Origin: Pseudeuparius sepicola
Taxonomy: Eukaryota > Arthropoda > Insecta > Coleoptera > Anthribidae
NCBI GenBank assembly: GCA_963920635.1
Contig: OY987298.1
Location: 64,563,949 to 64,627,948 of the forward strand
DNA: 64,000 bases
Direction: 5' to 3'
Position 1 is the first letter of the stretch. Each line of letters starts with the position of its first letter. The notes under the pieces were generated by a model. The model made no database searches, had not been told where the DNA came from, and was given only the letters and a program-made list of their open reading frames with translations. The translations under genes and the position numbers were made by a program. Of this stretch, positions 1 to 64,000 are shown piece after piece.

Positions 1-692
1 TGTACGGCACCTTCTGACAGAAAAACCAAACTGCTGCTTCTTGTGCAGCCTACACAACAAATCTATTGATTTTCAAATTTACTAAAATATGTATACTGAA
101 GGATTGCGCTTCTATATAGGAAACAATTTCGCAATGTGTACGAAAAGTTAAATGAGCCTTTATCGGCCGGGTTTTGAATATTTGGTCACTTTTGACGGGC
201 GATTTCTCGGCGTCTGACGTTTGATGTTTACATCTCGCCAAGGCCTACTTATTGAAAAAATCGTACAATAATGGGCTACATTATTGTACGATTTCTGTGC
301 TTTTAATGACGATTTTGGGACATTTTAATGCCGATTTCAAGAAAATAACTATTATTTGAATAATTGTTACAATATAATCTCTGTATATATTTAATTGTAT
401 TTATGTTACTACTACTTACATATGCTAAAAATGACATTTAAAGAAATCGCTTAAAATTTGTTAAAATTTAAAAAAGTTTTAGTTGGAGGAGTTGTTTATT
501 TTTAACTTTTACATAAGTGTACCGAAATATGGTCGCTATACTAAAAGATTTAATTACCTATTTTAAATTTTTTAATAATAATTTTCTGAAAATTTTAGCA
601 ACTATTTTATATCACTAGCTTTATCATTGTATTCACTTTTTATTGCTAAATATCGATAAATATGTGTAAATTAAAGTTTTAGATCGGAAAAT
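1..692. other. AT-rich stretch, nothing recognised
   Basis: AT-rich non-coding DNA. The only open frames are short and resemble nothing I know. A small hairpin around 'ATTGTACGATTTC' near 260-295 (direct and inverted copies of GTACAATAAT) is the only local structure seen. Confidence 0.5.
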
Positions 693-2937
693 CGTGATTT
701 TACTCAGTATGCATTTCGAAGGTCATTATTATGTTGCGCATATTCTTACAATAATAAGGTACCTATGAATCAGAGTCATCCTGGGTTCTTCATATTAAAA
801 ATTGAGTTTTCATTTATTGGAAAAATATGCGTTTGGATATGACTTTAGTCAGGCTGCCATGTGTTTAATAATGAAGTTCAAAATAGAAAATTCTTCGGAC
901 AACAATAGGCATACTGTTGACGTGGACCCAAAGGCTACTATTGTCACGTGAACTTGTATTTTAATATTTAATTTTTACACGTTTCTGAACAGGCTGCCAA
1001 TGATAAGTATGTACCTAAGTTCTTGTCATAAGACTGTTGAAGAAAAGATGGCATACCGTTTGCCCATGTCCAGTTACAACTTTTCATCGAATAAATCGTT
1101 TAAATGATTAAATAACATTCAATTTAAACTGTACTTCATCTCAGCCTTCTGGCTACCCCCAAAAATACTTTCAAAAATTCGGAAAAGTCAACGGAAGCGG
1201 AACAAATAACAGAAATAATTATTCTCAACGGATAATTCGAAATAAAAATACGAAAAATCTAGTAACTTCGTTACAACATAGTTATCATTGGCAGCCTTTT
1301 CAGCAACGTGCAAAATTAATTGTTAAAATACAAGTTCACGTGACAATAATAGCCCTTTGGCCCCACGCCAACGGTACGCCTATGGTTTTCCGATGAATTT
1401 TCTATTTTGAACTTCATTATAAAACACATATGGCAGCCTGACTAAAATTATATCAAAACGCATTATAGCGCTATTTTCGTTCACGTCCGATTTTTCCCTT
1501 TTGTGTACTCACCGGGGGGCTTCCTTATAGCCTCTTTTATTTAAGAAAGGAAAAATCGGACTTTCGGTGAAACGGTTTGCTCAGGCGCCAGTTTTTTAGA
1601 GCGGTATGCTCCGCTTTATACCCAGGATAGCATTCGTCAGAGAAAAATTAATTCCAGAGGTCAGTGGTGCGTCGAGCGTAGGGTACAAATAAGGAAGATT
1701 TGGCAAATTTTAACACGGTTTATTAACTGTTCGATTAACAATAATAAGTATTTTATAATATTGATTTAACAATGTTAACTTATGTCCACGGCCGGTCCAG
1801 AGAGATCCACGTAAATGTCTGGAAAGAGAAACGTGCAGGTTAAGCCTCTATCGCGGAAATTCTATTTTATTATTGACACGGTTTTGTCTACAGGCGGTAA
1901 GCAAGCTCAGAACTATTCAGGACAACTAATAGAAAATACGGCAAATTTAATAAGACGCGGGAAGAGTCATCCACGCCCAGCCCAAGCGATAATATTCGGC
2001 TAAGCTTGGTGCAAACTGTGTTTCAGAATTAAATAACTTTTCCGGTGTTGGCAGTAGATGATAACTCGCGCCACCAACACGGTACCAAGCCTAGCTTCAG
2101 TTAACCTTGATCTGGGGGTGGGGTGAACCGCGCGTTGTCGGCTGCGGATAGTGGACTCATAACAGCAACACGGTTCGGGACAGTTTCTAAATCTAACCTA
2201 ATAATGCTCACCAGGAAATATGCCGGAAATCAGACAGCCTCCTCGGCGTATTTATCAGCCTGGGTGGCGCCCCTCTCTTCGTGAGTGCGCCGGCCGCCCA
2301 TTGGTCGGGGCAGTGGCGAGGCATCAGGTGACCGTCCCCACTCTTCCGGTACCCAAAACGGCTGCCGGGGGCTAGCGGGGCCATTAGGGGTGGTTGGACC
2401 TCCCATAGGGCTCGGACGGTGGTCTGTCTGGATCGGGCATGTCCAGTATACCCTGTTTCCCAAAAAGAACGGCGGCTCTAGCTGTAATTTGAATTAATAT
2501 CCCGGTTCTACCCATAGCCGGTATCCCTCATCCCTTATGATGACATAAACAATTCTTTACGAGCGGCGGAAAGCCGGAAAATAATCAAAACCAAAGTTTA
2601 ATCGAAATATCGACCGCCGGTCTCCTATGTAGAAAAAAAAGAATCATTCATGAATATATAAAAACTACGGCGGTCGGTCGGCTGCTACACATAGCGCGGC
2701 GAAGAAATAAATGAAATAAAATGAAAATTTGTAACCAGCGGAAAATTACTAGTAACTTCGTTACAGCATATTTCTTGGATAAATGAAAACTCAGTTTTTT
2801 AAATGAAGAACCCGGGATGACTCTCTGATTCATACCTTATTATTGTGAGAATATACGCATAACCATTGAGTAAATTTATTCCTTTACTCAATGGCATAAC
2901 GTAATGCACTTTGAAAGGCATACTGAGTAAAATCACG
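693..2937. repeat. Element-like structure bounded by ~145-170 bp imperfect inverted repeats
   Basis: The outer left arm (about 693-836) begins CGTGATTTTACTCAGTATGC. Its inverted copy ends at 2937 and runs back to about 2764. The arms share the blocks 'CAATAATAAGGTA', 'GAATCAGAG', 'GGGTTCTTCAT' and 'GAGTTTTCATTTAT'. The right arm carries an extra 33-bp palindrome at about 2861-2893 (CCATTGAGTAAA, short loop, TTTACTCAATGG). No protein I recognise lies between the arms, and no target duplication could be settled, so this may be a non-autonomous foldback element or a decayed DNA transposon. A second inverted repeat is nested inside it. Confidence 0.55.
826..1470. repeat. Nested inverted repeat, arms ~185 bp
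   Basis: The left arm (about 826-1010) and right arm (about 1287-1470) are imperfect reverse complements. Shared blocks include TTTAGTCAGGCTGCCAT, GAAGTTCAAAATAGAAAATTC, 'ACTATTGTCACGTGAACTTG' and 'GGCTGCCAATGATAA'. The 275-bp spacer contains the short palindrome AGTAACTTCGTTACA, which recurs near 2749. No coding capacity was recognised. It looks like a separate foldback or MITE insertion within the larger 693-2937 structure. Confidence 0.6.
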
Positions 2938-3099
2938 TCCAAAAATCTGTCACTATCTCCCGGTCTAGGTATTCTGTTATGTTTGTTGAAAAGTTGACGC
3001 ATATCGTGAAGCATTTAGGATATATAAATTTATTTACATTTTCTTTTTGCAATTTCTTGTGGGAGTAAATTGCGTTCCTCCTTACATCAACTGGTGTAT

Positions 3100-3470
3100 A
3101 CGTTTTGGACTTAACCCTCTTCGCGGCGACGGGGCGCTTCTTCCTCCGGGGCCAATTTAAAGGCCGAACGCGGGGGCGTTGGGGCCCGCGAGGGGTACCG
3201 GGCGCGGCGGTCTCCCATGGGGCCCTCGCCCCCACGGGGACGCCCGCCACCATCCATCACCCGGCCGGGCTAAAAAGTAATTAAGCCATTCATTCCGGCC
3301 GCTGCGCCGCGCCGCCGGCCGGCCGGCCGGTGGATCCCAACAATCGCGCCGGTTTTTAATTGTTGTGGTCGCTCCCTTCGACGGACTTGTATACGGAGAA
3401 TGTATACGTTTGACAACTGCGCAGTGCACGCAATTTAATTAGATACTCCGCCGGGGCCGCGGGAATGCTT
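3100..3470. other. GC/CpG-rich patch
   Basis: An isolated GC-rich block in AT-rich surroundings, with a (GGCC)n-like run near 3318-3330 and many CpG dinucleotides. Open frames across it have low-complexity, Pro/Arg/Gly-rich translations and are not credible proteins. It could be a CpG-island promoter of a neighbouring gene or a fragment of a GC-rich repeat; the sequence does not decide. Confidence 0.3.
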
Positions 3471-3998
3471 GGGATGTATCCTTTTGGGGACACGGCCAAC
3501 CATTAGGCACCCACACCCACACACCAGCAATCATTCCGTAACGAAAAATGCATCTAAGTTGTTATATCAGCTTTCAATGAACATGTCCGCACTGTTTTCT
3601 AACCTACTCAAAGATTTAGCATATAAATTTTATGTTTGGGTAATGGGTTCGTATACTTCGGACAAAAATATAGGTATATTTTTTTTATCTATCGGTAGAA
3701 AATGACAAAAAAATCGACCCGTGTCTTTCATTTTTTTCATATTTGCTTTAGATTTGCTGTAATTTTATAAATAATACTTTCCCGCCAAAGGTTGTGACGT
3801 AGTTGCCCTTCCTTATACAAGGGGTATTTCATAAATTTTACTGGAATTCTGATATAGTTTGTTAGCATATTATGGTATTATTAAATACCTGATGTAACTT
3901 TTATTAAAATAATTTATTATTGTCAATATCTTTCAATATAATTTCATTGCAGATCATGGTAATTAACAAAAATATTATCATTATATTAATACATTCTA

Positions 3999-5612
3999 CA
4001 GTGTGACCCATTTGTTTTGGGGTCAGTCTGTAAAAAGTGTATCAATCGTGCGATTTGGCTGATTTTTTTTAAAAATTGTAGAGCTCGATGAACTGCACAT
4101 TTTGAACAAAAATTGCCTGGTTCGCATAAAATCCAAAGCCTACTATGACCGTTTTTATGAGCAAAATTTTAAGAAACCATATTAGCGTTTTTTTTTTTTT
4201 TTGAAAAAATCTGTGTGCGCCAATGGATTGAGCACCCCTCGAAATGGGTATGTACAAAATTTCATCAAAATATTTCAAGTAATAACGATTTTGTAGAAAA
4301 ATTAAAAATGCAGCCAAGGTACGTCTTTATTTTCAAAAATTCAAAGTTGGCCATGGAAAATAATTGAATTGTAATAATACAACCTTATGCTTATAAACAC
4401 AAAACATAAAAACAATTAAAATTATAAAATTTTTGTAACTTCTACCAAGCCTCCATTTTCTACAATGCATTTGTCGTTCCTCTTGCGTACATTCAAAATT
4501 ACATTTCGTATTTGCTGTGGAGTAATTTCCTCACAACTACGGTTTATCCTAGCTTGCAGTTCTTGTAAATTATGGGGTCTTGACTTATAAACATTTTGCT
4601 TAAATGTACCCCAAAGAAAAAAATCTAAAGGAGTTAAGTCCGGAGATCTCGGTGGCCACTCACAGAAAGGACTATTTCGCCCTATCCAACAGTTTTCAAA
4701 ATTATTATCTAGCCAGTTTCTGATTAAACGAGCATTATGAATAGGACTGCCATCTAACTGTAACTTTAAATTTAAACGGTATCTTAATGGTAACTCATCT
4801 AAAGCATTTCTAAATTCAATTTCTAGAAAATTCAAGAAGCCAGCCGCATTCAAATTCCCTTCAAAGAAAAATGGGCCAATTATTCTGTCGCGTAGTATTC
4901 CACACCAAACGTTAATTTTTTGTGAATATTGTCTCCTTGCATTTATTATAAACTCTGGATTTTCAGCTGACCAGTGACGGCAGTTTTGACTTGATACTAC
5001 ACCATTTGTAGTAAACGTGGCTTCGTCGGTGAATAAAATTTCATTTAAAAAGTTGCCATTATGGAGATATTCACCTTAAATTCGGCCGCAGCTTCTGCTG
5101 CCGAGCGCTCGTTGTCGCCCACGAGTCGAACAATTTCTATTTTGTCTCTTATGCTTAAATATTCCATAATTATGATAATTAATTGTATTGAGCACAAACA
5201 ATTTCTGAACTCAATTTAGACACTTTGACACTTAATAAAAGTAAACAATTCAATTATTTTCCATGGCCAACTTTGAATTTTTGAAAATAAAGACGTACCT
5301 TGGCTGCATTTTTAATTTTTCTACAAAATCGTTATTACTTGAAATATTTTGATGAAATTTTGTACATACCCATTTCGAGGGGTGCTCAATCCATTGGCGC
5401 ACACAGATTTTTTCAAAAAAAAACGCTAATATGGTTTCTTAAAATTTTGCTCATAAAAACGGTCATAGTAGGCTTTGGATTTTATGCGAACCAGGCAATT
5501 TTTGTTCAAAATGTGCAGTTCATCGAGCTCTACAATTTAAAAAAAAAATCAGCCAAATCGCACGATTGATACACTTTTTACAGACTGACCCCAAAACAAA
5601 TGGGTCACACTG
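3999..5612 (-). mobile_element. Tc1/mariner-superfamily element with ~370-bp TIRs
   Basis: The ends read CAGTGTGACCCATTTG and its reverse complement, flanked by TA on both sides (3997-3998 and 5613-5614), which is the target duplication expected of the IS630-Tc1-mariner superfamily. The terminal inverted repeats are unusually long: about 3999-4372 and 5245-5612, nearly identical. They even contain mirror-image open frames that should not be read as genes. The roughly 870-bp interior encodes a deleted transposase on the minus strand. The near identity of the arms suggests recent insertion or gene conversion between arms. Confidence 0.92.
4422..5167 (-). pseudogene. Mariner-type transposase, internally deleted
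   Basis: A DDE transposase remnant inside the long-TIR element. The N-terminus starts at 5167 with MEYLSIRDKIEIVRLVGD, a helix-turn-helix opening seen in insect mariner relatives. It runs about 30 residues and then jumps, near 5075, to another frame that enters the catalytic domain. The first catalytic Asp sits in LFTDEATF, the second in LDGSPIHN and the third in the SPDLTPLDFFLWG block, with roughly 42 residues between the second and third acids. The C-terminus ends in ENGGLVEVTKIL. Most of the DNA-binding and linker region is missing at the junction, so the copy is not functional. Family assignment rests on the DDE motifs, the TA duplication and the TIRs; the exact subfamily is uncertain. 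Confidence 0.88.
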
Positions 5613-5769
5613 TATACGACCCCGGTCGCCAGGTAAACGGCTATGCAAGTTTGGCAATACTGCTTAGCCCCGATGATTCATTTGACACTCAACGTTTGAC
5701 GTATGAGAACTTATACAGTTCAAATTTGCACTGCAAGTTTGTGTTATTATTTGAATAGTTTTTTACATA

Positions 5770-6050
5770 GCAAATCGAACTTTTCAAAGTATGGAGCAAG
5801 GATTTCTGAAGGCGACATCGGACAATCTGCCATATTATGTGGAATTGGAAATGGTGTGTTCGTTTATTAAACTCGGGGGGACTTCGGAGGATCGGCCATG
5901 CTGCGGCTTTGCCGCCGCGATGTTCGCCCGCTTCGCAGCCTCACGTCCGTCACGCGCGGGATTCGCCTTCCAAATCGAAGCCGGTCTCTCTGCTATGATT
6001 GTAGAACGTTTCTTCTTCTTAGGTTCCGGATATTTTGGAAAATGAAAATA
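5770..6050 (+). other. GC-rich patch with a possible short exon
   Basis: An open frame begins at 5791 after an AT-rich leader. Its first 27 or so residues (starting MEQGFLKATSDNLPYY) look like ordinary protein sequence, ending near a GTGTGT that could act as a donor site. The frame then runs into CpG-rich, low-complexity coding. I cannot connect it to downstream exons or name a family, so this may be a first exon or chance. Confidence 0.15.
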
Positions 6051-6189
6051 TCACTTTAGACATGAATTATTATTATTCAAACTTTATCCACTATAAGAAG
6101 GTAACCAATTAGGGAAAGAATGAACACAACATAATTTACAGTTTATTGAGCAATAATTTACAATACAACTTAACTTTTTAACTTAAATA

Positions 6190-6480
6190 TATTTCATGAA
6201 ATTAAAGGCCTCACACAATAACCATTATGTGATCTAAAAGGTACATTAATTGATGGTTTACCCTCGAATGTATATTGAGCATTGCAAATGCTCGAATTCC
6301 TCTTATTATCCTCTCTACATGTATTGGAAGGGAAGCAATTCGTTTGCTTTTTATGTAGCACTGAGGCACAACTTCCTTTTTCAAGATAATCTTGCTTCCC
6401 ACAGTTTTGAAGAACATCCAATTCTTACCATCACGCTCAAGCTAAAAAAAATACATCTTACTATTCTTATACAAAAATTA
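6190..6480 (-). pseudogene. DDE_4 (ISL2EU/Harbinger-like) transposase C-terminal scrap
   Basis: On the minus strand the open stretch contains SKRIASLPIHVERIIRGIR. This closely resembles the 'RIASLRIHVERxIxRI' signature near the C-terminus of insect DDE_Tnp_4 transposases. It is followed by a hydrophobic stretch with LDHIMVIV and CGLYNF, as expected for the end of that domain. A stop at 6211 interrupts the frame, and nothing upstream of about 6480 can be attached. The catalytic acids of the family are not in this piece. Identification is from one signature block, so the family call is moderate and the exact superfamily (PIF/Harbinger versus ISL2EU) is left open. Confidence 0.55.
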
Positions 6481-6489
6481 TTGCAATAA

Positions 6490-7860
6490 AAGTTGCTCGA
6501 TTAAAGAGTAGGTAAGTAAGAACTTAAATATGAAATAAAATTCACAATAATATAAACTATAAATACTTAATATTATTATAATCTTGTAATCTCTATATGT
6601 AATAAAAATTATTAACAGGGGTTATTTTGAGGTTTATTACCTACATTCAGGTAGATGTAGTCTTATATAACCCCAAGACAGTAAGTATTAAAAAAAGAAG
6701 CAAAAGTGCTTCAAACTATCTATAACAGATAATATGTACCTACTTACGTTGAAATGGTCTTCGTAACAATATAAAAACGTTTTCCTCATTGGAAGGCCAA
6801 CTATTTCCAACCACCGTTTTAGGTGAATTTCGTCGGTGTCGATAAAAACAATTTTCCAGAGTTTCTGCTGGAGTTTTCACAAGAGGGAACGAACAACCTC
6901 CATGACTATTATAATGACGCGCAAACTAGTAAATAACTAAAGATCACTTGCTTATTTTCTGCTAACGCATTGGGCAAAGGGCTGATAATTTTTGCAGGTA
7001 GAAACGTTTTCAGACAACTATTGATAGTTTGATAGCGGTTGTATTTATAAAGGTTAACAGGCCAGGACAGGTTATTTTATTTGACGGAAGACGAAGAGGG
7101 GAGAAGGCGACGTTGCCGGTTCTTAAATTAATGCTAACTACGTCACAGCCATTTCAATACGTATTCAACTCAATTTTGCAACTAAACTACCACGAAAAAA
7201 ATTTTTTCTTTGGCGTTTCCGTACGTTTAAAGGCGATATCTATCCATTGCAAAAATAAAAAAAATGTGGTATACGAGCCCATTCTACTTACAGTTTTAAA
7301 CATTTTATGATTAATTTAGTGGGCCCCATTTCCTTTTAGTTTCCATTGTTTTTCTCTGTAGGGCTTCCATCAGTTTCTAGAAATTTGCTAGAACTTTGAT
7401 TTGTGCATCTGTCATTGGCCAGGAATATTCTAGAGTAGTCTCCAGGCTTCCACTTGAATATATAAGCCCTGGCAATTGGGCCTGAGGGAAGTTGAAGGTT
7501 ATTACGCGATTTTAGTGCGATTTTTAGAGCTGATAGAGTATTATTGGTCAGTGACAGTATATGACAAGTTTATTTGTGATTTGTGAAAGTTAAACAATAA
7601 AGTTGGTAACCAAGACAACGAGTTTGGACTGTGATTGTTGAGATTCAGTACAATTCTTTTTTGTTTAAAAATTGAAATGAAATTTCGACCAAAAGATCCA
7701 TAGATAAGTAATGTTCTATGTTTGTTATAAAGAATAACAATAGACCTAACCTCAATTTCTTATTAATAAATTGCAATTTTATGTTTAAATCCCCCAGGCC
7801 ATGGGCATGTGCATTTTAGGGTGCTAGAAATTAAAATAAAAACTAAACTGTACTAAACGG
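6490..7860. other. No recognisable gene
   Basis: AT-rich sequence with short open frames only; nothing similar to a known protein or RNA was recognised. Just downstream, at about 7866-7915, lie two near-copies of the motif CGGGTRNYATCGGACACAC spaced about 30 bp apart, shortly before the pogo-like coding remnant. Confidence 0.4.
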
Positions 7861-7960
7861 TGCTGTTCGGGTAGTATCGGACACACATAATATTTCGGGT
7901 GACATCGGACACACTGAAATTTTAAACTGAACATTCTTATTTTCAGATTAACTATAAAAA

Positions 7961-9878
7961 ATGCCCAAGTACACTAATAGAAATATACGTGGCCAATGGA
8001 CCGAAGATCATATGAAAACAGCAGTTGAGGAAGTTATTACCAACAAGGTTTCAGTTCGAGTTGCTTCAGAAAGTGCACTTGAGGATAGAACAAAAAAAAA
8101 TTCTGGCTGGTCAGGAGCTAAATTAGCTCCAGATTTAGGAACATATCTTCCAACATTTTCAAAAGAATATGAAGTAGAACTTGTTAACCACGTTAAAGAT
8201 CTAGACGGCAGATTCATGCCTCTTAGTAGAAAAGAATTTTGTAAACTAGCATTTAGCCGAAAGATTAAAAATTCCACATAGATGCACTATAAGTCGGGAA
8301 AAGATTTTTATTATGCCTTCACAAAACGCCATCCTGAACTGTCGCTCAGAACGGCGGAATCAACTAGTCTTCAAAGGTCTGTGCGGGCTTCAATCGTACT
8401 CAAGTTGAACGTTTTTACAATCATCTCAAGATTTTAAAGGAGAAGTATTCCTTCAGTCCCTCTAAAATTTACAACGCCGATGAGACCGGAGTTTCAACTG
8501 TCCACCAAAACAGAGAAAAGGTTGTGTCTCTGAAAGGCAAAAATCAAGTGGGTAAGTTGACTTCAGGCGAAAGAGGTCGTTCAGTTACCATCATGTTGTG
8601 TATGAATGCTACCGGAGACCATTTTATTCCGCCATTATTTATATTCCCAAGGAAAAAGATGGTTGATCGTCTCAAAATTGGACCACCTGATGGCTCAACT
8701 TTCGCGACTCAAAATAATGGCTGGATGGATGGTCCCATTTTTCTTAAGTGGATACAAACATTTGCAAAACGAACTAAGCCAACCAAAGAGGAACCGATGC
8801 TTCTAATATTGGATGGCCATTGTATTCATAAAGAATTAAATGTGATCACGTTTGCTAAAGAAAATAATATCCGCTTAGTCTACCCTCTACCCCCCCACTG
8901 TACACATAAACTCCAACCTTTGGACCGAACAGTGATGAAGCCATTTAAAAATGCATACAATGAGGCAGCATCTTTGTGGATGCGTCAAAATCCTTTTGCA
9001 AGACTATGAAATTGCAGGACTAGTCAACCATGCCTACTCGAAAATTTGTCGCATGGATCTCGCTAAGAATGGTTTTCAGTGTACTGGTATCCACCCATAC
9101 AATCCTCTGGTATTTACTGAAGTTGATTTTCTTGGGTCTGATGGTTTAGATATTTCCGATGATGTTTACAACAAAGTAGGTACAGGTAGCTGCTGCTTCA
9201 AACGATGCTAATGGTCACATAAATGAGAATGTTTCACCAACCACAATCGAATCTAATGAACAATTTTGCAATTTACGTCAACCTGATAACAAAACTGACA
9301 ACCTAAAAACTCCACCAGGACTGACTACACCGCAAAAAACAACAACCAAGTGATATTGAGGAAACCTGTGGAATATTAAAAGAATCCAATGTAGAATATA
9401 TCAAATACAAGAAAAAAACACTAGAAATATCGACACCAGAAAACTGCAAACCCAATTTGACAATGAACAACCAAGCACATCGAGACAGTCGAAGACTGCT
9501 ACCAATGAAAAAACTTGTGCAAACAAAAGCTTTACAGAAAATTTGGAAGAACTTTCAGCCACTCCACAGTCTGTAGAGAGGCGGTTAAATGCGAAAAAAA
9601 GACGGACAGCAAAAAGTGAAATATTAACATCAACGGCATACAAAAAGGACTTGGAAGAGAAGCAGACACAAAAAAACACAAAAGGAAAAAGAAAAATTGA
9701 CCAACTAGAGGATTCCATTGGACAAAATAAAAATGTAAAGGACAAAAAATATAGCAAAGATAATTAATGCTCTGAACAGCAACAAGAAGCAACGGAGTGT
9801 ATCCTCTGTGGTGAAGACTTCGTCGAAAATTGGATACAATGCACCCAGTGCCATGGTTGGGCCCTCCGATCAAATTAA
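7961..9878 (+). pseudogene. Pogo-like (DDE_1) transposase, frameshifted
   Basis: A transposase of the pogo/Tigger-like DDE_1 type with several lesions. The N-terminus at 7961 (MPKYTNRNIRGQWTEDHM) is a helix-turn-helix DNA-binding start. The frame breaks near 8265, moves by one base and resumes with DFYYAFTKRHPELSLRTAES, with another break near 8370-8390. The first catalytic Asp lies in YNADETGVST (about 8470), the second in LILDGHCIH and the third in PPHCTHKLQPLDR. After 9009 the frame breaks again. Near 9799-9870 a partial cysteine/histidine motif (CILCGED...WIQCTQCHGWA) matches the PHD-like tail found in many insect relatives, cut short. No TIRs were found. The copy cannot encode an intact protein. 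Confidence 0.85.
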
Positions 9879-9879
9879 A

Positions 9880-12800
9880 ATGACTAGATGAGTAATACCT
9901 GGTTTATACACGTATAAAATGTTTGTGGCCTACAATAACAAAATACATAACCTCAATATCGGTGTTGATTGCTGTCAATAGACCCAACAACATGGGCGCG
10001 TATATTCTAAGGGACCAAAAATTAAAACAATAACTATTCTAATAAAACATTGTGTTTTCATTTAAGGCTACAAACATATAATACAAAAATACTTAGAAGA
10101 AATATAACTAGGTAGGTACTTATTTACATAATTTTACGTAAATGATGATGAAAAAGCTAGGCTTATGGGGAATTAGGTTAAGTATATTCTAAATTTACCT
10201 AAATCAATTTCTTATCATATATTTACAAATATTCGATATTAACTTCTATGTACTTCTATATATTATTGCATGATTTGAATCATTAGGAATAACCCTATTT
10301 TATATTTTTTACTTTTAATTTTTAAAAATGTTGTCTTGCATATTGCCCAAGCACGTATGGCTCTCTTTAAACTACCTACTCATGTCATCGATTTTGATGT
10401 CCACAAAATATCTCTGTATTTTTAATGTACGTCTGGAAATGAAGAAACAATTATACTAGGGTTATTTTTAAACAAAATTTTATAATTTTATACAGGGCAA
10501 TGAATTTAAGACTTTCCGTGTTTGGCTGAAATCGACAAACAAAAAAATTAAATTGTTTATTAAATTAGCACAAAATGAAAGCATCTAATATAAGAAAATA
10601 CCAAGTCAAGTGAATCAAAGAGGTGCAAGTTTTCTGGCAAATTATATGGTAAGATGTCTATGGGTCAATTAAAAAAAGGTGATCAAAATTTTGTTTTCAT
10701 TGTTGTTATTTGGGTTTACATCTTTCCACGAGACTTAACGTTTTCTTGATGGGGATTAATCTTAATAATCTTTTAAAATGAAATGAAATTTAACAAGAAT
10801 ATTAGTTGAGATAAGAGTCAAGAAAAGTTAGCCTAGAGTTTAATAATATATAGAGATTAATTAAAAAACCATTGATATATTTTATTGACCCTTGTCCCAA
10901 TTAATACACCTAGAATAGTCTACAAATTAAGCTACCGGATATTTCCCAACATCACACAGGTTTTGTTTTACTCTAAGCTATTTTTTTAACTTTATTATAC
11001 GTATGTATATTTTTAAACAAATCAGCATGTCTGGATAACATTTTTTGGATAAGTCGTGAAACACCATACATGTACACGCGCGGCCCTTGAAATCGTTCCA
11101 ATACGTGAGGACGCAAAGGCGTTCAACTGACAACGTTGCAATTACCCCTCCCCTCTCTCGAGGTTTGAAAGCCAGCGATAACCTTAAAAGGGTAGGTATG
11201 TGACGGCTAATCTAACATCTTATTACGCGACATTACCTTACGGACATTGCCAGTTACAGTGTAAAAAACAGTAAATTCGGCGCTGTTAGGTTGGCCTTAG
11301 ATTGCCTGAATAATTGTGGAAAATCTTATAACCCTGCCCACGGACATTGGTGGCTTTTTTCGCAAAAGTCTTTCGACAACCTCGAATATAGAGCCGTTCT
11401 AAAAATCGAAGAAGGTGGTAAATCTCTTAATTGGGTGTCGTACTTTCCTCCGGTATCAAAAAGAACCTCGAAAATCCGATATCTAAGAGAAATTCCCGAT
11501 TCACGTCATTCACGATTAACCACATTCGAGAAACGGTACGGCTGAAGAATCAACAAAACCGACGGAAAATCCTCTGAAACCACTATTGGAAATTGCTTGT
11601 TTTTTCTCATTTCTCGATTTTTCGGGGGCCGGGAAGCATCAGAACCTGACCCGAGGACTCCAGGGAACTTTAAAAATTGAAATAAACCAAAGTTTTGGTT
11701 CGCGGATAAAGAAGTGTAATACACCAATGTAAAAAACCTCTACGAGATTCTTCTACAATAACACAATTATACTTAGATATTGTACCTTATTTAACTAATA
11801 CCACTTTGGCAATCAAAGAAATCCGCGTAATTTCACGTTACGTGAATCTCAAAACACCAAGAAACTGTGTAAAACTTTAAAATCCACTTTATTATAATGA
11901 TAATGCAGCGATTTATTAACCTATTTTCGTTGACTGACGTATCGAAATTTTATTTTCTACGGGGAGGAGCGGGTCGGTACGAGGGAATGTAGGGGAAGTT
12001 GTTGATTTGTGAAGCCATGGAATTGGCGCAACGTTACCGCACTTACCCGAAATTCTTGATTTCTTGCTTATTTCTCATGACTAGTGGAACGATTTATGAG
12101 ACCGCGCGTGTACATATAGCGATAAATTACAAAACTTTATTGATACATTTTATTCATCCTTGTGACTTGTCTCAGCTAATACACTTGTTAATAATTTTAT
12201 GTTTGAATTATCAAAATAATTTTTGTAAAAACTTTAATATAGCATCACAGAAAATATAGTTCCACAAAAGTATATGCTGTATTTTCTGCGATAATATTGG
12301 AATTTACTTCTTTGTGGATTGTCTATTCTTGGAGTTTGTCACCAAGGCAGTGTCAGGTGTCAGTTAATTTTGTGGATGAACTGTTTCGTACTTCAGGCAA
12401 TCATTATCGAATTCATCTACATACTTCAGATGCTGTGAGAGTTGCTGACAGAGCCAATTCTAAAGAGTTGCACTTGCCAAATCTCTGATAACATAGTCAG
12501 CAGATTCTTTCAACCTGCATTATAATTAAAATTAATTTAAGTTTTTCCAAATCAGAATATGATTATTATCTAGTAATTTCACTATATAAAAATATCATAT
12601 TTTAAGATAAATTAGTGTAGGTACTACTGAAATGATGGTATTTAGGAATTTAACTAAAACTATACTGCGTGTCTTCTTTTTAAGTCGCCAAATTATAAGC
12701 ATTGGTAGAAGACTAAGAAAAAAGTTCATATGAACATGAGGCCATAGAAGCTTTAAAAGTAACATATAGGCTGAATTCTAAATTATGTTTTTTCTTACAA

Positions 12801-14570
12801 ATCAAACATATTCATTATTATTATGGCAAGCATTACAACAATAAAACAACTTTTTTTATTTTGTATTTTCCTCAGAAATTAAAGAAATCGAGGTACTTTA
12901 GTTTTGAAGCATTTTCAGACTACATTTTCGGGCAATTCTGTACCTACATCTAAGAATAAGCTACTCTATGCCAACCTTATTTATTTTGCAAGCAAAAGTT
13001 TTTAGGAAGAATACCTATATTTTTGGGTGGTAAAAACTCATTAGGTATTCATCTGAATGCTCGCTTCAAGTTGGTAGTTATCTTAGGTCTACCAATAATA
13101 TGTACCTAAGGTAAGGTATATAGGTATCAAGGCAAAGAGTACAATTTCCTGTTTTTACTTTAATTCATCGCCAAAATGTTGGTACCAGGGACGGGATTCT
13201 TTTTTATTTTTGAGCTAAGATTAAACTACTCTGGGGCCATCATCTCTGCTTCCAGAAAGACTCGAAATGAGATCATTAAATGTCGTGACGCCATATGACA
13301 TAAGTACCTGTCGAAAAGACATTTAATTAAATAAATTGCCAAAATACGCTTTATTTGTGATTTTATCGAAAAAAGTTATTTGAAAAAGTTACTTGGAATT
13401 TTATTTGACCCCCATGTACAAATTTTCAGACAAAAATTCTGACAACGATAAATTTTTAATTTTTTGAAAAAATATCAAATTAATAAATTTCATTTTTTTT
13501 GGTGTACCATATTTGACTTTAGAATTGTTTGCCTATCATATAAACGTAATATTTTTTAGTTATGGACCCTTTTTGGGTTGTAATCAGTTAGTTTCAAGAA
13601 AAACTCAACTAACAAGGTGCAATTTTGGACGATTAATTTTTTGTTACAATGTATTGCCAGATGTAATTGCTCCTTGTTACAAACGCCTAGTCCGGCCCTG
13701 TCGGACCTTCTAGGTGTTTATAGTCGCCCCCGCTGCTGGCCATATGTAGGGGTGTGTGTGTGCATGTGTGTACGCCCAGACCACTTCCCCGGCCTCTACA
13801 GGGCGCAGTTTTCGATATTTCGAGTCGAAATTTCGCGTATGGCGGCGCATGCTTACGGACCCCAGACCTATGGAAGGGCGCCCGAATCGGAAAAGCCGTT
13901 TGGCCCCAGGAATTTTTTTTTCGATTTTTTTTAAAGGGCCCGGCGTTTCGTACCTAGGTCGTCGATCGAGTTCGACTTTGGCGTGGGGCCCCGGACCCGT
14001 ATGGGCCTCTCCCGTGCCGAAGTTTTTTAGAATTGCAGGTTATTTTTGTTTGAAATTCCTCCGTTTTGGGCACGGAAACCCACGGTTATGTGGCGATCAG
14101 CTGTTAGATCGATTCTTGGTAATGGGTGGGTAATGATCTGTGATATTGTGAGTAATATTGACATTATCTAGGTATGACCGTCAACTTATACTTTCTTTTT
14201 TAGAAACCAAATACAAGAACCACGCAAATGGGTAATGAACGGGGAATATGTTAATCGGAAGCTAAAAAGTGATTGTTTGGCACAGTACAACAGCCGCCCT
14301 TCAAATGCGAAAAGGATACATCCTAACTTGATATTTTAGTTATATAAACAAAGATAAACTGTGCATGTGCAGATATCAAAAATTGTGGCACGTTCAAGTG
14401 GCCCGTGCTGACCTTCGACTTGACACGCAAAATCCATTAGAAATGTAGCTTTACAATATAGGTATATGAAAGATGCTATCTTCCAATTGAAATCCTCATT
14501 TTGAAGATATCTATTAGGTATGCCATTATTTAGTGCGTTTTACGGCAACACTCTCTTTCCACAACTTTAT
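9880..14570. other. Long AT-rich region without recognised genes
   Basis: I see no convincing coding region. Short open frames at 11291-11545, 11999-12259 and 12297-12488 have ordinary amino-acid composition but no family I recognise. Around 13700-14010 there is a GC-richer patch with overlapping frames in several phases and runs of T, which argues against real coding. Confidence 0.4.
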
Positions 14571-14606
14571 GACATTCAAAATGATATCGAGGACTGCACG
14601 CTGAAA

Positions 14607-14920
14607 TATAATTAGACGATCAAAAGAACTTACTGCAGTTCGATCGTAATTACATAAGGCGTGCAGTCCGAAGGTATCATTATCCTCCCGCACGTTGGCC
14701 TAGTTATGGTTGACACAGAAGCTAGAGAAGATATTTTTAAACCGACGAAATTAAATCGGGGAAGCGCGGCCGACTGGTAGAGGGGGGTTTCCTAGCTATC
14801 TCAGTTGCAAGAAACAGCACGTACTACATGGTGTTCAAAATGATATTCTCTTCGGACTGCACGCCTCATGTAATTACGATCGAACTTCAGGTAAGTTCTT
14901 TTGACCGTCTAATTTTCTTT
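14607..14920. repeat. Inverted repeat, ~85-bp arms, 145-bp spacer
   Basis: The left arm (about 14607-14690) and right arm (about 14834-14920) are reverse complements with few differences. Shared blocks are TTAGACGATCAAAAGAACTT, 'TTCGATCGTAATTACAT' and 'GGCGTGCAGTCCGAAG'. The 11-mer GGACTGCACGC occurs once more at about 14592, just outside the left arm, preceded by TTCAAAATGATAT as in the right arm, so the left side is itself partly folded. Transcribed, this would form a long hairpin. No coding was seen; a MITE remnant is likely. Confidence 0.65.
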
Positions 14921-15039
14921 CGCAATTGTTACGCAACACGGGTACTTACTTTTCTGTTTATTTTATGAATTTCCATATTTAACTATGAGATAACCGCGGT
15001 GGATATATATCAAATCTGTTGCTGTAGGTAGCCCGTCCT

Positions 15040-15250
15040 TTTATTTATTCCACCGGCGGCCGCCCCCGGTCGTACTCGCCGGCCCCGGGAGTAATAATCA
15101 TGCCAGAGCGGCGGCATAATGCCATCACTTCGGGGGACGAAATGTCTATGACCCGCAGAAAGCCGGACCGAGCCGCCCGCCCTACTACAATGGCGCTTAA
15201 TTAATGTTACAGGCGATGGAACATGGAACTGCGGTTAAGTCTTCCGCTTT
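15040..15250. other. GC-rich patch
   Basis: CpG-rich sequence (CCGGCGGCCGCCCCCGG and similar) surrounded by AT-rich DNA. No open frame supports a protein. It could be a promoter-associated island or an old GC-rich repeat. Confidence 0.25.
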
Positions 15251-15259
15251 GCCAAGTTT

Positions 15260-18200
15260 AAGCAGGTCGGCTTGCGCCGAAATATTAAATTAAGTAGATA
15301 TTTTATAGAAATTGAAAATACCACCGTGATGTCCAGGCTGTAACAATTAGGTGTTACTCAAAAAAAAACTACAAAAAAATGTATTGAGAGAGCGAGATGC
15401 GGAGAGCAAGTTTTTCTCTTGGAACTAGTTATGAAGCGATGAAATAAAACACAATATTCTAAAAATAAGTTTTATTACACCTTGAGAATCGTTTGCATTA
15501 AATTGCCTTGCAAAAGAAAGTTACAATTTGAAAATCGTTTGCATTAAATTGATTTACAAAAGGAAGTTATCTACTCACAGTTACATAAGTTAAACAGAAG
15601 TAAATGAAATTTAAACAGAAGTAAATTTGAAAATTGCGGTTAAGCAATCGCCTTAGTTTACACACCGACTGAGATTTTAACTGCGGCTCGATTCTGTTCT
15701 TTCGACTTGGGTAAAATTAATAGAGTTCGACACAATACCTCAACTCCACATTCATGTAAGTCCGTGCCCAATATACGAGAACCAAACCAGACCACTTATA
15801 GCTGCAACGCTGCAGGGCCGACTGGCTGGGACGTGGGTCTTTGTTGTGGCTGGTAGATCGGTCGCTTAGCTGCACGTGACCAAACCAGAACTTGTGATGT
15901 GGTAGGAGGTGGTGTGGTGTAACAGCTTCGAAGTATCTGTGAAGTCGAAAACCAAGCAGTACCTACCCAATCTCTTAAGTCGAGAAAATATTCAGACAAG
16001 TAGGTATTAGGCGATGTTGTTTATATTTACTTATAATTTTGACTTGTAAGTTAGTAAAACTATCTTAATTACAACAATGTATATCTAATTAAATTAGGCT
16101 ATCTTCATAATTACTTAAAAAAACACTGTGCACAGAGATAGCGAACATAATGCAAAATATTTACTTGTTTGAAACTTGATATTTAAAAGAAATCCGAACG
16201 TCAGACTAGGACAAGAGAATTTTTGTTTTTGATTAAAAGTTATATCAACACACACTTATATGTTCTCTGGGTAAGTAAAACAAATTTAGTTCATAAAAGA
16301 GAAAATTCAATGATATAATGATAATAGCAAAAATAAATCTGAGGTGACTCTACGTTACGTTCCTTCAGGGATCAGACCTAGAGAGGTATCGTTGAAAATG
16401 AAGTAGGTTCAAAAATTTAAGATACGGTAATATAATCAGGTGCAGAACACAGGCCGAAATCCAGAGGACAGCTCGAGTTCGTAGAGCCTAGGTGAGTAGA
16501 TATCTCGAGAAAACGGTACGAGAAATACACAAAAAAAAATAAATGAAATAAAATCTACTCGCCAGGGCTTCCACGGACTTCCGCGGCGCTCGAACCCCTG
16601 TGGACTCCTCCTGTGCTGGCTGAAATGTAGCTGAACTCCTGGGGCGGTACACGTGGTTGACTACACGCCAGAAAACCAGGACTCCAGTAGACAAGTTTCA
16701 CATGAAATTGAAAGATAACAAATTAATATTAATAAAAGAATGGTAAAATTTCAACGATACACTCTTGATCACACCGCTAAATTAGGGTTAAAAAGTCGGA
16801 ACAAATGGCCAAGCCAAAAACACGATGCGAGCACCTCAAGAACGCAACGAAAAGTGTCTTGGGAACGAGAACTTGCCAGAACTTTTCGTGGTATGAATCC
16901 GGTTTCGAGATTATGGAACATTCTATCGAATTCTATAGACAACCCGCGAAAATCCTTAATAAAAAGGCATTATGGAAAAACTAAAATTTCGAACACAACA
17001 TCCGTTTGTGTTTGTGATTCGTACCACAAAAAAGGTTAGGTAGATGATTGACAAAATTGACACTTGACCGGGGAATTGACTGCAATCACAAATCACTTTA
17101 GTTAGATACGTTTGATGTGATCGGAATAGTATCAGGTATTTATTCTCCAAAAGTAAGTACAACAAATTAAAAGGTATTTTACTTTAACAAGCAATCAAAG
17201 GGAATTATTTAGTTACATACCTGAACCTTGGAATCTGGCTCGCCGACCAATATTCACACAACCGCAAAATACAAATCCCTATCAGAAGAAGAAGAGTCTA
17301 ATCGTATGCGCGATAGGCGTAGCATTATCTTCCGGTTACAGGGGTGGTTCAATAATGAACTGATAAATTTAATGAAATTAAAACGCTGTAACGGAATGAG
17401 ACAAAATTTCCGTTACAAGGCATGGCAGCGAACTATTTTTGTTATGAGGTTATTTTAAAGGAAAAATTTGTCTAATGTTCATAGAGAGTTTTATGGCAGA
17501 TTGGGATACTGTGACGCGCTAAACAAAGGGGGGATTTTCGTGCCTCTCATATATATATGTTCTTAATAGTTCGTTAACAAATTTACCAAATTCCTCAAGT
17601 GGACTGTAGATGGCTTTAACGCGTAGTTTGAAAGATTGCTAATAGTTCAAAATCAAAATAAATATGAAATGTGAGATGTTCGCCTAAGATAAGTATACTT
17701 TTTTATGCTCCTGGCTTGGGTATGCTGATGGTTGTCTCCGTGCAATGCGAGCATAGATTTAATTAGACGTAGCGAATTCGCGAGAATTATTGATGTGTTG
17801 ATTTCAATTATTGTTTTCGTATCCTCCATAAGACCGGAAGTGTCCGTCGTCCTTCCTTCTTGCCGGGGGTTGCCCTGCTAAAGTTAACAAATAATGCCCC
17901 GATTCTTAAAGGACGATCCCTTATCAATTGAATATTTATGTGTCTATTTTGATTTGTTTTCAAAACTGATTCACGGAATCCATCATTAAGTATTCCCATA
18001 AACCCCAGAAACTCCAAAAAGCGCATTTAGATACCTCTTGCTTCAACAATTTGTCAAGTTATTAGATATTTCATATAATTGCAAACATTTGGAAAATAAG
18101 TGTTATTCCCGTGTCTGCTACATACTTTCCGAAGTTCAGTTATATTAGGATAACTACCAGGGCCCCCTATACGAGTAGTATGGTTCAGGCAATTTAGGTA

Positions 18201-18320
18201 CCTACACACGGTGTTTAATTATTATGATCGCATTTTTTCGTTATTTTCAATAGGCCATAACTTTTTTTAATAGAACGACTAGGTATAGGTATATTTGGTT
18301 GGTCGAGCTCTAAATATTGA
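15260..18320. other. No recognisable gene
   Basis: AT-rich with scattered short open frames on both strands (for example 16740-17039 and 17808-18026) that match no family I know. A short direct repeat of about 20 bp (AAATCGTTTGCATTAAATTG) at 15486 and 15533 is the only repeat noticed. Confidence 0.4.
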
Positions 18321-19150
18321 CTAGATTGTAGATTGTAGATTTTCTCGGGGTCGTTTAGCCCTAATGGCCTTTCTTCACTGCGACCTATGTAGATCTTTTG
18401 TGATTGACCCTACTCTAATAAATGCCGAGGTCACCTAAGCTTTTAATAAAGCTCAGTATTTTCCTTGGGGCCATGTTGCCAATTTCGTTTGGATTTATAT
18501 CAATCTTTTTGAAGTGTTTGAGTCTGCTTCGGATTAAGAGGGGACACTCGCAGAGTATATGCTCGCTAGTCTCATCTCGTTCGTTGCAGAATCTACATAG
18601 TCCATTATCTGTTTTGTCCATTTTTTTAAGATGATATCTTAATGGGCAGTGTCCAGTAAGGAGACCTGTGATTAGTCTTACTTCATTCTTGTTTAGAGTC
18701 AGAAGTTTTTTGGCGTTCTCAGGCGAATAGGTCAGAAATCGTTTCGCTTGTCTTTGGCCCGGAGTGTTCTTTCTTTTTCCCATATTTTGATCTCTCCCAA
18801 TAGGAGGCTTTTATTTATGCCACAGAATGGTTAAGGACCGTAAAATGGGGCCTTAGCCCCTTCTCGAGCGAGGCTATCAGCTATTTCATTGCCATGAACA
18901 CCTTCGTGCCCTGGCACCGACATTAAGGTCAATCTATTGCCTATGGCCAGTTGCTTTAGATGTGCTTTGCATTCCCAGGCAACTTTAGACTCATAAGTAT
19001 AGGACTTCAGAGCTCTTAGTGCTTCCTGACTGTGTGATAAAATGTATATTCTTGCCCCCTTGATGCGTCTGTTGATGCAGTCATGGGCACATACCTACAT
19101 TTATGGCTTGGAGTTCTGCCTGGAAAATGGAGGGAGTCTTACCTAGGGAC
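18321..19150 (-). mobile_element. Non-LTR retrotransposon, 5'-truncated 3' end
   Basis: The 3' end of a non-LTR (LINE) element in minus orientation. It consists of the RNase H domain and C-terminal zinc-binding tail of ORF2, a short 3' UTR ending near CGACCCCGAGAAA, and a tail made of three copies of the 7-mer ATCTACA (18321-18341 on the plus strand). A terminal microsatellite-like tail and 5' truncation are usual for such elements. The presence of RNase H points to the I/LOA/R1-like group rather than RTE or CR1; the clade is not certain. The truncation point on the upstream side is about 19150. Confidence 0.8.
18415..19135 (-). pseudogene. LINE ORF2 C-terminus (RNase H + CCHC tail), broken
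   Basis: Read from 19135 downward, the frame shows SIFQAELQAI, the start of an RNase H strand-helix. It then has a small insertion/frameshift near 19090, then INRRIKGARIYILSHSQEAL, then VPGHEGVHGNEIADSLAREG, the diagnostic H-x-GNExAD block. A TAA at 18831-18833 interrupts it. The final open piece (122 codons, ending at 18415) has LTGHCPLRYHL followed by CRFCNERDETSEHILCECP, the Cys/His motif that closes ORF2 in many insect LINEs. At least one frameshift and one stop make this a dead copy. The reverse transcriptase and endonuclease domains are absent. Confidence 0.82.
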
Positions 19151-19471
19151 TGTGAGGTAATGTGATTAAGGCCGTATTTGACTTGTTTGACCAAGTTTTC
19201 TGACACTTTTTGATGATAACCTAAAAAACATTTTTTCTTATTATAAATTTATCTTTTGTTTTTTGAAACTAAATTACCTTATTAACAAAAAAAAAACAAT
19301 TACAAACAAAATTGACGGTATAAATTTTCACACGAAATTATGTAAAAACCTTTTTCTGGCCTTTTTAAACCTAAAATCTATCTGGTTTTAATATTGGTAA
19401 AACTTCAACATAATTGTGAGTAAAATTTCAACCTTTTCTCAATATTTTCTAATAATTTAAAAAAATTTCTA

Positions 19472-19509
19472 GCCCTGATGAAGGTCACGAAGTAGACCGA
19501 AAGCTTGGT
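19472..19509 (+). ncRNA. Hammerhead-ribozyme-like motif (Penelope type)
   Basis: The core CTGATGA is followed by a stem II candidate GGTC/GACC with an 8-nt loop. Next come GAAA and then GCTT, with flanking GCC and GGT able to pair as a short stem I. The AGCT after the GAAA core is self-complementary, as in the minimal stem III of PLE hammerheads, which are thought to act as dimers; the predicted cleavage is after GCTT. The sequence differs from the copies at 38167 and 49776 but has the same architecture, so it probably derives from another PLE. No PLE coding sequence was recognised next to it. Activity is untested. Confidence 0.55.
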
Positions 19510-19709
19510 ATTATAAAAAGAAGTTAATATATACCCTTCTGGCTGCAAAACTACTAAGTAAAACTACACAGCCGTAAACTAGCTATTTATAAATAAATTC
19601 TTAGAATAAATCTATTAGGTATAATTTTACTCAATTCAAATAGAAATTATTATTTTCCATGTTATTTATCAAATTTCAAATCGCGTTTTTTTCGCATCAC
19701 CAATATATA

Positions 19710-20382
19710 CAGTGTCTGCCAGAAAGTTGGACACAAATGGGAATTTTCTTTATTTGAAGGTTCTCAAAAAAATTATTCTTGATACAAGTTGGCGCTTGTG
19801 CTTAAAGTCAAAATCCACCCGTAAAAATTTTGAAATTTCTATTCGTATACAGGGAAGGTTGAAAAATATGAAAATTCGTCAAGAAAAAAGTACCCTTATT
19901 TTTAGAACTACAGCAGAATGGCACTAAGAAAAGTTGTTTAGAATCCCAAGAAAATGTCAAATATTATGAATTTACAGTCACATACTCAAAATAAAAAATT
20001 ACACTTTCGCAATTTTATTCATCACACTGTATAATTTTTATTGTTGAATTATCATTTATTAAATAAATCTTGAATTGTCGCTACATTAAAATATTTTTAT
20101 GTTCCGCAGATTAGTTGCTAGGTTACATTTGAAATCGTAGGAGTATTTTACCTGGACACAAAAAAACGACAAACTTTGCAGAACTTTCAGTTATTAAGTG
20201 TTTTTAAGATGCTAGTTGAACGTAAATAAAAATCATTGGTATCGTACTGTCATGCTCGAAGATGTGCCTCAAAATGTATATCTAACATTATTCCTTTACT
20301 CAATGGTATTATAGAGAATATGTTTTTGAGAAACTTCAATAAATGCAATTCCCATTTGTCTCCAACTTTCTGGCAGACACTT
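19710..20382. mobile_element. MITE with TIR CAGTGTCTGCCAGAAAGTTGG
   Basis: The left end (CAGTGTCTGCCAGAAAGTTG, continuing ~35 bp) and right end are inverted copies with few mismatches. TA lies immediately outside both ends (19708-19709 and 20383-20384), indicating a Tc1/mariner-type non-autonomous element of 673 bp. The open frame starting in the left TIR has no resemblance to a transposase. Confidence 0.8.
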
Positions 20383-20751
20383 TATAAGACTTGTCGTACT
20401 CGCGTCAAAACCTGTGGCGTGAAAAGCAGGAGAAGCCTTCGTTTATCTTTGATGCAGTTTCTCCAAGTTACTACGGTTAGCAGTAGCAGGACCGAGTCGC
20501 CGATGGGGGTAAGTGGGTAGACATTTCTTATAACTGCGCGCAATAGTTAATCGTATCTCAAAGCTCAATCTCTCGTTCTCTCATACAGTCCGCTACTCGT
20601 TTCGCTGCTCAACAACTCTTATCAGTTGAATTCCTAGCAATTAAATTTGGCTTATTTTTGCAAAGTATGATAATTGTTAGAGAAATTTCTGTCACTATTA
20701 ACTAATATTTATTTATGCTCGCAGAGCTGGGAATATCTTAAAATATATATA

Positions 20752-22250
20752 CAGGGTGAGTTTTTTTCGATGACCACTATGGGGATCTCGGAAAATAGCA
20801 GAGCTAGAACAAAGGTTAAATGAAAGAATTGCAGTTTTGGATTTTTAAAAAAGTTCATGGCTCACTAGATATTTTGAAAAGAGTGATTTTTTGCTATTTC
20901 ATCAGATCTCTGTAGCTCCCTTATTTCTGATTATACAGAAAAACTGTAGAGACAAAAATTGTAGATAATTTTGGGCTTTATTAAGATAATCTAATCCAAT
21001 TTTTTATGTTGTTTGTGATTTTTGAGATATGACATAAACTTGTGTTTTTTTAAATGTAAATCATAGTTGGCCTTATCAAATCGGCCATTTTTTGAGCTTT
21101 CCAAAGATATAAAACTCAAATTCAAATCATTGTTATTTTAAAAGGTCACTTTGTAAAATAAAGAAGGTGTTCAAACAATCCACTATTATTATTTATGCAA
21201 ATACTGCATATTTTTAAAACTGAATTTGTCCCCTTTCTTAGAGAGCACCTGTCAATACTGGCAATTGCTTCTAAAACAGCTGCTCTTAATTCAGCATTAA
21301 TTGTCTCATACTTTATTTTGTACTGTTCCCCACAAAAAGAAATCCAAAACAGACAAATCGGAAGATCGGGGCTGCCAGGAAATAGGTCTAGTTCTCCCTA
21401 TCCAACTATTTGGATATAGCTGATCTAGGTAATTTCTTACGGGCAAATAATTATATGTGGTGGAGCTCCATCATGATAATTTTTGTTTTATTTTGTTACA
21501 TTTTGTTACCAGCTAAAAATAAAATATTTGAAAGTTTGAAGTATGTCTTATTATAAAATAGAACATAATTATGAAAATATTCCATGGCGGACTATGTGAA
21601 AATTTAAAAAAAAAATCAGAAAATTAGCCATAGCTCTTTTATTTTTTATAATAACTATGCCGAGTCTAAGATCAAAAATATACTAAAATTACTCAAGAAC
21701 TATAAAAAATTCGAATATTTTCTAAAATTTATTTGTGGCGCAAATATAGTGTGTCCCACTTAAGGACTGACCACCAATGTAAAATTTTTATTTAGCCATA
21801 GCTCTTTTATTTTTTATAATAACTATGCCTAGTAGTATATCTTTGGAAAGCTCAAAAAATGGCCGATTTAATAAGGCCACAGCCAACTATGATTTACATT
21901 TAAAAAAACACAAGTTTATGTCATATCTCAAAAATCACAACAACAAAAAAATTGGATTTTTTTATATTATTAAGTCCAAAATTATCTACAATTTTTGTCT
22001 CTACAGCTTTTCTGTATAATCAGAAATAACTGAGCTACAGAGATCTGATGAAATAGCAAAAATCACTCTTTTAAAAATATCTAGTATATTGAGTATATAT
22101 AGTATATTGAGAGCCATGAACTTTTTTAAAAATCCAAGAGGGGCATTAGATTGAGCATTCAAAACTGCAATTGTTTCCCCATTTAACCTTTGTTCTAGCT
22201 CTGCTATTTTCCGAGATCACCATAGTGGGCATCGAAAAAAACTCACCCTG
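20752..22250 (-). mobile_element. Mariner-type element with ~360-415 bp TIRs
   Basis: The ends read CAGGGTGAGTTTTTTTCGAT and its inverted copy, with TA on both sides. The TIRs extend inward to about 21112 and from about 21835 and are largely complementary. The interior holds a short transposase remnant on the minus strand. Within the right half, a segment around 21665-21790 (TCTAAGATCAAAAATATACT and onward, including a partial CAGTGTGTCCCACTT end) recurs just outside the element at 22262-22392. This indicates a local duplication or insertion from the neighbouring MITE family. Confidence 0.82.
21306..21415 (-). pseudogene. Mariner-type transposase scrap
   Basis: About 36 codons with WIGRTRPISWQPRSSDLSVL followed by DFFLWGTVQNKV and a stop. 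This is the block around the third catalytic Asp of the same transposase type as at 4422-5167 (WIGR...PPRSPDLTPLDFFLWGT). It confirms that the 20752-22250 element is a relative. The rest of the gene is deleted. Confidence 0.75.
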
Positions 22251-22807
22251 TATATAATTTTAGGGTCTAAGATCAAAAATATACTAAAATTACTCAAGAA
22301 CTAGAAAACATTCGAATATTTTCTAAAATTTTTTTGTGGCGCAAATACAGTGTGTCCCACTGAAGGACTGACCACCCCTGTAAAATTTTTCTTTATAGCT
22401 CGATTTTCATAAACTTTTTTTTGTTGGATAGAGGTTCAAAAATGGCATCAAACGCATAATTCAGGTGCCTCGTGCGTTAAAGTCATGGCCCACTGAGACG
22501 GTGTTTTAGTGCTGAAATTTCGAGAAGTACTATTAGGTTTTTTTTTGGAGAAAAATTAATGCCAGACTCTTATTCAGCATTGTTCGAAACCCAAACGTAC
22601 CAATTTGCATTGCGGTAGCTCTACAGGGAATTTCAAAATTTTTATTGCCACACTTAAGGGCTGACCACCCCCGTAAATTTTTTATTAATAGCTCGATTTT
22701 CATAAACTTTTTTGTTGGGTAGAGCTTTAAAAATGGCATTAAATGCATAATTCAGGTGCCTCGTGCGTTAAATTCATGGCCCACTGAGACGGTGTTTTAG
22801 TGCTGAA

Positions 22808-23031
22808 AGTTAAATTAACGATTTCGAAAAATACGTTTTTAAAACAATTTATTTTGACAGTTACAACAGGGCAGCGTCTACTGCTACAAGACAAGATAGA
22901 ACTGATTAACAATAGAGCAAAGCTTAAATATATAGGGATACAAAATGCAACTTAGCCTACACGTGCCCGCGCACTCAGCACTTTGTCTGCACTTTAACAC
23001 AATCAGGACCATTGTTCATAGCGACGTAACT
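22808..23031 (-). repeat. Errantivirus 3' LTR
   Basis: 224 bp, apparently identical to 30404-30627. It begins AGTTAAATTAACG and ends GCGACGTAACT on the plus strand, with the inverted AGTT...AACT ends of gypsy/17.6-type elements. TGAA precedes it. Confidence 0.95.
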
Positions 23032-23042
23032 CCTCCCTCCTT
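23032..23042 (-). other. Errantivirus polypurine tract
   Basis: On the minus strand AAGGAGGGAGG directly abuts the 3' LTR, the position and composition expected for the plus-strand primer. Confidence 0.8.
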
Positions 23043-23195
23043 AAGACGAAAATATCAACCTGGAGGGTTGTTTTTCCGTTTCTTTCTCCACCATTTCAAT
23101 TTTGACTTGTCCTCTTCTTTTTTTGAATTTTCTTTGATATATTTTCCATCCAATATATCCAGTAAGTAGTAGAAAAATAATAATGATGCTTGTAG

Positions 23196-24773
23196 CTAAT
23201 CCATAGCTGAGGGTATATGTATCTTCTGAATATCGGGGACTTGCAAAAGTGTAGACTTTTCCTGAAGCTTGTGAATATTTTCTAAGTTAATAGTTTGGAG
23301 TTGAAGTGGCTTCGCTCGTAGGTAGTTAAAGTTGAGGTCATTTATTCCAATTTCTAGTAAATTAAACGGTTTTCCATTTATTTCTTCATTTTTATTAATA
23401 AATTGGAAATCTTTGACTTTGATTTCACAATTTCCTGGCAAATGTATCAAATTAGGTTCGTTGATAATTTTGATTTCTTCTTTCTTTTGACAATTTGTTG
23501 AAATTTTGAGTGTTTCTTCGGCAGGAATAGCAATAATGTATTCACTGTTGATTGCTTGGATTATTGGGTTTATTATGTTAATTGGTAAACCATGACAAAA
23601 CTTTCCTTCGGCTTCCTTTATCATGGAAATTATGCATTCGTTTGAGTGAGGCGTGAGTGAATTTTGACAAATATACATATTTTCAACCTTGGGACATTCC
23701 TCGTTCTGGAACTGTTGTTGGTTCGAGCCAAGTATAAGGTAAGGGTGACTCGGGATAACAATTGAATTTTTAATTGGGATTGGGAACAATCGATATGTTT
23801 GAAATTTTTCGTGTGAAAATATTGGAAAATGAATTGCAAATATAATTTTATCATTATTAAAGTTTACTTGTATTCCAGCGAGTTCATAATAAGAAATTAC
23901 ATTTTTTAATCTTAAAATGGATTCAATAGAGTATAAATTTTTCAAATATTTAATCATGGAACGTAATTGCAATGCAGAAATTATTGAACCATGTAAAGTA
24001 TTAAGTTTTGCGAACATTATCGCGTTTTCCAAATTATCGAGAAAAGTTATGAGATTTTGACAATTAAGAATAGTTTGATCCAAAATGTTTTGTGCTTGTA
24101 AAGATGCAGAAATATCGTTAATGGTTTTATTGATATTAACCTCAAAATTTTCTAATTTTTCTTTTATCAAATTTTGATTTGATTGCAAAATTGTTATAGT
24201 AGAATTATAATTATCAATAAGTTGCTTTGTTAATGAGATTTGTAGAGAAACTTCCTTCGTAAAGGATTGCTGATTATTTTGAAGTGCGTAAATCGCTTTA
24301 TCATACTTTTCACCATCGTCAGAATCTAGTGTGCCAAAAAGCCATTTTGAAGCTTTACCTACGATATTTATTAAACCTCTCTTACTTCTATTATGGGGAG
24401 TAATATTATCTAATTTTCTTTCTACTTCCATTATTAAATATTCTACATGTTGTAGTAGGTTATATAAAACATTAGAATAGGAGTTAGTAGCGATTTCTGA
24501 TATATTATTTTTATCTAAAGATAATTTCATGATGCTATAAAATTTACGCATATTATTTAATTGATTAATTATAGGATTAATTTTAATATAGTGAATAAAA
24601 GTGTGTTTTGTTTCAGTAATTTTTGTATCTCCTAACTGGAAAGGTAGTAAAGGAGTTTTTATAGGTGTAAAAGTCATTTCAGTCGTCGTTGTCAGTGTCA
24701 AAACCGGAGTCAAGATTAATAACGTTGTCGTCAGGGACAGCATAACTGCAGGAAGGAATTGTATCAATGTCAA
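23196..24773 (-). CDS. env: Errantivirus Env (baculovirus F-like), anchor out of frame
   Basis: 525 codons. The N-terminus is a hydrophobic signal-like segment (residues ~5-27). A furin-type site RSKR at residues 129-132 is followed by GLINIVGKASKWLFGTLD, the conserved start of the membrane-fusing subunit shared by insect errantivirus Env and baculovirus F proteins. Several N-x-S/T sites are present. The start overlaps the end of pol by 95 bp, as in gypsy-type elements where env is made from a spliced mRNA. The frame stops at 23196, before any transmembrane helix. A hydrophobic Ile/Leu-rich stretch with a basic tail is encoded just downstream (about 23070-23200) in a different frame. So an indel has separated the ectodomain from its anchor, or the sequence has an error here. 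Confidence 0.85.
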   Translation of the reverse strand: MTLIQFLPAVMLSLTTTLLILTPVLTLTTTTEMTFTPIKTPLLPFQLGDTKITETKHTFIHYIKINPIINQLNNMRKFYSIMKLSLDKNNISEIATNSYSNVLYNLLQHVEYLIMEVERKLDNITPHNRSKRGLINIVGKASKWLFGTLDSDDGEKYDKAIYALQNNQQSFTKEVSLQISLTKQLIDNYNSTITILQSNQNLIKEKLENFEVNINKTINDISASLQAQNILDQTILNCQNLITFLDNLENAIMFAKLNTLHGSIISALQLRSMIKYLKNLYSIESILRLKNVISYYELAGIQVNFNNDKIIFAIHFPIFSHEKFQTYRLFPIPIKNSIVIPSHPYLILGSNQQQFQNEECPKVENMYICQNSLTPHSNECIISMIKEAEGKFCHGLPINIINPIIQAINSEYIIAIPAEETLKISTNCQKKEEIKIINEPNLIHLPGNCEIKVKDFQFINKNEEINGKPFNLLEIGINDLNFNYLRAKPLQLQTINLENIHKLQEKSTLLQVPDIQKIHIPSAMD

Positions 24774-27700
24774 TATCCGGTAAACAAGGGTTTAAATTAG
24801 ATTTTGGGCGTTTTAGTTGCGATTTGTGAATAATTTTGTCATCGAAAGTTTTGACTTTTGTCCCTAAATCTTCCTTAATTTCGATTTTCGTATGTTTTGG
24901 TTTGGTTTTATCCCTTAATGACGCTTTATTTTTCTGGAATTGAACAGTACAAGGCTCGTAATTTTGTGGTTCTTCCCTATCCTTGTTGTGGCTTGTATTT
25001 TGTTTATGTTTTTCGCTTAGTGAAACCTCATGAATTTTATCAAAAATTATTTTTAATTTGTTTTTTCGCTCATCTATGTACTGGTTTAGTATTATTTCAT
25101 CTGTGATGTCGAATGGGTCGAGGGCACTGGTGTGACCGTTAATAATATCAAAAGGCCTTTGTTTTGTCGTACTATGAACAGAATTATTGTAACCTAATAT
25201 AGCATACTGCATTAATTGTTTTATTTCCGAGTTCGGATGAGTAAGTTTTAGTACGCGTATACTATCAAGTAGCGTATTATGTAATCTTTCTATATTACTA
25301 TTACTGTTCGAGTTACCGGGTGTCGTAAAATGTAGATTTGCATTATGAAGTTTACAAAAATCAGTAAGAAGACTTGTTTTGAACTCAGTGCCGTTATCAC
25401 ATGTTATTGATTTTGGTATTCCAAAGTGTGATACAAAATTAAAAATTCCATCCATTACATCAGTTGAATTACATGATTCTAAAGGATAAGTTTGAGCGTA
25501 TTTTGAAAAAACATCAATAATTGTCAAATACTTTCTTCCTAAAATTTGAAAAGGGTCCATATGTATGGATTCAAAAGGTTGTGACGGAGTTATAGTTAAG
25601 GCAAATTTTATTTTAGGTGGGTTCCTATCATATTTAGCTTTACAATATTCGCATCTATTAATGTATTCCGTTATGTCATTTTTCATATTGGGCCAATAAT
25701 ATAATTTTTTCAAAGCTAACAGAGTTTCGTTTATGCCACGATGACATGTCTTTGTTTCATGATGGTATCGTAACAGTTCTTGTTGACGATCCTTTTCAGT
25801 TACATCGGTTAAGAAAATGTTAGAGAAATTAAGTTTATACGCATGATTTTTGAAAGTTTTTGCTAGTAAATTGCAGATTCTCGGTTTCAAATCAATTTCA
25901 CTCTTTTGAATATAAATACTGTAGAGTAGTTTCGGATTTATGTATTCCTTGAAAAATTTAATTAATTCATAAGCATAATTTTTCAGTGTTAGGTAGACAG
26001 TTAATCTAATTTTATTGGGAAAAGGACATGTCTTTATAACATGATATCTTCCAGAGTCTTTTAAAATAAATATAATTTGATTAGTATAAGTGTTTAGACA
26101 ATTTTCAGTTATTGGAATGGTTAAAATTGGATCTTCTATTGCAGAATGAACAGTTTCAATCTCGTTTCTATTTTCAATAAGTTCTTCAATCTCTCCGGTA
26201 GGTTTAATTAGAATATCGGATATTATATTTATTTTTGGTTTTGAACGATTTTCATTTACTTCACGATTTTCTTCGGGGAATTCGGCCTCTAAATATTCTC
26301 TGATTTCATCATTAGTTATAGGGTTATTCAAAAATCTATGAATTTCTTCATCAATATCACCGGGATTTCCTAAAATTGACTGATTCTCGATAGCGTTAAG
26401 GTCATTGTTATTTCGACTTTTCCTAACCTTTTCTTTTTGTTCTTTTAAAAATTCGTCTAACTTTAATTCGAATTCTAAATCCGGGTTACTTAATTGAAAA
26501 TTATTTTCAGGAATATATTTTACTGTTATCTTGTTTCCGTCAACGGTACGTTCTTTATAAAATTTTATTGGTTCTTCGAAATTAATTGTTCGTTGATCTT
26601 TGTTTAGAGAAATTTTTATATTTTTTGGTACACCATATATAGGTTCTGGTGGACTTTCATTTGTAGAGAAAATTGGGTTTACTTCGGAAACATCATTATC
26701 TATGTAGCAAATGACTATTTCCGCTTGCACCGATTTAAAAATAAAATTAATCATTCCTTTCATTATATTCCAATCTAATTGATCAAGACCGCATCCTATC
26801 CTTGGCATAGCTAAATATTTTATGTAATTTTTGATCACATGACTTCTTAGGTTTTTAAGACAAGTAAATATGTTATAGTAAGTCGGTTTCTCATAAAAGT
26901 GTTTCTTAGTAATTAAATAATATATAAAACGTTTTCTAGTATTTATAACTGTTAATATTCCTACTTCGCCTACTTGTTTGTTTTGTTTCTTTAAATTAGC
27001 AACGTTGTCATACCTTTCTTTAAATTCGGCTGCAATACCAGCCCTCATTTTAAAATCGGACGACACACAATGTGCCAGTGAGTACCTCTCGGGCATCTCA
27101 AATAAATTTCTTTTTATTTCAACAACATTACCATTATTTTCATTGTTATCATTATTTTCTATAATTTTCCTAAATTCATAATATTCTTTATCAATATCAT
27201 AAAATAAGATGTTATTGACATTATCGTCATCAAATTGAATACGAGATAATGAATCCGCATTAGTATTTATTTTTCCTTTTTTGTATTTAATTTCATAGTC
27301 GTATTCTTCTAGTTTCAACCTCCAGCGCACTAATCTGGAGTTTGGTTCCTTTAAATTAAATAACCATTGTAATGGTTTGTGATCAGTAATTATTGTAAAC
27401 TTTCTTCCAAATAAATACGGTCTAAAGTAATTTGTAAAATAGACGATAGCTAATAGTTCTTTTTCTATGGTGCTATAATTTTGTTCAGCGGGACTTAATG
27501 TCCTTGATCCATAAGCAATTGGTAAATCACTACCTATTTTTCCTTGACTTAGAACTGCACCAATAGCGATGTTTGAAGCATCTGTTGTTAAATTAAAAGG
27601 TTTTGTAAAATCTGGGTATTGAAGTATAGGGTCATTACATAAAATATTCTTGCAAATTTCAAAAGTCTTTAAAAATTCCTCAGTATGTTCTATTTTTTCA

Positions 27701-28650
27701 CCTTTCTTTAAACATTGCGTAAATGGCTTAGTTATTTTTTCAAAATTTTTAATAAATCTTGTATAGTAGCCTAAAAGACCTAGGAAAGATTTAATTTCTT
27801 TAGTAGTTTTTGGTATAGGAAAGCGTTTTATTGCCTCTATCTTTTTTGGGTTCGGTTTAACACCATCCGCCGTTACCACGTGACCTAAAAATTCAACTTC
27901 CTTTCGTAAAAATTCCGATTTGTCTAACTGAATTTTAAACCTAGCTTTTCTCAGTGTAGTAAATAATAACTTTAAATTAGAAATATGTTCTGTAAGATTT
28001 GTTGAGAATACTATTATATCATCCATATAAAATAAACAAATTTTTTCTTGTAACTCCCGAAGTAGTACATTATCCATAACTCTCTGAAAACTTGCCGGGG
28101 CATTTTTTAAACCAAAGGACATTCGAACATATTCATAGTGACCATTTTCAACAGTAAAAGCAGTTTTTTCTATTGAGTTCTCATTCATTTCAATTTGATG
28201 AAAACCTGACGCGAGGTCAATGGTCGAAAAATATTGACAACGGCCTAATTTGTCTAAAATGTCATTAATATTCGGTAAGGGATACCTATCATCAATAGTT
28301 TTTTCATTTACTTTACGATAATCTACCACAATTCTCCACTTTTGGACTCCGCTAGCATCTAACTTTTTCGGGACAATCCAAATTGGGCTACTCCATGGGC
28401 TTTGACTATGACGAATAATACCATCGTCTAACATTTTTGAAATTTGTTTTTGAACCTCATTTTTATGAATAAAAGGATACCTATAAGATTTCGTATAAAT
28501 TAGGACTTCGTCAGTAGTCTTTATTTCATGTTTTATCTGATTAGTAAAAGTTAATTTGGAACCATCATTATGAAAAATATCTCGAAATTCATTACAAAGT
28601 TTAAATAAAGCGTTCTTTTCCTCTTCGTTCAAATGATCCATCCTAATCAT
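24679..28650 (-). CDS. pol: Errantivirus Pol: RT, RNase H, macro domain, integrase
   Basis: 1323 codons, uninterrupted. Reverse transcriptase spans residues ~50-300 with YMDD at 208-211. RNase H covers ~350-470 with acidic residues in TTDASN (D357), the IEKELL block and ITDHKPL (D423). Residues ~508-650 form a macro domain of the TARG1/OARD1 type, which errantivirus Pol does not normally have as far as I know. An acidic, low-complexity linker of about 150 residues follows. Integrase begins with an HHCC finger (H963/H964, H970, C1000, C1003), then D1032, D1085 and E1121 with exact D-35-E spacing. The C-terminus overlaps env. The start ATG overlaps the stop of the protease frame (ATGA), although in relatives protease and RT are one frame, so a one-base lesion or frameshifting is likely there. 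Confidence 0.93.
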   Translation of the reverse strand: MIRMDHLNEEEKNALFKLCNEFRDIFHNDGSKLTFTNQIKHEIKTTDEVLIYTKSYRYPFIHKNEVQKQISKMLDDGIIRHSQSPWSSPIWIVPKKLDASGVQKWRIVVDYRKVNEKTIDDRYPLPNINDILDKLGRCQYFSTIDLASGFHQIEMNENSIEKTAFTVENGHYEYVRMSFGLKNAPASFQRVMDNVLLRELQEKICLFYMDDIIVFSTNLTEHISNLKLLFTTLRKARFKIQLDKSEFLRKEVEFLGHVVTADGVKPNPKKIEAIKRFPIPKTTKEIKSFLGLLGYYTRFIKNFEKITKPFTQCLKKGEKIEHTEEFLKTFEICKNILCNDPILQYPDFTKPFNLTTDASNIAIGAVLSQGKIGSDLPIAYGSRTLSPAEQNYSTIEKELLAIVYFTNYFRPYLFGRKFTIITDHKPLQWLFNLKEPNSRLVRWRLKLEEYDYEIKYKKGKINTNADSLSRIQFDDDNVNNILFYDIDKEYYEFRKIIENNDNNENNGNVVEIKRNLFEMPERYSLAHCVSSDFKMRAGIAAEFKERYDNVANLKKQNKQVGEVGILTVINTRKRFIYYLITKKHFYEKPTYYNIFTCLKNLRSHVIKNYIKYLAMPRIGCGLDQLDWNIMKGMINFIFKSVQAEIVICYIDNDVSEVNPIFSTNESPPEPIYGVPKNIKISLNKDQRTINFEEPIKFYKERTVDGNKITVKYIPENNFQLSNPDLEFELKLDEFLKEQKEKVRKSRNNNDLNAIENQSILGNPGDIDEEIHRFLNNPITNDEIREYLEAEFPEENREVNENRSKPKINIISDILIKPTGEIEELIENRNEIETVHSAIEDPILTIPITENCLNTYTNQIIFILKDSGRYHVIKTCPFPNKIRLTVYLTLKNYAYELIKFFKEYINPKLLYSIYIQKSEIDLKPRICNLLAKTFKNHAYKLNFSNIFLTDVTEKDRQQELLRYHHETKTCHRGINETLLALKKLYYWPNMKNDITEYINRCEYCKAKYDRNPPKIKFALTITPSQPFESIHMDPFQILGRKYLTIIDVFSKYAQTYPLESCNSTDVMDGIFNFVSHFGIPKSITCDNGTEFKTSLLTDFCKLHNANLHFTTPGNSNSNSNIERLHNTLLDSIRVLKLTHPNSEIKQLMQYAILGYNNSVHSTTKQRPFDIINGHTSALDPFDITDEIILNQYIDERKNKLKIIFDKIHEVSLSEKHKQNTSHNKDREEPQNYEPCTVQFQKNKASLRDKTKPKHTKIEIKEDLGTKVKTFDDKIIHKSQLKRPKSNLNPCLPDIDIDTIPSCSYAVPDDNVINLDSGFDTDNDD
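26701..27129 (-). other. TARG1/OARD1-like macro domain inside Pol
   Basis: Residues ~508-650 of the Pol frame. Recognised blocks in order are SLAHCVSSDFKMRAGIA (ADP-ribose pocket entry, with the 'GAGIA'-type loop as RAGIA), GEVGIL, IYYLITKKHFYEKPTY, and AMPRIGCGLDQLDW. In human TARG1 (OARD1) the catalytic residues are Lys84, in the LITKK block, and Asp125, in the GCGLD block, 41 positions apart. Here the corresponding K582 and D623 are also 41 apart. The known activity of the family is removal of ADP-ribose from Glu/Asp and from some nucleic-acid adducts, and hydrolysis of O-acetyl-ADP-ribose. The domain is in frame with RT and IN and has no stops. Its role in the element is inference: reversing host ADP-ribosylation of viral proteins or nucleic acid would fit. 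Confidence 0.88.
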
Positions 28651-29345
28651 GTTCCTAACATATTGTCAGAATTATTTTTCTCAGTGTATGTGGAATTTTC
28701 AATATTAAATAAATAAAAGTCATCTTTGCGTTTGTTAGAAAATTCTTGCACCTGCATGGGCTCTACAAAAGTTAATTGTATTGTCTTATCTGTATTATTA
28801 TGAACCTCGGTATAAGCAAAGCCTTTGTTTGCTGTCGTTAATGTTTCAAGAAAATAAAGTCCGTTTATATTACTTTCTGGGACAATGATATCTTTATTAA
28901 ATTTATTCACTGGTATTTTAGCTGAAAGCGCCTCGTGTGCGTTAACTGAAATGGAGTATTGTTTATCATCCGGTCGCCTATAATAAAAAGGAATTGTTGT
29001 TACATGGTTGACAAGAATATCATTTTCGAGGTCAATATGGAATTTTAATTTCTTTAAATCGCGTAAGCCTATAATGCCATCAAAATAAGGGTGGAAATCA
29101 AATAAAATTATCGGAATGACCATATCAGTGTTTAGTTCTTCTGGAGCCGGAATATTGGCTCTGAATTTAATTTCTGTTTCGCCTAAACTCGTTTTGACTT
29201 GCGTGGGACAAGTGTAAATACAATTTGGAAAATATTTTTCTACGATAGAAGGTCTTAAAATTGAATGAAAACAACCTGTATCGATAAGCAATTTCATTTT
29301 GGGATTTTTAATTTGAATATAAGCTAAACTGTTATGTTGTTCCAC
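28647..29345 (-). CDS. Errantivirus protease region
   Basis: An open frame of about 232 codons between gag and RT. It carries the retropepsin active-site motif KLLIDTGCFHSIL and, further on, a GIIGLRDL block that matches the second conserved strand of Gypsy proteases. The frame is open a little upstream of 29345 as well, so the shown start is nominal; in relatives this region is made as part of Gag-Pro-Pol. It ends in a TGA that overlaps the ATG of the RT frame (ATGA at 28647-28650). The RT frame is shifted relative to it; usual errantivirus Pol is continuous here, which suggests a one-base indel. Confidence 0.8.
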   Translation of the reverse strand: MEQHNSLAYIQIKNPKMKLLIDTGCFHSILRPSIVEKYFPNCIYTCPTQVKTSLGETEIKFRANIPAPEELNTDMVIPIILFDFHPYFDGIIGLRDLKKLKFHIDLENDILVNHVTTIPFYYRRPDDKQYSISVNAHEALSAKIPVNKFNKDIIVPESNINGLYFLETLTTANKGFAYTEVHNNTDKTIQLTFVEPMQVQEFSNKRKDDFYLFNIENSTYTEKNNSDNMLGT

Positions 29346-29527
29346 ATAAATTTCGACTATTTCTTTTTCCTGGTTTATTTCTTCCGTTTGGGAGGATGAC
29401 TCACCAATGGAAAATTTCCGGAGTTAATTTTTTGAGTTTGAATTTTGTTTTGGGGTTCTTAAACATAATTCATCATATTGCCTAACGTAAATTTCTTTAG
29501 CGGCTTGGGTTAAGTATACATCTGAAT

Positions 29528-30052
29528 TCACTTTTGGCTCAGATTACTCCTCATAACCTGAAGTCGTTTTGCGAAATCTAAAGGAGATTCATTTTTAAAT
29601 GGCCTAGCCGTAAATAAGTCCTGCTCTAGGCACTCCAAATTGCGACGATCACCAAAGCATTGATTTAGTGCGTCCTTAATTTTCTGCCACGTATTTAACT
29701 CATTGCGGCAACCTATCAATAATTCAGCGCGTCCAGTGAGTTTCATCTGAACCGCTCTGACTAAGTAATTTTTTAAAAATTCATAATTTATGTCATTATA
29801 AGTTTCAAAGAGGTAATCACATGACGAGATAAATTTCGGCAAGGAAGTTGCATTGCCGTCAAAATTAGAAATTGTTTCTACATACATCTTAAGCATTGGT
29901 AAGTTAAGTTTTTCGTTTGCCATTGCGATTATTTTATTTTTACTTTCTTCTTTAATAACTTGGTTAACGTCAGATGAACTACTTGGTTCGTCAAAACTTA
30001 AACTTGATGAAAATAAACTTGTAATATCCTCAATATCAACGTCACTCATCAA
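29528..30052 (-). CDS. gag: Errantivirus Gag, truncated
   Basis: 174 codons. The first 55 residues are acidic and Ser-rich. The rest resembles the capsid N-terminal half of gypsy-type Gag (LPMLKMYVETISNFDGN, a helix-rich region with LTGRAELLIG and FGDRRNLECLEQDLFTARPF). Errantivirus Gag is usually two or more times longer, and the stop at 29528 is followed by about 180 bp before the protease frame. The C-terminal half of capsid and any nucleic-acid-binding tail are therefore absent or out of frame. With identical LTRs this is either a recent deletion or a defect acquired during replication. Confidence 0.75.
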   Translation of the reverse strand: MMSDVDIEDITSLFSSSLSFDEPSSSSDVNQVIKEESKNKIIAMANEKLNLPMLKMYVETISNFDGNATSLPKFISSCDYLFETYNDINYEFLKNYLVRAVQMKLTGRAELLIGCRNELNTWQKIKDALNQCFGDRRNLECLEQDLFTARPFKNESPLDFAKRLQVMRSNLSQK

Positions 30053-30387
30053 ATAAATATATCAAAATCTTCAAAAATATCGTAAAAATCTTCAAAAAAT
30101 ATCGTAAAAAATAAGGAATAAAATAGGAATCCAAAGGAACACTTGACTCTTACCAAAAGCTGGTTCTGGTCGCCGGCCAAAGTCCTAAGGTTAGCAATAT
30201 CTTGTCTGTAGCTCCTGCCGTGTTGGCTGCCAGGGGTTGATCCAGGGGCTGCTGCTGCGATGCCTCGAAGATCAGGTTGTTGGACGACGTCTTCAAGATA
30301 AAAATCTTTCAGCTTCTCGCGACGCGGTAGAATGCGGTGCCGATACCGTGGGGATTCCAAACTACGGTCGCGGAAACTGGACGCACG

Positions 30388-30404
30388 TCCTACCGACTGC
30401 GCCA
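30388..30404 (-). other. Errantivirus primer-binding site, tRNA-Ser
   Basis: The plus strand reads TCCTACCGACTGCGCCA, which equals the 3' end of insect tRNA-Ser including CCA. The complementary PBS starts at the last base of the 5' LTR, the one-base overlap known from errantiviruses such as 17.6 and 297, which use tRNA-Ser. Confidence 0.88.
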
Positions 30405-30627
30405 GTTAAATTAACGATTTCGAAAAATACGTTTTTAAAACAATTTATTTTGACAGTTACAACAGGGCAGCGTCTACTGCTACAAGACAAGATAGAACTG
30501 ATTAACAATAGAGCAAAGCTTAAATATATAGGGATACAAAATGCAACTTAGCCTACACGTGCCCGCGCACTCAGCACTTTGTCTGCACTTTAACACAATC
30601 AGGACCATTGTTCATAGCGACGTAACT
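30404..30627 (-). repeat. Errantivirus 5' LTR
   Basis: 224 bp, the apparently identical partner of 22808-23031, followed by the TGAA target duplication. As the 5' LTR it would hold the promoter; I see no element that fixes the start site. Confidence 0.95.
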
Positions 30628-30965
30628 TGAAATTTCGAGAAGTACAATTACGGATTTTTTAGAGGAAAATTAATGCCGGTATATTGTTCAGCGTTGTTGG
30701 AAACCCAAACGTACCAATTTGCATTACCATAGCTCCACAGGGTGTTCCAAAAATTAAAAGGAAAAGTAAGGCGGGATTCTTATATGCAGTGAGAGGTTCC
30801 AAACAAAAACGTACTAATTTGTAATTAATTTTCTTAATTTCTGGTAAGTTGGTCACTAAAATATTCATGACGAACTCATATTCTTTCAAAAATTTATTAG
30901 CGAACAAATCTTTTATTTAATTTAATATCATCAAATACATGAATAAACAACACAACATAACAAAC

Positions 30966-31008
30966 TCAAATTTCAATCATTTCAATTAGTCCTCCATTTT
31001 CTAATGCA
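30966..31008 (-). pseudogene. C-terminal codons of a mariner-type transposase
   Basis: The minus strand encodes ALENGGLIEMIEI and stop. This matches the 'ENGGL.E' ending of the transposase at 4422. It is the only transposase coding left in the 22348-31559 element. Confidence 0.55.
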
Positions 31009-31719
31009 AATTGGTACGTTTGGGTTTCCAACAACGTTGAATAAAAATCTAGCACTAATTTTTCTCTAAAAAAAATCCCTAATAGTACTTCTCGAAATTT
31101 CAGCACTAAAACTTCGTCTCAGTGGGCAATGAATGCAACGCACGAGGCACCTGAATTATGCATTTGATGTCATTATTGAAGCTCTATCCAACAAAAAAAA
31201 AGTTTATGAAATCCTGCTAAAAATAAAAATTTTACAGGGGTGGTCACTAATTAAATGGGACACTAAAAATTTTGAAACACCCTGTAGAGCTATGGTAATG
31301 CAAATTGGTACGTTTGGGTTTCGAACAACGCTGAATAAGAATACGGCATTGATTTTCCTCTAAAAAAAATCCCTAATAGTACTTTTAGAAATTTCAGCAC
31401 TAAAACACCGTCGCAGTGGGCCTTGAATTTAAGGCAAGAGGTACCTGAATTATAAATTTAATGCCATTTTTGAAGCTCTATCCAAAAAAAAAGTTTATGG
31501 AAATCGAGCCATAAATAAAAATTTTACAGGGGTGGTCAGTCCTTAAGTGGGACACACTGTATATCCATTTAATTTTTTAATTGGGTTTTTCGTCACCAAA
31601 TTGATTAAAGACAATTTTTTCAAGTTGCCTAGAAAATTCATAAATTCTTAACAGAAACTCTAAAAGTGTAACTCAAAAAATAACTTCTACAAATTCGATT
31701 CCAATGTAACACGTACATA

Positions 31720-32146
31720 CAGGGTGTCCCGTTAATATAATGATCCATAGAGCAACTGCACATATTATTTGGGGCCAAAATATTATGACGATTGAGGCTA
31801 ATATGTCTTACAGAAATGTTGTTTGTTTAAGAGATACATTTTTTGAAATTGAATTATAGCCACATCTCCCAAAATAATCAAGCTGCTGAGCTGAAATTTG
31901 GCACTGCTGTGTTTTTGGGGATGGAGAATAAGCTGAAAATTACAATTTTTACGTAACTCACAGAGGGCGCCACTTGCGCTGTTTTTAAAGATCAAGCTTT
32001 TACTCTTAACTTTTTTGAGGTTATCTTTTTGGTCTTTCAGGGCCATCACTTTAGAGCATCTTTTCATTCTGTAACAAAAAGGTACTCTTGTTTCATAACG
32101 ATGAAATCAACCGATTGCGTTGAAATTGGCAAAACGGGACACCCTG
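31720..32146. mobile_element. MITE with TIR CAGGGTGTCCCGTT
   Basis: A 427-bp element whose 14-bp ends are perfect inverted copies, with TA outside both. No coding capacity. It belongs to the CAGGGTGTCC-ended group of mariner-type MITEs that recurs in this window (53304 and 60773 have similar ends). Confidence 0.82.
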
Positions 32147-32149
32147 TAT

Positions 32150-33350
32150 ATATATATATGATCACAGCACATCTTTTTGTTGTAAATTGTAGAAAGTTCC
32201 CTTCATTACAAACAACTTTTGTATGAAACTTTTTTCCGTAGCTCCCCAAATTCTCGTGATAAGGTGATGTTATAGGGCATGATATATTTATGTGGTCCAT
32301 CCTGTGTTTCTTGCTATTTTTTTATACAGAAAATATCATTTGATTTCTTTTTTGTATTATTGTCACGGTATTATTGTCAAATTATATCAGAAAAAAAAAC
32401 AACATAAACAAAACAATTTTCTCATTTTCATTATTTAGATTCTTTATGTTGCTCTAGTGAAATATCCTGCTGCTATAATCACCCAAAACATTGTCACTGC
32501 TTTATTAGCCGCTAAAAATTATAAAATGTACCTACATTTCTGTGTAGATCTTTTACCTTATTACATGCACACAACTGAGATTAACGTAGTACTAACGTAA
32601 TTATAGAACTAATTGCTCAAAAAATGTTTTTTGTGTGCCCAACGATTCTACATAGAATTATACAAACACAAGTCGATTGCACAATATATTTAGGTCCTAC
32701 AGTTACAGTCAGTGACTATAAAATTTCTATATTCACTGCTACATTAAAAGTGGTCAGGTAGATTTGGCTATGATCACAGCACATTTTTTTGTTGTGGATA
32801 ATAATGACAAATGACAAGTTCCGACAGTAGTCGGTCGCCCTCGGGCTCTGTCCGGGCATTGTGGGTGGTCGAGACGGCCGTGTTTATTTATATTCGATGC
32901 GTATTTATAATCGCCAATTTGAATGATTTATGCGGCCAAACAGAGCGAGTTTTTCGATTCTAAATTATTCATAACTCATAAATTCCTATTTACACGCGGC
33001 TAGGACTGTATTTAGATTGTTAACATAAACCTGTCGAATTGTTAAAATCGCATTAATTGCCCCTCCCGGTCGTTAGTTATCGTTGGGCACGTTTGCGTTG
33101 CCGCCGGTCGCCGCGGAGCGGACGCATGATGGACGGCCGACGTTTTCTGGTTGTTTTGAATGGTCCTTTTTTCAATTTTAAGCTGGAAAAAGTCGATCTA
33201 AATCTTTTCAAATCGGCCAACGGTCTATTTTATGACGTAAGTATAGGCAGATTGTACATTGTACTGGAGTAAACAACGCACTTTTGCATTGTTCCGAAAA
33301 ACGGGGAAACAATGTTACATAGTTTGTTATCGTTATCATTATCATCTTCA
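32150..33350. other. No recognisable gene; GC-rich patch at 32820-33130
   Basis: Mostly AT-rich. A block of about 45 bp starting TATGATCACAGCACAT at 32157 recurs near 32770. A GC-richer patch at 32820-33130 has no credible reading frame. Nothing else was recognised. Confidence 0.4.
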
Positions 33351-33725
33351 TCGTCACCGTCACCGTCAATGTCACTGTCAATGTCACTGTCAATGTCACT
33401 GTCAATGTCACTGTCAATGTCACTGTCAATGTCAATGTCAATGTCACTGTCAATGTCACTGTCAATGTCACTGTCAATGTCACTGTCGATGTCACTGTCA
33501 ATGTCACTGTCAATGTCATGTCACTGTCAATGTCAATGCCAATGTCACTGTCAATGTCACGGTCAATGTCACTGTCAATGCCACTGTTAATGTCACTGTC
33601 AATATCACTGCCACTGTCTATGTCACTAACTGCCACTGTCAATGTTAGTGTCAGTGTCAATGTCAGTGTCAATGTCACTGTCAGTGTCAGTGTCAATGTC
33701 ATCACTGTCAATGTCACTGTCACTT
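33351..33725. repeat. Minisatellite, 12-bp unit TGTCACTGTCAA
   Basis: A tandem array of TGTCAA and TGTCAC hexamers, mostly alternating to give a 12-bp unit. It degrades on the right into TGTCAGTGTCAATG variants and then a GGTACTGGTACT-like stretch to about 33770. Because the unit is a multiple of three, all six frames stay open, which explains the long low-complexity open frames here; they are not genes. Confidence 0.93.
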
Positions 33726-33945
33726 TACTGATGCTGGTACTGGTACTAGCGTTGGCACTGGTACTGGTATCTTTTTCGTTACTGTTACTCTTTCAGTTGT
33801 GATTTCCTCCACAGGGAACATTCACTCAGACCTTAGGCATCCCATAGGATCTCGCTCGGACGAGGCCCTTGCGGTGTTATCGGGACCTAGATGACGTTGT
33901 CTTGTCGAATGTTCCTGCAGGCCTCATTAGTTAGAGATGCCAGTT

Positions 33946-34753
33946 TTGCAAAAAAAACAATGAAACAGGAGGATTTTTTCAAGGTTGCTTGGGGACTGCC
34001 TCCTGAGTGTCCAACCAAAAGATCACACCTCGAACTCCTGGCACGAATTAGCCAATAGGGTGGTTTCCTAAACAATAGAGGTGTTTTCCTGAATATGTTT
34101 TAGAGCAAAATAACCCTATAAAAAGTTATAGGGGATCAAAGTATGAACAATTTTTCCTCATCATTCTTTTTTGTATCTCTAATACATAACGAGTTATGGC
34201 GCATTATATATATGACAAAAATTCCTCAAGCTGCAGGGGTGGTCTCGTAAACATTTTTTTACAAAAAATTAAGTTAATAAAAGTTTTGGAGGATGAACTT
34301 CTGATCAGCTTTTTCTTATATATTTTTTGTCTCTAAAATACTTAATGATTTACAGGGCATTCGGTATATGACAAAAATTAATTAATTATCATTAAGTATT
34401 GGAGACACAAAAAAAGTTTAGAAGAAAAATTTGACCAGAAAACATTTATTAAGAAAAAAATGTTTACAAGTCCGCCCCTGCAGCGGGTGGAATTTTTGTC
34501 ATATTAGTAATAAAGTACCTACTTAGTTTTCTATGATTAGAGGTATAAAAAAAATTATTAAGAAAAGTTGTTCATACTTTGATCCCATATACAACTTTTA
34601 TTAGGGTCATTTTGCTTTAAAAAATGGTTAGGAATCCACACCTATAGCTCAATTCGTACCAGGTGTTCGAGTGTGATCTTTTGGTTGAACACTCAGGAGT
34701 CAGTCCCCAAGCAACCCTGAAAAAATCATCCTGTTTAGAATTTTTTTGCGACC
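33946..34753. repeat. Long inverted repeat (foldback/MITE-like), ~350-bp arms
   Basis: The left arm (about 33946-34315) and right arm (about 34395-34753) are imperfect inverted copies. Shared blocks include GGTTGCTTGGGGACTG, 'CCTGAGTGT', 'CAACCAAAAGATCACAC', 'GGATCAAAGTATGAACAA' and 'TATGACAAAAATT'. The spacer is short (~80 bp). No target duplication is evident and no coding was recognised. A foldback or long-TIR MITE is the likeliest nature. Confidence 0.75.
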
Positions 34754-35136
34754 CCTATAAGCCGAGCACTTCTTTATTGGACTACATGAATTTCCGACGG
34801 TTCGGGATGTTGGTTCTACTGAACCGCTTTCTACATGAACCTGTAAAGATATTCAGTTAGATCCAGCTCTTTGATGTTAGTCAGCAATCTTTTTGTAACC
34901 ACACAAAAAGGGAAGTGACTACCCTTGGGAGCACCACCACAACCCAACCACTATCAGACCATACTGGTCAGCACACCATGGAACCCCGCACTCAAGGCCT
35001 ACGACCCGCTTCCGGCGACAGCTAGCTGTGGAAGTCCATTGTGTAACAAAGGAGTCTGGGTGACGTGTGGCTGTCTGGCTGTCAACCTTCATCCAAGTTG
35101 AGGTATCTCCAAAACGGTGATTAGTCAAAAATTCCA

Positions 35137-35355
35137 AGGAACTTTTAACGTGTCAAGTGTTCTAACTATATAATTAGTAAAGGTTGGTGACCCAAATATT
35201 AAATTTTTTTTTTGGTTTAGTTTAGTTGGGAAAACGTTTCGATTAATGTATAATCTTCATCAGGGCTCTAAAATACAATACAATCTAGTATATAAAATGA
35301 ATATAAACTAAAAATAAGAATTTAAGAAGAAAGGTTTTCTGGCACATGTTATAAA
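35137..35355 (-). repeat. PLE-type terminal-repeat copy (partial)
   Basis: About 220 bp beginning CAAGGAACTTTTAACG, nearly identical to 38033-38292 but lacking about 39 bp next to the hammerhead motif. The hammerhead core (minus strand, about 35233-35268) therefore survives without its stem I partner. It ends exactly where the TIR element at 35356 begins. Confidence 0.7.
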
Positions 35356-38037
35356 TTGAAGGCATGAAAATGAAAAGTGGATAAAAACCAAATTTTACAG
35401 GAAATGAAAAAAACTGAGGAAACCATTAAATTTAAATTTTAGTTATAAATATTGATAACATTGCGTCAGTTATAACTAATTCTTATTGGGAGTGACAAAA
35501 TAAATCAAAATAATAAAATTTAGAAACTATAATTTTGGAAAAAAAAATTGGATATGTCATTTTTTCATTCTCATTTATATTTTTTTTATTAAATTAATAA
35601 CTACACATATTTAATTTAGTTTTTATTGACATTTTAAAACATATACTTAAATGTAGTATAACAAATACTTATTATTCATTGTTTTCACCCTCAGACTCGC
35701 TCTCTTCTGGAATTTGTGGACTACTTCTAAGTGAGTCGTACCAGGCCTGATAAATAAGGGGTATATAATCAGAAAGCTCTTGTAAATTTTTCAGTTTCGA
35801 GGGATTTATTGGAAGATAGCCATTATACAATTTGTCTGCGGTCCATACAAATTCACTCAAATTATTTTTTTCACTTAGAACAACAAAACTTTCTAATAAT
35901 TCTGTTTCTAAATTATGATTTTCAGTAACCGCTACTTCGTTGCTAGTATATTTAAAAGATTTATACTTGGTTACTAAAAATTTAGATTTTTTATTTTTTA
36001 TGATCTTCTTTGAAAAACATGCCAAAAAATTTCGGTAGTTTCTTATCATGTCCTGATTGACGCGTATGACTTTGAATTTCTTAGATGCTTTTTCCGTTAA
36101 GGCATACCATTCTTCTGGTAAGTACAAATACGCAACATTGCGTTTCAGTTTCTCTATTTGCGCGAAATTTCTGTCGCAGGGTAGGAACGAATGTCCTCTC
36201 TCAGGAAATCGGTGATAGATAGTTCTAAATCGGCCAGAAGCTACCAAAAGAGACAAAAACTGCACCATGGTCGTATTCTTGTTCTGACCAACGCAGTTAT
36301 CACTGAAAATATATAAAGTTTTTACTGTGGGCTCAATGAAATGATCAATATAATAGTGCAAGAACGAGATTGTCTCATTTGCTCCTTTTTTAGCTGTAAT
36401 CTCATCATACATGAACATCTTCGATTTACCTGTCTTACAAGAAAAGAAACACTGATTGAACACCCAAAGTTGTCGTTTGTAGAATATGTCTCCAACAGGT
36501 AATACGGGCACAGGTAAGTTTTGTTGAAAATCAAAGCAAATACCTTCAACACTGCCATCCTCTTGAGCTATTTGGGTGACTCTTTTTATGTCTTGATAGA
36601 ACTTTTCGGCCTTGGCATGATGTAAGTTCCTTTCAATTTCAAACTTTTTCTTAGTTTCACCTGTAGCAGATTCTATTTGAATTTTAAATTGTTCGCATTT
36701 TGAACATGTATCGGTTCGAGGTTTTCCAAAAGAAAGATTAAAATGACTCTTAAAAACATTCAAGTAGAATTCGTAATTTATAAGGGGGGTAGCTTTCTGC
36801 CCGTTCAAAATAGCTTCATAAATTTCGGGCTCTTTCTTTTCTAAATACAACATGTGCATCTTTTTTACAGTTAAATCTGATGCAAGATATTTACAGGAAG
36901 ATTCATTTCTAGAATAATGAGACACTCGTGTTGGGAAACAAGATATGTGTGTTTTCACCTGTTCAATAATGTCTTGGGACTTTTTACGAATTCTAGAACC
37001 TTCCGATTTTCCTGTTTTATCTACAGGAGGAATGCCACTTTTTACTTTCGAGTTGGCAATGCGGTTGATTCTACCTTTCTTTATGCCATGTAAATTACAC
37101 AATGCTGATTTACAAACACAGTGTTCTTTACCATTAATCTGAACCTAGAGAAGCAAACATTTCTATTTAGTATAAAAAAGTGTTTCTAAAGGACCTATCG
37201 TCGTACCTTGTAATGGAAGGAGTTATTCCTTTTTGATTCGTTTATTAAAGTAGCATCGTCCTTTACATTTTCACCTTTCGCCAACCTTAACTTTTTCATA
37301 AGATCAACACGACGCCTGAAAATTACAAAATTAACTAGCTATTGATGTTCATACCTTGCCACTGCAACAACAGATATCAGTCCATGTAAATAAGCATCCT
37401 GTAGATTCTTGTTTTCTAGGGTATTAAAATCGCTTAACAGTTTTTGTTTGGTTTGATCTGAAAATTTTTCTGTACATTTGTTTTTGCATTCACATGAGCC
37501 ATACTGTCTTGCAGGTACTACTTTTCCAGACTTTGATGTGTACTCTTGACCCGAATTCCGTTTTGATTTTCTAATATTTTGAAGCCATTTTTCAGGATTC
37601 CTTTTCCTTTTTTTACACCTTAGGGTCGCCGTTTCTTCATAATCCGGATCACAATCAGGATCATCAAATTCTTGTTCACTCTCCATATCCATCATGAATA
37701 CAAGAGCACAACACTGTGTAATCAAAACGGCCGACTGATTTTGAGGTTAGAGCCAAGCATAAACGAAAACAAGACAAATCCTGCTATATCCAGTCAGAAG
37801 TCCCAGAAGATTGAGAATGAAACCTGCACATATCCGGATTTAGCTACTTTTCATTTTCACTGAATAATTATTTCTGGTTTTGAATATATCTCAACGCCAT
37901 CTACTAGGCAGTAGAATAAACGGATATGTTCAGTTTTCATTCTAGTTGGTGCAGAATATGCAGTGTAGATGAGAAACGGTCAAATCCGCATTTCGATAAA
38001 AATGGTTTTTGTCCACTTTTCATTCTCATGCCTTCAA
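35356..38037 (-). mobile_element. TIR element carrying an intact three-exon DUF7869-type gene
   Basis: The ends TTGAAGGCATGAAAATGAAA (left) and the inverted TTGAAGGCATGAGAATGAAA (right) agree over about 35 bp with two mismatches. Inside lies one spliced gene on the minus strand. Subterminal copies of a GARAATGAAA-type word occur near both ends (for example 35400, and several between 37820 and 38035), as expected of transposase binding sites. The element lies between two copies of a PLE-derived repeat; no short target duplication is visible. I infer a DNA transposon, possibly Sola-like, but the superfamily is not established from the sequence. Confidence 0.65.
35672..37725 (-). CDS. DUF7869-type (putative transposase) gene, three exons
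   Basis: Exons on the minus strand are 37725-37355, 37315-37207 and 37144-35672. The introns are 39 bp (GTATGA...TTTTCAG) and 62 bp (GTACGA...TCTAG). Joined, they give an uninterrupted frame of 650 codons; an in-frame ATG about 30 bp further in (MMDMESEQEF) is an alternative start. Exon 1 is basic, with 'W..N..K..R' and 'PARQYGSCECKNKC', typical of the N-terminus of this insect protein family. Later come a CSKC pair (~307-310) and ICFDFQQNLP (D365). FSDNCVGQNKN (D442) and GHSFLPCDRNFAQIE (D484, E491) could form an RNase H-like acidic triad. Family members are multi-copy in insects and lack an experimentally assigned function that I know of. The TIRs around it suggest a transposase. Confidence 0.78.
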
Positions 38038-38465
38038 GGAACTTTTAACGTGTCAAGTGTTCTAACTATATAATTAGTAAAGGTTGGTGACCCAAATATT
38101 AAATTTTTTTTTGGTTTAGTTTAGTTGGGAAAAGGGTCAAAACGCTATTAAAAACACTATTTCTTCGCCAACGTTTCGATTAATGTATAATCTTCATCAG
38201 GGCTCTAAAATACAATACAATCTAGTATATAAAATGAATATAAACTAAAAATAAGAATTTAAGAAGAAAGGTTTTCTGGCACATGTTATAAATTTATAAA
38301 TAAAAAGAAGACTTAACAGAAATAAGATAGATTGATGATTTTAAATTGTAAGTATATTAACGTTTTAACTGTCTAGTTTTTACTGCCTAGTTTGTTTCTC
38401 TTATGTAAATATTTAGTAAAAAAATTATAATATAATATTTGTATATTCAAAGTCAGTGTCAAAAA
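38033..38465 (-). repeat. PLE-type terminal repeat with hammerhead motif
   Basis: Full version of the repeat seen at 35137. It includes the segment GGGTCAAAACGCTATTAAAA next to the hammerhead motif and runs on through TTTCTGGCACATGTTATAAA to the Gypsy LTR at 38465. The part from 38219 onward is repeated at 47442-47695, and the hammerhead-side part is present in inverse orientation at 49700-49875. Confidence 0.7.
38167..38203 (-). ncRNA. Hammerhead-ribozyme-like motif in PLE repeat
   Basis: On the minus strand: GCC, CTGATGA, stem II GATTA/TAATC with a 5-nt loop, GAAAC, then GTT and GGC. GCC and GGC can pair as stem I. ACGT after the core is self-complementary, the minimal stem III of PLE hammerheads that favours dimeric cleavage, predicted here after GTT. 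It matches the copy at 49776-49812 base for base over the core. Confidence 0.72.
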
Positions 38466-40447
38466 TTATAACCGTAAAAGTTAGTTGGAATTTTTAAGTG
38501 GGTTCGGATTCCTTTGTGACCTGAATTCGTTGCCCCGACAAACTATTCTCCCCTCCTAAATTAAACACCAAAATAATCATACAATATTTATTTACCTCTA
38601 AGGTAAAGATGGAAAATAACTGTGATAAGTTATGACAATTCAAAATTTACATTAGTCGTTAGATTTTGATAACAAACAAGAGAGTTTAAAACTTAGTGAA
38701 TTCTTTAAACAATAAAATTTCGAACGTCCTGTGTTTTTGAGAGTCTCTTGGAACTACTAGCACTTGAGGTTTGAATGAAAGTTTATACTTGCGACTGTGA
38801 CACTTGATCGAAGAATATCCTGTGCTCGATGCGACGACCCTTCCCTTTACTGACTGTGACGACTTTCCTGCTACGAACTGGCCTTAACGGGTGGCTTGCA
38901 TTAGGCGCATGTGTTGACTAGCTAGAGCAGAGCCAATCTCAGGTGTTGTGCAGATGTTGCCGTACCGCTTCGGTGCCTAGCTCAGCAACGTACTAGTCGA
39001 AGGTGGGTGTTCTTCACTGTCACAGTATCACGTCTCCGTGTCGATGATGTACATAGGTAACAAACACAACAAGAGCAGAAGTTAGTCCAAGAATGCTAAT
39101 ATTTATTTAAATGTGTAAGATACACAGTGATTTATTAAGAAGGTATACAAAATTCAACCTAAACCAGAACTACTTATTTTAAGACTTAATTATTAAAAAA
39201 ATATAAAATTAAATTCAGCTGAATTTAGAACCTGCAATAAATTGCTAGTCGTTTAACTTTATTATAGTTAAACTAGGGAATTTGATTCGAAATTATTTAT
39301 TGAACTTGGAAATTATTAATAAAAATTATGCCTGAATATTAATATTTTGTTAAGTGGACTCTCTAGTATTTATGAATTTATTGCGAAATTATTGACGAAA
39401 TTCGATCAAGTAGTATTTTGCCAGGGGTGAAAATGATGTTTTTAAACAAGTATAATATTAAAAAGGAAATCTACTGGTCAGGAGAACGAAAGTCTTAGGT
39501 AGCTGTTTTTTTTTTAGAGGTACCAAAAAAGGTTATAACTGACAAGTTATACAAAAAAAACAGCAACCTCGAGAGAAAATGGCCGCAGGTGAGGTGGTAC
39601 TGAATAAAAAAACAATTTCCGAAAATATGAACTATATAATAAAAAAAACCACACTCACCTAGGCGATTTTCCTCCTCTAGTAGTCCTTGATCGATTCCTG
39701 CCCAACAGAACTCCGTTCCAAGCTCCTAGTCAGCTTATGGCGACGTCAGTTTTGCAATGGCGGTGTTCACTCCGCCGTGAAAGAAAAGAAAACCAATTTA
39801 ATCACCCCAACCAGGCACTACAATGAAAATACTTCACCAAAAACAATTAACCCGTACTACCGATCAAATTCGCGATCAATTTAGACCAAAATGCTAAAAA
39901 ACCAAACGAGAAAAATATTCAGAAAAGGCGATTGCCACTAGAGAGTACCGATCAATTCGAGAGTGCAAAAATGAAGAGAGCGAGAGCCGCTCGTCGTTCG
40001 ATTAATTCTATACAACCGTGGTACATAAAAAAAGTGCAGCCAATAGGAATCGAGCTGCTGGAGTCAACTGACGGTTTATTTCAAACGATTCTCTTTACTT
40101 GTACAGTAAATAGTAACAAAACAAATGCTATTATAATTAAAGCAATTTAACATACCCACTTCTATTCAATCTGTTCGCAAATATTTACATAACAAATTCC
40201 ACTGCCTGTTCTACCAAATATCGAAAACTAGTCGACATGTTCTGCGGGTTGCGCCACCCACTACAAGAGGTCGCTGGCGGCACGCTCGCGAAATTAATTT
40301 GTTTATAATTCGAAATATGAATAATTTAACAAGAAAATGTAAGCTGTACCATCCTATAATAGGTGTGCCTTCCTAGTTTATGCCTGTCTGGAATCAAATA
40401 AAAACGTTGTAACGGGTTTCTTGGAATTTACAAAAAAATCCGTTACA
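38465..40447 (-). repeat. Gypsy element 3' LTR (copy A)
   Basis: About 1.98 kb. On the minus strand it starts TGTAACGGATTTTTTTGT, right after a purine-rich tract, and ends near ACTTTTACGGTTATA. It agrees with 47695-49496 over its first ~1.8 kb with few differences. The small open frame at 39687-39884, with an identical twin at 48915-49112, is just LTR sequence. Confidence 0.8.
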
Positions 40448-40460
40448 CATTCCTCCAACC
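40448..40460 (-). other. Gypsy element polypurine tract
   Basis: Minus strand GGTTGGAGGAATG immediately before the TGTAACGG start of the 3' LTR; this fixes the LTR boundary. Confidence 0.6.
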
Positions 40461-42639
40461 CGATCAAAAAAATACGAAAACTCCAAGTTGAGTATTTTTC
40501 CTAAGAAAATTCAAAGAGCTCTAACAATTAAAAATATACTGGATGGTGTAAAATAACCGTAGGTCGGTTAATAAATTAGCCGCACTCCAAAGCCTACGCG
40601 AAATTTCCCTCAGTGTAAGTACTTATCATTGGACACCGAAGTGCTCTCCAAGCCTCCGATAAGTACTATACCACTGCCAGATATGAGTTGTTATTGATCC
40701 AAGACAGCAAAACTAATATATTAAGAAAATTTGAAAGTGAAACTTATTGATAAGTAGATAAGTGGAAAGAAATAGCAGATCACTTGTTTTCGGACACCGA
40801 AGTGCTGTCCTGGCCTACGACAAGCGATATACCAATCATTGCCACTTACCTCAATCAATCAACAGACAGCTCAAGGTAGGTATATAAAACTGAGAAAAAA
40901 GGTTGTCAATTAAATTACCACAAGTTATACAAAATCAAAAGAGACGACAAATACTGATACTTCCTTCGTTCAGCGTTATTCCATCAAGATAATAATCATA
41001 ATAAATCATTTTAATACCAATAAAGTTAAATCCACATTATTCCCAACCCAACTTAACCTAAAGAGGAGAAAGGAATTGAAAGGAACTCCTCGAAGCAAAT
41101 CGAACCTGTCTGCCAGCGACACATGTAAGCCTCTGGACCTGAGTCACACGGTACTGAGCACCTGTGGTTCCTATCGCGGAAAGTCACATTAGTAAACTCT
41201 CAGTACCCGAGGATCTCAAATCCAAAAAACGAACATACCCCTCTAACATACAGGCGCGATAAGGACCTGACAGAAAAAGAAGATATGACAGTCTTGGCCA
41301 GAACTGCCATATCCGTCACTTATAAAAGTAGACTGCCTGCTCGTCTGTGACTCATTGCAGGATATAGAGGAAACAATTTATCCGGAAGAACTAACTGGTC
41401 TGTCAAAAAGAGAACAAAAAAATGTATAGAAACCAAATCATCACACAAGAGGGTTTCAGCCTGTTGTGTGGAGCAGTGATGAAAAGAGTAGGTCTGGAAT
41501 GGATAGCATTCCAGAAAAAATGGAATTATTTACTATGGAAATAAAAAAATTGTGAAATTGGCTAATTGTACAGGGGGACAAAAGGGTAGGAAATCAAAAA
41601 TAAAAAATAACCCCACTGGTTAAAATAGTTTCATGCTAAACTTACGGCCGATCACCCTCAGGCACGTGTGCTCTGTTTGAATAAATCTAGGTTCCAAGAG
41701 AAACGAACATGAAACCATTTCAAGCAACATCGCAACTAAACAATACGGGAAATGAAATATTGGGAGACCCAGTACAATAGCAAACCTCACCAAAAACAAC
41801 GAACCCCATCCAATCAAAATATAAACCTCAAACGTATTCAAACGACATGATCATGACCAATAGGACGTTAAGATGAATCACGTGTTACTCAACCAGAATT
41901 TCCCAAACTGATGGCAGAGCCGAGAATTGTGACACCAATAAAAGCATGGTCTATTACCCGAAAAACAATTCACATTTTCTCATCCTGTCTTACAGTTGGT
42001 ACTAAACAAAAGTTAAGGTATGTTAGGTATTAATAAATAACACGTATCTCATCAGCTAGCGGTGTTATGCTGGTTGATTCAATGGTTATCAGATTCAGTA
42101 CTTGCTGATGAACCATGAACTCATAAATAAGTACCCACCAAACTAACCCAAGTAACACATTTTGAATGGTGGGAAAGTCCAAAACATGCTACCACCAAAT
42201 GTTAAATTTGCAATCCGAAGTCCGCAATTCCTTCATCAAAAAAATAATCAATGTCCAGTGCATTAGGAAAAAGAATCATAAACACTACTAATTGAACCTC
42301 CAAAACAAGTCCAAAGAAACTCCAAAAATATAACAGAATATCTCGGAATCCCTATTCCGATATACTCAAAAGAATACAGGCTCGTCAGCCGAATATTCCA
42401 AAAAACTATACAGGCAATGTGGTATTAAAATAAAGGTCTATAGGTCTGTATATTAGCTGTTCCCTAGAGGTGACATAAGTCATAATTTAAAAAAATTAGG
42501 AACGCTAATTTCAGAGTTACCCTCTACCATTTCACCACACAACACCCATAGTAAAGTGTTTACTAGAAAATTGTCACCAGACAAGTTATGAAAATAATAA
42601 TGAGGTACATTGACAAAGGAACAGCACAGATCGAATCAC
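40461..42639 (-). other. Non-coding 3' part of the Gypsy element
   Basis: About 2.2 kb between pol and the 3' LTR with no env-like frame; the longest open frame (41620-41841) is a 73-codon hydrophobic stretch without recognisable features. The word GGACACCGAAGTGCTSTCC occurs twice about 160 bp apart (near 40632 and 40795). A decayed accessory gene cannot be excluded. Confidence 0.4.
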
Positions 42640-45600
42640 CTACTCATCACCTGACTGGTCAAGATCGTCATCGGTCTCTCGATCGTCAGAGTAATTTGGT
42701 TTGAGATCCTTTATATGAAAGTTACCCAGATTATTTCCGGCTTTATCTTTTAAATTATATACTAAAGGTGAAATAACTTTGTGCACAATGCATGGAATGT
42801 ATTTGGGAGCCAATTTTGCCGAATATGCATTAGCAGCATTAGATAGAGTGAAATTTTTTTTCCAAACATAATCTCCTACATGAAAAGACATAGGGCGCTT
42901 CCTTGTAATGTCTAGAGTTTTTCTCGTGAGCACGTCTGAGCTTAAACCTGACATCAGAAAATACCTTAGGTAACTCTTGCAAGTCATCTACCAGTTGGTT
43001 TTTTGCTTCTATTACAGGAATGTTATTGGCATTTTCTGCGATTTTACCATAATAGTCACCTGAAAGTGGGATATTTCTACCGAAAACTAAAAATGCTGGT
43101 GAGTAGTCAGTTATTTCGTGTTTAGCTAAGCGGATAGCTTGTGCAATCTGATGTATATTTGTATCCCAGGTTTTATGATTCTCATGAATGTAAGATTTTA
43201 AAGCTGTCACTATGACACGATTTACCCTTTCAGTATGATTTATTTGCGGATGGTAACGAGCATTATAAAATATTTTTTGCACCCTATATTTCTCCATGAG
43301 AGTCTTGAACTCTTTGCTAATAAATTGGCTTCCATTGTCACAACAAAATATCTGGGGAACTCCATACAGTGAAAAGACTATAAATTTTATAATTAAACTA
43401 CAAGTGGCTTTAAATAAAGGTTGTATAAGAACAAATTTAGAAAACCAATCGACTATTACCAGTAAATATTGATTACCATTTTTAGATCGTGGGTAAGGAC
43501 CCAATAAATCGGCTGATATCATTTGAAAAGGGAAGTTTATATTTCGATAGGATCCCATAAGACCTGGTTGTGAAACATTTGGGCTCTTATTGGCTCCACA
43601 AATCGGACACCTTTTGACATATCTAACAACATCTCTACGCATGTTAGGCCAATAGTAAAGTTCCCTAATTCGTGCTAAAGTTTTTGACACTCCAAAATGT
43701 CCGGCAGTAGTGCTGTCATGATATATTGAAAAAATTTGTTTTCTATTTGTAGTTGGTACTACCATTTTCCATTCTGAAATATTAGTAATGGATGATATTC
43801 TATCAAAAACATGTTTATACAACAAATTATTCTTTACCATGAGCGTAGGATAGTCATCTGGACTTGTCAGAACTTTTTGATAAAGAGAAGAATACCATTT
43901 ACATGGCTTAAATTCTGCAACATCCAGGACTGATAATTCCGTTAAAAGAGGTGTTGTTCTGGAAAGAGCATCCGCAACTACCATTGTAGAACCCTTCCGA
44001 TGCTGTATTTCAAAGTCAAATTGAGATAGTTTGAGTGCCCACCGAGCTAATCTACCGGCTGGATTAGATAAATTCATGAACCAGACAAGAGAAGCGTGGT
44101 CTGTCTCGACTACAAAATGAGTACCTTCTACATAACCTCTAAATTTCTCAATCCCGAATAAAACACCCAAACATTCCTTCTCGGTAACTGAATATTTACG
44201 TTGACATTTATTAAGAGTTTTACTCGCAAAAGCAATGGGATGTTCAGCTCCGTCGATTTTTTGATAAAGAACGGCACCCAGTCCAGTATCACTTGCATCT
44301 GTCTGGATTATGAATTGTTTCTCAAAACATGGTGTTGCCAAAACTGGACTATTAGTCAAAGAGTATTTAATTTTATTAAAAGCTTCTTCAGCCTCAGAAG
44401 TCCACTTAATAGTTTGTTGACAATTGCCTCTACTTTTTCTGGACTAGTTCTTAGACCTTCCCTATCAACAATAAACCCTAAATATTTTAGTGAAGACCGA
44501 CAAAATTCACATTTGTCTAAATTGATAGTTAAATTAGCTTGTTTTAGTCTATTATATATTTTATGCAAAATCTCAATGTGTTTTTCAAAAGTTGGTGTTG
44601 CTACAATAATATCGTCGAGATAAACAAATGCAAAAGGTTCCAAACTAGGGTCAATGACTCTATCCATTAATCTCTGCATAGTCTCTGGTGAATTAGAAAA
44701 TCCAAATGGCATAACCCTGAATTGAAAGCTTCCTCGACCCTGTACAGCAAAAGCAGTCAATTCTTGATTCTTGGTCTAATGGAATCTGATAAAAAGCCTT
44801 TCTTAAGTCAATGGACGTAATAAATCTAGCATCGCGGAGTTTATTTAGAATGTTATCTATCAGAGGAAGTGGATAAGTATCTTTAACTGTTACTTGATTT
44901 AATCTGCGACCATCGAAACACACTCTATATTCTCCTGATTTTTTTGTGACCAGCCACAAAGGACTGGACCAGGGCGATTGTGAGGACTCAATAATTTTAA
45001 ATTTAAGCATCTCATCGATTTCCTTATTAAGGTGGGTCTGCATAGCGGGTGATAGAGGATACTGACGAACTTTAAACGGTTTAGCATTTCCAGTGTCTAT
45101 ATTGTGGGATATTAATGACGTTAAGCCCAAGGTATCTTTAGTGGGAATTGATTTAAACAAGTCGACATGGTCAAGAACAGTTTGTTGTGTCTGTGACAGA
45201 TCGTGCACCGAGTGTATTTTACATGAAACGTTCGTAGACTCAATAAAAGCTACATGTGACGAAGTTTGAGAAGGAATGGTATATGAAAAGTTTCCATAAT
45301 CAACATATAATCTAAATAATTTTAAAAAATCCATTCCTAAAATAAAATCGTGTTGTATCTGTGGTATAATTAACACTTTCATTGTCTTAGTGTGATTTCT
45401 CAACATTAAAGGAAGATAACAATAACCATAAATTTTTGAAGAGGTTCCATCTGGATATAAAACAATGATTGACGGATCCGGATAAATTTTAATTTTATAT
45501 TTTTCTAATAAAGGTAACGCGGATGGACCAAGAATTGTAGAATTTGAGCCTCCGTCTACGAGTGCTAAAATTGTCTCATGAAAAATGGACACAGGTAGGT

Positions 45601-45874
45601 AACATCTATTGTCATCAGGTCTCTTAACAAAAATAGGACTTACGAAAACAAATTTTTGACCAACAAACTTAGCCACTACATCAAGCCATTCATTCCATTC
45701 AGTACGAGAAAAGCGGACAGAAGTAGAGGAGTTTAGGGAGGAGTTGGGAGAGATTAGTTTCTTGGTTGGCGTTCCCTGTTTGGAGTTGTTGTTCTGGTGG
45801 TTGGTGTTCCTCCAGTGACAGTTATTTGACGGCCACTGGTGCCCTGCACGTTTTTTGAACGGCAATTGAAACAA
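42640..45874 (-). pseudogene. pol: Gypsy Pol: protease, RT, RNase H, integrase; frameshifted
   Basis: Four frame pieces cover a whole pol. 45874-44693 has the protease (ALVDGGSNSTIL, with G in place of the usual T of DTG) and the RT fingers. 44760-44356 holds the RT core with YLDD in VYLDDIIVA. 44359-42839 has RNase H (TDASDTGLGAVL, TDHASL, VADALSR) and integrase: an HHCC finger ending CPICG, the first Asp in ISADLLGP, the second in CCDNGSQF and Glu in NHTERVNR. 42987-42640 holds the integrase C-terminus. The breaks are near 44730, 44358 and 42900. The start overlaps gag in another frame, so the original element used frameshifting at gag-pol. No intact product is possible. Confidence 0.88.
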
Positions 45875-47061
45875 GTCGGTCTAGTAACATCTTTTTTTCC
45901 ACAACCATAACAAAATCTCGTCCTTGGAGCACTACATTGTGGATAAGTGTGACCCGCCTTGTTACAATTCCAGCAAACAAGCGACACAGCATTTACATGA
46001 ACCCGTCTGGGCGAATCGTGAATAGCTAAACAACTCAAATCAGGTTCCAACAATCCAGTATTGCGAGTAGGTGGGGCCTTATAACGTTCCGACCACGAAT
46101 ATGATTCCTCCAAGCGCTTGCATTGAGTGGTAAGCTCAGAAATTGTCATTACGTCCAATAAAGCGAGATGAGCATGATATTGCGGTAATAAGTTACGCCT
46201 GATCTGATTAACAATAGTAACTTCATCAGGGGGACTACTTAATCGTTTAAAAAGAGCTTCGACTGAAGAAATAAAAATTGTTACTCGTTCCCGAGCGCCT
46301 TGTGTGCGATTCTTTATTTCATTAAGCAAGTCTTGATCGTAATGGTAAGGTAAGAAGTTTTCCTTTAATTTCTGACATAAATCACGCCAATCACGAACTC
46401 GGTCTTTATTATTTACATACCATGTCCACGCATGCCCTTGGAAAAGATCACAAGCGGCAGAGAACAAATCAGCCTCTGACGCACCCCTAGCTTGGCGTAA
46501 AAGTTCTACTCTCTCTAAAAATGCGATAAAAGATTCCCTTTCGGTACCAGAGTAGTGTACATTCCATTTACAAACATTAACAAGAGGTTTTGACAAACTT
46601 GCACCCCATTGTTATCTCACAGGAGTGGAGGCTCTATCAGCGGGAGGTTCAAAGTCTAAAAATTTTAATGCAAATTCCCCCTCAAGGTCTAATAACTTAG
46701 TTTGAGCATCTTTCAGTTGTTGTTGTTCAACCTCATCTTCTGGATTCATACGAGAAACTCTGTGTGACAGATGTTGTAACCTAGTCTCCAATCTGCGGCA
46801 TTCATAGTCGCCCTTGATTCCAGAAAAAGCTTTAATTTTACTCGAAATATCATTAAAAGAATGTAAATAGTGCTTAAGATCATCAGAAAATTTCAAAGGA
46901 TTAGCAATAGTCAAAAAACTGCGATTTGATCGCTCCTGCTGAAGGATTCCTCTTAATCGTGTACGTCTAACCTCAACAGTACCTGAAAAGTCTATTCCCC
47001 TAATTCGTAGTTCGTAAGTTAGCTCGCCATCTTTTAAATGTTTTGGCTCCATATTAGACAT
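45754..47061 (-). pseudogene. gag: Gypsy Gag, broken near 46600
   Basis: Two frame pieces: 47061-46612 (149 codons, a helical, charged matrix-like region) and 46596-45754 (280 codons). The second has a capsid-like region (ESFIAFLERVELLRQARG, then a helix with HAWTWYVNNKDRVRDW) and a nucleic-acid-binding end with CWNCNKAGHTYPQC (CCHC) and CYGCGKKDVTRPTCFNC (second Cys cluster). A stop and frame change at 46597-46615 separate them, with little coding lost. The two-cluster arrangement is unlike the other two LTR elements in the window. Confidence 0.82.
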
Positions 47062-47293
47062 ACAAAATTATCTTGATAGAAATATACTCAACAAGGTCAG
47101 CAAAAATCAGTATTTAAAAAAACAAAAAAAATTAACAAAAGCGTGAAAGTAGTTCCAAATTATTCAATACAATAATTCCATGAATCCATGAAAAAATGTA
47201 AGATCAAAAATCGAATAGCAATTTAAACAAATTCCTCGACCAACGTGTGATTCAAGAGGCAAGGGTAGCAAGTCGAAAGACAACCAAATCAGG

Positions 47294-47313
47294 TCCCACG
47301 ATGGGTTTCGCCA
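47294..47313 (-). other. Probable primer-binding site
   Basis: The minus strand reads TGGCGAAACCCATCGTGG..., four bases after the LTR end (TTATACA). TGG plus position marks it as the PBS; I could not match it to a tRNA from memory. Confidence 0.5.
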
Positions 47314-47317
47314 ATAA

Positions 47318-47441
47318 TGTATAACCGTAAAAGTTAGTTGGAATTTTTAAGTGGGTTCGGATTCCTTTGTGACCTGAATTCGTTGCCCCGACAAACTATT
47401 CTCCCCTCCTAAATCAAACACCAAAATAATCATACAATATT
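47318..47441 (-). repeat. Gypsy 5' LTR, only the first ~124 bp
   Basis: Begins TGTATAACCGTAAAAG as the LTR end next to the PBS, and follows the LTR sequence to TATTTATTTAC. It then switches to the flank copy AATCTAGTATATAAAATG. The junction has a 2-base overlap. Confidence 0.75.
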
Positions 47442-47695
47442 TATTTACAATCTAGTATATAAAATGAATATAAACTAAAAATAAGAATTTAAGAAGAAAG
47501 GTTTTCTGGCACATGTTATAAATTTATAAATAAAAAGAAGACTTAACAGAAATAAGATAGATTGATGATTTTAAATTGTAAGTATATTAACGTTTTAACT
47601 GTCTAGTTTTTACTGCCTAGTTTGTTTCTGTTATGTAAATTTTTAGTAAAAAAATTATAATATAATATTTGTATATTCAAAGTCAGTGTCAAAAA
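47442..47695 (-). repeat. Second copy of the Gypsy element's flank (PLE-derived)
   Basis: Nearly identical to 38219-38465, the sequence lying directly outside LTR copy A. Its presence between two LTR pieces shows that flank and LTR were duplicated together. Confidence 0.8.
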
Positions 47696-49496
47696 TTATA
47701 ACCGTAAAAGTTAGTTGGAATTTTTAAGTGGGTTCGGATTCCTTTGTGACCTGAATTCGTTGCCCCGACAAACTATTCTCCCCTCCTAAATCAAACACCA
47801 AAATAATCATACAATATTTATTTACCTCTAAGGTAAAGATGGAAAATAACTGTGATAAGTTATGACAATTCAAAATTTACATTAGTCGTTAGATTTTGAT
47901 AACAAACAAGAGAGTTTAAAACTTAGTGAATTCTTTAAATAATAAAATTTCGAACGTCCTGTGTTTTTGAGAGTCTCTTGGAACTACTAGCACTTGAAGT
48001 TTGAGTGAAAGTTTATACTTGCGACTGTGACACTTGATCGAAGAATATCCTGTGTTCGATGCGACGACCCTTCCCTTTACTGACTGTGACGACTTTCCTG
48101 CTACGAACTGGCCTTAACGGGTGGCTTGCATTAGGCGCATGTGTTGACTAGCTAGAGCAGAGCCAATCTCAGGTGTTGTGCAGATGTTGCCGTACCGCTT
48201 CGGTGCCTAGCTCAGCAACGTACTAGTCGAAGGTGGGTGTTCTTCACTGTCACAGTATCACGTCTCCGTGTCGATGATGTACATAGGTAACAAACACAAC
48301 AAGAGCAGAAGTTAGTCCAAGAATGCTAATATTTATTTAAATGTGTAAGATACACAGTGATTTATTAAGAAGGTATACAAAATTCAACCTAAACCAGAAC
48401 TACTTATTTTAAGACTTAATTATTAAAAAAATATTAAATTAAATTCAGCTGAATTTAGAACCTGCAATAAATTGCTAGTCGTTTAACTTTATTGTAATTA
48501 AACTAGGGAATTTGATTCGAAATTATTTATTGAACTTGGAAATTATTAATAAAAATTATGCCTGAATATTAATATTTTGTTAAGTGGACTCTCTAGTATT
48601 TATGAATTTATTGCGAAATTATTGACGAAATTCGATCGGGTAGTATTTTGCCAGGGGTGAAAATGATGTTTTTAAACAAGTATAATATTAAAAAGGAAAT
48701 CTACTGGTCAGGAGAACGAAAGTCTTAGGTAGCTGTTTTTTTTTTAGAGGTACCAAAAAAGGTTATAACTGACAAGTTATACAAAAAAACAGCAACCTCG
48801 AGAGAAAATGGCCGCAGGTGAGGTGGTACTGAATAAAAAAACAATTTCCGAAAATATGAACTATATAATAAAAAAACCACACTCACCTAGGCGATTTTCC
48901 TCCTCTAGTAGTCCTTGATCGATTCCTGCCCAACAGAACTCCGTTCCAAGCTCCTAGTCAGCTTATGGCGACGTCAGTTTTGCAATGGCGGTGTTCACTC
49001 CGCCGTGAAAGAAAAGAAAACCAATTTAATCACCCCAACCAGGCACTACAATGAAAATACTTCACCAAAAACAATTAACCCGTACTACCGATCAAATTCG
49101 CGATCAATTTAGACCAAAATGCTAAAAAACCAAACGAGAAAAATATTCAGAAAAGGCGATTGCCACTAGAGAGTACCGATCAATTCGAGAGTGCAAAAAT
49201 GAAGAGAGCGAGAGCCGCTCGTCGTTCGATTAATTCTATACAACCGTGGTACATAAAAAAGTGCAGCCAATAGGAATCGAGCTGCTGGAGTCAACTGACG
49301 GTTTATTTCAAACGATTCTCTTTACTTGTACAGTAAATAGTAACAAAACAAATGCTATTATAATTAAAGCAATTTAACATACCCACTTCTATTCAATCTG
49401 TTCGCAAATATTTACATAACAAATTCCACTGCCTGTTCTACCAAATATCGAAAACTAGTCGACATGTTCTGCGGGTTGCGCCACCCACTACAAGAG
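47695..49496 (-). repeat. Gypsy LTR copy B, missing its last ~178 bp
   Basis: Matches 38465-40269 closely, then stops at CTACAAGAG and passes into PLE coding sequence. It shares the altered outer end (AAAAATTATAACCG) with copy A rather than the TGTATAACCG of the PBS-side fragment. Confidence 0.8.
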
Positions 49497-49695
49497 TATT
49501 TTATAAATAACATTAGATTTTAATTCTAGGGGAGTATTAGATTTAATTTTAGTGAAAAAGTTTTTTTGAATTGTGTTGTTATAAGTAAATGATATAAATT
49601 TGTTTTCAGAACGTAAGCAGTGGTCTAGTTTTTCAGAAAGTCGTGAAACGTGGTATTTTAATAAAACGTTTATTGGAAATATCACTAATCTTATT
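49488..49695 (-). pseudogene. Penelope-like element fragment (RT-endonuclease linker)
   Basis: The minus-strand frame contains KYHVSRLSEKLDHCLRSENK, then KIKSNTPLELKSNVIYKI, the sequence that in PLEs lies between reverse transcriptase and the GIY-YIG endonuclease. It has the same pattern ('K.KTPL...NVVY') as the PLE at 59197. It is cut on the left by the Gypsy LTR, so the endonuclease is lost. The hammerhead-bearing repeat lies directly on its 5' side in opposite orientation. Confidence 0.7.
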
Positions 49696-49699
49696 ATTA

Positions 49700-49875
49700 C
49701 TAGAAAACCTTTCTTCTTAAATTCTTATTTTTAGTTTATATTCATTTTATATACTGGATTGTATTGTATTTTAGAGCCCTGATGAAGATTATACATTAAT
49801 CGAAACGTTGGCGAAGAAATAGTGTTTTTAATAGCGTTTTGACCCTTTTCCCAACTAAACTAAACCAAAAAAATG
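49700..49875 (+). repeat. PLE terminal repeat, opposite orientation
   Basis: Inverted copy of the repeat at 38033-38292, from AAACCTTTCTTCTTAAATTC to CCCAACTAAACTAAACC, next to PLE coding sequence. PLE terminal repeats are known to occur in direct or inverted orientation. Confidence 0.7.
49776..49812 (+). ncRNA. Hammerhead-ribozyme-like motif in PLE repeat
   Basis: Same 37-nt motif as 38167-38203 on the opposite strand: GCC-CTGATGA, GATTA/TAATC stem II, GAAACGTT, GGC. Its position beside a PLE coding fragment is what is known for hammerheads in PLE terminal repeats. Confidence 0.75.
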
Positions 49876-49879
49876 TTCT

Positions 49880-52295
49880 AACTATAGTTGAGTTTATATT
49901 ACTAACTTCTTTTAACGATAAGTTTAACACCTATAACACAGTGTCGGATTTACCAATGGGCGCAATGGGCGGCCGCCCGGGGCCCCCTTCATTTGGGGGC
50001 CCCTAGCTTCGGCCTGCTCTGATTCCCTGCACGGTTCGGCCTCTCAAATTTGGCCGTAGTTAGACCGTAGTGGACTAGAATCGCCCTCTAGTGTCTGGTA
50101 GCTCAAAACACGTGACACGATGTCGAGACACTCGAAACCCCGGAGACCCGGTAGGTCACTTTTGTACAGGGATTTCAGATCTGAATTTAAAATTTGAAGC
50201 GCATAGCGCCCTCGCCCAAGCTCTAGGTCTCAGGAGTCGCAGGTCTGTGACTGCTACTACCTTTTTACCCTTGTTTATGGATTCCCTAGTTAGCCAATGT
50301 GTGACAGAGTCATAAGAATTCGAGAGCAGTATTGGATACAAGCAACAGATGGCGCCAAAAATTAAAGTGGGCCAGTTATAGCCTTCTAATTTTCTACTAT
50401 TAAAATCTACCAAAGAAACAGCTGGACAACTTTATTTTTTGCAAATACTGTCCCCTGTATCCACTGTATTTCTGTCCTGTCCTTATGTCAGTGTCAGACA
50501 TTGGCCAACTAGGGTATCCATAAACAAGGCTACTATTGTGTGAAAAAGTCCTGGCTATTGGCTATATCAAAAGTAAAAGTACCTACCACGAAATATAAAT
50601 ATACCTAATAATTTACGTAAGTAAGTGTAGCAACCATTCTCCATTTTAGTTTGTGATTTGCGAAACAGATGAGTTTATTATTGTCAATAATTCAAAGGGC
50701 ATTTTTCAGCGAGACATCGCGTATAATCGTTAATAACAATAACCTTCTCGGTAACCTCCGATAATCCCCCCCCCCCCCAATATCTTATCCCACTTGATAT
50801 GACCTTGACAAATAATCGGTCGTGTCGCCAAAATATAGCGGTTATTGCAGGTTATTGCGTTATTGAGTATTTTTGTCTTTGGAACGGACCTCCTAAATAA
50901 AGCTGGACTGCTATTGGTGCTTTCCCCCTCCGCCAACTTTTGTCCGAGGGCATATAGGCATATAATTATGTAGAGCATATTTCTAATGTTGTATAGTTTC
51001 TCATTAAATCTTGTAATTTTTTATTGTCTTGTTTTATTTGGACTCCATCTTCCACACTCAGTTTCTGGTTCTATAAAAAAGTATAATTACCTGGAGACCA
51101 TAATTGGAAATTTGAAATTAGAATTGCTATATTATCAAAGATTCCTAAACTTATAATTTTTGGCCTCTAACTCATTTTATGAAAAATTAGGATTTTTACC
51201 TAGATTAGTTTGTTGAAACCACTCAAAGGTGGACACCACTCTGAAACCAGAAACGCCATCCCGCCATACGCAGGAACTATTCCTGTCGCGAGTTAATCCC
51301 AAACATGCTCCTTCCTGGTGTTCTTTATTCATTGGCTTATGTCAGGGACCCTTTAAAGTAAGGGGACCCAGCATTATATTTCCAAAGTGAGGCCGTTTCT
51401 TTCCTCATTCTAATGGTCTCAATGATGCCAAGTATGCCATTTTATTGGAGAATCTATGAATATAACAGGTACTTCAATTGTTAGTAAAAATTAATAATGG
51501 TTTCCATGATTTCTAAAAATTAGACTTGACAATGTTCTGTCAACAAACACAGAATATGGCAACTGTCAAATGAATCAAATTTATTTTATATTTGAATTTG
51601 GTTTCCTGCAATTATTTCCAGGAATTTAAGTAATATAAGGATGGTAAGTCAGTGCCGATTTTGCTTATTTAAGAATTTGTCGCTATTGCACCTTGTTACC
51701 AGGTTCCTCAAATCATTTGTAATATGTAGACATAATAGGTACATAGTTGAACTTTCTTCCCTTGTTAAATGTATCTACCCAAAGAACTTTCAAAGATTTC
51801 GGGATGGACTAATAAGATTAGGTCTTGTACTTAGTTCTAATCATGTAGTTTTTCTCGGTGCTCATTATAAAATTTTTGTAATTTTATTTTTCTCCCAAGG
51901 TAACTCACAGACGTAAAATAAACTTATAGTTGTAGTTAAAAACTGTTTAAAAAAAGACCTGACTGAAGCTACCTGCTTAATAATTTAAAATTTACGAAAT
52001 ACCATTTTTGTTTTGAACTACTTACTTATACGATAGTGCCCACGTAATGGGAATTATAGGATGACTAAAGGTGAGACAAGAAAAATCTGGTTGCAATTAT
52101 TGGGACTACTGCAGGCGGCAGGGTTACCTTTAATTGACTATCTGGAAGTTAGAAAACTTAAAAATTGTGAATTATGATGGGAAATATTTTGCCTCCTTTA
52201 GAATATATGGCACTGGCATGTCACATAAAACCTGATGGCAGTTGGACACTGACATATTATAACATAACCTTGTACCAGCCCACTTATGTGGTCTC
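49880..52295. other. No recognisable gene
   Basis: Mixed sequence. Near 49940-50040 a GC-rich stretch starts CAGTGTCGGATTTACC, which resembles a hAT-type terminus, but no matching right end was found. A homopolymer run of ten C lies at about 50768. The open frame at 51641-51916 (91 codons) is not recognisable. Confidence 0.4.
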
Positions 52296-52297
52296 CT

Positions 52298-52346
52298 TGG
52301 AGTATACCAAAGGCATCGTATCCACACGATGCCTTTGGAGTATACA
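52298..52346. repeat. Perfect 13-bp hairpin between short direct repeats
   Basis: CCAAAGGCATCGT (52307-52319) and its inverted copy (52326-52338) enclose a 6-nt loop. TTGGAGTATAC occurs on each side (52298-52308 and 52336-52346). It could be a tiny insertion footprint or a structured RNA; there is no terminator-like T run. Confidence 0.6.
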
Positions 52347-52827
52347 GAAAACAAACTTCCCCTCAAGGCTTCACTTTTCCTATGTGATAGACTGTGACAT
52401 GCTGGTTCCCCTTATTTTAAAGAGTCCCTGGCTTATGTACACATAGAGCATTTCGTAACGAGGTTGAAATGTTAAATGTTCCTTTATTGGCCGGGCTTTG
52501 CATATCTGGTGACGTTTGGTCGTTAAATCTGGGAAGGACAACTTACAGAAAAATATCGTAGAATAACGACTTATTTTAGTGCTTATTTTTCTGAACTTTT
52601 CATGGCGATTTTGAGACTCTTTAATGCAGAGTTAAGAAATAGGTATTTTATGAAATTTATCTAAGAATGTGGGTAGAGGATAGCGGGATGAGGACAAGTA
52701 ACACTATCTGTATGTTCAGATTATGCCGACGTTTCGACATTTATTTTTTGTCTTCTTCTTTTTATACGCTTACGTACATACATGCTATTGTAACACTTGA
52801 ACAAAACAAAACACACACATTACAATC

Positions 52828-53746
52828 CAGTGGCGTTACTACGGGGTGTTCAGAGTGTTCAGTGAACACGGGCCCAGAGCTGCTAGGGGCCCACCGCCAC
52901 CAAGATTCATGCAGGACGACTCAGAATCTCTAATCGGTTACACGACGCCCCAGGCCCAGGCGTACTGCGCAAATGACAACGAAGACAAAATAATAGTTAT
53001 TGCCCCCCTCCCCCGCACAAGCATTCATTTGCTTCTGGGGTACTCCTAGTTTGGAGTATTGTGAGACACCCTAACATACCCTTAAATAATTTCTGACTAT
53101 CAATTGTTTCCAAACATCAAAAAAAGCAAATTTTCGGTCATAATAATTGGACCTTGGTATGTCCCGTTTAAAAACCCTTGTTCGAAATTTTATCTTCAGT
53201 TTTTGTGTTCTCGCAGTATGTCTGGGGCGTCCAGTGAGCAATGCGCATAATTTTTACTGTTGGTCAATACAAAGTTTAAGTTGGATTATTCTCTATGTAC
53301 CTACAGGGTGTACCATTTTCGATACTTTTGCGAGCTATCTCGGTTATTTTTGGAATAAGGAGTTGCGGTTTTCGGGACACTGACCTACATTTTCATAAAA
53401 AGAAAGGCCCGTATACAGAATTTTTAGCCGGCCTCCTTAGTTTTTAAATACAAGGTTTTTAAAATTTGCCATTTTCAGGCACCCCCCCTATATCTGTTAT
53501 ACGCTAACTTGTTGAAATGGTAAAAAATCGACCCTTGTAGATTTTTTCACGTAGAATTCACTGGCGTACACGGTTTTCTTCTAGGAGGTAAGAATTTCAA
53601 AATATAAATATAACCTGCAAAAAATATCGAAAATGGGACATCCTGTACAATGTTTGTCATTGTTACAGCACTTTCGAACATAAAAAATCACAGGGGCCCA
53701 CTTGAAATTTTGAACACGGGCCTACTCTTCTGTAGTTACGCCACTG
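52828..53746. mobile_element. hAT-type MITE
   Basis: The ends CAGTGGCGTTACTACGG and the inverted CAGTGGCGTAACTACAG are flanked by TTACAATC (52820-52827) and TCACAATC (53747-53754). This is an 8-bp target duplication with one difference, as in hAT elements. No transposase was recognised inside; a mariner-type MITE is nested at 53304-53645. Confidence 0.82.
53304..53645. mobile_element. Nested MITE with TIR CAGGGTGTACCATTTTCGAT
   Basis: A 342-bp element with ~28-bp inverted ends and TA outside both (53302-53303 and 53646-53647), inserted in the hAT MITE. Non-coding. Confidence 0.78.
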
Positions 53747-53994
53747 TCACAATCAATAAACAAACATTGCGACATATCTAGTCAGCTTACCTTATCAAGT
53801 TTACAGATATGTAGTCAACATATTAAAATAAAAAAACTCTTAAAATTATCAAGAAAGGAATACACAGGTGACAGATTAAACGCTTGGTTAAAACAACTGT
53901 TAATTTGCTAGGCATGACAGTACGTTTCCGGTCTGGTGAAATTATAGTTATCAAAATTTAAATGACTTTGGTGGGCAAAAAGCATAGAAGGACA

Positions 53995-54469
53995 TGTGGC
54001 GACAACGCAATTTAATTAGTTCATTAGTTATATTTCATTTTTTCTTATACTTTAAATTTTTATATTACTTTTCATTTTAGTGTTCAGATTTATCTGTCAT
54101 TCGTGTAACGGCATTAATAAGCCGGCTTAGGAAACCTTAGATTGTAAAATTGTACCCGTCTGCCTGTAGCCATAAAGTAATACCTTTTTTCTCTGAGAAT
54201 CCGTAACTAGATTGCAGGGAAAACCCAGGCAGTTTAAAATCGAATATTTCGGTAAATCTAATGTGAGGTAAATGAAGGGCAAGAAAGAGGGACTGGAAGA
54301 TAGTAGACAGTTGTTAACGAGCGATCGACTCGACTACCTCGGCGCGCTCCGGTTTTCCTTTTTCTTGGTCCGTGTATCAGTGTTCTTTTGTCAAACTAAA
54401 ATTAATTTACAATAAACAATTCCGTTGCTGTTAGACATTCACTGTGACTTACTCCGCACCTTTCCCACA
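53995..54469 (+). repeat. CsRn1-type 5' LTR
   Basis: 475 bp, TG...CA ends, nearly identical to 58609-59083. Confidence 0.95.
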
Positions 54470-54471
54470 AG

Positions 54472-54489
54472 TGGTGACCCCGACGTGAT
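54472..54489 (+). other. Primer-binding site, tRNA-Trp
   Basis: TGGTGACCCCGACGTGAT is the exact complement of the 3' end of tRNA-Trp with CCA, two bases after the 5' LTR. Confidence 0.93.
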
Positions 54490-54650
54490 CAAGCAGACGC
54501 GTTCAAGCAACGACAGCGCGATACGGCAACAAAAAGTGCGGAAAGTGCGCGAGTGCAACAGTGCAGCAGCAAGTTCACAAGGGACCCCCGAAAGAGAAAA
54601 ACAACCAAAAAGCAACCGAGCATCGACTGGAGAATCGACAAGAAGAAACA

Positions 54651-55502
54651 ATGGCCCCACCGATAAACCCCGCCGAAGGAAGCGCCCGGCCCGAAGTTCA
54701 CAAGGTTGGTGTCCGCATACCGGCATTCATTCAGTCAGAACCGGAGCTATGGTTCGGAATGTTGGAGCGAAGTTTTGACTGCTCTAACGTAACGACAGAA
54801 GCGACGAAGTTCGGGTACGTAAGCAGCGCTTTAGAACCACGGTACGCGATAGAGGTTAAAGACATCATCCTCAACCCTCCACCACTGCAACCGTACACCG
54901 CGTTAAAGACCCAATTGCTAAAGCGGCTTAGCGCGTCGCAGGAGGTAAAAACTCGGCGTTTGTTGGAGCATGAGGAAATAGGCGACCGAAACCCATAGCA
55001 ATTCCTGCGGCATCTCAAAGATCTAGGCGAGGGGATGTCAGACAGCGTCATCCGCACCTTATGGACCAGTCGCTTACCTGCTTCCACACAAGCGATTCTG
55101 GCAACTCAAAAAGGTGAGCCATTGGAGAAAGTAGCCGAACTAGCCGACGCCATCCAGGAGACAATGCGTAACACGCCACAGGTAGCTGGCGTCCAGACGC
55201 CACAAATAGCCGCCGCTCAAGCCCTAACGGACATCACGCAGGTTCTCAATGCACAGGTAACCCAATTACAACGAGAAATTGCAGGATTAAGGCAGGAGGT
55301 TAGTGCTGTGCAAGCCAATCGAGCAGAAACCAGCAGGTCGCGACGCGAACGCCCGCGTTCTCGGGCCAGAGCCCCGTCCCGCGGCCGATCCACACAAAGA
55401 CCCGAGGGAAGTTCCTGTTGGTACCACTGGAAGTTCGGAGCCGCAGCGCAGAGGTGCCAGACGCCGTGCTCCTACTCGGAAAACACGCAGGCCAGGCACT
55501 AA
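54651..55502 (+). pseudogene. gag: CsRn1-type Gag with one in-frame stop
   Basis: I chose the ATG at 54651 (context AACAATGG; product starts MAPPINPAEGS) over an earlier in-frame ATG at 54561. The capsid region is clear: VRIPAFIQSEPELWFGMLE, then KFGYVSSALEPRYAIEVKDI and LKTQLLKRLSASQE. A TAG at 54996-54998 interrupts it; the frame continues directly afterwards (QFLRHLKDLGEGMSD), so this is a single nonsense change. A basic Arg/Ser-rich region precedes [18 protein letters not shown], the variant Cys-His-Cys-Cys motif of CsRn1 elements. The end overlaps pol by 85 bp in the -1 frame, consistent with -1 frameshifting for Gag-Pol. Confidence 0.9.
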
Positions 55503-58500
55503 TGGCGGCAAGCGCCCAAGGCCCACCCACACGCCGCCTCTTCGTCATCGACCGTGCTACCAAACGTCAGTTCCTGGTGGACACCGGCGCAGACATCTGC
55601 GTGTATCCTCGTCATTTGTTGCGTGGACCGCGCAAGAAGTCCACATACCAGCTAGCAGCAGCCAACGGCACGGTGATTGCTACGTACGGTACATCACCCC
55701 TGTCACTCAACTTAGGCTTGAGGCGCGATTTCCCGTGGATATTCGTAGTGGCGGACGTATCCAAACCCATCATCGGTGCGGATTTCCTAGCACATTACGG
55801 GTTATTGGTGGATCTACGAAACCAGCGTCTCATCGATCAAGAAACCGACTGCTTCGCACGTGAAAGAGTACTCCGCAGCGATATCCCTTGTGTAAAGGTA
55901 ATCACTAACGACTCACTTTACCACAAGCTTCTTGCAGAGTACCCCGAGACCACGCGACCTGACGGTAGAGCACCCGTAATACGCCACAACACGCAACACC
56001 ACATAGAAACTACTCCAGGACCACTCCAGGCGAGCAAACCACGGCGCCTCGCACCTGATCGTTTCCTAGTTGCACGCAAGCAGTTCGAGGCGATGCTGCA
56101 GCTAGGTACAGTGAGACCCTCGTCGAGCAGCTGGGCCGCGCCGCTACACATGGTACCCAAAAACGACGGCGATTGGAGACCATGCGGCGACTACCGTGCA
56201 TTCAACGACAGGACGATTCCAGACAGGTATCCCGTGCGCCACATACAAGACTTTGCGCAAGAGCTCCGAGGTAAGAAGATTTTTTCAAAAATCGATTTAG
56301 TTCGAGCTTACAACCAAATACCCGTTGCCGAAGACGATGTTCACAAAACAGCAATCACAACTCCATTCGGGTTATTTGAGTTTCCATTCATGAGCTTTGG
56401 CCTCAGGAACGCAGCACAAACATTCCAGAGATTCATAGACGAAGTTCTACGCGGTCTCGATTTTTGCTACGCCTACATAGACGATATCCTGGTTGCATCC
56501 ACTAACGAAGACGAACACCTGGACCACCTACGGACATTGTTCAAGCGTCTACAGGAGTACGGGGTTGTCCTAAACCCAGCAAAGTGCCTGTTCGGCGTGC
56601 CCGAGGTGCTTTTCCTTGGTTTTCTCGTACGCGCGGACGGCATCCAACCACCTCCCGAGAAAGTAGACGCCATCAGAGGATTCAAGCAACCACAGACAGC
56701 GAAACAACTACGCCAATTCCTAGGCATGGTTAACTTTTACAGGGTTAACATGCCAGGAATAGCCCGCACGCAGGCACCTCTCAACCATCTGTTACAGGGA
56801 AACATCAAAGGAAGAGCACCTCTCGGCTGGACACCCGAAGCTAGGGAGGCATTCGCGAAGCTCAAAGAAGACCTCGCCCAGGCAATAATTCTTGCACACC
56901 CCCAGGCACAAGCTTCACTTGCACTGGTGTGCGATGCTTCGGACCACACTGTCGGCGCAGCACTGCAACAGAAGGTCGCAGACACCTGGGAACCACTTGG
57001 ATTCTTCTCCAAGAAGTTGAGCACAACTCAACAGAAGTACAGCGCATTCGACCGCGAGCTACTGGCAATCTACCTAGCTGTCAAGCATTTCAGACACATG
57101 GTAGAAGCTCGCGTGTTCACCATTTTCACCGATCACAAGCCACTCATTTATGCATTCAACCAAAAGCTTGAGAAAGCGTCACCCACACAGGCCAGACAAC
57201 TTGATTCCATTGGGCAGTTTACGACAGACATCAGACACGTAGCTGGTAAGGACTATGTAGTTGCTGACGCTCTGTCAAGAGTGGAGGTGGTTTCAAGTGA
57301 ACCACTGGACTACGCAGCACTAGCAGCATCGCAGGCCAATGACGAGGAGCTGAAAACGTACCTGCCAAGAAGGTTGAGATCCCGAGTTCGGACGCACATG
57401 TTTTTTGCGACGTATCAACGCAAACGATAAGACCTTTCATCACGAGACCGTTTCGACGAGCCGTCTTCAACAGAGTTCACAGCCTATCACACCCAGGGAT
57501 CAAGGCAACGACGAAGCTGGTGACAGACCGCTTCGTGTGGTCCGGCATTAAGAAGGACTGCAGGACATGGGCACGTGCATGCAACGAATGTCAGCGTTCC
57601 AAGATCACTAGACATGCTTCGGCACATGTAGGTGATTTCACGACAACAGCAACACGGTTCCAACATGTCCACCTGGACTTGATCATCATGCCATCCTCTG
57701 AAGGTAACAGGTATTGCCTCACTTGCATTGACAGGTGTACCCGCTGGCCTTTCCGTTACCAGATCAAAAGGCAGAGACAGTCGCCCGAGCTTTCTACAAC
57801 GGTTGGATATGTCGCTTTGGAGTACCCTTGCGAGTAACCACCGACCATGGACGACAATTCACGTCGAGGTTGTTTCAATCTCTCAACCTGCTTGTCGGAA
57901 GCACACATCTGCGAACAACAGCTTACCATCCACAAGCAAACGGAATGGTCGAGCGTCTCCACCGTCAACTGAAAGCAGCCATCAGGTGCCATCAAGACCA
58001 TCAGTGGACAGCAGTTTTGCCGACAGTTCTGCTAGGCATCCGAACCGCTTGGCGAGAAGATCTCCAAGCAACAGCAGCTGACATGGTCTATTGTGAAACG
58101 CCCCGACTGCCTGGAGAGTTCCTCAGCCCACCAGCAGGACGAGACGATGACACCGAACCTTTCATCAAGGAGCTGAGGCGACATTTCCAACACCTCAGTC
58201 CCGCAAAGGTGGTAAGACACGGAGTTCGTAAATCGTTTGTTTTCAGAGACTTGGCAACGACGGAGTACGTGTTCCTGCGACACGATGCACCTAGGCATGC
58301 ACTGCAGATGCCATACGACGGTCCGTACCAAGTCATCAGCAGAGGAGAGAAGACATTCAAGATCGACATCAAAGGCACAGCTACAACCGTTTCCGTCGAT
58401 CGCCTCAAACCAGCATTCATCATCAACGAGGAAGAGACACCAGAACCGGCAGCCCCAACACAACCAGAGACAGGGACCAGCCAGACAGTCGTTTCGCCAA

Positions 58501-58571
58501 CCAGCAAAGCCACAAGTCGCCCGAAAAGAACGGTGCGGTTTGCTGAACGCTATCAAGCAGGCTTCACATAG
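55418..58571 (+). pseudogene. pol: CsRn1-type Pol, two frame breaks in integrase part
   Basis: The first piece (55418-57430, 670 codons) contains protease ([14 protein letters not shown]55), reverse transcriptase ([32 protein letters not shown] near residue 350) and RNase H ([27 protein letters not shown]). Near 57370 the frame changes by one base. The second piece (to ~57750) has the integrase zinc finger (VHSLSHPGIKATTKL...CNECQRSK) and the first catalytic Asp (VHLDLIIM). A second change near 57745 leads to the last piece (to 58571) with VTTDHGRQF, NGMVERLHRQ and a GPY-type C-terminal module (YDGPYQVI). No env follows. The lesions are single-base, so with nearly identical LTRs sequencing error is also possible. 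Confidence 0.92.
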
Positions 58572-58595
58572 CGAGGACATCGTGACTACATCACT

Positions 58596-58608
58596 GGCAG
58601 GGGGGTGC
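58596..58608 (+). other. CsRn1-type polypurine tract
   Basis: GGCAGGGGGGTGC abuts the 3' LTR. Confidence 0.75.
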
Positions 58609-59083
58609 TGTGGCGACAACGCAATTTAATTAGTTCATTAGTTATATTTCATTTTTTCTTATACTTTAAATTTTTATATTACTTTTCATTTTAGTGTTCA
58701 GATTTATCTGTCATTCGTGTAACGGCATTAATAAGCCGGCTTAGGAAACCTTAGATTGTAAAATTGTACCCGTCTGCCTGTAGCCATAAAGTAATACCTT
58801 TTTTCTCTGAGAATCCGTAACTAGATTGCAGGGAAAACCCAGGCAGTTTAAAATCGAATATTTCGGTAAATCTAATGTGAGGTAAATGAAGGGCAAGAAA
58901 GAGGGACTGGAAGATAGTAGACAGTTGTTAACGAGCGATCGACTCGACTACCTCGGCGCGCTCCGGTTTTCCTTTTTCTTGGTCCGTGTATCAGTGTTCT
59001 TTTGTCAAACTCAAATTAATTTACAATAAACAATTCCGTTGCTGTTAGACATTCACTGTGACTTACTCCGCACCTTTCCCACA
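58609..59083 (+). repeat. CsRn1-type 3' LTR
   Basis: 475 bp copy of 53995-54469, followed by the GACA target duplication. Confidence 0.95.
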
Positions 59084-59196
59084 GACAAAAAACACTAAGC
59101 AAAAAGGAAGTATATTCTAGTCTAGGCAAGACTGTAGTCCAGGAGAGTAAAAAAATGACAATTCGACCTCGTCCACAAGATATCATTTCCGGAAAA

Positions 59197-59777
59197 CTAT
59201 TGGGGCCTTGTTTGTTTGGATAAAGAAAACAAATTAGTGTAGATGTTACTAAGACCTGCAACATCACTCCTGTAATTCACCGCCTTGTTCACACTAATGT
59301 GAATCATCTCACTGATTATACGTTTATAATAATATTGTTCTTTGTCCAAGATTTTTAGATTTTCAAAATCAAAGCTGTGATCTTCCGAGAAATTATGCTG
59401 AGCTAGTGCAGTTTTTTCTGCTTTATTTCTATTTATTTCTGGGAAATCATATTTGTGTTGGCATATTCTTTGTTTAAGGTATTGTTTAGTGATTCCGATG
59501 TAACACTGGTCACAATCTTTACAATTGACTGAATACACCACATTTAAATTTAGGATGAGTGGTGTTTTATCTTTTAACGTTGAGAATATCGAACTTATCT
59601 GTCGTACAGGATATAACCCAAGCTTGATATTAGGAGTATTATTCTTTAAAAGGTTTTTTATATTATCAGGCAGTTTTGGAACATATGAAAATTTGAAGTA
59701 AATGGGTTTGTTTTTGGTGGTAACTTCCCTATTGACGCATTTTGTTTGAATGTTTTGATAAATTCTATTGATTAGAC
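59197..59777 (-). pseudogene. Penelope-like element: RT end and GIY-YIG endonuclease
   Basis: Read downward from 59777, the frame has the end of the RT region (IYQNIQTKCVNREV), a linker (KLGLYPVRQISSIFSTLKDK), and the GIY-YIG endonuclease. The endonuclease has VVYSVNCKDCDQCYIG, R in LKQRICQH, HNFSEDHSFDF, and Glu in ILDKEQYYYKR. The CxxC preceding YIG is typical of PLE endonucleases. The frame stays open to the stop at 59197, beyond the region shown by its first start-like codon. Upstream coding is interrupted at 59777 by a TIR element and resumes in frame at 63177. The 3' flank is cut by the CsRn1-type element. Reverse transcriptase core motifs are not in this fragment. Confidence 0.9.
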
Positions 59778-62700
59778 CCTTGTCTATCCATTTCTAGTCT
59801 TTCAACGTAAAGCTCAAATGGATTTTATCAATATAGGTCACTAGCCAGATCGCATCCTCATTAAAATTCAGGCATAATTGAAAGCACAATACAGAATCGG
59901 AATATATTCACTCTTTGGACAAGTTAGTTCTGCTCCCCGCCACAGAAAGGCGCCCACGAAAAATCAATAATGTACGAAGTTGCCAAGTCGGCCACGTGCT
60001 ACTAGAAAAATAATTCTATTCAATATAGACAAGGAAGGGCATCATGAAAACAAATATTGCCATAAAAAAATTACCTTGAACCCGGCAGAGGCAGACGACC
60101 GACCGAGATATTCGAGCGGGGAGCGGGCATGTTTATTGATATTTGGGGTGTGAATGTCAAAGAATTTTTATTCTTTGGCTACCTGCGTTTCAGATAGGAG
60201 CTAGTGTAGTTATTATTGTGTTCTCAGGGTGTTATTTTATTGGTTTTATTATTTTTCAATGATTTTACAAGTGCAAGTGAAAAACTAAAATTGTACCTAG
60301 GTAGTTAGAAACTTGAAAAAATTCCCTATAAAAAATTGTTATATTAATAATACCCTTTAGTACCTTCTCGAATTTATACAGAAAAAATACAAAAATGTAG
60401 AGTCACGTAATTTTCAATATTTGCATTACTAATGGCATAAAAAACCAATATGGCGCCCATAAGAAAATCAAAAGATGGTTATAAAATCATGAAGATCTAG
60501 TGGGCATGGATATTTTCTGAAACTTCCTGATGATAGCCCATAATGTCGACTTTATGTAAACTTAGCAAGTTTCATTGTGTTCCTACACAGGGTGATTCAT
60601 ATTTTAGGTAAGTTGGAAAAAGTTACTTTATTTAAACTAGTTTAAGTCTTACTTATGGAGCAAATTTTTTAGATAATTTTTAAGAAAAATCGTGGCACAT
60701 AAAAAATGTCAAGAGGACGTTTTTGTTTACAATTAAAATTTACATAAGAAATTTAATACATACTATAACATACAGGGTGTCCAACTTTAATACTGTACAA
60801 ATCCGTAAAATCTTCATTTTTGGGAGATAATCGCCTAAACTTTTTATTGTTTGAAAGGCCTTAACAAACGCTTTTTTGACCTTCCCGCCAAATTCAAAAT
60901 GCAAATACAGGGCCGGCTGCGATTTTTTATACCCCCGATTTTCTCGAAAACGATTTAGCGATTTTTTTATTTAAAATCTGACTCCACAGCGTTAATCAGA
61001 ACACCCCAAAACCCTTATATACCAAATTTGAATAAAAAATATACAGGAAGTTCCATTCTGCAGGGTGTCAAAATTGAGCAAAATAGGAATTTTAAAGGCA
61101 TCTGCAAAGTCAAGTGTGCCGTGGAATCCATTCAAAACAGTTGAATGGTCAATAGGACCACTCAAGGTGTTGGTGTGCAAAGGTCCAATAGAAAATATAC
61201 AGAGTGTTCTTATCTGTGTCATCTCAAATTACCGAATTTTTTGAACTTTATACGGGTCAAAAATCGAGTATATCAAAACCGCTCCACACTATAAACGAAC
61301 CAAATCTAAAAACTACAGAAGCCTGCCAGTCAGTAAGTCCGGTGTGCCACAACAGGAAAGGCACAGAAAATGTATTATCTTAGAGAGTGACTTTGTTGAG
61401 AAAGGTCCAATAATTTAAATTGTTTTTATTTGCTGGTTGGCATTTTATAAATAAATTAATTACTTTTGTGTTTATTAATATTTTTTCAATGATTCCAAAG
61501 CACTCTTGACTAGTAGAAAGTTTAATAAAAATTCAGAAATTTGAGATGGCTCAGAGAAAAATGCCCTATATATTTTTGTAGTAAATCTTTTCTCACCAAC
61601 ATTTTGAGTGGTCCTGTTCTTGTTAACTGTTAACTGTTTTGAAGTGATTCTATGGCACACTTGACTCGTCAGATGTCTCTAAAATTCCTATTTTGCTCAA
61701 CTTTGACACCCTACAGAATGGAACTCCCTGTATATCTTTGTTCAAATTTGGTATGTGGGGGTTTTGTGGTGTTCTGATTAATGTTGTGGGATCAGATTTT
61801 AAATAAAAAAAATCGCTACATAGGTTTCGTGAAAATCGGGTGTATAAAAAAATCGCCATGAGTTTGCATTTTGAAAATGACAACGAAGGTCAGAAGAAGC
61901 GGATTTAAAGGCTTTTCAAACAAAAAAAAAAGTTTATGCGATTATCTCCAAAAATGAAGATTTTACGGATTTGTACAATTTTAAAGTTGGACACCCTGTA
62001 TATTCAAAGGTGATTCGTTTTTTTCTAAAAACAATTATTGAACTATAATTACCCACATCTCCGCCACTGGTTGTTAAAAGTGCTTGATATTAACATGTTT
62101 AATGCTAACCCATGCCGGTATAACGTTTAAATATCTCTATTAGTTTGGTAAATATTCAATAAAGTCCACATATTTTTCCCAACTTTAACACCCTGTAACT
62201 TTTTTATAAAGCCTTACAAAGATATAGTTTATGCAAGAAAGTGCGGTTATTTTTTTGTTTTCTATCACCTGTTAAAGTGATAAATAATAAAATAATAAAA
62301 AAGAAAATAACCAATTTTATTTTTTCAGGATAGTTAGGAACGGCTTGAACTTTTTTCGATTTCTTTAAAGGGTCTTTTAGAGAGTATCGAAATGCGCAAC
62401 TTTTTTTCTAATTTAATCTACTCTACCTCCTTCAAATTTAGTTACCAATAGTGTAAACACTAAAAGTAAACACCCTGCATAGATAAATAAGCAGTGGATC
62501 GAGTTTAGAGTTAGAGCTAGGCCCTAGCAGAGCCGGTCTAGTATTTATTTTAATTTGCATTGTTTTGATAGAAAAGTAGAAGAAAAAGAAAAGAAATAGG
62601 TTGTTTTTGTACCAGCGTTAGTTTTCAGTGTGTGTTTGCGCTAGGAGATCGATATTTCTGTTGAAAAACTGTTTTACTGTTTTGAATATAATTCGCATAT

Positions 62701-63176
62701 TTCTAAAAATAAGTACCCTTGTCCTTGTCTAAATGGATAGACAAGGTACGTACCTATTTTCTAATATTTCATTTTCACTTAGTCGGGTTCTGGATTCATT
62801 CATAAATGACGCCCCAAGTTCAATCGATTTATGCAATAAATATGCGTGGATAAAAATACACGCTTTGTCCTCATTTGATCCTATTATAAAAACAAAATTT
62901 GAACTGCCCTGTTCTTTATTTAGGTATCTACGTCGATTTCCTTCCTCGTTCGACGGTATTTATTTACTGTGGTTCAACTGAAGAAGTTGAAATATTTAAA
63001 AATGGTATTTTGTGGGACTCTGCCATAAATAATTTATTGATCTGGCAACGTCGCATCAAGATACAATGGAATCTTCTGATGTCTCCAGTAGGTATCTTTC
63101 ATCAACCAGATTAGTAGCGCCATCGTATGGATTACTTTAGAAATACGGTTAACTGACTAGAAATGGATAGACAAGG
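59778..63176. mobile_element. 3.4-kb TIR element inserted in the PLE gene
   Basis: The ends CCTTGTCTATCCATTTCTAG and the inverted copy (ending at 63176) match over about 22 bp. ATTAGAC flanks both sides (59771-59777 and 63177-63183), or GATTAGAC if one terminal base is assigned to the target, so the duplication is 7-8 bp. The PLE reading frame on either side joins across it, which confirms the boundaries. A third copy of the terminus lies inside at about 62712-62738 as a palindrome (CCTTGTCT...AGACAAGG). No transposase was recognised; frames at 62733-63114 are unassigned. An 8-bp duplication would fit hAT or P-type elements. Confidence 0.78.
60773..61998. mobile_element. Long-TIR mariner-type element, nested
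   Basis: The ends CAGGGTGTCCAACTTTAA and its inverted copy are flanked by TA. The inverted repeats run about 400 bp inward (to ~61170 and from ~61600), sharing words such as AATCTTCATTTTTG, TTTGAATAAAAAATATACAG (variants) and TAGGAATTTTA. Each arm holds an internal CAGGGTGTCAAA word, a second terminus-like sequence, so the arms may be composite as in the 22348 element. The interior is non-coding. Confidence 0.8.
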
Positions 63177-63275
63177 ATTAGACTTATAGGATAGTTATTC
63201 AGTTTCAGAATAGATTTTACCTTTTGTTTGTTATCAACATAGTATTGTGGACTACTAAGAGTAGTCGATCTATGT
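63177..63275 (-). pseudogene. PLE reverse transcriptase fragment, upstream part
   Basis: The minus-strand frame contains LVHRSTTLSSPQYY, then VKSILKLNNYP and a run into LINR that continues at 59777. 'HR...LS.P..', followed by 'I...L..NNYP', is the C-terminal end of PLE reverse transcriptase. Upstream coding is lost beyond about 63275, at a run of T. Confidence 0.7.
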
Positions 63276-63279
63276 ACTA

Positions 63280-64000
63280 AGTTTTTTTTTTATGTAGGGC
63301 CTCTAGTAATAATTACTTACTAAGCAGTTACAGCAGAGGGGAGGGCAACTAATTATTGGTAACAAAGAGACCAACATCAAATTATTGTTCTGAAAGTCGC
63401 CGGGAAAATATTTTTTATCTGCTTTGTAATATTTGGGAGGAGTACCATATTCTATGAATGTAAAACGATTTCGATGTTCGCAACGACTTCTGTTTTCTTT
63501 ATTCGAGAAAGAAACATTGTCCGAATGATTTACAGCGGCAGTTAGCAGCCTCAGCGGGGCGCTCCTGTAGGTGTCTGGCTTTCTCTTCTATTTCGAACTG
63601 GGCACAATAAAAAGGAGGGTTCAGTTTTGTGTTCTTTTAATTGGTTTTTAAAACACATTGTAGTAAAGCAACAATGCAACACTGTTAATGCGAAAAGTAA
63701 ATATAAGCGGTCGGCGGGGGCCCTAAATTGTGATGTATTGCAGGCATTGTCCATTGTTCGTGGAAAGGAACTACGCAAAATGAAAACAGACAGTCGGAGA
63801 ATTGCAATAGAAATTGACAGAATATTTCTAAGGTTTAGAGAGGGCACACCTAATGTTATAGAGACATATAATAAGGAATACTTTATATTTAAAATAAGTA
63901 AGAGTGTGGCATTAATAATGGCACAAGTATATAACTGCATATATTTTGTGCCAAAAAATTACGATTGACCTTAGCAACTACTGGCCAAAACTCAAGAGTT
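63280..64000. other. Unassigned sequence with overlapping open frames
   Basis: Frames of 113 codons on the plus strand (63627-63968) and 129 on the minus strand (63551-63940) overlap each other. The plus-strand one has a basic, helical composition (GKELRKMKTDSRRIAIEIDR) and could be a real remnant, but I recognise neither. The window ends here. Confidence 0.25.

What the first reader, a model, noticed from the sequence alone, without database searches (positions are those of the whole stretch)
26701..27129. A TARG1/OARD1-type macro domain built into an errantivirus Pol
The Pol frame carries, between RNase H and integrase, a ~140-residue domain with every block of the TARG1 macro family. It has a Lys (K582) and an Asp (D623) at exactly the 41-residue spacing of the catalytic pair in human TARG1. 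The host element is young (LTRs look identical) and the 1323-codon frame is open. In non-primate lentiviruses a captured dUTPase sits at this same RNase H-integrase boundary, so the site is a known landing place for accessory enzymes. An ADP-ribose hydrolase in a retroelement would suggest that host ADP-ribosylation restricts it, or that it edits ADP-ribosylated DNA or RNA during replication. I do not know of a description of this arrangement.
Basis: partly seen in the sequence, partly recalled or inferred. Interest (0 to 1): 0.93.

Follow-up and report, generated by a model that had tools for sequence, protein, structure and literature searches.

The report
ADP-ribose hydrolase domain inside errantivirus Pol
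An insect virus-like jumping gene carries, inside its replication polyprotein, a well-conserved copy of the cell's TARG1 enzyme that strips ADP-ribose marks, and related jumping genes seem to have picked up such domains more than once.

Summary

In the host genome (769 Mb, probably a beetle) the domain had 151 matches, sorted here into families A (the window's), B and C. The dyad survives in 79 of 81 copies read, and selection is purifying (A-B pN/pS 0.23). Position varies: RNase H-integrase in A/B, before RT in C and in a more distant gypsy family D. Database Pols carry it before integrase (6) or after it (2, plus a fragment). A single origin was rejected in the fuller tree (AU p 0.011) but not in an earlier one. 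A sister of C lacks it in the one copy read.

The parts
26701..27129 (-). TARG1/OARD1-type macro domain (Pol residues 508-650; K582, D623)
24679..28650 (-). pol ORF, 1323 codons: RT-RNase H-macro-linker-integrase
   Evidence: domains
27877..28371 (-). reverse transcriptase RVT_1
   Evidence: PF00078 E 5.2e-38, residues 94-258 of the piece
27301..27612 (-). RNase H
   Evidence: PF17917 E 1.1e-40, residues 347-450 of the piece
25786..26157 (-). errantivirus linker between macro and integrase (starts ETVHSA); fold not tested in this family
   Evidence: the linker of families C/E before H2C2 was modelled as macro-like
25309..25794 (-). integrase H2C2 zinc domain and rve core
   Evidence: PF17921 E 1.1e-14, PF00665 E 2e-9
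23196..24773 (-). env, baculovirus F-like
   Evidence: PF12259 E 7.4e-16
28647..29423 (-). protease-containing frame, different frame from pol (motif LLIDTGCFHS read by eye; no Pfam protease hit)
29528..30061 (-). gag frame fragment
   Evidence: weak PF03732 E 0.0023, below cut-off
30404..30627 (-). 5' LTR (AGTTAC...TTTAACT)
22808..23031 (-). 3' LTR, identical over 224 nt
30628..30631 (.). target-site duplication TGAA, one side
22804..22807 (.). target-site duplication TGAA, other side

Best explanation
The segment is a captured TARG1-class ADP-ribosyl hydrolase domain that is translated as part of Pol, so it would be packaged with RT and integrase and released or held by the element's protease. 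Shown: identity, predicted fold, catalytic dyad, purifying selection, presence in many copies and several families, different positions inside Pol. Inferred: it is enzymatically active, and it removes ADP-ribose put by the host on the element's own material. The nucleic-acid ends of the genomic RNA and cDNA are the more likely substrate, Gag/Pol proteins the less likely one; either would protect reverse transcription or integration from a host ADP-ribosylation response. The constant feature is membership in Pol rather than one site, which points to a need for delivery into the particle or integration complex. The nearest logic is the dUTPase of some retroviruses.
For: Domain and dyad. Of 28 positions conserved across the 54-row TARG1 alignment, 26 have the same majority residue in families A, B and C. 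K75 and D116 both present in 79 of 81 copies read; 76 of 81 have no stop in the domain. pN/pS: within A 0.28 (39 copies), B 0.25 (27), C 0.18 (10), between A and B 0.225. Presence in Pol of separate element lineages: A/B/C, D with gag-protease-macro-RT in one frame, six RNase H-macro-integrase Pols and two integrase-macro Pols from databases. One clade for these retroelement macros (P0152 group not included) was rejected in the 63-row tree, AU p 0.011. Human TARG1 acts on ADP-ribosylated proteins and on phosphorylated RNA and DNA ends (passages of PMC7050489; PMC8385414).
Against: No assay and no expression data; no call showed ADP-ribosylation of insect retroelements. The macro changes faster in amino acids than its neighbours: A-B pN 0.175 against 0.068 for RNase H, 0.095 for the integrase-side linker and 0.109 for the first linker; only the spacer before it is higher, 0.257. 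The window copy itself has Arg at domain position 29 where 39 of 41 family-A copies have Ser and nearly all host rows shown have Gly, next to the GIA loop, so this copy's activity is uncertain. The family-A copies read were the best-scoring ones, which favours intact dyads. A sister family (E, 111 listed matches of its linker) is abundant, and the one copy read has no macro between protease and RT, so the domain is not essential to this group. In the smaller 58-row tree the AU test did not reject one clade for the window macro, P0015, P0145, P0150 and the six Pols (p 0.249).
Confidence: 0.6

Rival explanations
1. Reader, not eraser: the domain binds ADP-ribose to tether Pol or the integration complex to ADP-ribosylated chromatin or proteins, steering integration.
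For: [quoted passage not shown] The glycine-rich loop before the aspartate is eroded in some database Pols, e.g. P0141 and P0142, while the position next to integrase recurs.
Against: The lysine and aspartate of the dyad are kept in 79 of 81 copies and in all 6 RNase H-integrase Pols, which a pure reader would not need.
Confidence: 0.17
2. Scaffold or spacer: after capture the macro fold serves as a structural module between Pol domains, and catalysis is incidental; the C/E linker (macro-like fold without catalytic residues) shows where this leads.
For: The C/E linker at the RNase H-integrase site models as a macro fold without the dyad. Domain positions in Pol are interchangeable.
Against: Purifying selection includes the dyad and the conserved TARG1 positions. 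A second, catalytic-type macro is present in family C in addition to its linker.
Confidence: 0.13
3. Passenger: a chance transduction of a host TARG1-like gene that hitch-hikes with recently expanded copies.
For: Retroelements do transduce host sequence (recall); host TARG1-like genes exist in beetles and in this genome.
Against: Three families with high synonymous divergence (A-B pS 0.78) keep the frame and residues; macro domains recur in other Pols.
Confidence: 0.06
4. Artefact: assembly chimera joining a host gene to a retroelement.
For: None found; only the single window copy was known at the start.
Against: 46 listed places at 91-100 percent on many contigs and the same arrangement in family B; independent database Pols.
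Confidence: 0.01

Closest known systems
TARG1/OARD1/C6orf130 (ALC1-like macrodomain class)
   Same: Predicted fold at 0.8 A over 140 residues, 44 percent identity, K84/D125 dyad.
   Different: Stand-alone proteins; here an internal Pol domain of a retroelement, with a three-residue insertion near residues 60-62 in family A.
Retroviral dUTPase in Pol (non-primate lentiviruses, some ERV3)
   Same: Captured accessory enzyme inside Pol; in ERV3 downstream of integrase (PMC4299795 passages), as the macro is in P0145, P0150 and the fragment P0015.
   Different: Different fold and chemistry (recall). That the lentiviral dUTPase sits between RNase H and integrase is from recall; the passage says only that it is within pol.
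Macro-domain ORFs of fish epsilon-like endogenous retroviruses (Basta et al. 2009, cited in PMC4977317)
   Same: A macro domain carried by a retroelement (one passage seen).
   Different: Described there as an additional open reading frame of a vertebrate retrovirus; class of macro and place in the element are not given in the passage seen. Basta et al. itself was not read.
Macro domains of RNA viruses (alphavirus, coronavirus, rubella; insect virga-like viruses; Kadipiro virus VP8)
   Same: Viral use of a macro fold; the Kadipiro VP8 model matches at 41 percent identity, TM 0.94.
   Different: Not in reverse-transcribing elements; the alphavirus, coronavirus and rubella rows align at only 8-11 percent identity.
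DarG antitoxin macrodomain
   Different: Bacterial, lacks the acidic partner according to the PMC7050489 passage.

Membership tests
TARG1-type ADP-ribosyl hydrolase | Macro domain by profile | tested here: met
   PF01661 E 1.4e-7, above cut-off
TARG1-type ADP-ribosyl hydrolase | Closest solved relative is TARG1 rather than another macro class | tested here: met
TARG1-type ADP-ribosyl hydrolase | Catalytic Lys84 and acidic residue 125 | tested here: met
   K75 and D116 of the domain align; both in 79 of 81 copies. PMC7050489 writes Glu125; the PDB chain has Asp
TARG1-type ADP-ribosyl hydrolase | Hydrolysis of ADP-ribosyl bonds | not testable with these tools
   needs a protein assay
Errantivirus (Metaviridae) | Ty3/gypsy order RT-RNase H-integrase | tested here: met
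Errantivirus (Metaviridae) | Baculovirus-F-like env | tested here: met
   PF12259 E 7.4e-16
Errantivirus (Metaviridae) | AGT...ACT LTR ends and 4-bp duplication | tested here: met
   that these are typical is recall
Errantivirus (Metaviridae) | RT phylogeny with named errantiviruses | not tested
   no named errantivirus RT was at hand; a viral-contig scan confirmed no relative
Macro fold for the C/E RNase H-integrase linker | Predicted fold superposes on macro domains | tested here: met
Macro fold for the C/E RNase H-integrase linker | Detectable sequence homology to macro domains | tested here: not met
   hhalign probabilities 0.2-1.4 percent; no excess over shuffles

The most novel reading that the evidence does not exclude
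Macro domains are a recurrent part of Ty3/gypsy Pol: TARG1 was captured several times at three kinds of site, and the RNase H-integrase linker of at least some errantiviruses is an old macro domain that lost its active site, so families such as C carry an active and a dead macro domain in one Pol. ADP-ribosylation would then be a long-standing front between insects and their retroelements.
Probability: 0.45. Interest if true: 0.9.

Novelty: new variant of a known kind. Interest (0 to 1): 0.83.

Why it matters
It puts an ADP-ribose eraser inside the replication polyprotein of an LTR element, with natural comparisons in one genome: macro-bearing families, a sister family that lacks it in the copy read, different positions, and many copies. 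That makes it testable whether ADP-ribosylation of retroelement RNA, cDNA or proteins is a host defence in insects. If the linker result holds, a Pol segment conserved between families C and E, for which no call gave a function, gains an origin.

Tried and rejected
Direct descent from other retroelement macros: the first trees placed the window macro near database Pols without firm support; after families A-D and the host gene were added it fell with beetle genes (96/97). AU tests do not separate the two (A/B/C with the six Pols p 0.547; with D p 0.642), so the immediate source is left open. All retroelement macros from one capture: rejected in the 63-row tree (p 0.011; the P0152 group not included), but the like test in the 58-row tree did not reject it (p 0.249), and the groups were named after seeing trees, which weakens the test.

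Linker homologous to macro by sequence: not detectable, nor between the A/B and C/E linkers; only the fold supports it, with one confident model of five and Foldseek TM-scores of 0.50 or less.

Viral contig scans: no relative for the window macro or for RT; five contigs for the macro alignment (L001-L005), not followed. Literature: (macro domain, retrotransposon, gypsy, integrase) 1 paper; (errantivirus, macro domain) 0; (macro domain, LTR retrotransposon, reverse transcriptase) 2; (ADP-ribose, endogenous retrovirus, macro domain) 3; (OARD1, transposon) 4; (macrodomain, retrotransposon, integrase) 3; (macrodomain, gypsy, pol) 2. By title and abstract start none describes a macro domain in a Ty3/gypsy Pol. 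Papers opened: PMC4977317 (one passage), PMC7050489, PMC8385414 and PMC4299795 (passages only). Subscription papers and preprints are not in that library.

Sampling limits: family A 41 of 46 listed (the 41 best-scoring, window included), B 30 of 94 listed, C 10 of 10 listed, D 7 loci, E 1 of 111 listed; one of the 151 matches is not listed, and that search scored 150 of 888 candidates. In some searches and 94 copies with stops in the stretch were dropped from pN/pS; RNase H counts rest on 13 A and 14 B copies.

Full report
What is there. The window holds an errantivirus on the minus strand, 22808-30627 (7820 bp): LTRs of 224 nt, identical at 224 of 224 positions, flanked by TGAA on both sides. 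Pol is an open frame of 1323 codons with RT, RNase H, macro domain, a linker of about 300 residues, and integrase; env matches baculovirus F. Gag and protease lie in other frames, while some other copies have stop-to-stop frames of 1581 or 1582 codons through the macro, so this copy is not fully coding.

Copies. The window lies in a 769 Mb assembly; the closest host proteins are from beetles, so the host is probably a beetle (inference). A search with the domain gave 151 matches, a lower bound, 150 of them listed: 46 at 91-100 percent (family A, the window's), 94 at 63-69 percent (B) and 10 at 54-56 percent (C) (the family labels by identity are mine). I read 40 A copies plus the window, 30 B and 10 C. 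The dyad is complete in 79 of 81; 76 of 81 have no stop in the domain. Nei-Gojobori counts gave pN/pS 0.28 within A, 0.25 within B, 0.18 within C and 0.225 between A and B, against 0.124 for RNase H, 0.172 for the integrase-side linker, 0.236 for the first linker and 0.384 for the spacer before the macro. So the domain is under purifying selection, but it is less constrained than RNase H. Its A-B synonymous divergence (0.78) is also higher than that of its neighbours (0.46-0.67; the copies usable differ by stretch), which fits a mosaic history.

Position. In most A and B copies the module sits between RNase H and integrase: RNase H motifs lie within 900 nt upstream in 34 of 40 A loci and 23 of 30 B loci. 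In C a similar module (spacer, macro, linker with LDKFLKQQKEKVR) sits upstream of RT, with RT seen downstream in 8 of 10 loci. In family D, whose RT falls outside the window/C/P0139-P0142 group, the order gag-protease-macro-RT runs in one open frame in L099. Family E, found by the C linker (111 listed matches at 56-57 percent), runs from protease to RT without a macro in the one copy read, by eye, and serves as an empty-site relative. Some A copies lack RT: six of 40 have protease-type sequence, and no RNase H motif, upstream of the macro, and in L012 a frame of at least 981 codons goes protease-macro-integrase with no RT or RNase H hit in the two pieces scanned.

Elsewhere. Protein searches found six Pols with RNase H-macro-integrase (P0006, P0139-P0143), two with the macro after integrase (P0145, P0150) and a fragment of that kind (P0015). 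All nine keep K and D, although the loop before the aspartate is worn in P0139, P0141 and P0142. A further set (P0152, P0153 scanned) links an aspartyl protease to a macro, and P0159 has a macro before RT; whether the former are retroelements was not shown.

Origin. With families A-D and the host gene included, A, B, C, D, P0150, the three macro repeats of L094 and four beetle genes form one group (96/97), and the six RNase H-integrase Pols another (99/93). AU tests do not exclude that A/B/C and those Pols are sisters (p 0.547) but exclude one origin of A-D, the six Pols, P0015, P0145 and P0150 (p 0.011). An earlier test on fewer rows did not exclude it (p 0.249), and the groups were chosen after seeing trees. 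On RT, the window, C and P0139-P0142 form one group (96/94) with D, P0145 and P0150 outside. So two or more captures are likely but not firmly counted, and the source of the A/B/C macro is open.

Function. TARG1 removes ADP-ribose from proteins and from phosphorylated DNA and RNA ends (passages). Carriage inside Pol at changing places argues for delivery with RT and integrase. The most likely role is protection of the element's own RNA, cDNA ends or particle proteins from host ADP-ribosylation. Everything after 'conserved dyad' is inference.

Noticed in passing
L094 (G000:C1:131516937-131517755): Host-type open frame with three tandem TARG1-like macro domains; all three keep the lysine, only the last keeps GCGLD.
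   Followed up: partly
P0147, P0148, P0149 (protein database): DNA ligase III-type proteins with a TARG1-type macro; in P0147 and P0149 it lies between ligase core and LIG3 BRCT, and P0149 has a zf-PARP; P0148 by its precomputed domains. Suggests DNA-end de-ADP-ribosylation coupled to ligation.
   Followed up: no
Family A loci, e.g. L019/L012, L020, L023, L038: 16 of 40 family-A loci have protease-type motifs within 900 nt upstream of the macro (10 together with RNase H motifs), so most of RT is probably missing; some frames stay open, like a trans-mobilised deletion family (motif search).
   Followed up: partly
BFVD A0A8E0KJF2 (Kadipiro virus VP8): A reovirus protein whose model matches the window domain at 41 percent identity, TM 0.94; several insect virga-like and flavi-like proteins also carry such a fold.
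   Followed up: no
P0152-P0154, P0156, P0157: Proteins of 772-840 residues with an aspartyl protease and a TARG1-like macro on contigs of 38-410 kb, source unknown (P0152 and P0153 scanned with Pfam).
   Followed up: no
P0137, P0138 (sawfly genes): Two TARG1-type macro domains in one protein, plus weak degenerate repeats.
   Followed up: no
42839-46596 and 55418-58571: Two further Ty3/gypsy elements in the window without a macro hit in the ORFs scanned; in the first only 87 residues separate RNase H and H2C2.
   Followed up: partly
21664-22811 and 30655-31555: Diverged repeats on both sides of the element, one unit shared across it at 83 percent, perhaps the repeat it inserted into.
   Followed up: no
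33297-33731: Tandem array with a 12-bp period.
   Followed up: no
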